Of a stretch of 64,000 nt of DNA, positions 1 through 64,000 are shown piece after piece (the first letter of the stretch is position 1; each line of letters begins with the position of its first letter). The notes under the pieces were generated by a model that was not told the origin of the DNA, searched no databases, and worked only from the letters and a program-made list of their open reading frames with translations. The position numbers and the translations under genes were made by a program. This DNA comes from Clytia hemisphaerica (taxonomy: Eukaryota; Cnidaria; Hydrozoa; Leptothecata; Clytiidae), in NCBI GenBank assembly GCA_902728285.1, contig CACVBU010001011.1, forward strand, positions 1 through 64,000. Reading direction: 5' to 3'.

Positions 1-1863
1 GACTATTAGCTCAACAATTTAACCAAATTTGTCTATACCGTCTTGGTGTTTATTTTTGTTTAGTCGTGCTGGTGGAACACAAAAAAGTTAGTCAAAATTG
101 TTTCGTTTTGGATAAAGCTAAAAAACAAAATTCAAATTCTAAAGGACTTGAGGTTTTGACCGTTTTGATCGTTTTTAGACCATTTTGGTCAACCTAATTC
201 CCATCAAAATCAGACACACTGGTGCGAGAAGCTAATCTCTCATATTATTCGACTTCATATGGTCAACGGTCTGGCTCTCTGAAAAAATTAGCAGTGTGAA
301 AGTTTCGATCACAGACTTGAACCAGCTTGAACCGCAATGGACTGTGTTCGAATCCAAAGCTCTTCCAGGCAGGGTGTTAGGAGAATATGGTGATAGACCT
401 TCTACCTTCACCCACATTGAGAAAAAAATATCAAATTTTTTGTACTTTCGTGTTTGAAAAGTTTGATGCAGGATTAGACACAATTCCTTTGATTTATGAT
501 CTACAGATAGAATAACAAACTTTAAGATTATGTTTCTTTCTTTAGCCGATATCAAACAAAAACAATTCCAAAATGTTGGCTATGCTTTGAAATATACCGT
601 ATTTTTTGTTTAGTTTAAATTCGTATTTGAGACGTGCGTAGGTTGCAAAGTTATTTCTCCCAGCGTGTTGGATCGAAATTTTCAAGGATACATTTTTATA
701 AGAATCCCCTTTTCTGTATGAATTTTCTTAGTTTTTCTGGACACAAATCTTCATAATGTAACGTGTTCTTTGGTAATCCTTATGTCATACTTTAAAAGTG
801 TAATAACAAAGAAGTTTCAATGAAAATATTTGCTATACTCCCGGCGTGATACTTACGTAAAATCCGGGGGGCACTAGCTTTGCGAAATGACGGGAGTGCC
901 GCCCGAAATTTGAAAATCGGAACTTTCAAGGTCTAAAATTTGGCCTTTTTAGGGATAAATATTTAGGGATTTAAGTTTTTTTTGTAATCCTTTACCTAAA
1001 AGTTCAAAGTTTTCCCAATAGAATGTGAAGGGTTCTGTAGTTTTGTGACCTTTTTAAGGCCTCCTGAAAGCTGTTTGACATTTTCTTAGACTCAAATTTT
1101 TTTGTTTGGACTTTTTGTGATCTTATTCTCTTAGTCCTTCCAATGCCTCTTTTTAAGGTTATCTGAGATTGCTTTAAGCAACAATTTACGCCCGCAGAGC
1201 ATAAGTTACGAAAATTCTTTTCCCTAAAAAGGGCCCCCCCCCCCCTCCGACACAAATACTCCTGGCAACGCCTCTGTTGAGTATTCGCCAAAATTCTCTC
1301 GATTTTCCCTTTTAACTCGCATGTAAAACACGTAAACCTAACTAAAATTGTCCCTTTTGAATTAAAAAAGGAAAAATTGAACCATATTTGCTTTGGCTAG
1401 ACTTAATCTGTGGGCTCATCAAAGTTTTTTTTAAAGATTTCCTCAAATTTGTAAGGGTTTTGTATGTTTTTGTGATAAAGCTGGCCAAGTGAGGTTACGT
1501 CAATATACACTTGAAGCAATAACGATGAGATAACTTTTCTGTTTCCTGATGACGCCGTATTTTTGTTTGTTTTCTCTCAAAGTACACCCTTGAGTTGACT
1601 TGACAAAGTTTTTGATAAGAACGTGTTGCGTTAGTGTAACTGCATCCAAAAAAAAAAACGATTTAAAGACAGAATTGATGTTTTATTACCTTTTTTCAAA
1701 TGGTCCAAACATCATTATTGTAGCTAAGTACTAGTCGTGATTCCAGTATGTCTCAAAAGTTTGAATTAAAACTCCCTTAAACATTTACTTCGAAAGCGCT
1801 CTTTTTGTATGTGTGTTTTTTAACAGTTCTTATTCCTATAAATGCCAGAATTCCTGCAGTGAC
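1..1863. other. no gene recognised
   Basis: AT-rich sequence with only short unsupported ORFs. A stretch near 346 (GTTCGAATCC) looks like a tRNA box B, but no box A or acceptor stem fits around it. I see no coding, RNA or mobile feature that can be supported. Confidence 0.5.
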
Positions 1864-1877
1864 TTGAGAAAGTTACA

Positions 1878-1885
1878 TATATAAG
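1878..1885 (+). promoter_or_regulatory. TATA-like box upstream of a candidate first exon
   Basis: TATATAAG lies about 260 bases before the ATG at 2145. Such sequences are frequent by chance in AT-rich DNA, so the call depends on the exon being real. Confidence 0.2.
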
Positions 1886-2144
1886 ACATGGTCATCATCT
1901 TGTCAAATGTTTTCTACTGCGTGTTCAGTGCACGAAGATTTCGTTTCAAGCGCTATCTTTTCATCTTTCGAATTACTTGTTGACCTTTTAGTTCTCGTGA
2001 AGTTTTTTCACTACTTTTGGGTGACTGTGTTTTGCATAAGAAGTTGAACAATCATCAACTCTGAAAGCTGTTTGTTATTTTTGACACCCAATCACTCAAT
2101 ATATTGTTCGTTGGGTGAACTTGTTCAACTTCGGATTCACCACA

Positions 2145-2195
2145 ATGCCACAGAAAGTCAATGTCATACCTCGTTTAGATATGGTTGATTTGAAC
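2145..2195 (+). CDS. candidate first coding exon, possibly an alternative start for the FAM124 gene
   Basis: An ATG in the context CACAATGC opens 17 codons (starting MPQKVNVIPRL) that run directly into the strong splice donor GTAAGT with no partial codon. The intron would therefore be phase 0, the same phase as the acceptor at 12,387 of the FAM124 gene. The downstream first exon at 11,285 also ends in phase 0, so this could be an alternative promoter and first exon of that gene. Nothing in the peptide identifies it, and no other downstream exon was found. Confidence 0.3.
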
Positions 2196-2419
2196 GTAAG
2201 TTTCTTCAATTTTTATTCAAAAAGAATCTTTTATGTTTCATATTCTACTAAGGTTTAAACTTTCCTGAAGCGACCATAGTGCAAAGATAGAACGTTCAGT
2301 TGGTCATACCAAGAGATGAGCTGGAGTTTTTACAAGATACTTCACTAATTGGTCATTTGAAGTGATAGAAATGACGCGTTCTTTAGAAAAAGTAATAAGA
2401 TTCTTTTATTACATCTTAA

Positions 2420-2899
2420 CCCTTTCCGTGCCGATGTCGTATATATACGACATGCAAATTTTCACTCTACTTGCCAATGTCGGATATATCCGACATCTAA
2501 TTTTTTTACCTAATTGCCGAGGCCTTTAAAAAAGAGGCACCTCTATTGCCGAGAAATCAGCTTTTAGGAAAATGGTTTTCTTATTTGCCAATGTCGTATA
2601 TATCCGACATAAAAAAATCCATATTAGTAGTGAAAGTATATATTAAGTGCTCAAAAGATTTATTTCAGGTTTATTTTAGTCTATCATAAAATATATATAA
2701 AACAAATGTCAAATACAAATGTCAAAACATTGGCAAATAGGAAATAAAATATCCTTGTCGTATATATACGACATGCGGCAACACGAGTTAAAATTTGCAT
2801 GTCGTATATATACGACATCGGCAAATCAGGTTACTAAAAAAAATTACCCCTCGGCAAATGGATTGGGGTACAAAAACAAGGTACCGGCACGCAAAGGGT
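2420..2899. mobile_element. piggyBac-like MITE with internal palindromes
   Basis: The left end reads TTAA then CCCTTTCCGTGCCG. The right end, on the other strand, reads TTAA, one extra A, then CCCTTTGCGTGCCG. Terminal CCCTTT repeats flanked by TTAA are the signature of piggyBac-type elements. The interior has no transposase. It holds at least five copies or near copies of a palindrome built on TGTCGTATATATACGACA (near 2437, 2497, 2589, 2757 and 2798), some with GGATATATCC at the centre. An ORF across 2719-3009 is incidental. Confidence 0.65.
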
Positions 2900-2903
2900 T
2901 TAA

Positions 2904-4865
2904 CGACCAACCAAATCAAATAAGAGCTTGTAAAAACTCCAGCTTGTCCCCCATACCAAAGACTTCGTACTCAGCTGCAAAAAGGCACTTGATGTCTTTC
3001 AACCATTAATAGAAGGTTCAAGGGTAAGTGAAGCAATCCAAGGAGAAAGAGTCGCTCCCTCTTCAACCTTCGGGTATATGAGTATCGAAAAAGGAGGCGG
3101 GTTGCCTACCTCCGACTTTAGTCACAGACTTACTTACTCTTTAAAGCATCTAAAGTTTTTTAGATTTCCACTATTGATTATTTGAGTACGTTATTTATTA
3201 TACCTATTTACGTTAGAAATTGTTTAGTTTCTAAGAGTAAAATAGTTGCATTTAAAGTTTACACACTGTACTTTACAGAATTTGGCAAGTTTAGAAAAAT
3301 CAATAAATCAATTGGCATAGTACAGGCTGGCACAGATAATGACAATGTTAGGTCGTTTGTAAAACGCCTGTTCGTTGCAATAGCTCCAAAATGCAGAATT
3401 GACTCATTCTTTGCAAGGTTTTGTAACCTTATCAGTCTCTCTTTGCCAAAGGAAGATAATCGTTCTTCAGTTTCCTTATGGCTTTTGATGTCTTGCCAAA
3501 GAGTGTTTTAATGATAATTTAATGATAAGTTATATCAACGTTATAATGACTCGATATTCGCTTTTAAGAGTTGAAGATGCAAGATCAAAGACAGAAAAGC
3601 AGCATCGTTTCCATGAAAAATAATCATCTTCCCTACTACGACTTTTTGGTCAGTGAAAACTCGAGATAACGATTTTTTCGAGATGGAGGCAGTTATAGGG
3701 AGCCTTTTAAATAGTCTTTCTTTGCTTAAGGAATCCATAAGAAAAAGCATTCTCTCACCATTTAAACCTTCTCAGTTAGAGATTCCCCTTGGTTTTCTCA
3801 TAAGTTTTATGTCCTGTTCACACTATTGGTTTTCTCATAAAAAGTTTATGTCCTGTTCACACTACGGGAGACTTTGTTCCGTTATGACTTATCTGCGTCA
3901 ACACAACCATTTATTTATTTATACATTAAATATTACAGCAGGAGGGTTAAGAGGATCTGTATATTAAGTTGATATTTAAAAAAGGTAGCGAACTTTTTCA
4001 TGTGCATTACGAGCTTTTATGAAGTGAATTTTTAATACCAGAGGAAATGGTATGTTATGACACCCCCTTTTCACAGACACGGTGGGATATCTTTAGCAAA
4101 TGGGGGTAATAATAACGGGCTAAAACTTGATGGGGATACATATTTTTTTTTATGGCTGAGGATTTAAATTTCATTGTTTAAAAATAATGCAACAACAACA
4201 ATGCAATCTTGGTAAGCTGGAAGGTATAAGCAGGTGAAGAATGGTTGTGTATATTTTCGCAACTCGTCCTAACCTTTTAAGAGTAAGGTTTGTCATATGA
4301 GAAATATTTGTGCCAACAAATATTTTGATTGGTCTCATTAAAAGTTTCTTGATAACAAATCTCCGATTAGGAAATTTGCGTTTTTATCTTTCTTCAGGCT
4401 TCTTACACGGTGGTCATGAGAAATTCACAGCTGTTCATTGGGATCAGAAATTATTAACAATTTTCAATCAAGACCGTCAGGAAGTTACAACATTTTTTGC
4501 GGTTTTTCAGGAAAAATATTTTATGAAAAATATAAGAGAATCTTTAAGGGAGGGTTGAGTAACAGTCGATCGTATGACGAAACGAAGAAGCAATTTGTAA
4601 TTAACTTATAATAATTGACATTCATTAATTACACTGTCCATAGAAAATCATCTTACAAAATCCAATATCAGCGTATATAAAATCTGGAGAAAAGCCAAGA
4701 AATAGGGAGTTACATTTTCTTAATGTGTTTTCGTTTTAATTGAGTCATAACAGAACAACACGCCAAGGTCTGGAGGAGTTTCCTCTCAATTTTGCACAAT
4801 TTCGAAATTTGTTTATTAACCTTAGCTACAAGGAATCTACCAACCTTCAGATACAGTAAACTCGT
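2904..4865. other. no gene recognised
   Basis: Short ORFs at 3182-3511, 3541-3750, 3653-3967 and 4310-4558 show no domain, no splice structure and no coding bias that I can see. Nothing else can be supported here. Confidence 0.5.
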
Positions 4866-4962
4866 CCAGCTGGCACACAACGTTGTTTCAACGTTCAACT
4901 AACGTTAAATGGACGTTTTGAATGTTAGAAAAACGTTGAAACAACGTTGTGTTCAAGCTGGG
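4866..4962. mobile_element. short palindromic MITE
   Basis: Left arm CCAGCTGG then CACAACGTTGTTTCAACGTT; right arm AACGTTGAAACAACGTTGTG then TTCAAGCTGGG. The whole segment of about 97 bases can fold into one hairpin around a short centre. It encodes nothing. The core ACAACGTTG is itself palindromic and recurs. Confidence 0.6.
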
Positions 4963-7900
4963 CGGAGTTATTTCCAGTCCCCGTCAAGAAGACACCCTCA
5001 CACAATACTTTCTATAATTCGAATCTCTCTGTAATTCGAACAAATGAGATTCGAGTTCGAATTAGCGAGAGTCAACTGTAGATATAATCATAGGGCTTCA
5101 TATGCAATTGAATCAACAAATTCCTTGCCTTTCCTATTATATCATTTACCACTCATTTTGCGCAATTATAAATCCCCCCGATTTTTGGCATTCTCAACAT
5201 TTTGCATCGATTACGACAAAAAAAGAGAGATTTATTTTTTCCCTACATCCAGAATTTAACATTTTTCATTATCATTGCAAAATTTAATGATGATAAGGCC
5301 TTTTGTGTCAAACATATGCTAATTTAGGATTTTTTTGTTTTAAAGATACAGCTTCATCGAAACTGAGAAGGGAAGTTCCCCGAATTCGTTCGCTATTTTC
5401 GTTGATAGTTTTCACAGTGCAACTTCTATTATGGAAAAAGGTGCATCTTTGTCTATAAGGAGACAAATTTGCACCAGCAAATGGTTGTCCACCAAAAATT
5501 GGAACCTCTTCTTCTAAGGCTTGACATAATGAAATTGAAGAAAGAATTTACAATCCATTTTTCTCAAATCTCTAAAAACATGAAGACTATCTCTCTGCAA
5601 CAAGGGTAACTCTTATGAAACTCCCTGTGTTTTGTTTTGTTTGCCTTAAATTAACAATATCATTCCAATTAAGCCTTTACCAAAGATATATTTTCAACAA
5701 GGCTTCTTATAATTTGTTTATTTGTATTTTTGGTTTCTGATATTTGGCTTACATAATAACTTTAAGAGGGAGTTTGATGATTTCATTTTTCTAATGAGCT
5801 CATCGTGCGGAAGTGTTTGGGTTTTATAAGCAATGTGGTTTTGATATATGAAACACGAAAATACAATAAGCTTTATTGATACCGTGTACCATGGCTACCT
5901 TTTGTTATATTTTGGGGGTGTTAGTGTCCGAAAGGTGTTATCCCATGTCATTGTCAAAAGCCCTTTTGTGTTCAGTCGCGCTAAACCTTTTTTTATACCT
6001 ATAAGGGCTGAAATGAGATTTTGTTAAGCATACAATCATGAACTAAAGGTTTGTAGACTTCTGCAATATTTGCAAAATACTTCAATATCGATCAAAAACA
6101 AGTTCCCGAGAGGCTCTGGGTGCTTTCCAAACCCATCCAAAGCTGTTCAAAATCTATCAAAGTCCCCCACTGCAGTCTAACCACAATGGCTAACCACAAG
6201 GGCTTGATTTAACTGGCTTACACCAGTATCAAAACGCTGATTTTTGGACCTACCCCGGTGGGGTGGATGTCCTATAAATTAACCTGTGTTAGTCCGTTCG
6301 TCCGTTCGATCGTCTGTTACCAACTTTTCTCAGGATTGAATTTGAAATTTTGGTTGCCTAGCGTGTTTTTGTAGAAAAACTGGCCAAATTCGATATTTTT
6401 TTATAAGCACATTATCAATTACTTTGGTATTAGCTTTTATCGAGATTGGTTCTTTCATTCTTTATGATTTTTTGCACTTCAAAAACTTCAAACTATATTA
6501 GAACACGAGGTTTTAATAACCCAAATATTAGGCATAAGTTAAGAACATCTTTTAAAGCATAATAAACTCTAAAACACGCCATTTCCAATAAATAATGCAT
6601 CAACTATTGTTTACATTTTTCATCAATTTAACCATCTTTGTAGACGGCATACGGAAGCTGAAAATGAAAGTAAAGGTCCCTCGTGTTTTTAGTGTTCTAG
6701 TTTCTCTGTCAAGCATACTTCCTTATGATATCTAACGTTTTTTTCTAATTTAATGCATGCTTTCTTATAGCCTGTTAGACGAAAACCGCTTTTTTATCAA
6801 AGAAAATATTTGGTTTGTGGGAAGGTACTGGCTAGCTTTTTTAATGTTAGTCAATTGTCAGGTTTCATATCACGACCTGATTTAACTTTCACTTCATTGT
6901 AGCTTTTCATGGGTCCTTTTTGTTGAAAGTTAACTAAAATACGGCTAAATTTTTTTGTACTACGGTAGTAGAAAATAAGCAAAAAATAATGGAAGAGGCA
7001 TTTGTAGTTCATACAAATTGATATTATCCCGTAACAATTATCGTACTATCATATTACACCCATATTATTGTATTACACCTATCAACTCTTAGCTGCCCGG
7101 TCAGTTTCTTAAGGGACTGGATTGTAATAAACGACTACGGTCGCGCATTTTAGTGGGCGAGGTCAGCCGGATCTCGAGGAGTAAAAATTAAAATAAACAT
7201 TTTTAATCATTTTCCATTACTTTTTTTCGCATTCATCTTCTTTTTTGTGCAATCTATTCTTCTGATTCTTGATCACTGAATTGCGTGTATAAGTTTATCG
7301 ACATTAAACGTCTTCTACCAAATCCAATCTAATCGAATTAGGAAGTCTATGAATTTGATCGTTGTTAATAGATGAGCATTTTTCCACGTTCACCGGGTAT
7401 GCTCTAATCTGATTCTTCCACGAAGGTTAACTATCTTCAATACAAAGTTTGTCAAACTCAACGCGCCAGGTGTCCAAACCTATTTGTCAAATAGTGTCGA
7501 ACTAGCACATTTTTGAGATTCCGAGATAAGGTTCTAAAATCATTTAACTGAATAGATTTCTTTGAGGGAAGTATTTAATTTCGGTCCAGTTTATAGTCAG
7601 TTCCACTTTATGTCAGTGGTAGACCTCAGTTTTTCGGTAATGGTGGTGTCTTCAGGGGGAGGGATCCAAGCGGTACATGATTGGAAATATCTATGCAAGT
7701 CATTGAAAGCTTTCCAGGTGATGACTAATCGTCACAAATGAAAAATGACGTTTCTATCATTGAAAAGTTTTGTGATGCTAAATTATTCAAAGTTTCCGAA
7801 AGTTGACTGACAAAGGAATTCATGATACTGTCCAATGAACATTTACGCCATCATTGTTTCACTGGCCAATAGACGAGGGTAATATCCTGATGATGAAATT

Positions 7901-8470
7901 GCATCATAGATACAAACAGCCTGAACAGTTTGAAGTTTTGAGAGATATAATTTCCATAGTTTATGACCACCTTAAAGGGACATAACAGTACTTGCGAAAT
8001 TTTTAAACAAACTGTAGCAGATACAAAATCAAAGCAAATGTCACATGTGAAAATAAAAAATCAAACCAAATATGGCTAATTTTGATTGTTCAATTGTTTT
8101 ACAAGTTTGTTTTGGACACGTGATTTTAATTGTTCTTTTTAATGACACGTGGTTCGCGCAATGTTTACATTTTATTACTTTGTTCTGTCAAAGAAAATTT
8201 CTTTCAGGAAAGAGACGAGGGTTTCATAAGTACATTTGTTTCTTATTTGTTATAAAATTTATATCCGATATAGCTTCGCGAAATCGAAATACCAATATAC
8301 AATAACGAGAATATAAAAACTTCCGCAAAATCGAAAATAGGGAGATAAGAATTTCGCGTATTTCGTAAAAATAATCTTGGAACGACTTCCAGGGTTGTCC
8401 TGTTTTTATCGATTCAATTTTTAAGTTTCCATCTATTTTGAAATGCGTCCGTCATTTTGATTTACACGCA
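4963..8470. other. no gene recognised; scattered repeat fragments
   Basis: AT-rich sequence. A fragment near 6500-6600 carries the TTAAGAACA motif also found at 8.5 and 14.3 kb. A short GTCCGTTC duplication lies near 6295. No ORF here has a recognisable domain. Confidence 0.45.
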
Positions 8471-8474
8471 TTGC

Positions 8475-8725
8475 ACGTTCTTAAGAACTTTTTTTTAGAA
8501 CATAAAGTTTTGAAGGCTAAAATATTAAGAACAAGTTAAGAACATTTTAACGGCTTCATGGACTCTAAAACACCAAAAAACACCAAATGTCTTAGAAAAT
8601 CGCACAAAATGTTGGAAATAAGAATATTTTAAGAACATTATTACGCTTGGAACTCAAAAAGTTAAGAACATCCGCAGGCTTCAAGATTTTTGGATGTTCT
8701 TATGTTAAACGTGTATTAAGATATT
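8475..8725. mobile_element. MITE-like repeat of the TTAAGAACA type
   Basis: The block starts near GCACGTTCTTAAGAACTTTT and ends near GATGTTCTTATGTTAAACGTG. In between, TTAAGAACA or its complement recurs every few tens of bases, next to GGCTT or GGCTA words. The same arrangement, mostly in the opposite orientation, is seen at 14.25-14.44 kb. A looser relative lies at about 9120-9380. Ends are approximate. Confidence 0.45.
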
Positions 8726-9380
8726 TTCCAGACCCACGTTTCTTGATTTGTTCTTGGCGGTAGGTCGATTGTTATGTCATGTTTGTTTATCAGAATTTCC
8801 AATCAATAGCTCCAAGATCGCTCTGTAAAATCTAATTAAACGGTCGTCATACAGTCAACTTCATTAGCGTTTTTTAATCGTTCATAGCTGCTTTTAAAAA
8901 TGTTAGCTGCTTTTAAATGTTAAGAAAATTGTTAGTCGAATCTTTCTGTCTCTCAAGCATTTATTTTTTTATTCTAACTACTCTGGCTCCTAACAATCTG
9001 TCACGTGACGATCCTTCTTCCTTACAAGCTAAAACACAGAATAGCCAAGTTGAACTCTCTCGTGTAACTTATAGCACGTCCAAAAATGTGATAAATAAAG
9101 CTTAAGGCTATATGCCATACGATGTCATTTAGTTACACAAGCTTATAAGAACAATTTTATGAGAACAATGTTGGATTCAAAAAACGTTGAAAAATAAGAA
9201 TGATTTTGAGAACAAAGCTGAATTTGGAAAAAATGACTGATTTTTTTGCAAATAAAGGGTTTAAAATTAGTAGAAATAGAGCACAAAGTGAAAATTACCT
9301 CCACTTGTCTCTAGAAATAAGAACAGGTAAGAATGATTTGAGGCTTAAGTGCAAAAAAAAAAAATAAGAACAGTCGAGTC

Positions 9381-11284
9381 TGAACAATGATCTGCTGGTT
9401 TTTGTAAAAAGATTTTACTACCATATTCAATTTGAGATTTTTACACTTTTTCTTGCTTACTCTCCAAGGGTGCAGCAAATAAGGGCTCAAAATCCTGAAG
9501 TGATGAGAATTGAGGAAGCTACAACCTAGATTAAGTAAATACTCTTGCAATTGATATCAACGAACCCCATTCCCCCATCCTTTTGAAGGAAACAGTCTTT
9601 AATGCACGTAATATGTAAATTAAGCTTTTGATTGAAATGCATTATAATAGTTTCAACCCATTAAACACAGTAATAAAGCCCTAATTATTCTTAATGATAC
9701 ATTATATATAACTTTTATTTCTGCTATTTATAAACAAAAGAAATATTAATTAATAGTTGTAATAATTAAAAGTAATGAATGTTTGAGAACACTAAAGATA
9801 GATTGACCCCGTCCAATATCTCCATCAACTTTCGCAATCATCCTCTTCGAGAAATGTATAATGGGGAGTAATGAATGAGGACCAGCAAAACCTTATTGAT
9901 ATAATTAACACAGCTTGAAAATGTCTTTACCATTCTTAATCAGGTGCTTTACAACACCTTCACCTCGCAGCACTATTAAGATTTGTTCGCAAATTCTCTA
10001 TAATTCGATTAAAACAAGTAATTATTCATTGCCATTGGCGTTTTAAGCATATTACCGAAATCGATCATTGAAGATTCTTATATGAGTTTGAACAAGCATA
10101 TATACCCTTCATGGTTATCTCCAACTGACCCGGGTGTATAATGGCCATTTTGCACCTTTCAACCCTAAGCAACGCGGTCGGCTTTTAAGAGAGCTTGTAA
10201 GGGATTTACAAGGAAGATTTGTTCTTGACCCACAGCTTTTTAGACTACAACTAAATCAAAGCTAGCAAATTCCGACCCGAGACATTTTCCCAAGTGTCTG
10301 CGTTGGAGTTCAAACTTTCTACTACCCTACACCCTTTAGCCATACCCTGGTTTGTGAGGTGGCTGGAGTGTACTGCTTAACCTTATTATTTGTTCAAGCT
10401 TGGCCTCCATTCTTTATATTTAACCCTACCCCTAAGACCAGTCAAATGACATGGATTTTGGAAGCTTTGGAGCTTTTTCTAATGAGAATCTCTTTTGTAT
10501 CGTTGCTGGGAGGTAATAGCCTGAATTGATGTTTTAAAGATTCGCTTGATGAGTTTCTCATAGTTGATATCTTTGAGGTTTTCGTGTATAAGGATTTTAT
10601 GTAAGAGAAAAATGGGATTAATTGCATACTGCGAAGAATACTAATCAAAGACTCACATAAACAAAAACATCTTTTGTGATTATATGTATTTTATTCAGTA
10701 TATAATTAAATAGGCATGGACGTCATATCATTCCTTAAGTAGCAACCAGTAATTAACGAAAAAAAGTCAAAAGTCGAAAATAAATTTGACAATAATACTC
10801 TGCATGAAACATCTAAAGGAGAGAATTTTAATCTATTGTTTTTGATTGGCTAAAGAACCGACTTCATCAAAAGAATTTCGAACATTTTTTTTGACGTTTT
10901 GTTTTCACTTTTTGTATTGAAAGCGGAGAAAGAAGAGCTTGCAAACACAGTCAGTCGCTCATTAATACGGAACAATAGATCTGTCAATTAAGTGGGTGAT
11001 TTATTGTTTTAATGATGCTTTATGTTGTAATTACCTAACACGAGAGTGACGAATTTGTTGATATAACTATCATGTCAACTACTGGCCAGTCAGTTTATTA
11101 CTTGATAACATCTCGCAGAAGAAAGGCGCCTGCTGCTTATCTCGTTCGCACCACTCCAGCACTCAATTTCGCGCGAATTACTCATTGAATATTTATCTTT
11201 TGGCTGAGAATATTTCAACTGGAAGTTTGTTTAGTATATGGTTGTCGTTTTGGTTTGAGGCACATTTAACGTTTAAAATTTAAA
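9381..11284. other. no gene recognised; upstream region of the FAM124 gene
   Basis: No ORF of interest. The last few hundred bases before 11,285 presumably include the promoter and 5' untranslated region of the FAM124-like gene, but I see no clear TATA box or initiator. Confidence 0.4.
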
Positions 11285-13673
11285 ATGAGAAAAGAATCGA
11301 GTTTTCTGTACGACTCGGATTCGAGTGATCATTACTTTGAGGTAATTTTATTTTCAAAATCTTGCAACTTGTGTTTTTCCATGTTTGTATTTGTATGTTT
11401 TTCTGTAAAAACAAGGTACTGAACGGTTATTCGCCCTTCCCTTTCGTCATTTTTTGAAAGTTATAAGCAAACGCTATTCCGTAGATTAATCTTGAAGTAT
11501 TTGGGGATTGGACTAAAAATTGTAGTCAATGTAAATAAGGATGATAAGTATTTTTTTTCACTGATCAGTGTTTATAATACTACTGAAGAAGTTGATTCGA
11601 GGCTGAGGAAATTCTTCAAGTCACAGCAAGTTTTATTTGAAAGTTTCTAATTACTTAACACGAGTATCACTTAGCATCGAATCTATTTATATCTTTTGTC
11701 GTGTTGAAAATCAATGTTAAACACATTAGCACGCATGCGACCAAAATAGAAATCAAGAAATCTTAAGAGAAATTCTTACCTGCAGAAAGCACACACTTAT
11801 CTGCACTTATCATTGTTTTCCGTCTAAGAAACACGTGCTGACGTAGAAAGGAAGCTGGTCTATATCTTCAAAACGTGTTGACATGGCCATGTTGTTTTTC
11901 CACCACCTGTATTAAGCTATAGTTTTTTTGTCGGTTGAGAGGGAAGAAGGCTCTTATCGTTTTCTGTTCTACGTCACATGTATGTGTCTGATGTCATACA
12001 TAGGAGATCAACCTGCAGTAATTTGTTCAAAACAAATCATTCCATTTGTTTGTCACTGTTTTGATTGTGTTTTTGTTTTTTTTGGGACGAGCGGAAAATA
12101 ATTAACGGTTTGATGTCAGTGCAGTTATTGATTAGAGACTAATTACTCTCGTTCTAACAAACAGAAACACCAGTTTTGAAATTCAGATTTTGTGTTTAAC
12201 GAAACCCATAGTTGACGCTCTCTTTTCAAAGGGAATTAGCTTTTCATCGATTAAGGGAGCGTGTCAAGTAGAAGAGTATCATCAGCCTATATACAAAGTT
12301 TTATTTACCCTGTCTATTAAAGCCTTCATAATGATTCTCGATCTAAGCAAATCTAATGACAACTTCTTATTTCCTTTACTCTATAGGACGACACACCATG
12401 TTGCAGTCTCGTCATTTTACCAGGCAATCGGTCAGAGGAAGATTATCTCCGTAGTATTTACAGCCGGATTACCACGCCTTCGCCGGTATGGAAAGAATCA
12501 ATATCCATCGAAACATTCAAAAGCAATGGTCGGCAAACTGCCAAACATGCCCACTTAATACCACGTTGCTGTCACGAGGAGGAGGTCACAACATCCAATA
12601 AAACTCCTACACAAAGTTTAAGCGTCAATTTCATTCTTCGCGAGGAACTTATTGGAAATGAAGTTCATAAAATCCGTCGTTTATTTTTCAATAATCCGTG
12701 GAAATTTCATCACACGTTTCAGACGTACGACGTCGAGAGAAAGAAAGTCGTCGCCAAGCAACCTTATTACGAACTGACGGAAGAATATCCACTTATGTCG
12801 CCGTCAGTCTGCCATCAAGGTTCTTCAGTTTTACGGTATAACATCTTTGTGAAAGACAACTTTGACGAAATGAAATATTTCTATATGGATTTACTTCGCT
12901 CACAGCCAATGTACGAGGAAGAGAACTTTTGCTATTTCACCATCTTCTCAAAAAATGGAACTGAAATTCAACTGTCATTAAAACATTCCAAACAATTACA
13001 TATTGTACCCACCAAAAGAACATTCTTAAAAGTCCACTTAGACAACCTTTATGAAACTGTACACCAAATGGGTGCCAAAATTGAAGAAATCTTTTGCAGC
13101 GATTGTGGGATTCTCGTAACGCGTGACCCTGAAGGAAATCCGATTCTGATCACAGGTAAGAATCCGTCTAAAAACAATCCACACAGTCGACAGTCTTCAG
13201 GTAATTCAACGTTATTACGTAGACAACAACAAGAGAAAACGCAAAAACAACAACGTAGATCTTTGGACGAGGATGTTTGGAGTGATTGCTCAGATTGCTC
13301 AGAATGCTTACGTCAGCAAAAATACAACAACAATAACAACATTAATAACTATCGTCAACCGAGTAAAAACACTAACAAACGAGCCAGTCGTTATTTTTAT
13401 CAACCCGATCAAAACGATTCTGGTTACCATAACGACGAACTATCCTCAACTGACGAAGAAGACTGTTTATCTTTTTCGCCCCATTCTCCTAAAAGCGGTG
13501 GCACCTACTCGGCCAATTCTCCTAAAAATGACAGGACACTGACATCTCAACAACGCAGAGATCATAGTAATTGCCCAAGAGGCATCACTCAATTGCACTT
13601 TCCTACTTGCCCGAATACAGGATGTTGTGATCGATACGGCAGACCCTTCACCTGTTGCGTCGTTAATGTTTAA
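11285..13673 (+). CDS. FAM124 family protein (two coding exons)
   Basis: Exon 1 is 11,285-11,341 (19 codons from ATG, ending at donor GTAATT). Exon 2 is 12,387-13,673, after the acceptor CTTTACTCTATAG. Both sides are phase 0 and the product is 447 aa. Residues about 24-290 match the FAM124 domain, a glyoxalase-like fold of unknown biochemical role. Visible landmarks are the NNPWKFHHT segment, the block VLRYNIFVKDNFDEMKYFY, then FCYFTIFSKNGTEIQLSLKH and DPEGNPILI. The C-terminal third is low-complexity and polar (Gln/Asn runs, Ser-rich), with a Cys-rich end (TGCCDRYGRPFTCC). A start at internal Met 156 would lose half the domain. The gene is intact and is the best host-gene call in the window. 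Confidence 0.85.
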
Positions 13674-14039
13674 TCGGTCTTGCAACAGACTATAGAAAAG
13701 ATAACTAGACATAAGTCTAAGAAATGTTTATTTTTGACATTACTGTTTGACGAATTTTTTTACGAGCAGAAATCTTTTGTTCTATGAAAGTATGTTCAGA
13801 AAATGAAAATCTATCCTATGCATTTTGATGCTTTCAAGTAATTAATCTGACTTTTGTTTTAATTAATCGAACTGTTTTTGACATTTTCCTATACTAATTT
13901 CCTCTTTGTAATTATTTACCTGCGATTTGTTCGCTCGTTGCCAAGTAAAGAAACTACCTGATTCTTGACGAGATCTAGTTAATCTTGATCGTATAACAAA
14001 GTGGAATAAGATTCGAATGTATATACAATAGAATTTATT

Positions 14040-14045
14040 AATAAA
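14040..14045 (+). terminator. polyadenylation signal of the FAM124-like gene
   Basis: AATAAA lies about 370 bases after the stop codon, in a strongly AT-rich 3' region with no competing gene. Confidence 0.5.
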
Positions 14046-14249
14046 GCTTATCGTATACTTATAAGTATGATTATATAAGTGTAAATATATAAATGTAAAT
14101 CTTTATTTTATGCATTTGTATTTGCAATATAATACAATCTCAGTGTTTTGTTTAGATTGAATATATTCATATTGAGAAACCTTCAAATACGATTTTACTA
14201 ACGTAAACAATCCAACTGATCGGCGAGGCTGAACTCTTACCACAGTAAA

Positions 14250-14440
14250 CATTTTTTTGTAAGAAAAGCTAAAATTCTTGACGCCTTTGGATGTTCTTAA
14301 CTTTTTCAGTTTTCAGCCTTAATATGTTCTTATTTTGACCATTTTGTGAGCTTTTTGTAAGACTTTCTAAAATCTTGGATGTCCTAGAGTCCACGAAGCC
14401 TTAAAATGTTCTTAATTTGTTTTCACAAAAAATATGTACT
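14250..14440. mobile_element. MITE-like repeat of the TTAAGAACA type
   Basis: Left end ACATTTTTTTGTAAGAA; right end ACAAAAAATATGT before TA. The interior repeats ATGTTCTTA after GCCT words (GACGCCTTTGGATGTTCTTA, then CAGCCTTAATATGTTCTTA, then GAAGCCTTAAAATGTTCTTA). It resembles the block at 8.5-8.7 kb, mostly in reverse orientation, and shares its design with the MITEs at 27.25 and 52.75 kb. Confidence 0.5.
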
Positions 14441-14920
14441 CCCTACCGCCAGTATCAAATCGCGTGGACTTAATGAAAAGTAAGTAAACTCGACTGAACA
14501 ATAATGTGATCTCTTTACTTATATATCATAGATTTTTCAGCAGGCCCTTGTTATCAAAAATTTCGAATGCCAGAGAATGCGAAATCTATTTTATATGAAA
14601 TTTGAAAGCCAAGACGAGTTTCATCTACGAAGAACAAACGTGAAGAAATAAGGAGTTTTGCTCGGAAGAGCAAAATCACTGCCGCCCCGTTTTTCAAGGC
14701 TAATAAAAAACTTTTTATATGATCGTCTAATGTACTCTAATTTAACTACTATCTTTGGTAGTATACATGGAAAAAAACGAATTTTGCTCCAAATTTACAA
14801 AAAACGCAAGTAGTTTTTAAGTGACGTAATTTAGGGTCAGGAAGTAGAGTTTTAACATGTGACTTGAAACCATAAGCTCTGTCAGCCAGTGTACCCCTCC
14901 AAAATCAAAATATTCGATTA

Positions 14921-15203
14921 CTCTTAAGTTCTAAATAAAAGCGGGCGGGGTTGGGAAATTTTTAAAATTTTGATAAACGGGGTTGTCAGGGGTTGGAAAT
15001 TGCACTTCTGAAAACCCGAAAATAAAGTAAATATAGCCTAATAAAATCAGTCTTTTTCTTGCAAAATAAGGGATCTTTGAAAGCTGAAAATATTCTTAAA
15101 AATCAAATTAATGGGGGGTTATCCTAATAGTAATAGGGTTCGGTGGGCTGAAAAATTTCCGAAAAATTAACAAGTGGTGGCCATTTATTTGGAACCTTAA
15201 GAG
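14921..15203. mobile_element. MITE, CTCTTARG family
   Basis: Terminal inverted repeats CTCTTAAGTTCTAAATAAA and its near complement ending CCTTAAGAG, flanked by TA on both sides. The interior carries G-runs each followed by a TTATT- or TTAA-type word and matches the MITE at 54,726-55,029 in reverse. No coding capacity. Confidence 0.65.
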
Positions 15204-15296
15204 TAGATGAAGTACAATCTCGTACACAGTATAATTTCGTACACAGAGCCACTTGTAACACTTTTTTGCTTTTTACTGATGGACCAAGGACACTTA

Positions 15297-15706
15297 CCGT
15301 AAATCACCGATTAAGCGCCCGGGCGCTTATTTAATTTTTCAGGCTCTGAGGGGGGCGCTTATCCAAGCGGGGCACTTATTCAAGCGGGGCGCTTATTTTT
15401 TTATTTCAGAAATTCGTATATCAACAAATTCGGAATCTGCTTAAACTTAACTTCAAAAAAGGATGAATAAAAGAAAAATCCAATAAGAAACAGAAAAAAA
15501 GACCTTGATTTTTATTTTTGTTCCAATTTTTTTCAACTGTTAATCATCTGAAGAGAAATTCTTATCCCGGAAATTAGCCTAGGCCACCAATTCGAATAAG
15601 CGCCCCTCCCTCGAGCGGGGCGCTTATAAAATTATTTTAACTAAATGGGGGGCGCTTATTCGAGCGGGGCGCTAAATCAAGCGGGGCGCTTAATCGGTGA
15701 TTTGCG
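15297..15706. mobile_element. MITE with GCGCTTA arrays and TA target duplication
   Basis: Left end CCGTAAATCACCGATTAAGC; right end the near complement finishing GGTGATTTGCGG. TA lies on each side. The word GCGGGGCGCTTA and close variants recur roughly eight times inside, clustered towards both ends. No coding capacity. Confidence 0.7.
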
Positions 15707-16339
15707 GTATATAACGAATCTTCGCTATACAAGTGTCCTTGGATGGACGTGATACGGTCGTGAGCGCTGTCAGAATAATCAAAAAGCGAGTTAAGGGACT
15801 GGATACGTTTGGATAAAGTGTAGCAAGCCTGAAGATGTCATTTTTGTCCGAACTTTTAATTCTGCAAAATGCTACCATGCAAAAATATCCAAAAATGTCA
15901 ATATATTCTGACCATGACTGTATAATCCGGCCTATTTCCCATCAGAGAGCTGAAAGCTCAGTCTTTGAGGTACCGCATCGTCCCCCCAGTTAGGCTCAAC
16001 GGCCCTTTACACACGTACCATCAAAATACTACCGTGAGTATCCACAGCTCGAAGAAATAAATATTGCATTGCCAGTGGCCTCTGATATTCAGCGTTACAA
16101 AATACCATGTTTGAGCCCGAAAAACGTACCCTAAGAAAATATTGATATTTATTCGATACTCACGGTACCGAAAACGAGGGCTTTGGGTTCGGGCCACCCC
16201 CCTGTAAAATCTGTGACGTGGTCCCTGGCGAATTCCCGTAATCAAAGCCGCAGAAAAAATTGATAGCGAGTTGTTTACTTTTTATCTTTACTCGCCAAAC
16301 CTGTACAACTCGCCTTAAAAAGTCTCGTGAGTCCTTCGG

Positions 16340-16405
16340 CAGTCTGTGCCACTAACTCGATCGGGAAGATTCTTCCGAAATGGGAAGAACCTTCCCGAAC
16401 GGGAA
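16340..16405 (+). repeat. left terminal inverted repeat of the 9-kb transposon
   Basis: It contains several CGGGAAG half-sites, among them the perfect inverted pair CTTCCCG-AA-CGGGAAG at its inner edge (16,391-16,406) and GGGAAGATTCTTCC. It matches the right end except for two substitutions. Confidence 0.85.
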
Positions 16406-16815
16406 GAAATTACTTGATTTTTTTCTGCCCGATTGGGAAGATTCTTCCGCTTTGGGAAGTTAAAAAATTACTGAATCTTCGGCGAAGCTGTACGATGACT
16501 GGCGAAAATTGAAACTTTTTGGAGGTGAAAAAGCATTAAATTTTAAGGTTTTTCACCGAAAAAAAAACAAACTTTACCGTAGAAATCTTGTTAAATTGTG
16601 AAAAAACTGCGTAAACTTCCCAAACGGGAAGTTCCAACCCAATCGGGTTTTCCTTATTTTCAACTTTTTCCCGCTTCTTCCCGATTTGGAAGTCCGTTTT
16701 TAAACTCTTGCCCATTCTTCCTGAACGGGAAGCCTTGAAGCCTCGCATGTTTTTAATTCCACCGCGCTGCCTGCTGCTCAACCACCAGATTTTGAATTTT
16801 GATTGAAACTAAGCA

Positions 16816-19800
16816 ATGGATTGCAACAACTTTGAAGAAGAAGAACCAAACATGGAAGAAACACAAAATCAAAGTATGTATCTTCTATCGAGTCTGTTAT
16901 TTTTGTCTACTCCACTGCTGTTTTGGAGGCAATGCTTTACATTTTCCCTCCCTTCATGCAAGCTTATCTATGTTTTTATTTTATCAAGTCCAAGTCAGTG
17001 GGACTAGTCTAAAATTCTACTATATGTATCTAGTCGAAAAATTGAATCATTGAAGCTAATCAAAACAATCAGTTTTTTGATTTACTCAAATTCATCGAAG
17101 TACGAAGACTAATCAGTTTGAGATCTGAAAAAGATTGGATTGATTAATTAGATCGAGCTTTGATTGCTTCGATTACGGTTTGATTACAGTTTGATGACTA
17201 CTCTTTGCATATGCTTTCCAAGCTTAAAGTTATCGAACTAATCGAACAATGAAGAAAAGAGAGGCTGCAAACTGTTTTTTAATTTTAATTTCAAAATTTT
17301 GTAAGCTACACATGCATACTTTTCCAACACAATGGTTGTGAGCAGCTAAGCAAGTTTAATCGATAGCTAAAATTAATATTAACCGTTTGATTAGACATCG
17401 ATTGGAATCAATAATCAATACCGTGATACCGTGAAGTCGGGTAACTTGCATCAGTGGAGGGTGGAGGTAACTCTAGTTGAGATACAAATATATCATTTCC
17501 CTCTTGCCAGTAAGAGGGTTTTTGGTTCAAATGACCATCTAATCCTAAGGTTTCCGTCTATATTGACATAACCTAGTTGCAACACTGAATAATTGAGTTA
17601 TCAATTAAAATAGTTGATACAATCAATACCAATAGGTAATCAATACTTTAATCAATATTCAAAATTTTTTTTACCTTGATTAGCTATTGATTATTGACTC
17701 TAATCAATATCTAATTGATTGATTAATATTGATTAGCTCTCTAATAAAACTGATGATTGATTTTATCGATTCTAAAGATACATAAGCCTGGGTTTACAAA
17801 CTTGAAATTAAGATCAGACTGTAAACACAGATTTTTATCAAAATCAATGATATATTACAGCCTGGCAGTCTCATAATCTTGCTCTTTCCACAATTTCATT
17901 TGATATCCTTGCTTGATGGAGGAGAACCTACAATAGATTCAAGTTTCCATAGCTGAGCTCTATTTATATTGACCCTCACCCATAGACTAAAAGTAGTTTA
18001 AAGTCATAAAAGTTAATTACTCCTCTATGTACTCCCAAGTTGGGGAATTTCAAATCACTCTTGATCAATTACATTTATGATAATCTAAGCAGAAACAAGT
18101 TAGGTAAGGAAGCTTGAATCTTGAACGAGCAAGATAAAGAGACTGCCTGGATACCCAGGCTAACTGGAAATTTAAATTTATTGCTGTTTTATTTTAAGCT
18201 CAACAAGTTATGGAAATCACACCAGAACAAATGGGTCTCTTATACCAATTGGTGCAACAAGACCCTCGGTTTCAATCACATGAAAACGTTACCCTTTTGC
18301 AACCTCTCATCCCTCAGCAGCAACCTAACAAAAATTCCAGTAATATGTCTTATGGAGAAACATCAGAAGATTATTCAGCTAATACTAGTAGTAACCTATC
18401 AGTCTTGGCAGACGCCTCACGCTTATTCCAAGAACCTCTTGCAAGTCAGCCATCAACAGATACTATAAAGGTGAGCTCTTAAGTTTATCAGGTCAACAGC
18501 TTCGTCTCATTTTACTTGATGTTGATGCTTTTTTAATTTGAACAGTAAGCAGCATTTCAACTTTTCTGTCAGTTGACAGAAATTTGTTTACTTGAATTTC
18601 TAACAAGGGTTTCTCTTATTTTAGCAATTTTGAGTAGTGGAATTTGTTATATAATTCTTTTATTAACCAGGTTAGACCATGTTGTACTGGGTAAATGTTT
18701 TTTCTAGATTGCTCAAAGGAAGCAACTGCAAGGGAGCATTGCATAATGATATATTAAACTATTGCATTTTTCAGTATTTTAAAAACTGACTTTAAATCCT
18801 CATTGTTTATTGTAAAAAACTCAAATATGTTCTTGTATAATTCAAAGATAAATTTGCATACATTACTATGTACCACTTATTTTTCAGATTATTACTGTTA
18901 AACAATTAGGAAATGGAACCTGAATGAACCCAATACCCTGTATATTCATTATCCCAATATCCCAACCCGAAGACCCAAACACCCGAAGACATGGTACTGT
19001 AACCCTGATTTCCTGTTGTATGTATTGTATGTCCAAATCCTGGTTATCATATATTTCTGAAAAGAAAAATGTAGTTTTAGGGGAAATCAAAGGAGAAAAT
19101 AATATAATTTAGGGTCATCTTATCTTCTTACATTCTTTTTGAAAACAGGTCAAATAAATTTTAAGCAAATAAATGGGTAATTCAAACTACATTTTGGGAA
19201 ATTTGTATTATTATTAGTTAATTGCATGCATCTCATCTTCTGTAATTCAAAGAGCTTTTTTTGAGAAATCATGAATAGAGCTAATGCATGCAATGTTTAG
19301 CTGACCATGTGCTCTTACTGGTCATATTTTTTTATTGATTCATTGCATTGTCTTTATTCTAGACCCCTCCGAATCATCACAAGGGACCCATCAGGATTCA
19401 ATACGAAACTGAACCTAAAAGGCGTGGCACTGCATACGCGAAGCGGTCAGCAACCTTGAAGCAAAAAGTAAGGTCCACTCGTTTTAGTTTGGAGATTGTT
19501 GTTTCAAAGCAGATATCCCTAAAGGGACTCGCATTTGAATTTTTGGCACTTGATAACTCGGTGATATATTACTCAGTTTTTGTTTTTTATTTCACATACT
19601 TGCTAATTGTACTTCTAGAAACCCCAGATTATGGCAAATAAAGGCTAAATCAGGATATTTAGTGTAAAATAAGGGACATAGTTTGCAAAAATAGGAAGAA
19701 GTAAGATTTATTGGAACCAAAACTTTTTGGTCATGTTGACATTCATTACCACCCCCCCCCAGTTTTTTTTGGCAAATCTTAGTTACAAGATACAACCTTC

Positions 19801-20389
19801 CACTTTTCATTCTTTCTGATTTTTGTTCTAGGCGCATGAGCTCAATGTGATTACTGGCGCAAAAGTGAGATTATTGATCAATAGTAATGATTCCAATGAT
19901 GAGAAGAGTTACGGGATGCCCGTAACTGCTGTCATGGGGACTCAAACAGAATTTTCTTCTTCGATTGCTTCAGTTCCACAAAGTATTTTTGGGACACCAT
20001 CAGCCCACCCCTTATTGACAAGGAAGGACAAGGAGACAACCCCAACTGCTACCGTCGTAGAAGAAAAATGTTGGTTTTCACAGAAAGTTAAAAATTTACC
20101 AGGAATAAAACGTAAACGTTTAGATTTGGAGAAAGAAGGACAACCTGAGTCAAAAAGGAACACGTTGAAATGTTTGATATGCAACGCTCTTCCAAAATCG
20201 GAAAAAGACAAGCAACTTAGGAAAGACCATGGTGTGAAAGCTCGAGTTCTTACTTGTGGTTTTAAGGATTGTGGTAAAAGGGTGCATGGTGTTTGTGCTG
20301 GAATTGAGGTCAAGGCCAAAGTGAAATTGCCCTATTACTTGTGCCCAGAACACAAGTCTTCAAGTAATGAAATTGACACTGATATTTAA
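16816..20389 (+). CDS. MADS-box-like and PHD-like zinc protein of the 9-kb transposon
   Basis: Four exons: 16,816-16,873, 18,199-18,470, 19,363-19,467 and 19,832-20,389, all with GT-AG junctions in phase, giving 330 aa. The ATG at 18,210 would also open the frame, but the upstream exon (acidic, starting MDCNNFEEEEP) joins cleanly. Residues about 120-163 read like the first half of a MADS box of the SRF/MEF2 type: a basic stretch KRRGTAYAKRSATLKQK followed by AHELNVITGAKVRLLI, the amphipathic helix and first strand. Zinc-ligand spacing of a PHD-like finger follows: C259, C262, C287, C292, H297, C300, C316, H319. A basic KRKR run lies before it. It is probably nuclear. DNA binding is inferred from the MADS-like segment, which is divergent. 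Confidence 0.75.
16874..18198. repeat. intron filled with AATCA/TGATT words and a MITE fragment
   Basis: This first intron of the MADS-like gene has an unusual density of AATCAAT and ATTGATT words at about 17,040-17,230 and 17,390-17,770. At 17,429-17,462 it holds a half copy of the MITE found whole at 60,636-60,878, starting CCGTGAAGTCGGG. These look like later insertions into the transposon. Confidence 0.5.
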
Positions 20390-20398
20390 AGAGAAGGT

Positions 20399-20447
20399 TT
20401 CTTTATATACAAGACTTTTTTATATACTAGACTTTTTTATATACAAG
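20399..20447 (+). repeat. triplicated TTTATATACAAGAC unit between convergent genes
   Basis: Three near-identical copies of a unit of about 18 bases stand directly after the stop codon of the MADS-like gene and before the end of the convergent transposase gene. Confidence 0.6.
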
Positions 20448-20494
20448 ACTACAAAGTTTTTCAAATTTTGATTTATGCATATGAGTAGATGCAG

Positions 20495-20500
20495 TTTATT
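20495..20500 (-). terminator. polyadenylation signal overlapping the transposase stop codon
   Basis: On the minus strand AATAAA begins inside the TAA stop at 20,499-20,501. It is a compact 3' end facing the MADS-like gene about 110 bases away. Confidence 0.4.
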
Positions 20501-23500
20501 ATAACTCTGGTTCTTGACTGTCGTTTTCTTCTGGTGTTTCAGCCTCTAGCGGGATATTATTCCGAATATCAATTAGTTTATAGTAGAACGAAATAAAGTC
20601 CTTCTTGTTTTTATTTTTGACCTCCTTTAAAAAGCATTCGTAGTACAATGTTCCGATCGTTTCCCCAAGGCTGGCAATTATTTTGAAGATTTCACTTTTG
20701 ATTTGTTCTTTAGTTTTATTTTCAATTTTCATAGCTTCCTCTTTTTCCTCTTTTGTTACGTAAACGAAATCATGCTCATAACTGATACCACTACAATCGA
20801 TAAAGTCTTGGAAATTTTTCTTAGATCTAGTCGTGAAATGAATAAGATTTGTCTCCAACTCGTTTCCGCTCAGGCTGAAATGTTTGGATTCTTTCATCAA
20901 ATTAGAGCAAAGGTACTGCCTTTGTCTAAACGCAACTCGTACATGTGCTATCTCAACTTCGTGATCAAACTTTTTCGTGCTTTTTGATTCGACAATGTGA
21001 GCATCCATCAAAGCATTTTCTCGAATCTAAACAATAGAGATTTTAAGGAATTTCATTATTTATTTTTATTGACAAGAAAATAAGATTTTTACACACTCAT
21101 ATTTTGATATTTCTAGACTTATATTTAGAAAACAAACCTATTTATAGATTTAAATTTTATTTCAGCTCAACCCTTCCGTCGTTTTTTTAAATTGAAAAAG
21201 AACTCTTCGTTACCTTTGTGATTTTATCTAGATTTCTGAAACTTCTTGTCCATTGATCATTCGTGGGTACACCAATCATCCAACGCTTAGCTTCTTTGTT
21301 TATTTCCTCCAATATTGCATCACCTCCTTGCGCATGACCTTCGTCCGATGAATGGTTAACGGTCAAGTGTTTGTCAATGTTATTCTTTAGCTCGTCAGGC
21401 ATGTTTGCTGATTGAAAGTAGTCGTAGTTCACGATTTCTCTGTAATTTGGATGATTTCTGCCAAAAAATATTGTCGAGACATTTGCTTTTGACGCTTCCA
21501 TCATTGCGGAATGAGCTGAACGGCAACTAAAACAAAATTTTGTTCAGATTTTTTAATAATTTTATGAATGTGTGATAAAAAGTCATTATACTAATTTATT
21601 TTATTTGTCTACTAATTTCTACTAATTAATTGGAAAACATTTTTCTAATCAAAGTTTTTTATGCAACATTTAGCCCATGTACATAGTTTCCGAGAGAGAG
21701 AGAGAGAGAGCAAAACAACTCATTAAAAGTTATCTTTGTATTCTTACTTACCCTTTACGAAACAGCATTAAGGAGAATAAATATCTCATTGTCATTTCGT
21801 GAACGTATATGTAATTAGGGTTTTTGATCGTGTCGTAAAATTTCCAGTAACCTTCTACTGTTGGATATAATTTTGATTTGATGCAGCTCCTCACATACGG
21901 TAACATTAATTCGTCTGTAAATGCTAAAAAGCAGATTTCCAGAACATCCCATAATTTATGATGGTCACTTCCTTTACGAATATACTTCAATGCGTTTTCG
22001 GTGATAAATCCTGAATTAAAATAAGTGATCAACAACTGTCAATTAGCTCCGAAGGTGTTTCACAATGGCGAATATTATGTTTTTTTAAGAATGAAAGTTT
22101 GAGACTTCTTAGTGTAAAAACTTGAAGAATCCAGATATACTTTGTTACCAATAGAAATCTTTGAAATTAATCAAAACTGTAAAACGATGTATTCTTACGA
22201 TCTGGCCAATTTTCACCCTAATATTGTTACAGATATTATTCTTATAAAAAAGCGTACGAAATTTCTCTCACGATTTAGGCAAATTCTTAACAATACGTTG
22301 GTACCCTCAGCCAAAACTCAATATTATTATAAAAAATAAAAAAACTGTTTTTAAAAAATAATTGAACTTGCCCAGCTCGATAACTACGTCACGGGTAAAC
22401 ACATCCCAATTCAAATCCATCCATGCCTTGGCAGCATTCATCTCAAAATGAAGCAAGCCAGGTAATATGATTATCCAATCAAACTCTCTCGTCACAGTTG
22501 CGTTTTGTAGCGCAACACAAGAATGTTCCTCAGCCATCTCTTTACCATATATCGATTGATTACACTTACTGCATGCGAAGACATTCTGAATCAGTTTGAT
22601 TATTATTGTATATATAGCGCCATCATTTTCTAGTAATAACCATTCCCGGTTTCCATTTGGTACATACTTTTTGATACCCGCACGTACACCAATATTTCTC
22701 AGTATCACCACAATATTTTCAAAGCCTGATGGGTTGAGTAGCTCTGGTTCGCCTACGATAATATCAACTGGTTCAGGGGATTGTGATTGCGTGACTTCGA
22801 AACAAGCGTAAGGGTCTGCCACCGTATCAACTTTGCTTTTGTCAATAATGAACTTATTACGTTGTAAAGAGCCACCACATGAAGTACACACTTTCAAGGA
22901 AATATCATTGGCTTGCTTACATATACTACAAGATTTTTCAGTTGAACATTGTTCTTTTTTCTTAACTAGATCATCGATGCTATCTGAAAATTTAGACTCT
23001 CCTTTGTCGTCAAGCTCGACTTGTTGTTGATTATAAACGATACGAAGTCTTTGTTTTATGAAGTTGTTTCTTTTCAAGCGAAAAAAATCTCGATTGGAAA
23101 AATGAATTTTCTCCAAATTTGGACGCGTAGGGGATTCTGAAGGAAACCATTCCTTTGGGCTTGACGCAGGATCCTCTTGTATGGTCGAATCGTCTAATTT
23201 GAGGTAAGCTTTACTTGTGATGACGCTTAATTTGACTCCATCGGAAACTTTTACACGATACGATTTTCCCACTACTTGTTCGTTATCAAATACTACACGT
23301 ATAAAACCAGAAGGAAACACTATTGGGTTTAACGCATTCATATCAAGCCAATTCTTGAGAAAAGTGTGCGCTCCAGATGGCAGGAATGCACTTAAAGCAT
23401 CTGTAATAGAACGGCTTCTGGAGAAACTATAAAACAACAAGTTTTGTCTGAATGAAAATGGTAAAACCAAACGGTCATTTACACACGAATATACATGTTC

Positions 23501-23992
23501 AATTAAAAAGGCGATTTTCAATTTTGATTCATCCTTCTCTGGATCAAGCTCAGTTAAATTTTCAAGCAAAGATACTAAATTGGCTGGTCGATCTTTAAGC
23601 CACTCCTCTGCATTATAGTTTAACATATAATCTATCTTTTTGACCGGGTTGTCAACCTTTAGCTTCTTTATATCGTCCCTTATTTCATCCAGTATTTTCG
23701 ATGGGTTTGACGTACTATACTTCCGTTTACCTTTGAACGACGTGCTTGGTGGGTCGGTTAGGTGCTCTGCATAGCAGTCTTTGCAAATTCTGAAAGTTGT
23801 GTTTGAAGTCATATTTCCTTCCTTCACAATTTGTTCCCTGATATTTTGTCGAATTTTGGAGTCTGAAACCAATGGGCAAGTTGACATTGATCTGTGATTT
23901 TTGTGCAAACATTCTTTAATGTATCTTCCTGTATTGCCATCTCTGTTTGTTTCTTCAATTTCATCAGTTGTAACTTCAGGCGGATTTTCCAT
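20499..23992 (-). CDS. putative transposase of the 9-kb transposon (906 aa)
   Basis: Four exons on the minus strand: 23,992-22,372, 22,010-21,752, 21,526-21,214 and 21,026-20,499, all in phase with no stop. Intron 1 uses a GC donor (CTGG|GCAAGT), the usual non-canonical form; the others are GT-AG. Visible parts: Cys/His-rich N-terminus (about residues 28-73), a zinc ribbon (C355, C358, C369, C372), a second zinc site (C474, C477, H490, C492), then FDWIIILPGLLHFEMNAAKA (504-523) and a helical, His/Asp/Glu-rich C-terminal half. FDNEQ with D236, END with D457 and the acidic stretch EGHAQGGDAILEE are candidate RNase H-fold catalytic positions. Size and position inside a TIR element argue for the transposase. 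The family is not recognised; Academ-like or DUF6589-like is only a guess. Confidence 0.75.
21690..21712. repeat. GA microsatellite
   Basis: A run of about nine GA dinucleotides in intron 2 of the minus-strand transposase gene. Confidence 0.7.
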
Positions 23993-24304
23993 TATGTTTT
24001 GTTTTTATTACTAGTTTCTCTAAAGGAAAAAACATTTAATGAATACATTTTTGAATCAAAGTACTCAAGCTCACATTTTCTGAAAATTTTGAGAAGAAAA
24101 TCAATTGTAATCTTGATCACTCAAATCTCACATTCTTTTAATAACTCCAAAAAACAACGCAAATAAAATTAATGGACATAATTATGGCTGAAGAAAATAG
24201 AGATAAAATATGTTTCCATGAAAAGCTTAGTTTTTGCACACAATTTACAAAGCTAGGTATAAATTTATACAATATCATGACAAATGGTATAGAATAATGT
24301 CTTT

Positions 24305-24986
24305 TTAGGTTACTTTCTGTCTTTTTCGTTCCTCTCGATATTCGATCGCGTCCAATGATCTTAGCTCGAACGAAGAGCCATGGCGCGAAAAACGTATGGT
24401 TTCTCTCGAGTTGGGATTGTCGTCGATGTATTTCCAAAGTACATCTAAAATATCATGACTTTTACAGCTCTCATGGAAAATGAGGTCATAGCGGCACGGA
24501 ATGATGACACCACCTCCTCTTCGATCTGGTGCACCCTTGCGCTTTTTGAAACTCAAATCAACCGGAGGATGGGAACTTTTCCTAGGCTTTCCTTGCACGT
24601 AGCTAAAACAACAAAAATAAAAGCAACACTACAGCTAGGACTCAATAGCAAGAGCTAGGGACAAGATCAACTCATAAAAAAACACAAACAAAAGAAAAGT
24701 AATCATACCATTTCATCGATATCATATACTTGACAAGATCCACACAAAGTTTACATAAATTAGCTGGAACATGACCAACATTTTTTTCACTAATAGGTTC
24801 CACCATTTCTTTGAATTTTTCTTCAACAAGATTGACTTTTGGAATTTTGACCAATATTGCATTTTTGTCGAAACGATTGTTTTCCTCTTTAACGACGTCT
24901 AATTCTAGTCCAACAGGGGGCTCAATACCGTAAACATGATACCCTTTGATTTCGGTATTACCGATGAAGCAATATGAGCTCAACAT
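24305..24986 (-). CDS. HIRAN-domain protein of the 9-kb transposon (191 aa)
   Basis: Two exons, 24,986-24,709 and 24,602-24,305, joined in phase 2 across a GT-AG intron. Residues about 6-85 fit a HIRAN domain: IKGYHVYGIEPPVGLELDV, then EENNRFDKNAILVKIP and NVGHVPANLCKLCVDLV. HIRAN modules, known from HLTF/Rad5 helicases, bind single-stranded DNA ends. Here the domain stands without a helicase. The second exon encodes a basic segment (FKKRKGAPDRRGGGVIIPCRY) and a helical tail of unknown role. The gene lies about 310 bases upstream of the transposase start, on the same strand, and its ATG is about 330 bases from the right end of the element. A role at cut DNA ends is inference. Confidence 0.75.
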
Positions 24987-25246
24987 GTTGACTGTTTGAA
25001 TTCAAAATCATAAATAAAAGAATTTCTTTTGGAGCGGCCATATTTCAACAAGTTTTTCTTCCAGATTGGGAATCTCGGTTTTTGTTTACATTTTTTCTTC
25101 TTCCTGATTTGATTATTGGAAAATCGCGTCTTCCCGAAGTAGAAGATCTTCCGAATCCAGAAGTTTCTTGAATCTTCCCGAATGGGGTACGGTAATTTTG
25201 CCGTAACCCAATCGGGAAGATCTTCCCCTTTGGGTGTCAAGTTAAT

Positions 25247-25312
25247 TTCCCGTTCGGGAAGGTTCTTCCCATTTCGGAAGAATCTTCCCGATCGAGGTAG
25301 TGGCGCAGACTG
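25247..25312 (-). repeat. right terminal inverted repeat of the 9-kb transposon
   Basis: Read on the minus strand it starts CAGTCTGCGCCACTACCTCG and matches the left end apart from two substitutions. More CGGGAAG and CTTCCCG words continue inward to about 25,050. Confidence 0.85.
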
Positions 25313-25634
25313 TACGGAGACGGAAAATTAGACAATTTTATTGCAGAAAAACGGAATTCAGCAAGAAGTTTTACGGAATTTTAGAATTTGCAAAAAATAA
25401 TCACAATTCGCACCTCTGAAACACCCCTCCCCCTGACAAATGATATTAATTGGTCCGATATTAAGGAGGGGGTAATACTAGGGTTGAGGGGATACGGGGT
25501 AGCCAGACCTCCAAACCCTGGACCCTTAGAGATACTGATTTTTGCTGAAATGGTGACCCTTAGAGAGACTGAAAAATTCCCTACCCTTATTATTATAGAG
25601 AGCCTCTTGTTTGCGTTAAAATTGGCTTGACACG

Positions 25635-26250
25635 AAAATTGGAGTTGCTTATAAAAAAATGTTCAAGGTTTACTACTCAGGGAGGCATGTTTTTCAACTT
25701 CTGTCAAGGTAGAATATAGTAGTGTTCATCTCTATCTGTATAAGAACATTTTATTGCATTTTTAACCTAATTTTTCTTTGGAAACTGCATGAAATTGTTC
25801 ACAAATGTCGAACATTCAAGAAAATTGGAGTTGCTTATAAAAAAATGTTGAATGCTCTACGTTGGAGGGTTACTCTTTCGAATGTATTACGCAATCAAAT
25901 AAAAACAAACGTTAAAAAACAAGAAAAAAAAAGGGTTTACGAATTTGAAAGCTGACTGTTCTGGACTGTTAGAAGAACCCTTAGAGAGACTTTATTGAAA
26001 AATTTTCTTCAATTTTTGAAAAATTCCCTACCCTAATTATAGAAACTTAGTTGCAATTTTTACCTCAGTGGGCAATACCAGGCTTGACACGAAAATTGGA
26101 ATTGCTTATAAAAAAAATGTTATAGGCTCTACGTTGGAGGGTCAGTCTTTCGAATGTATTACGCAATCAAATCAAAACAAGAACGTTAAAAAGAGAAAAA
26201 AGTAGGTTTACGAATTTGAAAGCTGACTGTTCTGGACTGTTAGAAGAAAG
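25635..26250. repeat. tandem-like repeats around GCTTATAAAAAAATG
   Basis: Segments at about 25,817-25,972 and 26,089-26,249 are near copies of each other (start AAATTGGAGTTGCTTATAA, end CTGGACTGTTAGAAGAA). A shorter third start occurs at 25,635. Between them lie words of the CCCTTAGAGAGACT type, also seen near 58.9-59.1 kb. No coding capacity. Confidence 0.6.
25670..25820 (+). repeat. dispersed repeat, copy 1
   Basis: About 150 bases starting TTTACTACTCAGGGAGGC and ending GTCGAACATTC recur at 28,467-28,630 with minor changes in the same orientation. The second copy lies in an intron of the gene at 26.7-29.3 kb. Confidence 0.65.
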
Positions 26251-26499
26251 ATGAAAGAAGTTTGGCATATTCTTGGACATCATCAGTGAAGAAACCCCCA
26301 TTTTTACTGCTAAAACAGAAGCATTTCAAAAAGTTAAGTACACCTCTTTTATTTGAATTCATTTTTCAGGAAACCATATTCTTTTGAAAAAATCTGAGAC
26401 AGTTTGTCGAGATTGTCTTGATTGTGTAAAAAATTTTAAAGAAATGCATATTTCAGAATTTTTGAGCTGTTTTATAGCTCCAAAATCTAATTTTAGAAC

Positions 26500-26660
26500 A
26501 ATTTATCAACAGTCGTTGCCTTAAAGAATAAAATCGAACGATCCCTCGACTGTCGATAAGGTAAAATGGAACGTTAGAACACATTTATCGACAGTTGATA
26601 TCCAATCGAACGGCAAATAGAACTTTTTCTTGGTAGTCGATAGTGAATCGAATTATCGAA
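26500..26660. repeat. cluster of ATCGACAGT-type words, left side
   Basis: CTCGACTGTCGATAAG, TTATCGACAGTTGATA and TAGTCGATAGTGAATCG occur within 160 bases just upstream of the gene at 26,741. The same word is clustered at 31,060-31,330 on the other side of that gene, which suggests paired subterminal regions of one element. Confidence 0.45.
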
Positions 26661-26740
26661 TTTTTTTCGGACAATTTTTGACGTGAATTCAAATCTTTGT
26701 TTCATTATTTTATTTCACGACTGGATTTCAACGCTAAAAG

Positions 26741-29293
26741 ATGTCTGCCAACCAACAACAACAACAAATTTCAACATCACCACATTCGTCAGCCGGTATT
26801 TCACCAGAATTTTTACGCCAAGTATCCAGCTACAGAGCACTGCTGCAAGAACCAACCAACAACAACTGGATCATGCAAGCACTTCATTCCGCCACTCTAC
26901 CTTACAACAATCAGCTTCAACAACAACAATTACACACCCCTCCAGCAGCTTCCCTCCAGCAAACTATCGATTTCAATTATTCGGACGATGAAGATCAAGA
27001 GACCGCCGACACGACCAAAGGCAAACCATCTTATGAAGAACTTTATGAATTTTATGCTAAGTGGAAAGATGTTGTACCCTTTTGCATGTGTAAAGAGGTA
27101 ACCTACGATTACCGGGACTTCATTGACAAAAAGTCGCCAAAATACAGTGCTGCACACCCTGTTTACGTGGTAGGTTTCACCTTTCCCCCTTCAAAGCCCT
27201 TTGTGTTAAAATTAAAGTAAAGGATTTTTTTTTAAGAATTTCTGGGATTACATGTTTTTTTATAAGCATTACACTTGTAAGCATATCTAGGCTCAGATGG
27301 GGGAAAAATTAAGCATATGCTAAGCATTATCTCGAGCCTATGAAAAAGTATAATGCTACTTTGTAGTATGGGTGTAGCAGCATATAAGCAGTATTATTAG
27401 GATATAAGCATCCCTCAAGCATTTTTTCAGCCTTATAAATTTTCGACCTAAGCATCTCTGAGCCTGTTTTCGGATTTTTGTATGCTTATAAAAAACATGT
27501 ATTTTGGTATTTTATTTCACGGTTTACACGCTTTTTTTTATAAGAACCAATAAAGTTTGTGTCAGCCTGGACTGTTCATAAATTTTCGAATTTGTTTAGT
27601 GTCTTTTAGTGATATTTTATAAATTACTAATAAGATTTTTTTCGCTTTACTGGGAGGGATTTTTAGAATATTATTGAATGTTGTGACATTAGTTTCATGG
27701 TAATTTTCACTTGATTCTCTTAAATTAGCAAAATCATACGTGGAAATCACGAAAAAATGGCAAGTAAACAAAGGAATTTTCTGTCAAAAAGGTCTCCATT
27801 TAGTAAAGAATTTGATTAGCAGATAAAATAGTTGATCAACCTGACACCGAGGCTCTTGCGTCTACCAAAAATAACGAACAACCTTTTCTTTTTTCTAGAA
27901 TATTGCTAATGTTGCTCTGGATCGATACAAAATTGGTATTGGTATGGAGAATGTGAAGAACACATATTACAAAAAGAAAGCTGTCAATTGGGTATGTTTT
28001 AACACCCCTGTCTCAGTGCCCCAGTGGGACTTTTTCTCAGAAATTCTTATAATGCCAGTGGTGATGGTTTTGGATCTTTTCAATGCAATTTCAAATGGGG
28101 ATTTATAATTATAGGGCAATTCCCCAGTAGAATTGAAATTTTTGTGCTTTTTATTTTACCAGGACGATTTTTTGACCATGTTTTCCAGAGGGTGTGGGGG
28201 TCCACCGGAACTATGATACAGGGGTGTGTTTTAAGTAGAGTTTGTTTAGTAGCCTTTGATTGAGTATTCATTTGTATTTCATCTTGTATATTTATATATA
28301 TAACACTTTCTTTTCTCTATACAGATAATGCAAACCTTGAAAATATCGGCCAAGCAACACCCGGACGCTTCAACCGAACTGAGCAAGAAGCTTTCGTCAA
28401 TATTAGCTGGGAAAAGATATTCTGAAAAAGAACAGTAAGCCTATTTCTACCACAGCATAATCACTTACTACTCAGGGAGGCTTGTTTTTTCAACTTCTGT
28501 TAAGGTAGAAGAATATAGTAGTGTCTATCTGTCTACAAGTTCTTTTATAAGAACATTTTATTGCATTTTTAACCTAATTTTTCTTTGGAAACTGCATGAA
28601 CTTGTTCACAAATGTCGAACATTCTAAGAACGTTCTAGTCTTAAGATTTAAAACTCAAGATTATTTTTCAGTTTCATTTTCCAAAATTTTCATTTTTGGA
28701 GTCTGGGAAAAGGCTTTTCATCGAAACGAGGCTAGACTGTAATATTTCCTTTTTTTCGTTTCTTTTCAAGGAAAGAGGCTGATTCAGAGGGTGTGTCTGT
28801 GTACCAATACAGACAGAACAGAAAAAGGAGGAGGCAAGAGGAGGCAAATCAAAACCAAACATTTACGGACGAACAACGGGACATTATCGAGCAAGCTGTT
28901 CAAGAACTGGCCGAACAAGAACCAATTGAGCAAGAACTAATAGAGCAAGAACGATCGTCCCTCCTATTACAGTCATATCCACCCAAAATTTCAAAAGGAC
29001 AGTATGTTGCAGTGGCTTGGAACACGCGCCTTGGATTGGCTGAGGTAACGGAGGACCTTGACGAAGGAGAGGATAGAAAGGTGGATTTAATCGAAATCAA
29101 GACAAAGGCGAATGAACTTATGTTTAATTGGAAAAGAAAGACTTACGGCGATGTGGAAAGTAAGTATATTTTGGGAGTTGTCCAGAAGGATAACAATAAC
29201 CAAATTACTAATATTGCGGAACTTGAAAGTCATTATGAAGCCTATTTTGATAAGTATTTTGCAGAACCACCTAAGGATTCTTCTGAAGAGTAA
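26741..29293 (+). CDS. unrecognised four-exon gene (384 aa)
   Basis: Exons 26,741-27,169, 27,899-27,991, 28,325-28,434 and 28,771-29,293, with donors GTAGGT, GTATGT and GTAAGC and matching phases. An alternative donor at 27,098 is weaker. The N-terminus is rich in Gln/Asn. A middle helical region follows (SYEELYEFYAKWKDVVPFC, then NIANVALDRYKIGIG and AVNWIMQTLKISAKQH). Next come a basic run NRKRRRQEEANQ, an EQE-rich acidic coil, and a C-terminal beta-rich part (GQYVAVAWNTRLGLAEVTED, then KYILGVVQKD) that resembles small barrel modules of the Tudor/SH3 sort. I do not recognise a family. Flanking motif clusters suggest it may belong to a transposon rather than the host. Confidence 0.6.
27251..27499. 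mobile_element. MITE with TAAGCAT arrays
   Basis: TA|CATGTTTTTTTATAAGCAT on the left and ATGCTTATAAAAAACATG|TA on the right give clear inverted ends with a TA duplication. Inside, TAAGCAT or ATGCTTA recurs about eight times together with GAGCCT words. It sits in the first intron of the gene at 26.7-29.3 kb. Its plan matches the MITE at 52,754-53,042, where the internal word is AAGGAAC. Confidence 0.7.
28467..28630 (+). repeat. dispersed repeat, copy 2
   Basis: Near copy of 25,670-25,820, lying in the last intron of the 384-aa gene. It includes TATAAGAACATTTTATTGC in both copies. Confidence 0.65.
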
Positions 29294-31060
29294 TTTTGCT
29301 CGAACAAAGTGCTCTTCAAGTTTAGTTTAGAAGGTTTGACACTGTGAACACGATTGTGAAAATTTTTCCTATGGTGCTGTCTCTGTTTCCACTTATCATA
29401 ATGGGTCTGTAATGACTTTCAAGTTTTTTAATATTAGTAATTTGGCTATTTTATCCTTTCATGTTGTTTTACAGTAGTCTACTTTCCACAAAAAAAAATT
29501 AATTAGTTCGCTTTCATTTTCGGTTGTCTTGATTTCAGAATAAAACTACTTTTTCATCCTCTCTTTCCTCATATCATTGACAAAAAGACCCTCAACTTAG
29601 TGCTATACTTTCCATTAGAATAAGATCACTCTCACTTTTGTTCGGCCTTATTGATTTTGTTTTTGGTAAGGGCTAATAGTTGTTGTTTAGCTTGCTCAAT
29701 CATGTTTAGTTGTTCGTTTGTAAATTTCAATTAGCCTTTTCGCGCCACTTTTTCTTTGTCTTAAACAATACAACCCTGAAAAGGTATCTTGTGAATTATG
29801 AAATGTTTAAAATCTTGTTCGTTTTTTACTACCGTACTTTTTATACAAAAGAACTTAACTGATACACATAATGGCAAAATGTGCTTTTATGTGACCGGAA
29901 GAAAAGAGAATGTCACTTTTTATACAGTAACAATTTATTTATGCCACTTCTGGCCACTTTGATTTGAAATTTATTTAAATCTATTAACATTCTATCATAT
30001 ATTATCTATATATAGTAAGTACAGGAAGTGGTTCACTTGTGCGCGGATTTTCCGCTAAACAGAGTACTTTTTTTGCATTCAAGAGTGTCAAAAATGCCAA
30101 CATTAAGAGAGACAAGTATCCCATAAGGTGTCTTTAAACAAAATAATTTTTGAACATTTTGAGAGAGTCTAACATTTCCGTCTTTTTTCGCAAATTTGAG
30201 TCTCACATAGGATCAATTTTAGGGATCATTTTAGAATACTCTGGGATTATATATATATATACTAATGCCATTATTTTTACAATTTTTATATATTATTTTA
30301 TCAGTTCCAAATTTATTTTATATTTGATAACTTATCATATAAATTTGTAAATATATTTCATAACTTATGATATAAATTTGTAAATATATCAATCAAATCA
30401 AAATATTCAAATTAATTTATAATAATCATTATTATACTCTAGCAGTTCTACTTATCATAAATAAACGTTCATCATGATCAACGTTACCAATTTGTCTACG
30501 TTTTTTGTTCAAAGTCGTGAATTCCAATCGAATTAATATCATCCCATTAGCATGATCTGAAAACAGGTGATCATTCTAAAAAAAGAGTAACGTCGTCAGA
30601 TTAAGATAAATTCTTTGAAAGTGAAAGTAAAGAGCAAGACGCAAAGTTTTATTTATCTTGTCGAAATCTTTTTTTTGGCCTTAAATTACGTTAAGCTGTA
30701 TCTTAAGTCTTTGTAACATCGTTTGAAATAAAAGATTTTACCGTTTCGTGTGGAGAAACTCTTCATCTACTTTGGATTTATTTATCGTTCGATTACAGGC
30801 TCTTTTCTCCAAGTATTTCGAATTCACTCATCTTTCGATTGCCGATTAGTGGTCTAAGAAAGTAAGAAAATCAGACTCGTGGTATATACAAGTATTAAAA
30901 ACCCGTTATAAATTCCGATTTGGGATGTATGGACAATTCTTTTTGTAAACAAACATTTCGCTTTTCGCAAGGCGATAAAATTAAACGACGAGAGGGAGAA
31001 AATGGTTTCAAATTAATTTCCCAATTCCGCTACACTCTATATGATAGAATTTCTTGGCAT
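29294..31060. other. no gene recognised
   Basis: Very AT-rich. An AATAAA at about 29,540 could serve the 384-aa gene. A duplicated ATATAAATTTGTAAATATAT segment lies near 30,340-30,390. No supported ORF. Confidence 0.45.
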
Positions 31061-31330
31061 TCAAGATCAGCTATCGACAGTCGAGATCAGCTAATCGACA
31101 GTCAAGATCAGCTAATCGACAGTCGAGATCAGCTATCGACAGCCGAGATCAGCTAATCGACAGTGGATATCAGATATCGATAGTGGATATCAGATATCGA
31201 CAGTCAATTAAATGATCTCGGCAGTTCATGAAAAGTATTGACTGTCTATTTCCAGGCATCGACTGTCAAGAAAAAGAAAAAACTGTCCATAAAAACGATC
31301 GACTGTAGATAAAAAACATCAACCGTGTCC
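31061..31330. repeat. short tandem array and ATCGACAGT cluster, right side
   Basis: Seven or so head-to-tail units of about 21 bases (core CGACAGTCGAGATCAGCTAAT with variants) run from 31,061 to about 31,205. They are followed by inverted CGACTGT words to about 31,330. The unit includes the word found upstream of the gene at 26.7 kb. The ORF read across it is a repeat artefact. Confidence 0.65.
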
Positions 31331-31441
31331 ACAATTGATGTTTTCAGACCTAGTAGTGATGAATGATGATGTTTTTCGATCGGTTATCATGATCACGCTT
31401 CTCTTTCATTTCCTCATACCTAGCTTCTTTAACGATTGTTT

Positions 31442-32011
31442 TTAAGCCATTCGGAGTGGAGGCTTTGGTAGCACTAGCATAGGTTTGACTTCTGTCACCT
31501 GATCCTCTACTTTCGTTAGTGATGACTGGATTTCTTGAAGGATCGAAGTTTTGATATTTTCTCCTAGGGTGTCGATTTGTTCTTTAATTTTTTTTTCGAA
31601 GTCATCTACAGTGTACGATTCGTTTTCTAGGCTCTTATTCTTTGTTTTAAGAGTTTTCACTTTCTTTTGGTAATCTTTGATCGATCGATCACGCTCGTGT
31701 ATGATATTTTTCAAATTTTCTTGGTCGCTCTCCATACATAATGATTCAATATCCTTTGAGATGTCTACACAGTTTGAGCAGATGAAGGTTGCTTTGTTGC
31801 GTTTCAGGGTTTGATTGTTTAAGTGTATTTGAACTTGGTATGCTGGTAGTTTAGAGCATTTGAAATGAACTAAACGAGAACATTTTACCATGGAGCATTT
31901 AAGGGTGTTTGCTTCGTCTGGAACGAAGCAATTTGCAGTTGTACACTTTGGTGGAGTCTCTGTTGATGTTATGTCAATGGATGATATATCACTGGGTGGA
32001 TCCTCATCCAT
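31442..32011 (-). CDS. PHD-finger and coiled-coil protein, ORF1-like
   Basis: An intact 189-codon ORF. Residues about 23-83 hold a C4HC3-type PHD pattern: C-x4-C, then C-x4-C-x4-H-x2-C, then C-x2-C (KCSMVKCSRLVHFKCSK is the central part). Residues about 95-175 form a long heptad-rich coiled coil (Lys/Glu/Leu). PHD plus coiled coil is the usual layout of ORF1 proteins of some CR1-type non-LTR retrotransposons, so this is probably a LINE ORF1 remnant; no endonuclease or reverse transcriptase follows it here. A host chromatin protein exon is the alternative. Confidence 0.5.
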   Translation of the reverse strand: MDEDPPSDISSIDITSTETPPKCTTANCFVPDEANTLKCSMVKCSRLVHFKCSKLPAYQVQIHLNNQTLKRNKATFICSNCVDISKDIESLCMESDQENLKNIIHERDRSIKDYQKKVKTLKTKNKSLENESYTVDDFEKKIKEQIDTLGENIKTSILQEIQSSLTKVEDQVTEVKPMLVLPKPPLRMA

Positions 32012-32359
32012 TGTTGTTGATTTTGGTGGCGGAAGATGATGGTAGCGTTTGTGGGAGCTTAATTTTTTAGTAAAAATAGCAGATTTTTTGTAAATTTTTG
32101 TGTTTTTTGTGAAAAATTTGTTGTATTTTTACTAGAAGCTCTGCCACAAAAAAATTTGACGTCTGATCACGTTGACGTCAAATAAAGAATTTTGAGATGG
32201 ATTTCTATTATCAACAGTTTACAATAGAAAAGACAAAGAAGCAATCCGCTAAGGAATTCTCGTCCTTCATCCAGCTCCGCTATAACATATCCCTGATAAA
32301 ATCACTAAACCCTTCTTCATAATGGTTGTGAGCAAAAAAAAGTATCTGAGTGTCCAACT

Positions 32360-32830
32360 TTTAGTCTTTTTGTTGTCGTTGCATAAGTAAGGTTTGTTGA
32401 GCCATCATCTGTTGAAGTTAATTTTGCATGGTTGTTTGATCATCTTGAAGTTCTCTGTCCTTTGGACGTTTTTTTTATCATATTTTAATTTTTCTTTCAA
32501 AAATTCTACAGTATCTGAGCTCAAACGTTTTGGTGGTTTATCTTTCATTTGGTCTGTCTTCTTCTTTCAAAAAGTTTCAGCTTTATGTTCCATGGCTAAA
32601 CGCCTCACCTCCATGGCTGCTTCTCTGTCATTTCGTTCTTTTTTACAAGCTTCAGCGACAGCTTCTTTGGCTTTTTGGGCAGTATCGTCAGAAATATTTA
32701 TGACTTCTTCATCTAAAACTTCATTTTCAGTTGGTTCATCACCACCCAAACCAGTTTCTCGAGCATGATTCAATGGTATGTGTAACTGTATTTTCATTTT
32801 TTTTTTCATCAACTTTCTGTTTTTCAAACA
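32360..32830 (-). pseudogene. coiled-coil C-terminal fragment, transposon-type
   Basis: The minus strand encodes an acidic stretch (TENEVLDEEVINISDDTAQK) and a Lys/Glu/Ala coil (EAVAEACKKERNDREAAMEV). After a frame change come KPPKRLSSDTVEFLKEK and, after another, a Gln/Met-rich end (QQMMAQQTLLMQRQQKD, stop). Such Gln-rich coils end the Myb/SANT-like second proteins of Harbinger-type transposons, which is the likeliest source. The two register changes mark it as decayed. Confidence 0.4.
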
Positions 32831-32871
32831 AATTTTCCTTAACTTTTCTTTCTCTGTTTCATTACCAGGGA

Positions 32872-33480
32872 TGAATTACTTGAATTTCAAAAGATTAAAT
32901 TTGGGAATTCATACATCAAATCTGAGAAGTATGGAAGATCCTCAGCAAGGAAAAATAGCGCTGTGATTGTTAATTATCAAAAGCAAACTTTGCCAGGATT
33001 GGTCTTATTTTTCATGAAGGTACGAATAGTTTCATCAGATGGTACTTGATTTATACTAATGAAATTGGTGGAAAATTAAGGTGGATGTTTTTAAAAATGT
33101 CCTAGTGGGTCAAAAAGCACTTATGAAGGTGAATTGACAGAAGAATTAATAAATCGTCAATTACTTATTAGGGGAAAGATGAGAATGTAACCCTTGCAGT
33201 AGTTGAGGTTTTAAAAGAAATGGAAAGTGATATATGTGGTGTTATGGACAAGAAAATTATCTCACTTAGTCATATCAAGGCTTTTAAAAGGTATAACGTT
33301 TGATGTGACTAATTATAGCTTCTAATTTTTTAAAAAATTAAGAGAAATTCAAATTCAGTACTTTGTTGTGAACTCTTTTTAATGTCAAAAACGACAAGTT
33401 GTGTTTATATTTACCTAATACTTAGAACCGAGAAGAAAATTATTGTAAAAACAGAATCAATCAATGAAAAGAAGGTTTGT
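32872..33480 (+). pseudogene. CACTA-like transposase C-terminal fragment
   Basis: Exon-like blocks with good splice sites: 32,872-33,019 (DELLEFQKIKFGNSYIKSEK, then ARKNSAVIVNY), ending at a GTACGA donor; 33,173-33,291 (VVEVLKEMESDICGVMDKK), ending at GTATAA; and perhaps 33,427-33,474. The Phe-x-Lys, Tyr-x-Ser, Arg-Asn-Ser pattern parallels the C-terminal beta-rich domain of the CACTA-like protein at 34.9 kb (ENNVYHSFSY, NSNSYMVSYSDGG). No catalytic part is nearby on this strand. Confidence 0.35.
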
Positions 33481-33960
33481 GTAGAACAAAGAAAAACTTA
33501 TTATTTTATTGACTTTGTAAATAGGTTTGAAAGTGACTAGTTATGGTTACAGAGAAAGATAATATTTTTTATATCTTATATTAATTTCAAATCGTACTTT
33601 ATAGATCTAAGTGGTTATACTTTATCCGTACCAATTTCTGTGTGTATCTTATTTTGCGTATCTAGATGTAATTTTTCGCACATATTTTTTGTGCACAAAC
33701 CAAAACCTTCATTTCAAGCACAAGTAAAAATTTGCGATATAGTAGTATTTACTTTATATTTCTTATATGGTTGTGAAACAATATTTTGCATGAACAGAAA
33801 CTGGTGCACAATAGCGCAAAGATTAGTATGCATGAAAATAAGTACAAATAAAGTTGGTATATAAATATCATACTGTGGAGAGTATTTTAATATTTTGACG
33901 CCCCAGGAAATATATAACTTGTCAATTTCTCTTATCTCATCGTTTGGATTTTGAGGAGAT

Positions 33961-34752
33961 TCACTCTTTTTCACTGATTACATATATTGATCTGGAATGT
34001 TCATGAACATTTTGTGATTTATATAACACGTTTTTTTTTCGCATTCGAATGAAAAGCTCAGTGATTCTAGGAGTCAGATCTTCAAACATGAGTGTGCTAC
34101 GTGCTTTCCGTAAAATTTCTGAAAAGAAGGATCCATAAAAAATGCACGATGGGATGTTACTGTCGGCATGTGGCATCCTTACAATGAAGAAGGGAAAGGC
34201 ATCTCTCTTATCAAAAAGTTTATATCTAAAAATATTGTTTTCAACGGTGATATCTAAATCTAAAAACGATGCATGGTTTCCATGGTGCTCAACTTTGAGA
34301 TCTAATTCTTTAGGGTAAATCTGTTTGTAGCAATTATGAAACTCATCTCTGTCATTTAAGGCACACAAATCATCAATAAATCTACCTACAGAGTGGAAGT
34401 TATTGGCACTAGGCGAACTAGCAGAAATGAGACCTTTGACATACTCAGATTCAAAATGGTACAAAAACAGATTTGCCCAAAAAGGAGCATGATCTATTCC
34501 CATGAGAATTCCAATGCACTGTTTAAGAATAGAATTGCCAACTTTGAAAAAGCAATTTTTTATCAGAAAGGACACACACTCAGACAGTGAAGTACTAGTA
34601 AAGAACCTATCATCCTTCCCTTTTGTAGTCCAGTATGCTGAAGTATTTGAAAAACCAAGTTTATTTCTACAACCTAAATCAAACACAAAGTTATTAATTT
34701 TGGTTAAAATTTCAATAGGAAAATCGTGTGGAAGGGTTGTTATATATTGTTA
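33961..34752 (-). pseudogene. 5'-truncated Penelope-like reverse transcriptase
   Basis: The open frame covers the palm and downstream part of a reverse transcriptase: ILMGIDHAPFWANLFLYHFE, the catalytic box FIDDL, NHASFLDLDI, then FFIVRMPHADSNIP and ILRKARST. The FIDD box followed by SFLD and a basic Tyr/Lys block is the pattern of Penelope-like elements. The N-terminal fingers and any GIY-YIG endonuclease are absent. The frame starts abruptly where the CACTA-like sequence ends (about 34,752), as expected for a 5'-truncated insertion. Confidence 0.6.
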
Positions 34753-34764
34753 AAAATAAATATC

Positions 34765-37700
34765 AATCATGTTGGTAACTGTTCAGTATGTTTGAAACAA
34801 AACCACCATTTTCATAAGGAACAAAAACAATTCGACTGATCAAAGATTTTGCAGAGTGTACTACAAGAATGTCACTTTCAACAACGTGTTTGAAACATTT
34901 TCCAATTTGATTACCATCTATCCAGCGATTTAACTTAATGCTTGGGAGACAATCTCTCTATTTCATAAAGGGTGATTTCGGTTGATATTAGTTCCCTCAA
35001 GACCATCCATACCTCATCACTATTGTTGGAACAAGCGTAGAAAATGACAGTTCCGTATTTTACTTGGCCTCCATCAGAATAAGAAACCATGTAACTATTC
35101 GAGTTCCGTTTAAATCTGTAACTGAAACTATGATACACATTGTTTTCGAAATTAATTCGTTCACAGAAACGATCAAAGCTATCAAATTTATCCCTCAAAT
35201 CGTTTGGTATTGGGGGTAAGTTAGGAATGATAGGCGGAGATTCGTTTATCTTTCCATAGAAAAACACATTGTGGGCCATTTCGGTTTTAATAGGTGTTTT
35301 TCCTTCGACAATTTCTTTGGCTAGTGCACGGAGTTGTTGATCTTGAATACGATGAGCTACTTCACATACATTTTGAAGAAGCCCAATGTTAGACACCATC
35401 CGTGAAACAATTCCACGTGTACCATGGTACTGCCTATTAAATGTTGCGATGAAGCCTTCAAATACAAAATTTGACAGTAAGACCAGAGGACATCCATGCT
35501 TTCGGCGGAGTCTGTTAAATGACACGCGCCTTCCATTTATTGACGCGCCCACGCGCCCACGCGCCTGAATTTTGACGCGCCTTATTATCAACACGCCTTA
35601 AATTTTTGACGTGCCTTACAGTATTACTACCTTAAATTTTTGTAAATTTGACGTGATTTTTATTGCCCCCCCCCCCCCAGCACGTGAAAGGCGAAACGTT
35701 CTGCAAAAAATTATTCAGAAAAAAAGACGACAACAACGGCGGTTCATTTCATTTTTTCTGATTTCTAATCCAAATTTTTCAGCATTCTCTATGAGATAGA
35801 AGTGATTTTATTTCTATGGATAAATATTATTTCCGTGAAAAAGGAAAAGGAAATATTATCCTTGCTATTTTTAGCCTTAGGGATGTAATATGAAATTGTA
35901 AAATTTGAAATATCGACGTGGTACGCACGTGCTGCATCCTGAATTCTGAATGAAAATCGAAAACCAGGTGATAAACCAGAAAAATCAAATTAAAAAATTA
36001 CACCCTGGATGAACACTACCTTATTTTATACACACAAGTAATCTAATTGTTCACACCAAAACGAATTTTTCGTTAAGTCTGTTTCGCACCTATTTTAATT
36101 TCTCCTTTCTCTCCTTGGTAAAAAAAGAAAAGTTCACTGTAAATAGTTACATTTCTAAGAAGAAAGAAGAGAAGAAGGTGCGTCAAAACTTAAAGGCGCG
36201 TCGAAATTCAGGCGCGTAGGGCGCGTGGGCGCGTGGGCGCGTAAGGCGCGTCATTTAACAGACTCCTTTCGGCGCTGATCTGCAAGGTGCACGAGGGCAT
36301 GATTGGTGAAGTTTGAGACTGATCTCCGTAAAACGAAACATCAAGGCGATGGTATTCATCCAGCATTTCTTCAGCTAAAGAAATATCATTTTCATCAACT
36401 CGATCTGTATTGAGGATTTGGTTCGCAGTAACCAGAAGACCGATGTGGCAAAGAATTGAGTTTGGTACTCGAGATTTGAGCAATGGAAGGAGTACATGTA
36501 GTAACACAACTTGCAAGAAGCCAGCTTTCCCCTTCCTCATGCTTTTCTCGTCAATAATTGTAACTTTCTTAGAAAAGTCATGGGGATACTTCATTTCCTT
36601 TAATGAATCATTTATTTCGCTCAACGATTGAGCAGTTATAAAGCCTTGAGACGAGAACAAATGACGGGAAAGCTTTCTTTTCAATTCACCCTCCAAAATC
36701 AAGTGCATGTAATCGAAGGGAATTTCGGATGGTATTGTTGTTATGTCTATAAGTACTGATTTACCTTTGACACCAAAAAAGCACTGTTGTTTAATTCTGC
36801 TACTTCTGCATGAAGCAGAAAAGTGTCATGCGTACGTAATGCGGGTTTTCTCAAACCTGACTTATAGGGGTATATCCTTACAAAGGTACCATTCAGGCTT
36901 TTCCCAGGGTGAAGACAAACAGGACAACCAAAACGCCCATTGAATTGTTTAATATTTAATGACGCTGCACGTGCGGGGAGGTCAGCAAGGCTCGATTCAA
37001 TCTTCAGATAAAATGTCTGTTCCTGGTCAAACAACGTCATCGAGAAACCAACTCGAATGAGTCGTTTAATTTCCCTAACAAAATGTATCTGAAATAAATC
37101 AAAATTTGGTTTTTCACTACCATACCAGAGACCACATACAACAATGTTTCGGGGTGCAAATCTGAATTTCTTTGGTAGCTCAATAATAAATGCGGTGATT
37201 AACCAGATGTTCATGGTTCGCGATTTAATGGTGGGTGCACCGTCAATATGCTAGACAATTGAAACAAAAGGATCATGTCCTAATTTTGAACGGTAGACTT
37301 CACCATGTGACGTCTTACTGTAGACACCTCGAAAGTCATTTTCATTGTTGTAGTTAACAATATCCTCAGCATAGCCTGAAAGTAAGAATAAACTTGGAAA
37401 AGGAATTTGACACGGGAACTAATTTTCGTGGGAACTAATTCTCGCGGAACCCCTTAAGGTAGCCCAAACCTTATACTCTTCTGTGCTTAATTGTAGGGGG
37501 GTCGACACTCCAGTAGAAAAATTATAAAATGGGGGGGGTTATAATTTTAAGGGATATTGGTGTGATTTTGGTGATTTTCCCTATGAAAATGAAGATTTTT
37601 TACACTTTTGGGGCAAAAGTCATAAAATGTGAATTGGGGTTGAAAAAATCGAAAAATGGAAAATTGCTCCCCCCCCCCTACAAATCAAGCACAGATGAGT

Positions 37701-38461
37701 AGTCACATACTTAACGGCAAAATTGCGAGATTTCTAGGCCATACAAACTTCTGACATCGAAGTAGCTTCACATTTTTCAAAGCATCAATTGCAAATGTGC
37801 GTTATTTATTGAAGGAAAATTAAGTTCACCTTTCCAGAAGAAAACCTAGTAATGGGGTTCATTTGAAGATACTTGACTGTATTAGTATTACTGCTGGTAT
37901 ACCAGAATACTTATTCAAACCGGTGAAAAAAAGGTAAACATATAATTATCATAACCAGAAGAAAGCTTTTCTTATACTTGGATATTCTTTGAAGCTGTTT
38001 TTCAATATCAAAGGTGAAAAAGTTCAAGGACTTCTGGGTTCTAAGACCATATCCATCACAGTTCTCGTTGTTGCAGGCATTTTGTTGAAGTTGAGTATGA
38101 CAAAGCTCACACAATTGGAAATGATTGCTTCGATGTTCGAATTCGCGTGTAATTTGGTTCAGCTTGTAGGAGCTTGAAGGACAATTATTGTGAAGTGTTA
38201 GAACTTTAGAAAATATTTTCAACAATTCATCGATGGCTATGTTGGACATAGTGTGTTCTATGGAAAATACTTTCAGCAAATAGCTGAATGAACTGGTGTT
38301 GCATGTCGAATTTTCATATAGAGGCTCGTCAATGACTGCATCATCTTCAATATCATTGTCCCTAGAATCATCAGAATCTATGTCACTGTCACTTGAACTG
38401 AGGCTGTCATCAGAGTCAGTGTCACTCTCGTCTGAGTCGTCATTATTGTTTAATTGATGAC
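34765..38461 (-). pseudogene. CACTA/EnSpm-like transposase gene, broken
   Basis: Minus-strand exons: 38,461-37,978 (acidic Asp/Ser-rich start, then Cys-rich LCELCHTQLQQNACNNENCD), 37,375-36,765 (HIDGAP, then RNIVVCGLWYGSEKP and FGCPVCLHPG) and 36,746 onward (PFDYMHLILEG, then FYGDQ). After a 758-bp insertion come FEGFIATFNRQYHGTRG and a beta-rich C-terminus (to about 34,765). The order DG, CPVC, DYMH, FEGFN-like fits animal EnSpm/CACTA transposases. Lesions: an in-frame TAG at 37,251-37,253, a register change near 36,315, the inserted MITE at 35,508-36,265, and a register change near 34,940. No CACTA termini were identified. Confidence 0.7.
35508..36265. mobile_element. Mutator-like MITE inserted in the CACTA-like gene
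   Basis: Inverted ends start GAGTCTGTTAAATGAC on both strands and stay similar, with gaps, for about 90 bases rich in ACGCGCC tandem words. The 9-bp duplication CTTTCGGCG flanks it exactly (35,499-35,507 and 36,266-36,274). A 9-bp duplication and long GAG-starting ends fit Mutator-like elements. No transposase inside; short ORFs across the ends are artefacts. Confidence 0.8.
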
Positions 38462-38581
38462 CTGTGACATAAATACAAAGTACAATTAATTTTATGTAAA
38501 ACAATGTTAATATTCCTTATACTAGGTTTAAAAGGACATTAATTATTTGGGGTACTTCTCGTCAGGTTTGTTCTCTTCTTT

Positions 38582-39571
38582 CAGGGGGGGGGTCAAGCAG
38601 TTAGTACAAGACATTATGCCTACTATGTGACTTTTTTGAACTAAGGGGCTACAACACCACCCTTTGACAGTTAGTACCAAATATACTAAGTGATTCTTCA
38701 GTAAAATTCACTAGGACCACTCCTTAAAACCTATCAGACGTGACTTTTTGTCAAAGCAATTATTCCTATAATTGTTTTAAAACCGTTATTAATAAGTTTA
38801 AGTCAATAGAAGTCTTTGTTATAACACAATAATTTATACAAGATAAAATATAATATAGTATATAAATAGCCCCTCTCAATGTAACCGTAAATAAAAATAA
38901 AACATTCAGTCTAAGCTGAAAAAGGGTAACAACATGTATTTAATTTAATTTTCTTAGGCTTTTCACCACTTACTTAGGGAGAAACCTTTTGCAATTTATA
39001 GCAACCTGTAGCAAGAATATTCAATACACCTCAATGTTCTACAGACAAAACTTAACTTATAAGATCTAAACAGAAGATAAAAAAAGGTTAATTATATATT
39101 GTTTTATAACCTACAATATATAATTTCAAAATATCAACTCCAAAACCTGATGCAAAAGATTTAAATAAACCTGAAAGACTTTAGATTGATATCTTCAATT
39201 ACTTTTTAAAGGTAGCCTCATAAAGAAATTGAATCATCTTAGGCTTGCACGACGGGCATAGACCTGCAAACCAATCCAAATGTTATTAAAAACTGATTGA
39301 ATGAAAGTTGTAAACTTAAAAATTCATAAAAACGAACTTTTAACAATCAAAAGAAGTAACTTCGAATGCTTTCGAATTTTTATCTAAAACAGGTAAAAAA
39401 GCAGCAGTTATTATTGATTTGTACTAACTGTTTTCCTAGATTTTCTACTTGACACCACCCTAAATGTCACTTAGTACCATCAAGTACTAACTGATTTTTG
39501 AAATTTATACAGGTATACCACCACGGTACTAACCGGCATAATGTCTTGTACTAACTGCTTGACCCCCCCTG
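38582..39571. mobile_element. MITE of about 1 kb with CAGGGG ends
   Basis: The left end begins CAGGGGGGGGTCAAGCAG and continues through GTTAGTACAAGACATTATGCC-type sequence. The right end is its complement, GGCATAATGTCTTGTACTAA then CTGCTTGACCCCCCCTG. The flanks share CTTCTTTCA, giving a 7-9 bp duplication depending on where the end is set. CAGGGG ends recall hAT elements. AGTACTAA-type words recur inside. No coding capacity. Confidence 0.65.
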
Positions 39572-39863
39572 CTTCTTTCAAAATCTAAAAAAAAAACATT
39601 GTAATGAGGAACTAAGGATACAAATCCTTGAAACAACAGGCAGACCCCATGTCAAAATTTTTGAACCATCCCTAACCAAAGCGTTCAAGATTCTATCCTG
39701 TTTATATACTTTTATTCAGTGAGGTTTTCATAACAATGTACAGTATCAGAAATCTCCCTATGAAATTGAAACACTACCTAAAGGCCAATCCTTGAGACTT
39801 CAGACTTTCGTGAACCACATACTCTCAGGTACCTAATAAACGGGGGGGGTTGGAATAAGTGGT

Positions 39864-39868
39864 GTGGG
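39864..39868. other. target site duplication of the BEL element (left copy)
   Basis: GTGGG here is repeated immediately after the right LTR at 47,373-47,377. Five bases is the usual BEL/Pao value. Confidence 0.8.
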
Positions 39869-40295
39869 TGTTGATGGCAGAAAAGCCATCTTTAATGAAC
39901 TTTATAATTTAGTTTTAATTATGTTTAATTTGTAATCCCGGGTGTATATAAGTTCTTTTGTTTAGTGTCTTTTCATTTCATTGCGTCTCATGAGGCTTCT
40001 TTGTTTTGCATTGCGTCACATTCCCTTGCGTCTAGATAATTGCCCCTCATGGGAAATTAGATTGGGTTTATATTTTGTAACTATTTTGTTTGTAAACTAG
40101 TTCGACACAGAGAGTAAGAGAGCGTTTTTGTGTGTTGTGCTAGTAGAAGCAAAATTATTTTTACTGTCGTTTTTACAAGAACTTGAGAACTTGACTTTAC
40201 ATTTTTCGTTGTCTATTTTCTGTTTGGATTTCTAGTTTTCTACTTAAGTTCTTAATATTTCGACTAGTCATTAATAAAACCTTTTCACAGCCACA
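39869..40295 (+). repeat. 5' LTR of BEL/Pao retrotransposon
   Basis: Starts TGTTGATGGC and ends CAGCCACA (TG...CA), 427 bases. It differs from the 3' LTR by one substitution that I noticed and a two-base GA difference in a short GA run. It includes GTGTATATAAG, a TATA-like element, and AATAAAAC near the end as a polyadenylation signal. Confidence 0.9.
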
Positions 40296-40867
40296 AAGGT
40301 AAAAATAATTGCTGAATTTTTTTGGAGACTTTTGTTCATTTTTGATTTTGATTTTTGATTTTTTCTAATCACTCTCGTGTGTGTGTCGAACTCCTCTTGC
40401 GAGTGCTTGAGTGAATAACGGTAGGGTTTAGAACCCTCGTTGGATTTTTTTTGCGCGCAACTTGTTCAGGTAACAAGAATTTTTTATCTTCAGAGAGCGA
40501 GATAATGCCCAGGAGTTGGGCCGTCCTGTTTTGAATTTTTGAACAGCGAGATTTTTGAACTTTTGAATTTTTTTGAAAGTATTTTTTTTGTTTTACGTTT
40601 TGCTGCAAGCTTGAGGCGATTTTCAATTTTGCAAGTTTGATTTTGATTTTTTGATGATGCGCTAGTGCAACAGTGCGCGGTTTGGAAAAAAGTTTTTTAA
40701 CTTAGGAATTTTATGAAAATTGTTTGAACCATCCTCACCCAGAGGAAATCTGATCCGTCAGTTCTTTTCGGAGTCGTTTGTTGCTTTGATTTGTGATTCA
40801 TCTATTGAAAATATTTTGTCATCTCGTAATATTATATTATAACATCTTACAATTACATATATAATAA

Positions 40868-41208
40868 TAAAGAAAAATATTGGATGTTAATCACTTCAGT
40901 GCTGAAAATTCAATCTAGATTTTGACTAGCTGCTTGATAATATCGTAAAATTTGATAAAATATTGGATGTTAATCACTGCAGTGCTGAAAATCCAATCTA
41001 GATTTTGACTAGCTGCTTGATAATAACGTGATTTGATAAAATATTGGATGTTAATCACTTCAGTGCTGAAAATCCAATCTAGATTTTGACTAGCTGCTTG
41101 ATAATATCGTAAAATTTGATAAAATATTGGATGTTAATCACTTCAGTGCTGAAAATCCAATCTAGATTTTGACTAGCTGCTTGATAATATCGTAAATTTG
41201 ATAAAATT
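40868..41208 (+). repeat. four-copy tandem repeat of about 83 bases in the BEL leader
   Basis: Units begin at about 40,881, 40,964, 41,045 and 41,128 (81-83 base spacing), each with TTGGATGTTAATCACT then CAGTGCTGAAAATCCAATC and GACTAGCTGCTTGATAAT. They lie between the 5' LTR and the Gag start. ATTGGAT and ATCCAAT within a unit can pair as a stem, so each unit may fold as a hairpin in the RNA. Confidence 0.8.
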
Positions 41209-41231
41209 AGTTTGAAACTCATTTTGGAGTT

Positions 41232-44150
41232 ATGTCTGAACCATCGGAAAATGAAGCGGCTCGTCAGTCTGATTGGGATAGAAATGTGACTAAGCGGAAG
41301 ACCAGAAGATCTGATAAAAATTATGATTTTGAGCTTTTTGAGAGACAGAGGTGTAGGCTTGATGCTGAAATTATGAAAAGATGTGATCATGTTAATGAAA
41401 TGTTGTTGAAGTCTTTGCCATCTAGTTCTGTTAATGATGAAATCATGGGTCTAGATAAGGCTTTTGCCGAATTGCTCTTTGTATGTGAAAAGTTGAAACC
41501 AATGATTAATGAACCACGTGAACTAGATTCGTTTTTGGCCAGTGTAGATACCGACATTTTCTTGACTAAAAATTCTGCCATACGTTATGCTAAGGAATCT
41601 GAAGCTAAATCTATCACGAAATCAACAAGGTCGTCGGGGAAGAAATCTTCGTTAGGGGCAACTAGTTGTTCGTCAAAGAGGACTTCTCCAGAAGAAAAAA
41701 TGCTCGAGAATGCTACTCAACTGGTTAGTCTAGAAGTTGAACTTGCCTTTGCTGAGAGGAAGGGTGTTAGTGAAAAGGATCGTTTGCTCCTTGAAAAAGA
41801 AGTTGCTAAGAAAAGGGCAATTTCTGATATTTTTGAAAATTGGACGTTGGGAAATTCCAACTTCGAGAAAAAGGCTACAAGAAAAAGTATTCCTATTTCT
41901 TCTAAGCAAATATCTAGGCCAGAGTCTGTATCTAGCCATGATAGTGTCAATTTTTTGCCAGCTCCACCTTCTAAACCTAGAACACGAAGTGTGAGAAGAG
42001 TTTCTAAGTTTCAAACGACCGTTGATACTGCTGATATTTCGAATGCTCTTTTTGATCTTGTTAAAATGCAAGGTGCTCCTGCGGTTAAACTTGAGGTTTT
42101 CGAGGGTGATCCATTGGAATATAGATCATTCATAACAAATTTTGAAGAACTAGTTGAAAAGAGGATCTCTGACAGTGAAGGACGTCTAGCTCGCTTAATG
42201 AATTTTACTGAGGGAGAGGCTAATGACTTAATTCAGTGTTGTCTGTACTTAAGTGATGGTTATAATCATGCTAAGTCTCTATTGAAGAAAAAATACGGTG
42301 ATCCCCACCGAATTATGACTTTTTTCAAAAAGGAACTAGATCGTTGGGAAGCTATTAAACCAGGAGACTCCTCTGCCTTTGGTAAATTTTATTCATTTTT
42401 ACTTAAGTGTGGTTCCGTCATTGAGAATAAACTTTGGAATAGTTTTGATACGGCTGATAATCTTTGCATAATAACCAGTAAACTTCCACTGCATTGTCGT
42501 GATAAATGGAATAGAAAGGTGATAAACATTCGAACTGAGTCTGATCGTGAGCCCTGTTTTAAGGATGTGCTTTTGTTCGTGGAAAATGAAATGATAGTTG
42601 CAAGTGATCCACTTTTCTCAAGGGAAGCTTTTAAAGATCGGTTTTATGATGATTCTAGAGTTGGTCGTAGTGATTTCAAACCAAAAAGATTACACGATAG
42701 AAAGGATGGTACAAAGGGTTATAAGACGTTTCTTTGTTCGGCTTGTGACGTAGACCATGATATTGAAGTTTGTCCAATCTTTAAAGGGAAAACAATGGAG
42801 GAAAAGTTTCGATTTATATTGAAGGAAAAGCTTTGTTTCGGATGTCTTGAAAAAGGTCATCTTGCTTCAAGTTGTAAAAATCGAAGAACTTGTCTGGTTT
42901 GTAATAAAAAGCATCCAACTATTACTCATGGAATGAGATTTCGTCATCCTCCACGTCTACCTCCTAAAGACTCGAAGAAAGACAGCTCTGAATCTAAAGA
43001 ACCTGATGTCAGACCTTGTCCTAAAAAGCCTGAAGTTTCAAATCCACCTGTTAGTTGTATTTTGAATAAGGATTCTGAAAGAAACATTAGTATGTGTGTT
43101 GTTCCAGTTATATTACGTCATGAATTGTCTAAATCTGACATTGTTACATTTGCTGTGCTTGACAATTGTTCACAAGCTTCCTTCATTTCTGAAGATATTT
43201 TATCAATGTTGTCGATACCAACTGAACGTACTGATTTGACTGTTGACACAATCACTTCCTGTAAGACTGAAGCCTGTCATGTTGTATCTGGACTGAAAGT
43301 GAAAGGATTGCATGCTGGTGATGGAAGTTGGACATCTCTACCAAAACTTTTTAGTAAATCTTACATTCCAGTTGATCAAAGTGAGATTCCTACATCTAAG
43401 TCTATTCAAGCTTGGCCCTATTTGAAATCTATAGAGTCTGAACTTCCAAACACTGCTTCTTTGAAAATAGGAATTTTGGTTGGAGGAAATTGTCCTAAAG
43501 CTATTGAGCCTGTGAAAACAATTGCTAGCCAAGATGATGGTCCCTTTGCTTACAAGACAAAGTTAGGCTGGTGTGTCGTAGGACCAATTTGTTCTCCTAG
43601 ATCTAAGTCTGTAGCATGTTGTAGAATTTCGGTAAATTCTAATGGTAGATCCAATCATCTGTTGGTTGAAGAGCCAAGAGTTAAGGATTCTGGAATTGAG
43701 ACTATGCTTAAGAACCTATTTTCTATTGAAACTGTGCCTGAAACTCGCATGTCTGATTTTGAGGTATTTTCACAAGATGATCTGCATTTCCTTGAAATAG
43801 TTGAGTCTTCAGAGTTCATTGATGGTCATTATCATGTTCCACTACCATTTAGAAATAAGAATCAGTCCTTCCCTGACAATTTTCCACAAGCGTTGAAAAG
43901 AATGGATTCGTTGAAAAGAAAACTTGAATCTTCTGCTCAGTTTCACTCTGATTATGTTAGTTTCATGAAGAATATCATCGAGAAAGGTTATGCTCAAGAG
44001 GTTACGTCATCATATCCTGAGGGTCAGAATTGGTACATTCCACATCATGGTGTATACCACCCTACGAAGAATAAAATTAGAGTTGTTTTTGATTGTAGTT
44101 CGTCATACAAAGGTTTCTGTATGAACAAAAGAGCTTATGCAAGGTCCTGA
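41232..44150 (+). CDS. BEL Gag, protease and start of reverse transcriptase
   Basis: One long frame of 972 codons. The N-terminal third is charged and coiled. Residues about 280-420 match the retrotransposon Gag region known as DUF1759 (KLEVFEGDPLEYRSFITNFE, later KKYGDP). A zinc knuckle CFGCLEKGHLASSC (C-x2-C-x4-H-x4-C) lies at about residue 535, with a second Cys/His site just after. A retropepsin-like aspartic protease (DUF1758 type) follows, with VLDNCSQASFIS at about residue 640 as the active-site segment. The frame then enters the reverse transcriptase (VVFDCSSSYKG) and stops at 44,150 after a register change in a run of A near 44,128. Start chosen: the first ATG after the tandem repeats. 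Confidence 0.85.
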   Translation: MSEPSENEAARQSDWDRNVTKRKTRRSDKNYDFELFERQRCRLDAEIMKRCDHVNEMLLKSLPSSSVNDEIMGLDKAFAELLFVCEKLKPMINEPRELDSFLASVDTDIFLTKNSAIRYAKESEAKSITKSTRSSGKKSSLGATSCSSKRTSPEEKMLENATQLVSLEVELAFAERKGVSEKDRLLLEKEVAKKRAISDIFENWTLGNSNFEKKATRKSIPISSKQISRPESVSSHDSVNFLPAPPSKPRTRSVRRVSKFQTTVDTADISNALFDLVKMQGAPAVKLEVFEGDPLEYRSFITNFEELVEKRISDSEGRLARLMNFTEGEANDLIQCCLYLSDGYNHAKSLLKKKYGDPHRIMTFFKKELDRWEAIKPGDSSAFGKFYSFLLKCGSVIENKLWNSFDTADNLCIITSKLPLHCRDKWNRKVINIRTESDREPCFKDVLLFVENEMIVASDPLFSREAFKDRFYDDSRVGRSDFKPKRLHDRKDGTKGYKTFLCSACDVDHDIEVCPIFKGKTMEEKFRFILKEKLCFGCLEKGHLASSCKNRRTCLVCNKKHPTITHGMRFRHPPRLPPKDSKKDSSESKEPDVRPCPKKPEVSNPPVSCILNKDSERNISMCVVPVILRHELSKSDIVTFAVLDNCSQASFISEDILSMLSIPTERTDLTVDTITSCKTEACHVVSGLKVKGLHAGDGSWTSLPKLFSKSYIPVDQSEIPTSKSIQAWPYLKSIESELPNTASLKIGILVGGNCPKAIEPVKTIASQDDGPFAYKTKLGWCVVGPICSPRSKSVACCRISVNSNGRSNHLLVEEPRVKDSGIETMLKNLFSIETVPETRMSDFEVFSQDDLHFLEIVESSEFIDGHYHVPLPFRNKNQSFPDNFPQALKRMDSLKRKLESSAQFHSDYVSFMKNIIEKGYAQEVTSSYPEGQNWYIPHHGVYHPTKNKIRVVFDCSSSYKGFCMNKRAYARS

Positions 44151-44529
44151 TCTAGCTAACCATTTGATTGGAGTTTTGATGAGATTTCGCCAGGAACATG
44201 TTGCTTTCACAGCTGATATTGAATCTATGTTTTTCCAAATCAAAATTCCTGAAAGTCAACGTCGGTTTCATCAATTTTTGTGGTGGAGGGATGGTGACTA
44301 TTCCAAGCCACCTGTCACTTATGAGATGAATGCTCATTTGCAAGGAAGTACTTCGTCACCAACTTGTAGTAACTTTGCTTTGAAAAGAACAGCTTCTGCT
44401 GGTGAGATTGAATTTGGTTCTAAGGCTGCTGATACACTTAGAAAAAATTTCTATGTAGATGATTTACTCAAGTCTACTGATTCTGTTGAGTCTGCTAAGT
44501 CGCTTATATCTGACGTGTCAGGTCTTTGA
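44137..44529 (+). pseudogene. BEL reverse transcriptase palm, out of frame with its neighbours
   Basis: This frame continues the reverse transcriptase: HVAFTADIESMFFQIKIP carries the first catalytic Asp, FLWWRDGD and SSPTCSNFAL follow, and the catalytic box is YVDD (about 44,454). It ends at a TGA at 44,527-44,529. It is displaced by one base from the preceding frame, and the following frame returns to the first register. Confidence 0.75.
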
Positions 44530-46922
44530 AAAATGACATCTTTCAGTTTGAAGCACCTGATAAAGTCTTTGCAAAAACACGTCGTGGTATGCTTTCTGCT
44601 TTGAATTCGTTTTATGACCCATTAGGTCTTATCTCTCCGTTTATCTTGAAAGGTAGATTGATATTTCAAAGTGTTTGTCAACTTCCAATCGGTTGGGATG
44701 ACCCTGTACCGAAGGAATATCTTGTTAAATGGGAGAAATGGATTGAATCTTTATCTGATTTGAATTCTTTGAAAATTGATCGTTGTTTCAAACCTAAAGA
44801 ATTTCGCGAAGTTGTAGAAATTAGTGTCCATCATTTTTCAGACGCTTGTGATTATGGCTACGGTGGTTGCTATTATCTTAGATTCGTAAATTCTGATAAT
44901 TCTGTTCATTGTTGTTTGATCATGGGTAAATCACGTGTTGTACCTGCAAAGAGTAATCATACTACTCCTCGTCTTGAATTAATTGCTGCTACTCTCTCGT
45001 CTCAGATTGCTAAATTCATTGCAAAAGAATTGGATTTCGAAATTGCTTACGAATTGTTTTGGTGTGATAATACCTGTACATTGGGTTACATTCGAAATTC
45101 TAGTAAAAGGTTTAAGAAGTTTGTATCGAATAAAGTGTCGCTTATCACTAAATCATCTGATTCGTCTCAGTGGAATTATGTTGATTCTGTTGATAATCCA
45201 GCAGATCATGCATCTAGAGGCTTGAAAGTTAAAGGAGATGATAAAAAGCTGTCTGAGTGGTTCAATGGTCCAAGTTTCTTATGGAAAAATCCTTTGAGAA
45301 CTGAAGATTTTTCGTCTGATATTGTATCTGAAAATGATCCTGAATTAGTCAGTCCAAAAGCAACAAAGGTTTTGCTCGTAAAAAATGATCTTGTTGACAT
45401 AATAAGTTATTTTGAGAAACATTTTTCTTGTTTTTTGAGGATGAAAAAAGTTATGTCCTTTATTCTTCTGTTCATTGAAAAGTGTCGAAAAAAGAATCGT
45501 AAACGTTATAGAAAAACAAGATCTACACCTGAATTTAAGTTTGATAGTCTTCTGTCAGTTGACGTTTTATCCAGAGCAACAACATGGATTTTTAAACTTC
45601 TTCAAGAAAAATACTTTTCTTCTTTGTCTGATTCTAAACTTGTTTCGTTGAATGCCTTTTGTGATAAGGTTGGTTTATTTCGTGTAGGTGGTCGTTTGAG
45701 GAGGTCTGTACTACATGATTCTATCAAATATCCTGTAATCATCCCTCAAGATTCAGAAGTTGCGAAGTCAATCGTCAGATTCTATCATGAGAAAGTTTTC
45801 CATTCTGGAAGGAATGCAACAATTAACGAGATAAGGGACAATGGTATATGGATTAGTATTCTGTGCTCTCTTGTCAAGTCTGTTATCTGGAAATGTTTTC
45901 TATGTCGTAAGCTAAGAGGTAAATTTGGTACTCAGATTATGGCAGATCTACCTATTGAACGAACTCTTGAAGCACCTCCATTCAGTTTTTGTGGTGTTGA
46001 TTTGTTTGGTCCCTTCCTTGTAAAGGAACGTCGAGCGATGGTTAAGCGTTGGGGTGTGATGTATACGTGTTTGTCGAGTCGAAGTGTTCATCTTGAGTCT
46101 GTCTTTTCTATGGATACTGATTCATTTATTCTGTGTTTGAGACGTTTTATTTGTAGAAGAGGTTCTATCAGGATGATAAGAAGTGATAATGGTACGAATT
46201 TTGTTGGTTGTCAAAGTGAGTTGAAAGAATTGTTTCGGAGTCTTGATCATAGTAAAATCAAATCGTTTTTGAGAGATGAGTTCAATGCTGATTACATCGT
46301 TTGGGAAAGGAATCCCCCATATTCGAGCCATTTTGGTGGTGTTTGGGAGCGTCAAATTCGTAGTGCTCGTAATGTTTTGAATGGTATTCTGTTGACACAT
46401 AGCCAATCGTACAATGATGAGTCTTTCAGGACATTGCTGTGTGAGGTTGAATGTATTTTGAATTCTCGACCTTTGACTGTGGAGAATATCTCCGATCCTT
46501 TGAGTTTGAAGCCAATAACTCCAATGATGCTGCTGACTGGAAAGTCCAAGATTGTGTTACCACCACCTGGTGCCTTCAGTGATTCATCAGCTGGATATTC
46601 ACGAAGACAATGGAAACGTGTTCAACATGCTGTCAACGAATTTTGGACTCGTTGGCAAAAGGAATTTTTAACAAAACTTCAAGAACGAACGAAATGGACG
46701 AGCAAGAGACGAAGTTTTCAAATGGGTGATATTGTGCTGCTAAAGACGAACGGCAAGCGAAATCAATGGCCGCTCGGGCGCATAATCGTTGCCAATACGG
46801 ACGAACACGGTGACTGTAGTAAGGTGACAGTTAAAACATTGTACGGTGAATTCGAACGACCTATTTCGAACGTTGTGCTGTTGGAAGAATGCGATTCCCC
46901 ACCGAGGAGTTTTCAAGATTAA
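44526..46922 (+). CDS. BEL RNase H and integrase
   Basis: The frame resumes with DIFQFEAPDKVFAKTRRGML and SFYDPLGLISPF, the connection region. Compared with BEL elements generally, the stretch between the YVDD box and this point is much shorter than usual, so part of the thumb is probably deleted. RNase H follows (HHFSDACDYGYGGCYYLR), then the integrase HHCC zinc site (about 45,789-45,920), the integrase core with GVDLFGPF, RSDNGTNF and GVWERQIRSARN carrying the D, D, E residues, and a C-terminal DUF5641-like domain (MGDIVLLKTNGKRNQWPLG). It ends 21 bases before the 3' LTR. Confidence 0.85.
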   Translation: MKNDIFQFEAPDKVFAKTRRGMLSALNSFYDPLGLISPFILKGRLIFQSVCQLPIGWDDPVPKEYLVKWEKWIESLSDLNSLKIDRCFKPKEFREVVEISVHHFSDACDYGYGGCYYLRFVNSDNSVHCCLIMGKSRVVPAKSNHTTPRLELIAATLSSQIAKFIAKELDFEIAYELFWCDNTCTLGYIRNSSKRFKKFVSNKVSLITKSSDSSQWNYVDSVDNPADHASRGLKVKGDDKKLSEWFNGPSFLWKNPLRTEDFSSDIVSENDPELVSPKATKVLLVKNDLVDIISYFEKHFSCFLRMKKVMSFILLFIEKCRKKNRKRYRKTRSTPEFKFDSLLSVDVLSRATTWIFKLLQEKYFSSLSDSKLVSLNAFCDKVGLFRVGGRLRRSVLHDSIKYPVIIPQDSEVAKSIVRFYHEKVFHSGRNATINEIRDNGIWISILCSLVKSVIWKCFLCRKLRGKFGTQIMADLPIERTLEAPPFSFCGVDLFGPFLVKERRAMVKRWGVMYTCLSSRSVHLESVFSMDTDSFILCLRRFICRRGSIRMIRSDNGTNFVGCQSELKELFRSLDHSKIKSFLRDEFNADYIVWERNPPYSSHFGGVWERQIRSARNVLNGILLTHSQSYNDESFRTLLCEVECILNSRPLTVENISDPLSLKPITPMMLLTGKSKIVLPPPGAFSDSSAGYSRRQWKRVQHAVNEFWTRWQKEFLTKLQERTKWTSKRRSFQMGDIVLLKTNGKRNQWPLGRIIVANTDEHGDCSKVTVKTLYGEFERPISNVVLLEECDSPPRSFQD

Positions 46923-46943
46923 GAATCTTGAAGGGGAGCCAGA

Positions 46944-47372
46944 TGTTGATGGCAGAAAAGCCATCTTTAATGAACTTTATAATTTAGTTTTAATTATGTT
47001 TAATTTGTAATCCCGGGTGTATATAAGTTCTTTTGTTTAGTGTCTTTTCATTTCATTGCGTCTCATGAGGCTTCTTTGTTTTGCATTGCGTCACATTCCC
47101 TTGCGTCTAGATAATTGCCCCTCATGGGAAATTAGATTGGGTTTATATTTTGTAACTATTTTGTTTGTAAACTAGTTCGACACAGAGAGAGTAAGAGAGC
47201 GTTTTTGTGTGTTGTGCTAGTAGAAGCAAAATTATTTTTACTGTCGTTTTTACAAGAACTTGAGAACTTGACTTTACATTTTTCGTTGTCTATTTTCTGT
47301 TTGGATTTCTAGTTTTCTACTTAAGTTCTTAATATTTCGACCAGTCATTAATAAAACCTTTTCACAGCCACA
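46944..47372 (+). repeat. 3' LTR of BEL/Pao retrotransposon
   Basis: 429 bases, TGTTGATGGC to CAGCCACA, followed by the duplicated GTGGG. A single clear substitution and one GA insertion separate it from the 5' LTR. Confidence 0.9.
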
Positions 47373-47603
47373 GTGGGTGTAAAAAATCTCAAAAGTTAAT
47401 AAGCGGGAGGGGTTGGAATAAAAATGTCCTGGGTGGAAATGTTTTGAAAAGGGGCTAATACAGAATAATCAGGGCAAAAGGAACTTTGCAAAATATTTTC
47501 CTAAAAATAAATAAGCAGGGGGGGGGGTTGCAATAAGTATGTCCTTGTCGGAAAACTTTCGAAAAATTAATTAGCGGGGGGACGCTTATTAGGTACCTGA
47601 GAG

Positions 47604-50059
47604 TGTATGTATTTTTTTTAATTTTGAGACCCCCACCTAAATTTAGGGGGTAATAATATGCATTTGAACAATATTACAAAATGAAAATGCATACCAAAAG
47701 CTGGTTGTAGATATTCCTCCTCAACTGAGATGTTATCTGAGTCATCATCATTGAATGGTGTTGACTTTCTGGAGTTAACTGCAGTTCTCTGTAACACAAG
47801 CAAGAAAAATAATATCAATTTTTCAATTAGTTCAAACTTGAGTCTATACTTAAGTTGGCTATATTGTTTGAGGTTTTGGGTCATTCCTAACCCACCACTG
47901 ATTTGTATTAAACCCTGCACAGTGTGAACCCGTCCCTTTTTTAAGGGGGATCCAACTTTTCCAAAAGTGGTTTATAGGGGGATAAGGAAATTTTCCGAAC
48001 AAAGTTTAGATTTTAAGGGAGGATAGCAACTTTTGGTCAAATTATCTACAATATTTTAAATTGATTTAGATATTTGGTGTGGGCCAGCTAAAAAGCAAGT
48101 GTAAATAGCAAAATTTTCGCCTGCAGCACTATTTTTAACACTTTTTTCATATAATTTCAATATAAATTTCAATGTTTTTGGTTTTGAATGACTGGTGTAT
48201 CCCTCTGCTGCAAATAGCGCGGGTTGGAAAAGTTTTTAAAATAGGGGGATGTACACATATAGGGGGGGGGGTTAAATAAAAATGGGAGGGGTTCAGACCC
48301 CTCTGCACACTATGCCCTGCACAAAACTATATTGACCATCCTTTAATTGCAGTATTTTTGAAATGTGGCAAATTTACCTTTGATTTGGAACAACCATATT
48401 GTCTGAATCTGAAGAGGGTTCATTGTCTGAATCTGAACAGCCCTCATTATCTGTAGTATAACGGTTACGTCTTGGTCTTTTATCTTGATAAGTACTGAAT
48501 TGAAATTGAAAAAACTCTTTCTGAAAGCCAGCGAATTCCCATCAAAATTATTAAACTTAATCAAGGTAACCAAAAATTTAGTTAGAGAATAAAAAAATCA
48601 AACCAGGATTGCACAAAACCACAAAAGGTGTTGGGTCTGATGCAAAATACATAGAAGGAGAAAGTTACCTGTTTTTTGTGCTTGAGTTACTATCTGAACT
48701 CTCTGATGGCGAAAAAGTTTTCCTGAAAAATAAAAAAAAAGGTGAGCCTGCTTTTTTTCACTTCATGTGGTAATGCTTATGCTTAATGAATATACACAGG
48801 AAAAAATCTGCAAGTCACATGGGTATGAAAAGTGATCTTCACACCTGTAATTCTGCACAGATTCACATGAAAAAGAAAATAACATCCAACCCTTTCTCAC
48901 TTGTTAAATCGAGTATCTTACTTTTTAGACTTTAAATAACAAACACAATCATTTCTCATCCTTTGAGGCAGAGTCTTATTGAGTATCCCGAAAGTATCCC
49001 ACTTCGATTTAACAATAAGAAACACATTATAACAAAATAATATAACAGAATTAAAATCACCTTTTGTAGCCCGATTCAATGATGTCACTGTCTTCTTGGT
49101 AATGCGTGTGTAGATAGTTTTCACCTCTAAAAGCAAGAAAACATTCCTTGATAATTTATACAAGGCAATTAAGAAAAATTAAATGATCAAGTGTCAAGCT
49201 GTTTCTGGTGGTAAGTGCTAAGGCAAAGTTTATGATACACTAGCAATGCTTGAAAGAGGTAAATGTTGGCATTTTCTCAAAGAAGACGCCATTATTATTC
49301 CTCCAACAATTAGGCGCAGAAAGATAACGCAATGAAATTCCCGGAGCGAAAATGATCAGCCGGCTAGCCGTGCACTGAGTTTTATCTTTACGGCTGTTAC
49401 CTACCTTACAAAGTGCACACACAATCATTATATAATGCTTGACATGCAAACACTTGATGATAGGTAACAGCTGTAAAGAAGAACTCAGAGCACGGCTGAT
49501 CATCTGCTTTCAGGTAATTTCATTACATAATCTTTCTGTGCTTTATTGAAGGTATAATTTTCAGGGCCGGCGGAATGGCCTTAAAAGTTGGGAGGCTTTT
49601 AAGGCTAAAATAGGTTAAAAATTTGCTCAAAAGTGGGGGGCTTAAGTCTACCCAGTCTCCCCGCTTCCGCCAGGCCTGATTTTTAAATTTACAGAGCGAC
49701 CAACTGATTATTTTAAACATTAATCAGATTAACTGAGTATTATTTATCTTTGCGGCTGTTATCAAATGTTCTGAATGTTTTTCCCCAAGCATTCAAGTTA
49801 TTTAGAGCTCACCCTTGTAAGATCAAGGCTTAGACCCTCTCTGGAGAAAGTGAAAATTTGTTGAAGAAAGATGCTTTGGAAGAAATATAATATAATGAAG
49901 TCATCAAAGAGTGAGCCTGTGCTGTGTGTGAAGTAGGCAAAAAAAGTTTGTAAAATTCTTACCTGTCGTCATCACCAGTAACATTCGAAATGATACTTAT
50001 ATAATATATTATAATAAAGCTTTACAGGTTTGCAGGCCACCGTGAAGACACATGGGCCT
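47604..50059. other. no intact gene; acidic exon-like fragments
   Basis: On the minus strand, short acidic Ser/Asp/Glu blocks next to splice-like sites (about 47,700-47,790, 48,380-48,470, 48,670-48,730) resemble the acidic start of the CACTA-like gene at 38.4 kb, but none can be joined with confidence. G-rich words near 47,935-48,300 are of the MITE type seen elsewhere. Confidence 0.3.
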
Positions 50060-50770
50060 CTATAAACCGCTCGTACTTTTTACAATGATCTTTTTGAAAT
50101 AGAGTTTTTTTTGCGGGCTCCCCCGGACTTTCCATTTTGTGTTGTCTTCCTTGATTTTAGCATTCATTTTTTCGGCTTCCTTACACCATTCTTTAATTAT
50201 CTGTCTTTCATTTTTGGTCAAATCCTCTGTCACTCGGTAAGGAAAGCCTTTTTCTTTTGTTATTGCTTGCAATTGTTATTGCTTGCAACACTGTGTTCTT
50301 GTCCTCTTCGTTCGTAAATCTCTAATTGGTCGGTGTCTCGCTTTATCTTCTCTTTCTTTTGTAAATTTCCCGATCCGCTGCGTCTCGGTAATCTGTATAT
50401 TCCTCAGATGGAGCCGCTTACCAATAATTTTGTCATGGATAAATTTTTCGTCCTCGATTTTTGTTTCTTCTTCTGTTTCATCTGTCGTTTCATCAATCCC
50501 ATGAAAAATTAGGTTGCGTGCTGTAGGTCGAATCAGCTGCTCCTCCTGCTTTTCTTCTCGAATCGCATCTCCAATGTTTTTCTCGATGTGTTTGGATGTG
50601 ATTTTAGCGTAGCTCATTGGTGGTCTTTTCTCTTCTTTCTTTTCGATGATGTTTTCAATCTTCTTTTCAAGCGTGGTTATTCTGGTGTCGATAGTTTCTT
50701 TCATTTCGTTGACCAGTACTTGTATTGCTTGAATCTGCGTCACTACTACATGAATCCATGAAGCTTTCAT
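50060..50770 (-). pseudogene. LINE ORF1-like remnant with an internal rearrangement
   Basis: The frame 50,770-50,276 gives a coiled coil (NEMKETIDTRITTLEKKIEN), then an RRM-like part starting RNLIFHGIDE and ending in a basic segment (QRIGKFTKERE). After a stop, the frame 50,272-50,060 gives KNERQIIKEWCKEAEKMNAK and KWKVRGSP, the C-terminal domain seen after the RRM in ORF1 proteins. The junction is an exact tandem duplication of TTGTTATTGCTTGCAA (about 50,258-50,288), with the second half of the RRM missing. No endonuclease or reverse transcriptase lies next to it. Confidence 0.6.
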
Positions 50771-51015
50771 AAAGTAAAAAAAGAACTTGATTCAAGGAAC
50801 AACCATCAATGATCAAGATCAACCATGTTGTTTGAATGAAGCACTTTTGGCGCGCGATTCCTTTGTTTACGTTTTTGCACTGTTAAGGTCTACCATTTTG
50901 AAAATCTTTCAAACCGCGGAAAAACCGCGTTTGAGTAATTCCAAAACCGCAAAACCATACTCAAAGTGTTACATGCGGCATGCGGCTTTCCTCTCTCTTT
51001 TTTTAATATCCAAAT

Positions 51016-54000
51016 ATGGCATCTCAACAGCAAAGATTTTCCAACAGGAAAAGAAAAGAAACAAATCATTCCAGAACAACTCCTGCAGAATGTAAGTATT
51101 ATTTTCGTTTTCGTGCATTTATTCTTCTGTTCTTGAAATTCTTCAAAACATATTTACCCTGAGCTGAACACTGAAGGAAGGCAGGAAGGGACACGAAGTT
51201 TGAGAGACCTAAAACTACAAATGGTGCAACCTCAGATACAGGACCAATTCTTTAACAACAGCCATTTTTCTATTTTTCTGTGCCTAAAATACTGAATTTT
51301 TCGCGGGATACGAACAGCAAAATCAAGCCATATGTAAACAAATTTACGATGGGGGTTTTATTTATTCCTTTCCGCTGTGTTTCAGCATTGATGCAGGATC
51401 CCTAAAATTTTTATTGTAGGATTTTTCGCATTTTTGAGCACTGAAAATTAAAGAAAAACACTTTTTTAAATCTGAAATATCTTTTCTATGATATTATTTT
51501 ATGTTGTTTTAACATCTTCAGTAAGGTAAACGGAATTCTGCTGAATCAGCAATTTATTGAAAAAATTTTAATTTCTAATACCCTTACTGTATATATTTAT
51601 TTAACATTCAATTTGCAAGAATAAAGTTTTTGGAAAGATTATGCAAATTAACATGTAAAAATAGAAATAAACCAGTTTTGATTTTTTACGGGGTGATAGC
51701 GCTTGATATTGGATGCAAAAAGACTTGTATGGAGGCAAGTAAATATCAATCAAATTTTTTATAACTACTGGTCATATATCTTTGAAATTAATGAATGGTA
51801 AGCCACCTATAAACCTCTGAGAGAACATAAACTAAAATCTATATTCAAAAGTCCTACCAGAGACTTCAAACAAAAAATCTGCTTGCCTCCAGCTAATGTT
51901 ATTGTCTTTTTGCCTCCAAAAAATGGGGCAGTAAGTCAAATGAGTAAACAAATGATGTGAAAGCCATCATAGAATTGATATTGTTGAGTTGAAATTACAC
52001 TTTACAATCATCATCTCATTTCAATTTATCTTTCTTTTTAGACCAACGTGTCTTGATATTTTTCGAAGAGGAAAACAAGTACACGATTTTATCGCAGTCA
52101 ACTTCTCAAGCTTACTGTGACAAGAACATAGGAGCTGTAATTCAGCTGCGTGACAAGAACGGGCAGTTTCCAGGAAAGATTTACATATCGGTAAGAACTG
52201 CTTCTTTTAAATCTATATTGACTGCACATTTTTATACATTTTGTACTTTTATATTTTATGTTATATACATATTGGTAAGAACTGCTTCTTTTAAAATTTA
52301 TATTGACTGCACATTTTTATACATTTTGTACTTTTACATTTCCCAAGGAAAAATTGTATTACCTTATCAGAAAACATTCCACTTGGCAGGAGCTCTTTTT
52401 CAATCTCTGACAGGGGTGCAAAACCCTGAAATTTCAAGAAATGGCTCTGACAGCATAGTTCCCCCCCCCCACAGAAGGGGGAGGGGGTTCCCAAAATTTT
52501 TCCAAAAGGGGTTGGCAATTTTTTTTGCAAAAAATACAAAGGGCCCAATATTTTTTTTCTGGGGGAAGCCTAAAGTTCAAGGGGGGGACTGACCCAGGAG
52601 GAAACTATGGACAGGGTTTGTAAAAAATCAGCATCTGAAACGACCCACTTTTCAATCTCCAGTGGCACGTCCCTGTCGGTTGCCAAGGTCAGTACACCCC
52701 ACCCGAGGACAAGGGCCTATGGAACTGATGTGATCATTTGTTTACATCACCTACACGTTTTTTTTTCATAAGGAACCTTAACTTTGCTCTGAGCCTGGAG
52801 TTCCTTATCTTTACAGAGAATTTCAGCCTCAAAGTTCCTTATCGAGTTCCTTACTACATAGGAAAGTTTGAACTTTTTGCCCCTTGAAAGATCAAAATTT
52901 GGTCAAATTAGTCCCAATAAAGTACATTATTTTCAAATCCACTTATTCTCAGCCTGAGCAGTTCCTTAACAATTCCTTATTTTTTGAACCATTTTCAGCC
53001 TCGAGTTCCTTATAAACGTGTTCCTTATAAAAAAAAAACGTGTATTGAACAGTGCTGAACAGTTTTTAACAAAATGAATTCATTTGATGTCCAGGTACAA
53101 AAGAAGAATGCAAAGTTAAAAGCAACGAACTAGAGAGAGAGATCAGACGAGACAAAGATGAGTCCACATATTATGGAAGTGGTATGTTTTCTTCCTCCGA
53201 AAGTAACTGTTCTATCACTCTACTTTTGTAGCTAATTGTGGGGAGGGTCTAATGGCAGGGGGTGGCCAACATTTTACAACAATATCATAAACGTGGAGGG
53301 TATTAATAAATGGAAATGGGTGGTTTTTAATAAAATACAGTAATTAGGGGGTCAGTATTAAGAGAGGAGGGGTGACCTTCATTTTTTGTCGAATTTCCTT
53401 TTCTTGTGGGGAGGGGGGGCCTTCCACCTTTTGTGTTGTTTTCGAAGTACTGCAAGATTCGAAGTTTCTATTTTTGAACTTTTATAATCTTAATTAATAT
53501 TTTGTTTAAATCTTCTACTTCAAAAACTTTTGAAGTGCACACAGGCACCAGTAAATGATTTCTCAATTCAATTTAGGTTCAATAGTACTTAAACAGGGAG
53601 GGTTTTAAATAGCAAGGGAGGGTTTGTTTTTTGGATAAAATTGCTAAACAGGGAGGGTGATAGTAAATGGAAATGGGTGGTTTTTTTCAGACAAAAGAAA
53701 ACAAGAGGGGGTCCCCTACAATTATTTGCCAAAGAGTACTCTACACATTAACTTTGAATCTATTTGTATGGCTATTGTAGGAGGAAAAGTTCAAATGTTC
53801 AAATATTGCAATGAAGTTTGTTATATCTTGTAAGGTCGCTTAAATAGTATCGGTAATGATGTGAAAAGTTAAGGGTGAGGAGAAGAAGGTAGAAGGGAAT
53901 ACTTTTTATCAATACAACAAAATTTTGGCCTTAGTTTGGTCCTGAAAATATTTACAAATTTTGCAGGGACTTCATTCATGGATGAAATTATAGAGAGACA

Positions 54001-57000
54001 ATATTTTCAATATATCTTTTGTCTTTTTACTGCCAGTGCATGTTGACGTTGTTGAAATACACATTTATAGCGTTTATTTGATGTCAGTAAACATTTTAAA
54101 AGTAGTTATCTGATATTTTTAGGTTTTTTTTTTCAAAAATATTATGTGACATCCAAATCTTGAAAATTAATACTTGAAAAATTCATCCCATTGAAGTATT
54201 AGGTCCTCTTATCTGGTCATAATCTTTTTTTGAGGGGGTGGTTTATTTCAAAAGGGTACCCAGTGAAAGGGGTATATGTAAATTCTTCCAAAAAAAGTAA
54301 AATATAATCCAAACAACTTTTGTAATAGAATGTCTCTCAATGAAGAAGAAGATGTTGAAAATGAGGATGAGCATGTTGAAACTAGTGATATAGAAGAGGA
54401 AGAGGAAGAAGGAGAACAAAATGGAGGAGATTCTGTGCACTTAGGTTTGTTTTGTTATTTGCAAAAACTTTTACATAGTGTACAGAGGGATTTCTACTCT
54501 TCCCTTTATGCATATCCCCCTTTTCGCAAAATGTAGGGTCTTCCTATGTAGGGGGGGGGGCGGGGTCTTAGCCCCGCTAAAAACTATGGTATATAAACTG
54601 ACGTCCATAAAAAATCAAACATTGTAATATGGACAGATAGACCAGAGCATAAATATAACATATTTTTTGTCAGAGTATGGCTACTTTAAAGGATGAAACC
54701 TTCGCAAATTTTGGCCAATTCGTTACTCTTAGGTGCCAAATAAACAGGCCCCCCGCTTGTTAATTTTTCGAAAATTTTCCAACCCCCCGGACCTTATTAG
54801 GACCCCCCGTTTATTAATTTTTAAGAATATTTTCAGCTGTCAAAGAGAAGGTCCCTTATTTTGCTCTAAATAGCCTGATTTTAGCCTATAGTTACCTTAT
54901 TTTTGGGTTTTCAGAAGTACAATTTCCAACCCCTCCCCGGCAATTAGGTCCCCCTGTTTATTAAAATTTTGAAAATTTTCCAACCCCCCTGTTTATTCGA
55001 ACCCCCCCCGTTTATTTGGCACCTAAGAGTAAGTTATTTTTGCAAAAAATTCTGCAAAGGCTGATTCGAAAGTAATCGCAAAAAAAATATGAAAAACATT
55101 AAATCCACAAAGTTTTTCAAGTTTTTGGTTTAGAAATCATTAAGGGTATAAATATAGACAGTGTTTTGCCTTCCTTGTACACTGATAAGCATTGTATCTT
55201 TTTATAATAAAAAGAACATGAGGTAAAATTGAACTTGCTTTAGAGAGCTCCATTCGCGAAATTTCCTTCTTAATTCAAATAAATTTCTCTTGTACAGATA
55301 TTACAAAGGAAAACGACCGCTTCAACTCAGCACTTCTATCAACATTACCTGGGCTGTCCAAAAGTGTAAGTATAGCGGTTTTCTGATTTCGTTTTTGTGA
55401 TAGCTTTTTAATATATATAAATAACTGCTGAAACGGTTGTTTTATTTTCTCTCCTTTTACCTGTGCTGCTTTTATTTATGTTTTCTAGATAGAAAACACA
55501 TTAACATCATTTAAAAGAGATTTTTTTACGGTGAAATAAATTAAGTTTTAAATCTGTTGTTCAACTTATGCTACTTAGCCATCCATATTTTGATAAAACT
55601 CCAATAATGAAGCAAAAACCATCAAATCCTAATTCTAAAAGTTCCTCAACGCATTCAAGTCGAAAACATACTGGGGTATGCTTCATTAATCCACCTTATG
55701 CAAACATTTTTTTCTCAGCATTTGTATGTAGTGTTCATTTTGACCCTATTTTTGAAATTATTTGACTGTTTAGATAACTCAATGTATACTTCCTTTTTTT
55801 TCAGGCTCACAACTTGAAGCATAAATGGAGTGGTGGTGCCTGTGCATTCCCAGATGTAAATTGATTAGTTTGTAGTCCTTGTTAATAATATTTATCTTAC
55901 TCCTTTTAATTCGTCATCTTTATCTATGGTAAACTGCACCTCAATGACTTTTATTCTTTCTTGAAATTTTAACCATAAGAGTAATGTAAAGCTCACAATT
56001 TGAAACCAAGCTTGTGCAGAGCTTCTATTTCTTAAAGATTCATGTCTGAAACATTACCTTTACAGGAACCGCCAAGAAGAACCGATGAACACAGACCAAA
56101 AAGTATCAACTTTGGCAGTCAAGCATGTAAACAATTAATTATAATAGGAAACTTAGATAAGTTTTGGATGTACTTTTAAATGGAAGACAACATAAAATAC
56201 CTTTAATTTGGATTCCAGTCTTGAGACTCATTTGCATCAAACAGAGATATAATTTTGGAGAGTCAAGCTTGGTACAATCCGATTTCACTAATGTGACTCA
56301 AGTGATGTATATGAATTTATTTTTGTTTAAGAGGGAGAATGGAACCTCGCCAAGAACGGATGCAAGTGCGCCAAAAGCCCCCTCATCCAAGAAAAGAGTT
56401 GTTGATGTAAGTAACTTCTCTTTCTTGCATCAATACACCCTAAGGGAAGGAATTTCGCTAATTTTCCAGTCAACTTTAATATTTTTTTCAGTTTGGTCTC
56501 TATTTCTCCTAAAAATCCCTTTTTTCCTCTTTCTTCAGCTAAAGTAAACAAAATATAAAAATGGGTCGTTCGCCAAAATTAATACTCGTCAAATTTGAAT
56601 TTTCATTGATTCACCAAAATAAATTCCCCAAATTGAAAAAATTCTTCTCTTATTTGTAAGTTCTTTTTTGCAAAAAGATGTTTTGTGTATTCCTAATTCA
56701 GCAGTACCTTTTGTCGTATAGCTATCAATATATTTTAGTGCTTTTTTATTATTTTCTCTGTAAATTCTTGATATTTATTTTTTAATTACAGAATCCTACA
56801 GAAGTGCTCAATCTCAATTATTTGGAGCAAAGGAAAACCAATCAACTTGGAACCCTTTGTCAAATAAGTATCTATACTAGCTAAAATCGCAATATCTGCT
56901 TCCCTCCGAAACTACTCACCTATTTATCACACACATTACTCTTTTGTGCTTGATTTTAAAGGGGTCACTTTACAATTTTTGGGGAGAAAATCACCCCATA

Positions 57001-58586
57001 TCACTTCGTAATGACCCCCCATTTTATGAATTTCTTCTCAAAAAATCTGAGAAAGTGCCAAAACCTTCATTTTCCCATGAATGGTTTTTTTTGGAAAATC
57101 ACCCCAATTTCACTTTATGATGACCCCCCATTTTATGGATTCTTCCTAGTCCCCTGCTTATTCCACCCCCTGAAATTTTTAAGCACAAAAGAGTATATGT
57201 AAATACCAGTGTGAAAACTTTATCAAAATAGTTTACTTATGGGGAGCTGTTTGTCTTTTTTGTAGGAGAGAAAGAACGATTGTACTTCGAAGGAGCTGCC
57301 TGCTGGTAACTATGTAAGTATGTTTTTAAAAAGTTACCTGAATTAAAAATCAAACAAGGAAACATTCTCCTGGTCTGTACTCCTCGACAGCTAATAATGT
57401 AGATAGCACTGAATTTTGAAAAAAAAATGGTGAACGGGTAGGGGTGTTAAATAAATGGAAATTGGTGGTTTTTGTATTAAATGTAGCTTCAGGAGGGTGG
57501 TTGGCATTAAGGGGAGGGCTAACTTCGACAAACCTTCAAGATTAATTTTAATAGAGCTTTTCATAAATTACTTCACGAACAACACTTGCCTCGTTTTCGG
57601 AATGATGCTATGACAACTAATTCCCAACAAATTTTCTTAGATGTGTACTCTTTTCATAAAAGTATGATTAGAGGACTCAAGGGAGATAATCACCTAGGTA
57701 ATCGTTTTTAAACGAGACAAGTATTGTTCGTGACGTAATTTATGAAAAGGTCTATTCCAAGTAGTAGTCGGTATTTTGAGAAAAATTGCTAAGATTTCTT
57801 GGCAAAAGTTACAATTTGGGTCCCTACAATTAACTGCGGAAATGTGTCTATTTATTAAGTGGCATAATGTGCGAGCCTACTCGTGACATGTCCTACTTAT
57901 GTGGGCGTACGAGTATGCTATGGTTATTAATTTTCTCAGTATCGTTTTATTCCTTGAAAATGATTCACTTTTAATGGGATTTATTAATAATAGAGGTATT
58001 TTACTTTTAATTTAGATATTAGAAAATGAAACAGACCTCTCTAAAATGCAGCGGCCATCGACTGCCCAAAAATACGCCATAAACCTAGCAAAAGAGGTTT
58101 TGTCGCAGGACGAATTGTTAAACGGCCTCATTGATCCAGAACCAGGAAAAACGAAAAAGCGAAAGCTGGATGACGGAAAAGTCGAACTCATCAAAGGTAA
58201 GATACCAATTAACTTAGTGTTATTAATAACACTTCATAGTGTAATGAATAACACTCATTCTCGTCATAATATTAACAAAACTAAACACAAAATTTCTACT
58301 TTTGTATATGTACGGACACCCTGTATTCCAGCATAGATAATGGAGAAGGTTTCTTTCTTGTGAACATTTAATTAAGTTTCCGGGAATCTCTTGTCATATT
58401 AAACGATTTTTCCGTTTCGTTGCAGGTCTCATCAAACACTTTTTCCCGTCGAAAAACGACGAGAAAACTTGGGCACGCTGCAGAAAGTCGGTCAATCAAA
58501 TGGCAACTGACCAAAAGAAAGAAAAAAAGAAGTTTGAAGAGGGTGGCGATGACACAGAGGAAGATGAATTTGAACCTGTCCATTAG
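51016..58586 (+). CDS. BEN-domain protein gene (multi-exon model, partly unresolved)
   Basis: The last two exons are firm: 58,016-58,196 and 58,426-58,586, joined in phase 1, encoding a BEN domain (AINLAKEVLSQDELLNGLID, then DDGKVELIKG and LIKHFFPSKNDEKTWARCRK) and an acidic tail. BEN domains bind DNA or chromatin partners. Likely upstream exons: 51,016-51,091 (MASQQQRFSNRKRK), 52,042-52,190 (RVLIFFEEENKYTILSQS), 53,095-53,181, 53,781-53,829, 54,329-54,444 (acidic), 55,298-55,365, 55,489-55,530, about 55,579-55,674, 55,805-55,855, 56,066-56,126, about 56,336-56,406, 56,792 onward, 57,266-57,313. Phases agree from 53,095 to 55,530. They clash by one base between 52,190 and 53,095 and near 55,579, 56,126 and 56,870, so exons are missing, mis-set or damaged. 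Host gene or transposon passenger is undecided. Confidence 0.55.
52183..52340 (+). repeat. tandem duplication spanning a splice donor
   Basis: About 70 bases from ATATCGGTAAGAACTGCTTC are repeated at 84-base spacing (donor GTAAGA at 52,191 and again at 52,275). Both donors are in the same frame of the open exon, so either could be used, adding 28 residues if the second is chosen. Confidence 0.7.
52754..53042. mobile_element. MITE with AAGGAAC/GTTCCTTA arrays
   Basis: TA|CACGTTTTTTTTTCATAAGG on the left and CCTTATAAAAAAAAAACGTG|TA on the right, with TA duplicated. Inside, GTTCCTTA or its complement recurs about eight times beside CAGCCT or GAGCCT words. It lies in an intron of the BEN-domain gene model. 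Confidence 0.7.
53220..53720. repeat. G-rich MITE-like words (GGGAGGGT type)
   Basis: AATGGAAATGGGTGGTTTTT occurs at about 53,311 and 53,668, among GGGAGGG runs; TAAATGGAAATTGGTGGTTT returns near 57,452. The blocks are non-coding and lie in introns of the BEN-domain model. Confidence 0.45.
54726..55029. mobile_element. MITE, CTCTTARG family
   Basis: Ends CTCTTAGGTGCCAAATAAAC and its complement GTTTATTTGGCACCTAAGAG, flanked by TA. The interior has CCCCC runs each followed by a TTATTA-type word and matches 14,921-15,203 in reverse. It sits in an intron of the BEN-domain gene model. Confidence 0.75.
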
Positions 58587-58854
58587 TTTTATCATTTACG
58601 TTAAATTTCTTTACCTTGTACATAACTCTTTTAACTAATTACTGACATACTAATATAATTTGAAAGTCAGAAATTACTTGTCTTTTTCTCTTTGTTATTC
58701 AAGACGGATTTGAATTTAGGGACATAAACATTTTAAAAAGCTTTCGAATTCTTGAATAATTGAAAGAAAAACAAGACGACTCAGAGTCGAAAATTTCGCA
58801 CAGTGTTTGATTATTCATAGATGAAATAATCATTTTAAACGACCGGAACTGGCA

Positions 58855-59110
58855 GACTGGGGGAGTACTAGGGTTAGAGAGGGTCAGGTTAGACCTGAGA
58901 AAAACTGGCTCTAACAGAGAATAAAGTTATCCTTACAGAGACAAGTCGAAAAAGTGACTCTAAGAACAATAATTATTAAAAGAATTTCTAACCCTCTAGA
59001 GATCTTTTTTTGACTTTTCAAGTTTCGTACCTTAAATAATTCAGAGAGACTTGGGAAGGTCAAAAACCAAACCTTAGCATCAGCACATACCTGGCACCTA
59101 TTAATGTCTA
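58855..59110. repeat. AGAGAGACT/TCTAACCCT-type repeat block
   Basis: Words such as CTAGGGTTAGAG, CTTACAGAGAC, TTTCTAACCCTCTAGAG and TCAGAGAGACTTGGG recur here. Similar words are found at 25,480-25,600 and 25,975-26,040. Probably a degraded MITE family. Confidence 0.35.
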
Positions 59111-60635
59111 AGTACTCCCTCCCCCTTTACCATTAAAAGAATGCAATAAATAGAACGAGGCTAGAGCTAGAGCTTTATTGCCACCTAAATGTGAACTGTC
59201 CCAGTGTGGCCAAGTTACATGAATACAGTCCACATCAGTTTTCACTGCCAATATATATTAAATTATACATAGTTGGTATACGGTATATTGTATATAACCT
59301 GACCTGTGTTGACAAATAAATAAATATCAATCTGACAAAGATATATACAAAAATTTACAAAAACACAAAAAGTTTACACCTTTTATAGATAAATCGAATT
59401 TAAACCAAATTAAACCAAAACATATCAAAAAGCTCAAACTCTATATTCTGCTATTTTGGTCATGTTTGCTATTTTCAATATTTTAGCCCACAAGGCTGTA
59501 CAGTAACTTTTTATCTTAGAGAGGTACGTGAAATTTGTGCAGAGATTTGAAATCCTCAATGTTGAAATGTACTATAGTTTCACATCATCACAAGCAAAAA
59601 GGAACAATCCTCACTTTACTCATCTTCTTTCCTTTTTCTTCATAGTTTCTCAATATTTCAAAAACTTTTAGTCATACTAGATTGTTCACCCTCGTTCACC
59701 TCTAATATATCTTTCCTGTATAACTTTTTAATTTAGGATAACTTGATGCTGAGAATTTGTTTCAAAGGTAAAGAATCTACATACTTTTGGGACAACAGAC
59801 ACTATACAATATATGCTATCTCAATAAAACAAAATCAAACACAATCAACTGTGGCAGGCATTTAATTTTGATGATGCCTTGAAAAATAAATATATATAAA
59901 AAGAGTTTGATTAGACCACGAGGGCTATTTTTGGCAAAATTAGATAAAAAAAAAACTGTTTGAAAGCTTGAAAAAGCACAAATTTGGAAAATTACATGAA
60001 ATATTCTAAATTTGGTGGAGATTATAGTGAAATTTTTAAACCAATTTTCTTTCTGCAAAAGTTTTTTTACCTTTAAAAGCTAAAACTTTGTTACTGCTGT
60101 TATTTGCATTGCATCCATATCATTGAGACGCGGAGTTACAGATTTTTGAGAATTTTTTGATTGTCTTTGCAGTAGAAAATTGATTTCGAGCAGGTCGATC
60201 AAATTTGATAACAATCTTGTCATTGTTTCCCTCACTCACATCCATTTGGGTTGACCCGGGTGAAGGCTTATTCACTTTCCAAGTGAACCGTTGCCATCAG
60301 GAATCGCAACTTCAAAGGTTAATGACCACTATTCCACGAAGCGCCCATCCAACATGCCAGACTCTCCCATTCGATACAATCGATATCCTTTTCCAATCGA
60401 TTACTAATCGATAAATAATTGATGGATTGGATATCTATTGTTTTTGATAATCCCCTCCTCTAATTCCGACACCCTTTTTACCAGCTGAGATTTATAGAAA
60501 GATTGAAACTGTTATTCTTTGCTTATATAGTGGTCAGAGAGGAATAACCCTTTTTCAACTACTTACGGTAGTCATCGATTGGAAATAGTTATCTAGAGTG
60601 GGAGAGTCTGGAAAATGACACATCTCACCTACCTA

Positions 60636-60878
60636 CCGTGAAGTCGGGTAACTTGCATCAGTGGAGGGAAACCTTGCATAGCCATCAATCAAATGACTGA
60701 CCAATCAAATAGCAACAAAAATTTCAAAACAAATGAACTACGCAGCTCCACACACAGCTCTACTCTATCATTTTTGTTTTGATTTAGCTTTGTATTTTAA
60801 TGACCAGACGGGTCATTCATTTGAGGGCTATGCATGTTTGCCTCCACTGATGCAAGGTAAATTAACCCGATCTCACGG
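60636..60878. mobile_element. MITE with CCGTGA ends
   Basis: The left arm CCGTGAAGTCGGGTAACTTG continues into CATCAGTGGAGG and GCATAGCC. The right arm is its near complement (GGCTATGCATGTTTGCCTCC, later CCCGATCTCACGG). Arms are about 50 bases. The left flank is TA and the right flank TT, so the duplication is uncertain. A half copy lies at 17,429. Confidence 0.65.
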
Positions 60879-61559
60879 TTAGCTAAGCTAACAAAACAAA
60901 AGGTATATATAAAACTTTTATCACTTATACACATTGGCATCCCCTGCCATAAATTTTTCTGTGAGATACTTAGTAAATGATAATCTGTCTTACAACACAA
61001 CTTAATCAAATATCAAATAATTCTACCTGTAAAAATGAAGATCATACCCGTCTCTGTTGTCTGTGTTGTTGTGTGTGTAGTGATTTTCAAGGACAGTTCT
61101 TTAATTGTAAGATTCGTATCACTTTATTGGTGCATTTACTAACTACACAAACATAAAATACTATGCTAAAAGAAAAATAATCCTCTTTAAGTACTCAAAA
61201 AACACCAAAAACATGACAAAATACAAAAAACCAGAGCAAGTCTGACAGCATGCTGAAATCCACCATTAAAAAATTAAGAGAGCAATGTTTACGAATGCTT
61301 GGTTACGCCTACCTAACACTTGCAGAGGGGAATCATTAAATTTTATCTTAGCGAGTGAGTCCATATTTCAGAGTTTTCGAGAATGTTCTAGAAGTTTCAA
61401 CTACTTTCGTTTTCTAATTTTTCTTCCGCACCGCCGCCGCCGCGAAAGCCTATCGTAATACTTTCGCTATGCGAAATTAACAATATGGGTCGTGCTGATT
61501 TGTTGGCGTTGAGAGGACGTTTTAAAGTAAAAACGATTCTTCAAAGACCCTAGTACTCA

Positions 61560-61700
61560 GCATACCTTCAAGAATCCTTAAAGATCCTAAAAGATCTTTT
61601 CAAGATCTGGTAAAGATCTTTAAGGATCTTTGCACAGATCTTGGGAAGAAACCTAGAAAGTTCTTACAAAGTTTTTTTAAAAGATCTTGTCAAGATTTTC
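61560..61700 (+). repeat. AAGATC-rich cluster
   Basis: AAGATC or GATCTT occurs about ten times in 140 bases (AAGATCCTAAAAGATCTTTT and AAAGATCTTTAAGGATCTTT are examples). It lies directly upstream of and overlaps the start of the following ORF. Confidence 0.6.
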
Positions 61701-62508
61701 TACCAGGGGAAGTCTTCCAAAGCTCCCGAAACCGTAAAACGTAAGGGAGTCAACCCGATGAGTGAGTTAGTAACTAGCGATGAAAAGTTCCAAGTAATCA
61801 TTGATGAAGAGAATGCAAAAGAGGCAAAAAAGAACGCTAAAGAGGCGAAGAAGAAGGAAAAGGAGGAGAAGAAGATCGAAGCTAACAAAGAAAACGCAAA
61901 CCCTGCAGCAAAGACAAAGAAAAGAAGTGCAGCCAAACGTAAATTAAGTTCGAGCGAGTCAGAAGGTGAGTGGATTGACCAAGACACCGACGACGAGAGT
62001 GATTCTGAAAACCGACCCGAGCACATTGATCAATGCCTTTTCCCACCATCAAACGATCTCGATGGATATCGTTATTTGAAGGATGTATGGGAAGATTTTA
62101 ATCCTCCTAACGAGGAAAAGGAGCTTCTCCGGAAAGTGGTCGCTTTTATCTTCTACGATATCAAACAAAACCCGCATCTGTTTGTAGGGAAGATCGATCG
62201 AAGTTTTATGGTAGATGATAAAGGTCCAGTGACTGACATTGAAATTGTTAGTTTTAAGAAAGCCGCTATAAGCCACATCTACGTCCACGATCCTGGAGGA
62301 AACCCCTGATCACCAGGAACTATGTAAGATACATAACATGATCTCTGCCCCTCTAGAGGCTAAAATCATGTCTGGACCGACCGGGCGCGGATCAGGGAAA
62401 TGGAATATACCAGCTTATCCATTAGTTGTAAAAACCTTCCAAATGGTCAAAGATTTAAAACGACAGGAGGAATATGAACGATTGTTTCCAATTACCACCT
62501 CTAAATAA
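61641..62508 (+). pseudogene. C-terminal part of a transposon-type protein, frameshifted
   Basis: The open frame 61,641-62,309 starts inside the repeat cluster. From about residue 30 it encodes SELVTSDEKFQVIIDEENAK, a Lys/Glu coil, a basic run KKRSAAKRK and an acidic stretch. A globular end follows (ELLRKVVAFIFYDIKQNPHL, then FVGKIDRSFMVDDKGPVTDI). A register change near 62,306 continues with KIHNMISAPLEAKIMSGPTG and KTFQMVKDLKRQEEYERLFP to a TAA at about 62,508. The Lys/Glu coil, acidic patch and VGK-containing barrel resemble the C-terminal ends of DDE transposon proteins. The family is not identified, and no catalytic region is nearby. Confidence 0.45.
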
Positions 62509-62687
62509 TAAGATGACTGACTACTTGTTCTTTTTGAGCTTCTATTGCACGAGATGAAATAGTTACTTACCAAGAAACTTTTATGTATATATCGATAGCT
62601 CATAAACTTTCTTTATCTTTTTTCCTGAAGCAAAAAACAAAAAAAACAAATTAGCATTATGATATACTGGTGGTCTTTTAATATCTT

Positions 62688-62713
62688 CCCGATCCCGATC
62701 CCGATCCCGATCT
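62688..62713 (+). repeat. short CCCGAT tandem repeat
   Basis: Four consecutive CCCGAT units, the last running into CTTAAG. Confidence 0.7.
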
Positions 62714-62757
62714 TAAGTCAAATGCCTGATTATCAGCATTTAATCAAAGTTTAGTTC

Positions 62758-63040
62758 ATGTCCCGTTTTTACCCCACTAGGCAGAAAACAACGAGGGGTA
62801 AATGCGAGACGCGTCCCGTTTTTACCCCGGGGGTGTCCCGTTTTTACCCCAAAATCCGGGGTAATTACGGTTCGCATATCCGTGAATATTTTGCAAAAGC
62901 TAAAAGTCATAAGTTTAAACCATTAAGAGGGTTGATAGATGACCATTAGAGGGAGTTGCTGGCCAAAAATCACGATTGTGGCTTTTGAAGTTCCTGAGAT
63001 ATGGAAAGGTTCGTCGATTTCGTCCCGTTTTTACCCTAAG
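62758..63040. repeat. repeated GTCCCGTTTTTACCC words
   Basis: GTCCCGTTTTTACCCC occurs at about 62,760, 62,813 and 62,838, with GTCCCGTTTTTACCC at about 63,023. CGGGGTAA and GAGGGGTAAA stand in the opposite sense between them. Ends are not defined; possibly another motif-array MITE. The ORF read across it is a repeat artefact. Confidence 0.5.
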
Positions 63041-63109
63041 TAGAAATGATGGGAACCAAACAATTTTTTGCGATCAGCCTTATATAATAGCGAGGTTAAG
63101 CAAGAAGCC

Positions 63110-63260
63110 ATCTATTACGTACGGAATCTATTTTACGTGAGTTTTTCGCGGACTAGAGCCCAAATCTCAAGGCTAACTCTGTCCCATGAAATTTGACCTG
63201 TACGTCGTATTTTGGGGAGTGGATCTATTGCGCGAAATTCTCCAATCTCACGTAATAGAT
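63110..63260. repeat. short inverted-repeat element
   Basis: ATCTATTACGT at 63,110 and its exact complement ACGTAATAGAT at 63,250 bracket about 130 non-coding bases; a second TCTATTTTACGTGAG copy follows the left arm. No clear target duplication. Confidence 0.35.
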
Positions 63261-64000
63261 ATCGATTAGGATATACGCATGATAACGGGAAATTCAGCTT
63301 ACGGAGATTGGGCTGAATCGTTTAGGATCAGAAATCACCCGAAAAAAATGTAAACAGAAAGTTTTTTTTGCTTTCTGACAAGTTTGAGCTGAGAAAACTA
63401 ACAGAAGAAAGTTTTTGCATCTCATCTGTGGAAACTATGATGCATACAAACAGTGAAAGGATTTATTGCACAAAAGAAGGTCAAGATGTAAGTGTAAGAA
63501 AATAATCTTTGCTGACTTTCTTATCAAACCTATAGTATAAACTAAAACAAACAGAAGTTTCTTTCTGGTTCTTTAGCAGTTTAGTGTTTAGTTTTTCTTC
63601 TCTTTTTTATCTTGCTTTTTATATGCTCTCAAATTCCAAATACATCCAAAGTAACCATTGCAATGAACAGCATGTAACCATATTCTTTTTCATGTTTTTC
63701 AATGTTTCTTTGGTGCCATCATCAAGTGCGAAGAAGCCAAAGTTATAATGTCACCCACCCAAAGCAACAAACACGAAAAAGACTGCTCTGCCAAGCTCAA
63801 ATAATATTACCCTTCCACGACCCGAAGCATAACAGAAGAAATCTTTATTTATTGCTCAAATTTCAACTGCTACAACTAAGCAACGAGATTCAATTTCTGC
63901 TCTTCATCGTCAACTATATATTGTACGTACAAATCAGCCTGCTAAAGAACCTGGTGTCGCACAACTGCTGAACTTCAAACCGTTCTCAAAAATTATATAA
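63261..64000. other. no gene recognised
   Basis: The ORF at 63,702-63,971 has no recognisable domain and no splice structure. Nothing else can be supported to the end of the window. Confidence 0.4.

Follow-up and report, generated by a model that had tools for sequence, protein, structure and literature searches.

The ends of CACTA/EnSpm-type transposons carry subterminal repeats that are bound by TnpA, a protein encoded by the element itself. RAG-like transposons (RAGL/ProtoRAG) are described as having a transposase gene arranged tail to tail with the gene for a PHD-finger partner, terminal inverted repeats and 5-bp target-site duplications, and the last zinc pair of the vertebrate RAG2 PHD finger is reported to be C-x2-H (PMC7204232). 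A PHD finger is also described in the Mutator-related Rehavkus elements, where it forms part of the transposase itself and 9 bp of the target are duplicated (PMC6446971). We analysed a 64,000-nucleotide stretch of the Clytia hemisphaerica genome (assembly GCA_902728285.1, contig CACVBU010001011.1, positions 1-64,000 of the forward strand; hereafter the window), in which a reading made without database searches had proposed a complete DNA transposon of about 9 kb at 16340-25312. The ends, further copies and open genes of this element were all confirmed, and we consider it probable, taking this claim jointly with the whole of the mechanism proposed below, that it is a complete, autonomous-looking cut-and-paste transposon, one of a group with many families in this genome.

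The element is bounded by terminal inverted repeats of 66 nt at 16340-16405 (forward strand, tip CAGTCTG) and 25247-25312 (reverse strand, tip CAGACTG), which match at 64 of 66 positions and so bear out the two mismatches noted earlier. When the genome was searched with 81 bp of the left end, 40 matches, the window's own among them, were scored out of 264 candidates. Short derivatives that share these ends are common. All 20 of the other places that we fetched with long flanks proved to be derivatives of 361-470 bp with the same left repeat and the same tips, the tips being damaged in two of them (L026 and L028), and the right end recurs within different flanks in L029 and L031. From the outside, the 39 other listed copies of a repeat in the right flank all start at 25314-25316 and none enters the element (40 of 607 candidates scored), and the sole paralogue of the left flank stops at 16341. 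The sequence-only reading had named homology stopping at 16,340 and 25,312, further copies and empty sites as marks of a genuine element; the stops are seen at both ends and copies exist, but a search with the joined flanks returned no complete empty site. No second full-length copy was found in the genome. The nearest copy, C456, is 99.4% identical over 3.6 kb and stops at a CT microsatellite within intron 2 of the transposase gene. This identity, the 97% identity of the ends and an average distance of 3.3% between the short derivatives together suggest recent activity, as had been surmised.

The derivatives also settle the length of the target-site duplication, for which a 3-bp CGG or an imperfect 5-bp repeat had been offered. 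An exact 5-bp repeat flanks 19 of the 20 fetched derivatives (18 of 19 as an independent count, because L009 and L019 have common flanks), and only 2 of 380 mismatched flank pairs fit such a repeat. Lengths of 3, 4, 6, 7, 8 and 9 bp fit none of the 20 and a length of 2 bp fits two; the duplication is therefore 5 bp, and CGG is ruled out. In the window its copies are TTCGG (16335-16339) and TACGG (25313-25317), which differ by one mismatch.

Three genes occupy the interior, and their ten exons (four, four and two) join in frame without an internal stop, as had been read from the window. Gene A (16816-20389, forward strand; exons 16816-16873, 18199-18470, 19363-19467 and 19832-20389) encodes 330 residues with an SRF-type MADS box and a PHD-like finger. 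The MADS box exceeds the Pfam cut-off (SRF-TF, E 5.2e-7, 29.4 bits against 26), and SRF is the nearest relative of the protein among solved structures. The PHD match falls below its cut-off (E 0.018, 15.5 bits against 24) and its best solved match is PHF8 at E 0.09; the Cys/His pattern is visible in the sequence, and the last zinc pair is C-x2-H in the window as well as in the partner proteins of L033 and L036. Gene C (24305-24986, reverse strand; exons 24986-24709 and 24602-24305) encodes a HIRAN-like protein of 191 residues that is itself below the Pfam cut-off (E 0.061, 13.6 bits against 24.7), with relatives at C781, C898, C69, C128, C695, C899 and C928 that exceed it; a HIRAN profile gave chance matches only against solved structures.

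The MADS box has a candidate target within the element. Six TTCC-N6-GGAA palindromes lie at 16373-16731 (starts 16373, 16392, 16445, 16617, 16678 and 16718) and three at 25059-25279 (starts 25059, 25247 and 25266), that is, nine in the 670 bp of the ends against 3 in 244,189 bp of background. TTCC-N6-GGAA has the spacing of the CArG box, the site that MADS proteins bind, and these palindromes are thus putative MADS binding sites. The element ends contain no TTCC/GGAA pair at any spacing other than N6, and the two central bases are A or T in all ten TTCC-N6-GGAA sites of the whole element. In the first five left palindromes the arm letters are kept in the derivative consensus, and differences between the window and the derivatives affect 0 of 47 arm positions and 22 of 294 others (p 0.054).

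Gene B (20499-23992, reverse strand; exons 23992-22372, 22010-21752, 21526-21214 and 21026-20499, the first intron being GC-AG rather than GT-AG) encodes a putative DDE transposase of 906 residues. The protein matches the Pfam family DUF6589 (PF20231) at E 3.7e-8, with 32.9 bits against a curated cut-off of 27. At least 105 further DUF6589 matches are present in the genome, the window not being among the matches listed, and a literature search by the name DUF6589 found no paper. In an alignment of gene B with its relatives, D, D and E are conserved, making D236-D457-E700 a plausible catalytic triad. A GLxH motif precedes the E in all five rows that reach the position, its first letter being G. 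Neither of the two longest relatives, P0001 and P0002, gave a DUF6589 match at E up to 1.

The gene set had been said to fit no superfamily that could be named with confidence, and none could be assigned here beyond the placement of the large protein in DUF6589. The element may nevertheless fall within a known superfamily that is listed, in Repbase for instance, under another name, most likely one of the hAT/MuDR/Kolobok/P/Dada group, DUF6589 then being a Pfam name that has not been linked to it. We take this seriously but lean against it. Target-site duplications of 5 bp have been reported for hAT families (PMC12730594), which speaks for such a placement; against it, GLxH stands between the second D and the E in place of C/DxxH, and when ten sequences of the family were searched against Pfam-A at E up to 10, no named transposase family (hAT, MuDR, Kolobok, P or any other) was returned, the lone exception being a CxC4 cluster (E 0.11) 'associated with KDZ'. 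Among solved structures, no transposase matches a gene B relative or the family profile, and the profile of the family alignment retrieved three eL40 zinc-ribbon proteins and two chance matches.

An alternative placement, as a divergent element of the CMCT clade (CACTA/EnSpm, Mirage, Chapaev, Transib) near the RAG-like transposons, is improbable. CA..TG termini and duplications of 2-5 bp are given as typical of that clade (PMC12730594), the convergent PHD-containing partner and 5-bp duplications of RAG-like elements (PMC7204232) recall the present arrangement, and gene B has a C-x2-C at 474, 17 residues past the second D. This C-x2-C is, however, confined to the clade of the window and absent from P0001 and P0002, and the CMCT pattern of C(2)C and H(3-4)H between the second D and the E is not matched. 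Solved structures gave no RAG1 or Transib match, and both the tip (CAGTCTG, not CAC) and the partner (MADS in place of kelch) differ.

Related transposases are abundant, with at least 86 matches in one genome search (80 of 289 candidates scored) and at least 66 in another (53 of 276), the two lists, merged by hand, giving at least 93 places. About 0.3% of the genome is within 6 kb of a transposase on these lists. HIRAN is found near related transposases in a fixed orientation at 15 of 24 places (11 of 20 without the window and three close copies), and PHD at five of six (four of five on the same exclusion). With the Pfam HIRAN model the count near transposases is 16 of 69; of these, 13 lie downstream and on the opposite strand, and the other 3 upstream and on the same strand. 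For MADS it is 8 of 15, and every one of the eight is downstream and on the opposite strand; most MADS matches are weak, seven of the eight adjoining a transposase being below the cut-off and three of these having E 0.33-0.61. In L033, MADS was found neither by phmmer against solved structures nor with a two-sequence MADS profile, with which 56 of 1000 shuffles did equally well; the MADS claim for the L033 clade is based on its relatives at C695, C229 and C692 (E 0.008 each, below the Pfam cut-off). L032, L033, L035 and L036 have no convincing terminal repeats within the fetched stretches, and the homology of L035 and L036 stops on both sides without inverted tips. It is very improbable that genes A and C were taken from the host by a transposon needing only gene B: transposons can capture host genes and gene A has no further close copy in the assembly, but diverged transposases repeatedly have PHD, MADS and HIRAN genes next to them in fixed orientations, MADS and HIRAN both adjoining the transposase at C898 and C341. 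The trio of MADS-PHD, DUF6589-like and HIRAN genes is a genuine transposon gene set.

We propose that the DUF6589-like protein of gene B would act as an RNase H-fold DDE transposase, cutting at the CAGTCTG tips and making joins staggered by 5 bp in a target of loosely palindromic form (N-Y-N-R-N). The MADS-PHD protein would dimerise on the CArG-like palindromes at both ends and help to recognise or pair them, while its PHD finger may read chromatin. The probable task of the HIRAN protein is to bind gaps or ends in the DNA while excision and repair take place. Docking by one protein and cut-and-paste by the other would amount to a division of labour like that of RAG1 and RAG2. The short derivatives keep the ends and the sites without the genes and must therefore be moved in trans. 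We judge the chances to be about even that a DUF6589-type DDE transposase, a MADS-PHD partner recognising the palindromes in the element's own ends and a HIRAN protein form the conserved kit of an animal DNA transposon superfamily that is new. On this reading the element would encode a recombinase of two subunits, able both to recognise ends and to read chromatin and evolved in parallel to RAG1-RAG2, and would have the first MADS-box end-binder in a transposon; the titles and abstract openings listed in literature searches showed no MADS-encoding transposon. The proposal suggests a concrete role, that of a transposase, for the unstudied domain family DUF6589, and one mobile element offers, as a self-contained pair, a MADS protein together with the array of sites that it putatively binds. 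Elements of the group, which are common in the genome (at least 93 places), could also have seeded CArG-type regulatory sites with their ends.

Compared with known systems, gene B resembles Pfam DUF6589 proteins in matching the model above its cut-off, whereas its relatives P0001 and P0002 lie outside it. The element shares with Rehavkus, as described, a PHD finger in a cut-and-paste transposon; here the finger is in a separate gene and the duplication is 5 bp rather than 9. Like CACTA/EnSpm elements, it has short repeats arrayed within both ends together with a second element-encoded DNA-binding protein, although the binder is of MADS type, the sites are CArG-like, the duplication is 5 bp, and the tip and transposase are other ones. 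The likeness to RAG-like transposons, as far as these are described, extends to the tail-to-tail genes for transposase and PHD partner, the inverted repeats, the 5-bp duplication and the C-x2-H last zinc pair, and the element may be a second case of such a gene pair beside RAG; if so, a comparison could ask why chromatin readers join recombinases. It differs from RAG-like and Transib elements in that gene B has no RAG1 similarity detectable among solved structures and the tips have no CAC-type heptamer, and from RAG-like elements in that its partner carries a MADS box where theirs has kelch and a HIRAN gene is added.

The element at 16340-25312 is delimited by terminal inverted repeats (16340-16405 and 25247-25312) that are identical at 64 of 66 positions, in agreement with a sequence-only reading of this DNA as a complete transposon whose 66-bp inverted ends carry two mismatches. 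Both tips are bounded by flank paralogues, whose homology was found to stop at the two ends of the element. The right flank is a dispersed repeat (25314-26250, part of which recurs at 28465-28630), and the element is inserted at its very tip: among the best 40 of 607 candidates scored, all 39 other copies listed begin at 25314-25316 and none of the 39 runs into the element. The left flank has one paralogue only, which ends at the element's left end. Elsewhere in the window lie a FAM124-domain gene (12387-13670, + strand, E 3.7e-30), likely a host gene and, FAM124 being an animal gene, one that points to an animal, and a retroelement with long open frames and a DUF1759 domain (41211-46919, + strand), which we take to be BEL/Pao.

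Further copies of the element's first bases were sought in the assembly (417 Mb, 951 contigs) with an 81-bp query from the left end, and the best 40 of 264 candidates were scored as matches, the window's own included. We fetched 20 of the other 39 with long flanks; all 20 were short derivatives of 361-470 bp, made up of the element's first ~250-360 bp and its last 100 bp. An exact 5-bp duplication flanks 19 of the 20, the sole exception (L028) having a damaged tip; since two derivatives (L009 and L019) have common flanks and count as one insertion, the independent tally is 18 of 19. All 19 duplications have a purine at position 4, and 18 of them have a pyrimidine at position 2. The element's own duplication is TTCGG/TACGG; of the two lengths first proposed, CGG or an imperfect 5 bp, only the latter stands. 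A search for an empty site with the joined flanks gave 41 matches, none of which covers both sides well, and a strict empty site is therefore missing; the match on contig C589 extends 9 bases further left than the others. One derivative (L016, 836-930) is inserted within the tip of another repeat, a ~97-bp palindrome that recurs at window 4866-4962.

The three spliced genes had been read as intact, and the joined exon models contain no internal stop. The MADS label of gene A held (SRF-type MADS box, E 5.2e-7, over cut-off), while its PHD-like finger (E 0.018) and the HIRAN resemblance of gene C (E 0.061) were seen below cut-offs. Gene B, the putative transposase, matches DUF6589 over cut-off (E 3.7e-8). 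With 27 of 27 candidates scored, no close gene A was found in the assembly beyond the window's. Partial copies of the element's right half occur on contigs C456 (99.4% over 3,621 bp), C255 (96.4% over 2,368 bp) and C423 (92.3% over 2,531 bp). In exon 1 of gene B, C456 differs from the window by three synonymous and two non-synonymous changes, and dN/dS in the defective copies is 0.69 (C423) and 0.91 (C255); these counts are compatible with decaying copies of a recently active source, as had been suggested, though numbers so small prove little.

The element's first 410 and last 260 bp together contain nine TTCC-N6-GGAA palindromes and three further sites with one arm mismatch, and none with TTCC and GGAA at any other spacing between 0 and 12. 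Across 2,000 first-order Markov reshuffles of these ends, the palindrome averaged 0.08 occurrences and never exceeded 2. The element's interior adds one exact site (20190) and the rest of the window none; DNA outside elements, 244,189 bp from the window and the loci, contains three, and 0-8 at each of the other spacings between 2 and 10. In the 20 derivatives (9,056 bp) there are 133, and one pair of arms at spacing 5. The window and the derivative consensus agree at all 47 arm positions and disagree at 22 of 294 others (p 0.054); among 19 derivatives (duplicate L019 left out), departures from consensus number 4 in 873 arm cells and 94 in 5,493 others (p 0.003), cells that share ancestry. The sites of SRF and Mcm1 have CArG geometry, in which CC and GG flank six bases (CC-N6-GG) around an A/T centre. 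Each of the element's ten exact sites has A or T at both central positions, and among proteins of solved structure SRF and MCM1 are the closest relatives of the gene A MADS box. Our reading, made from sequence, is that the gene A protein is a putative binder of its own element's ends.

In an alignment of transposase sequences, all from the C. hemisphaerica genome, all six rows that reach the 'DN' motif share its D (window D236); the D of 'DG' (D457) and GLxH (515) are conserved in 5 of 5 rows each, and the E of 'LE' (E700) in 3 of 3. Their order and context fit a predicted DDE enzyme of the RNase H-like type, in which a zinc ribbon would separate the two D and an insertion would precede the E; a search of solved structures with a relative and the family profile matched no transposase. 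DUF6589 matches four of the ten aligned sequences, the relatives P0001, P0002 and P0005 giving no match. Pfam DUF6589 has at least 105 matches over cut-off in the assembly (102 of 356 candidates scored), several with open frames above 600 aa, and none in 14 control genomes. Window gene B is absent among the assembly matches listed, which represent a large expansion separate from the clade of the window element.

The first 541 aa of gene B gave at least 86 matches in the assembly and P0001 (855 aa) at least 66, amounting to at least 93 transposase places, the window's included, when the two lists of best candidates were merged by hand. Gene C had 29 matches (44 of 44 candidates scored) at 24 places. 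For 15 of these a transposase place stands no more than 6 kb away, the gene C match being upstream of it on its own strand in 11 and downstream on the other strand in 4; the remaining 9 have none so near. Gene A-like matches fell at six places, and at five of these a transposase stands equally near, with the match always downstream of it and on the other strand; the sixth has none so near. Leaving out the window and its close copies gives proportions near transposases of 11 in 20 for gene C and 4 in 5 for gene A. Pfam HIRAN occurs at 69 places (57 over cut-off), 16 within 6 kb of a transposase (3 upstream-same, 13 downstream-opposite) and 53 not; Pfam SRF-TF occurs at 15 (6 over cut-off), eight of them downstream of an oppositely oriented transposase at distances of 0.26-6.3 kb and seven not. 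Only one of these eight is over cut-off (C299), four being at E 0.006-0.008 (C380, C695, C229, C692) and the weakest three at E 0.33-0.61 (C341, C267, C898). The transposase lists against which these places were compared cover the best candidates only, and host genes are expected among the partner-domain places away from transposases. On C898 and C341 HIRAN comes first, MADS next and a facing transposase last, so HIRAN may stand on either side. The two-gene core is seen directly at the locus of a relative (L033), where the 855-aa transposase frame is uninterrupted and faces the gene of a 416-aa PHD-like protein. A further transposase relative lies beyond the window on the same contig (G000 C700:112243-113982). 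Separately, adjoining open frames at L029 6540-7904 (+), next to the truncated copy there, encode a SAM domain, a helix-turn-helix and an integrase core (rva_4, E 1.7e-51).

As described in the excerpted text of PMC7204232, RAG-like transposons have a transposase convergent with a kelch-PHD partner, and 5-bp duplications. The layout of the window element is alike, but sequence tests of membership came out negative. It agrees only in part with the definitions of the CMCT clade and of the C/DxxH transposase group, as far as excerpts of PMC12730594 and PMC10045372, respectively, give them. Our literature search found no paper naming DUF6589 in the library covered and no MADS-encoding transposon among the papers listed; an earlier name in Repbase is possible. 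Taken together, these comparisons give a real chance that the element represents a new superfamily.
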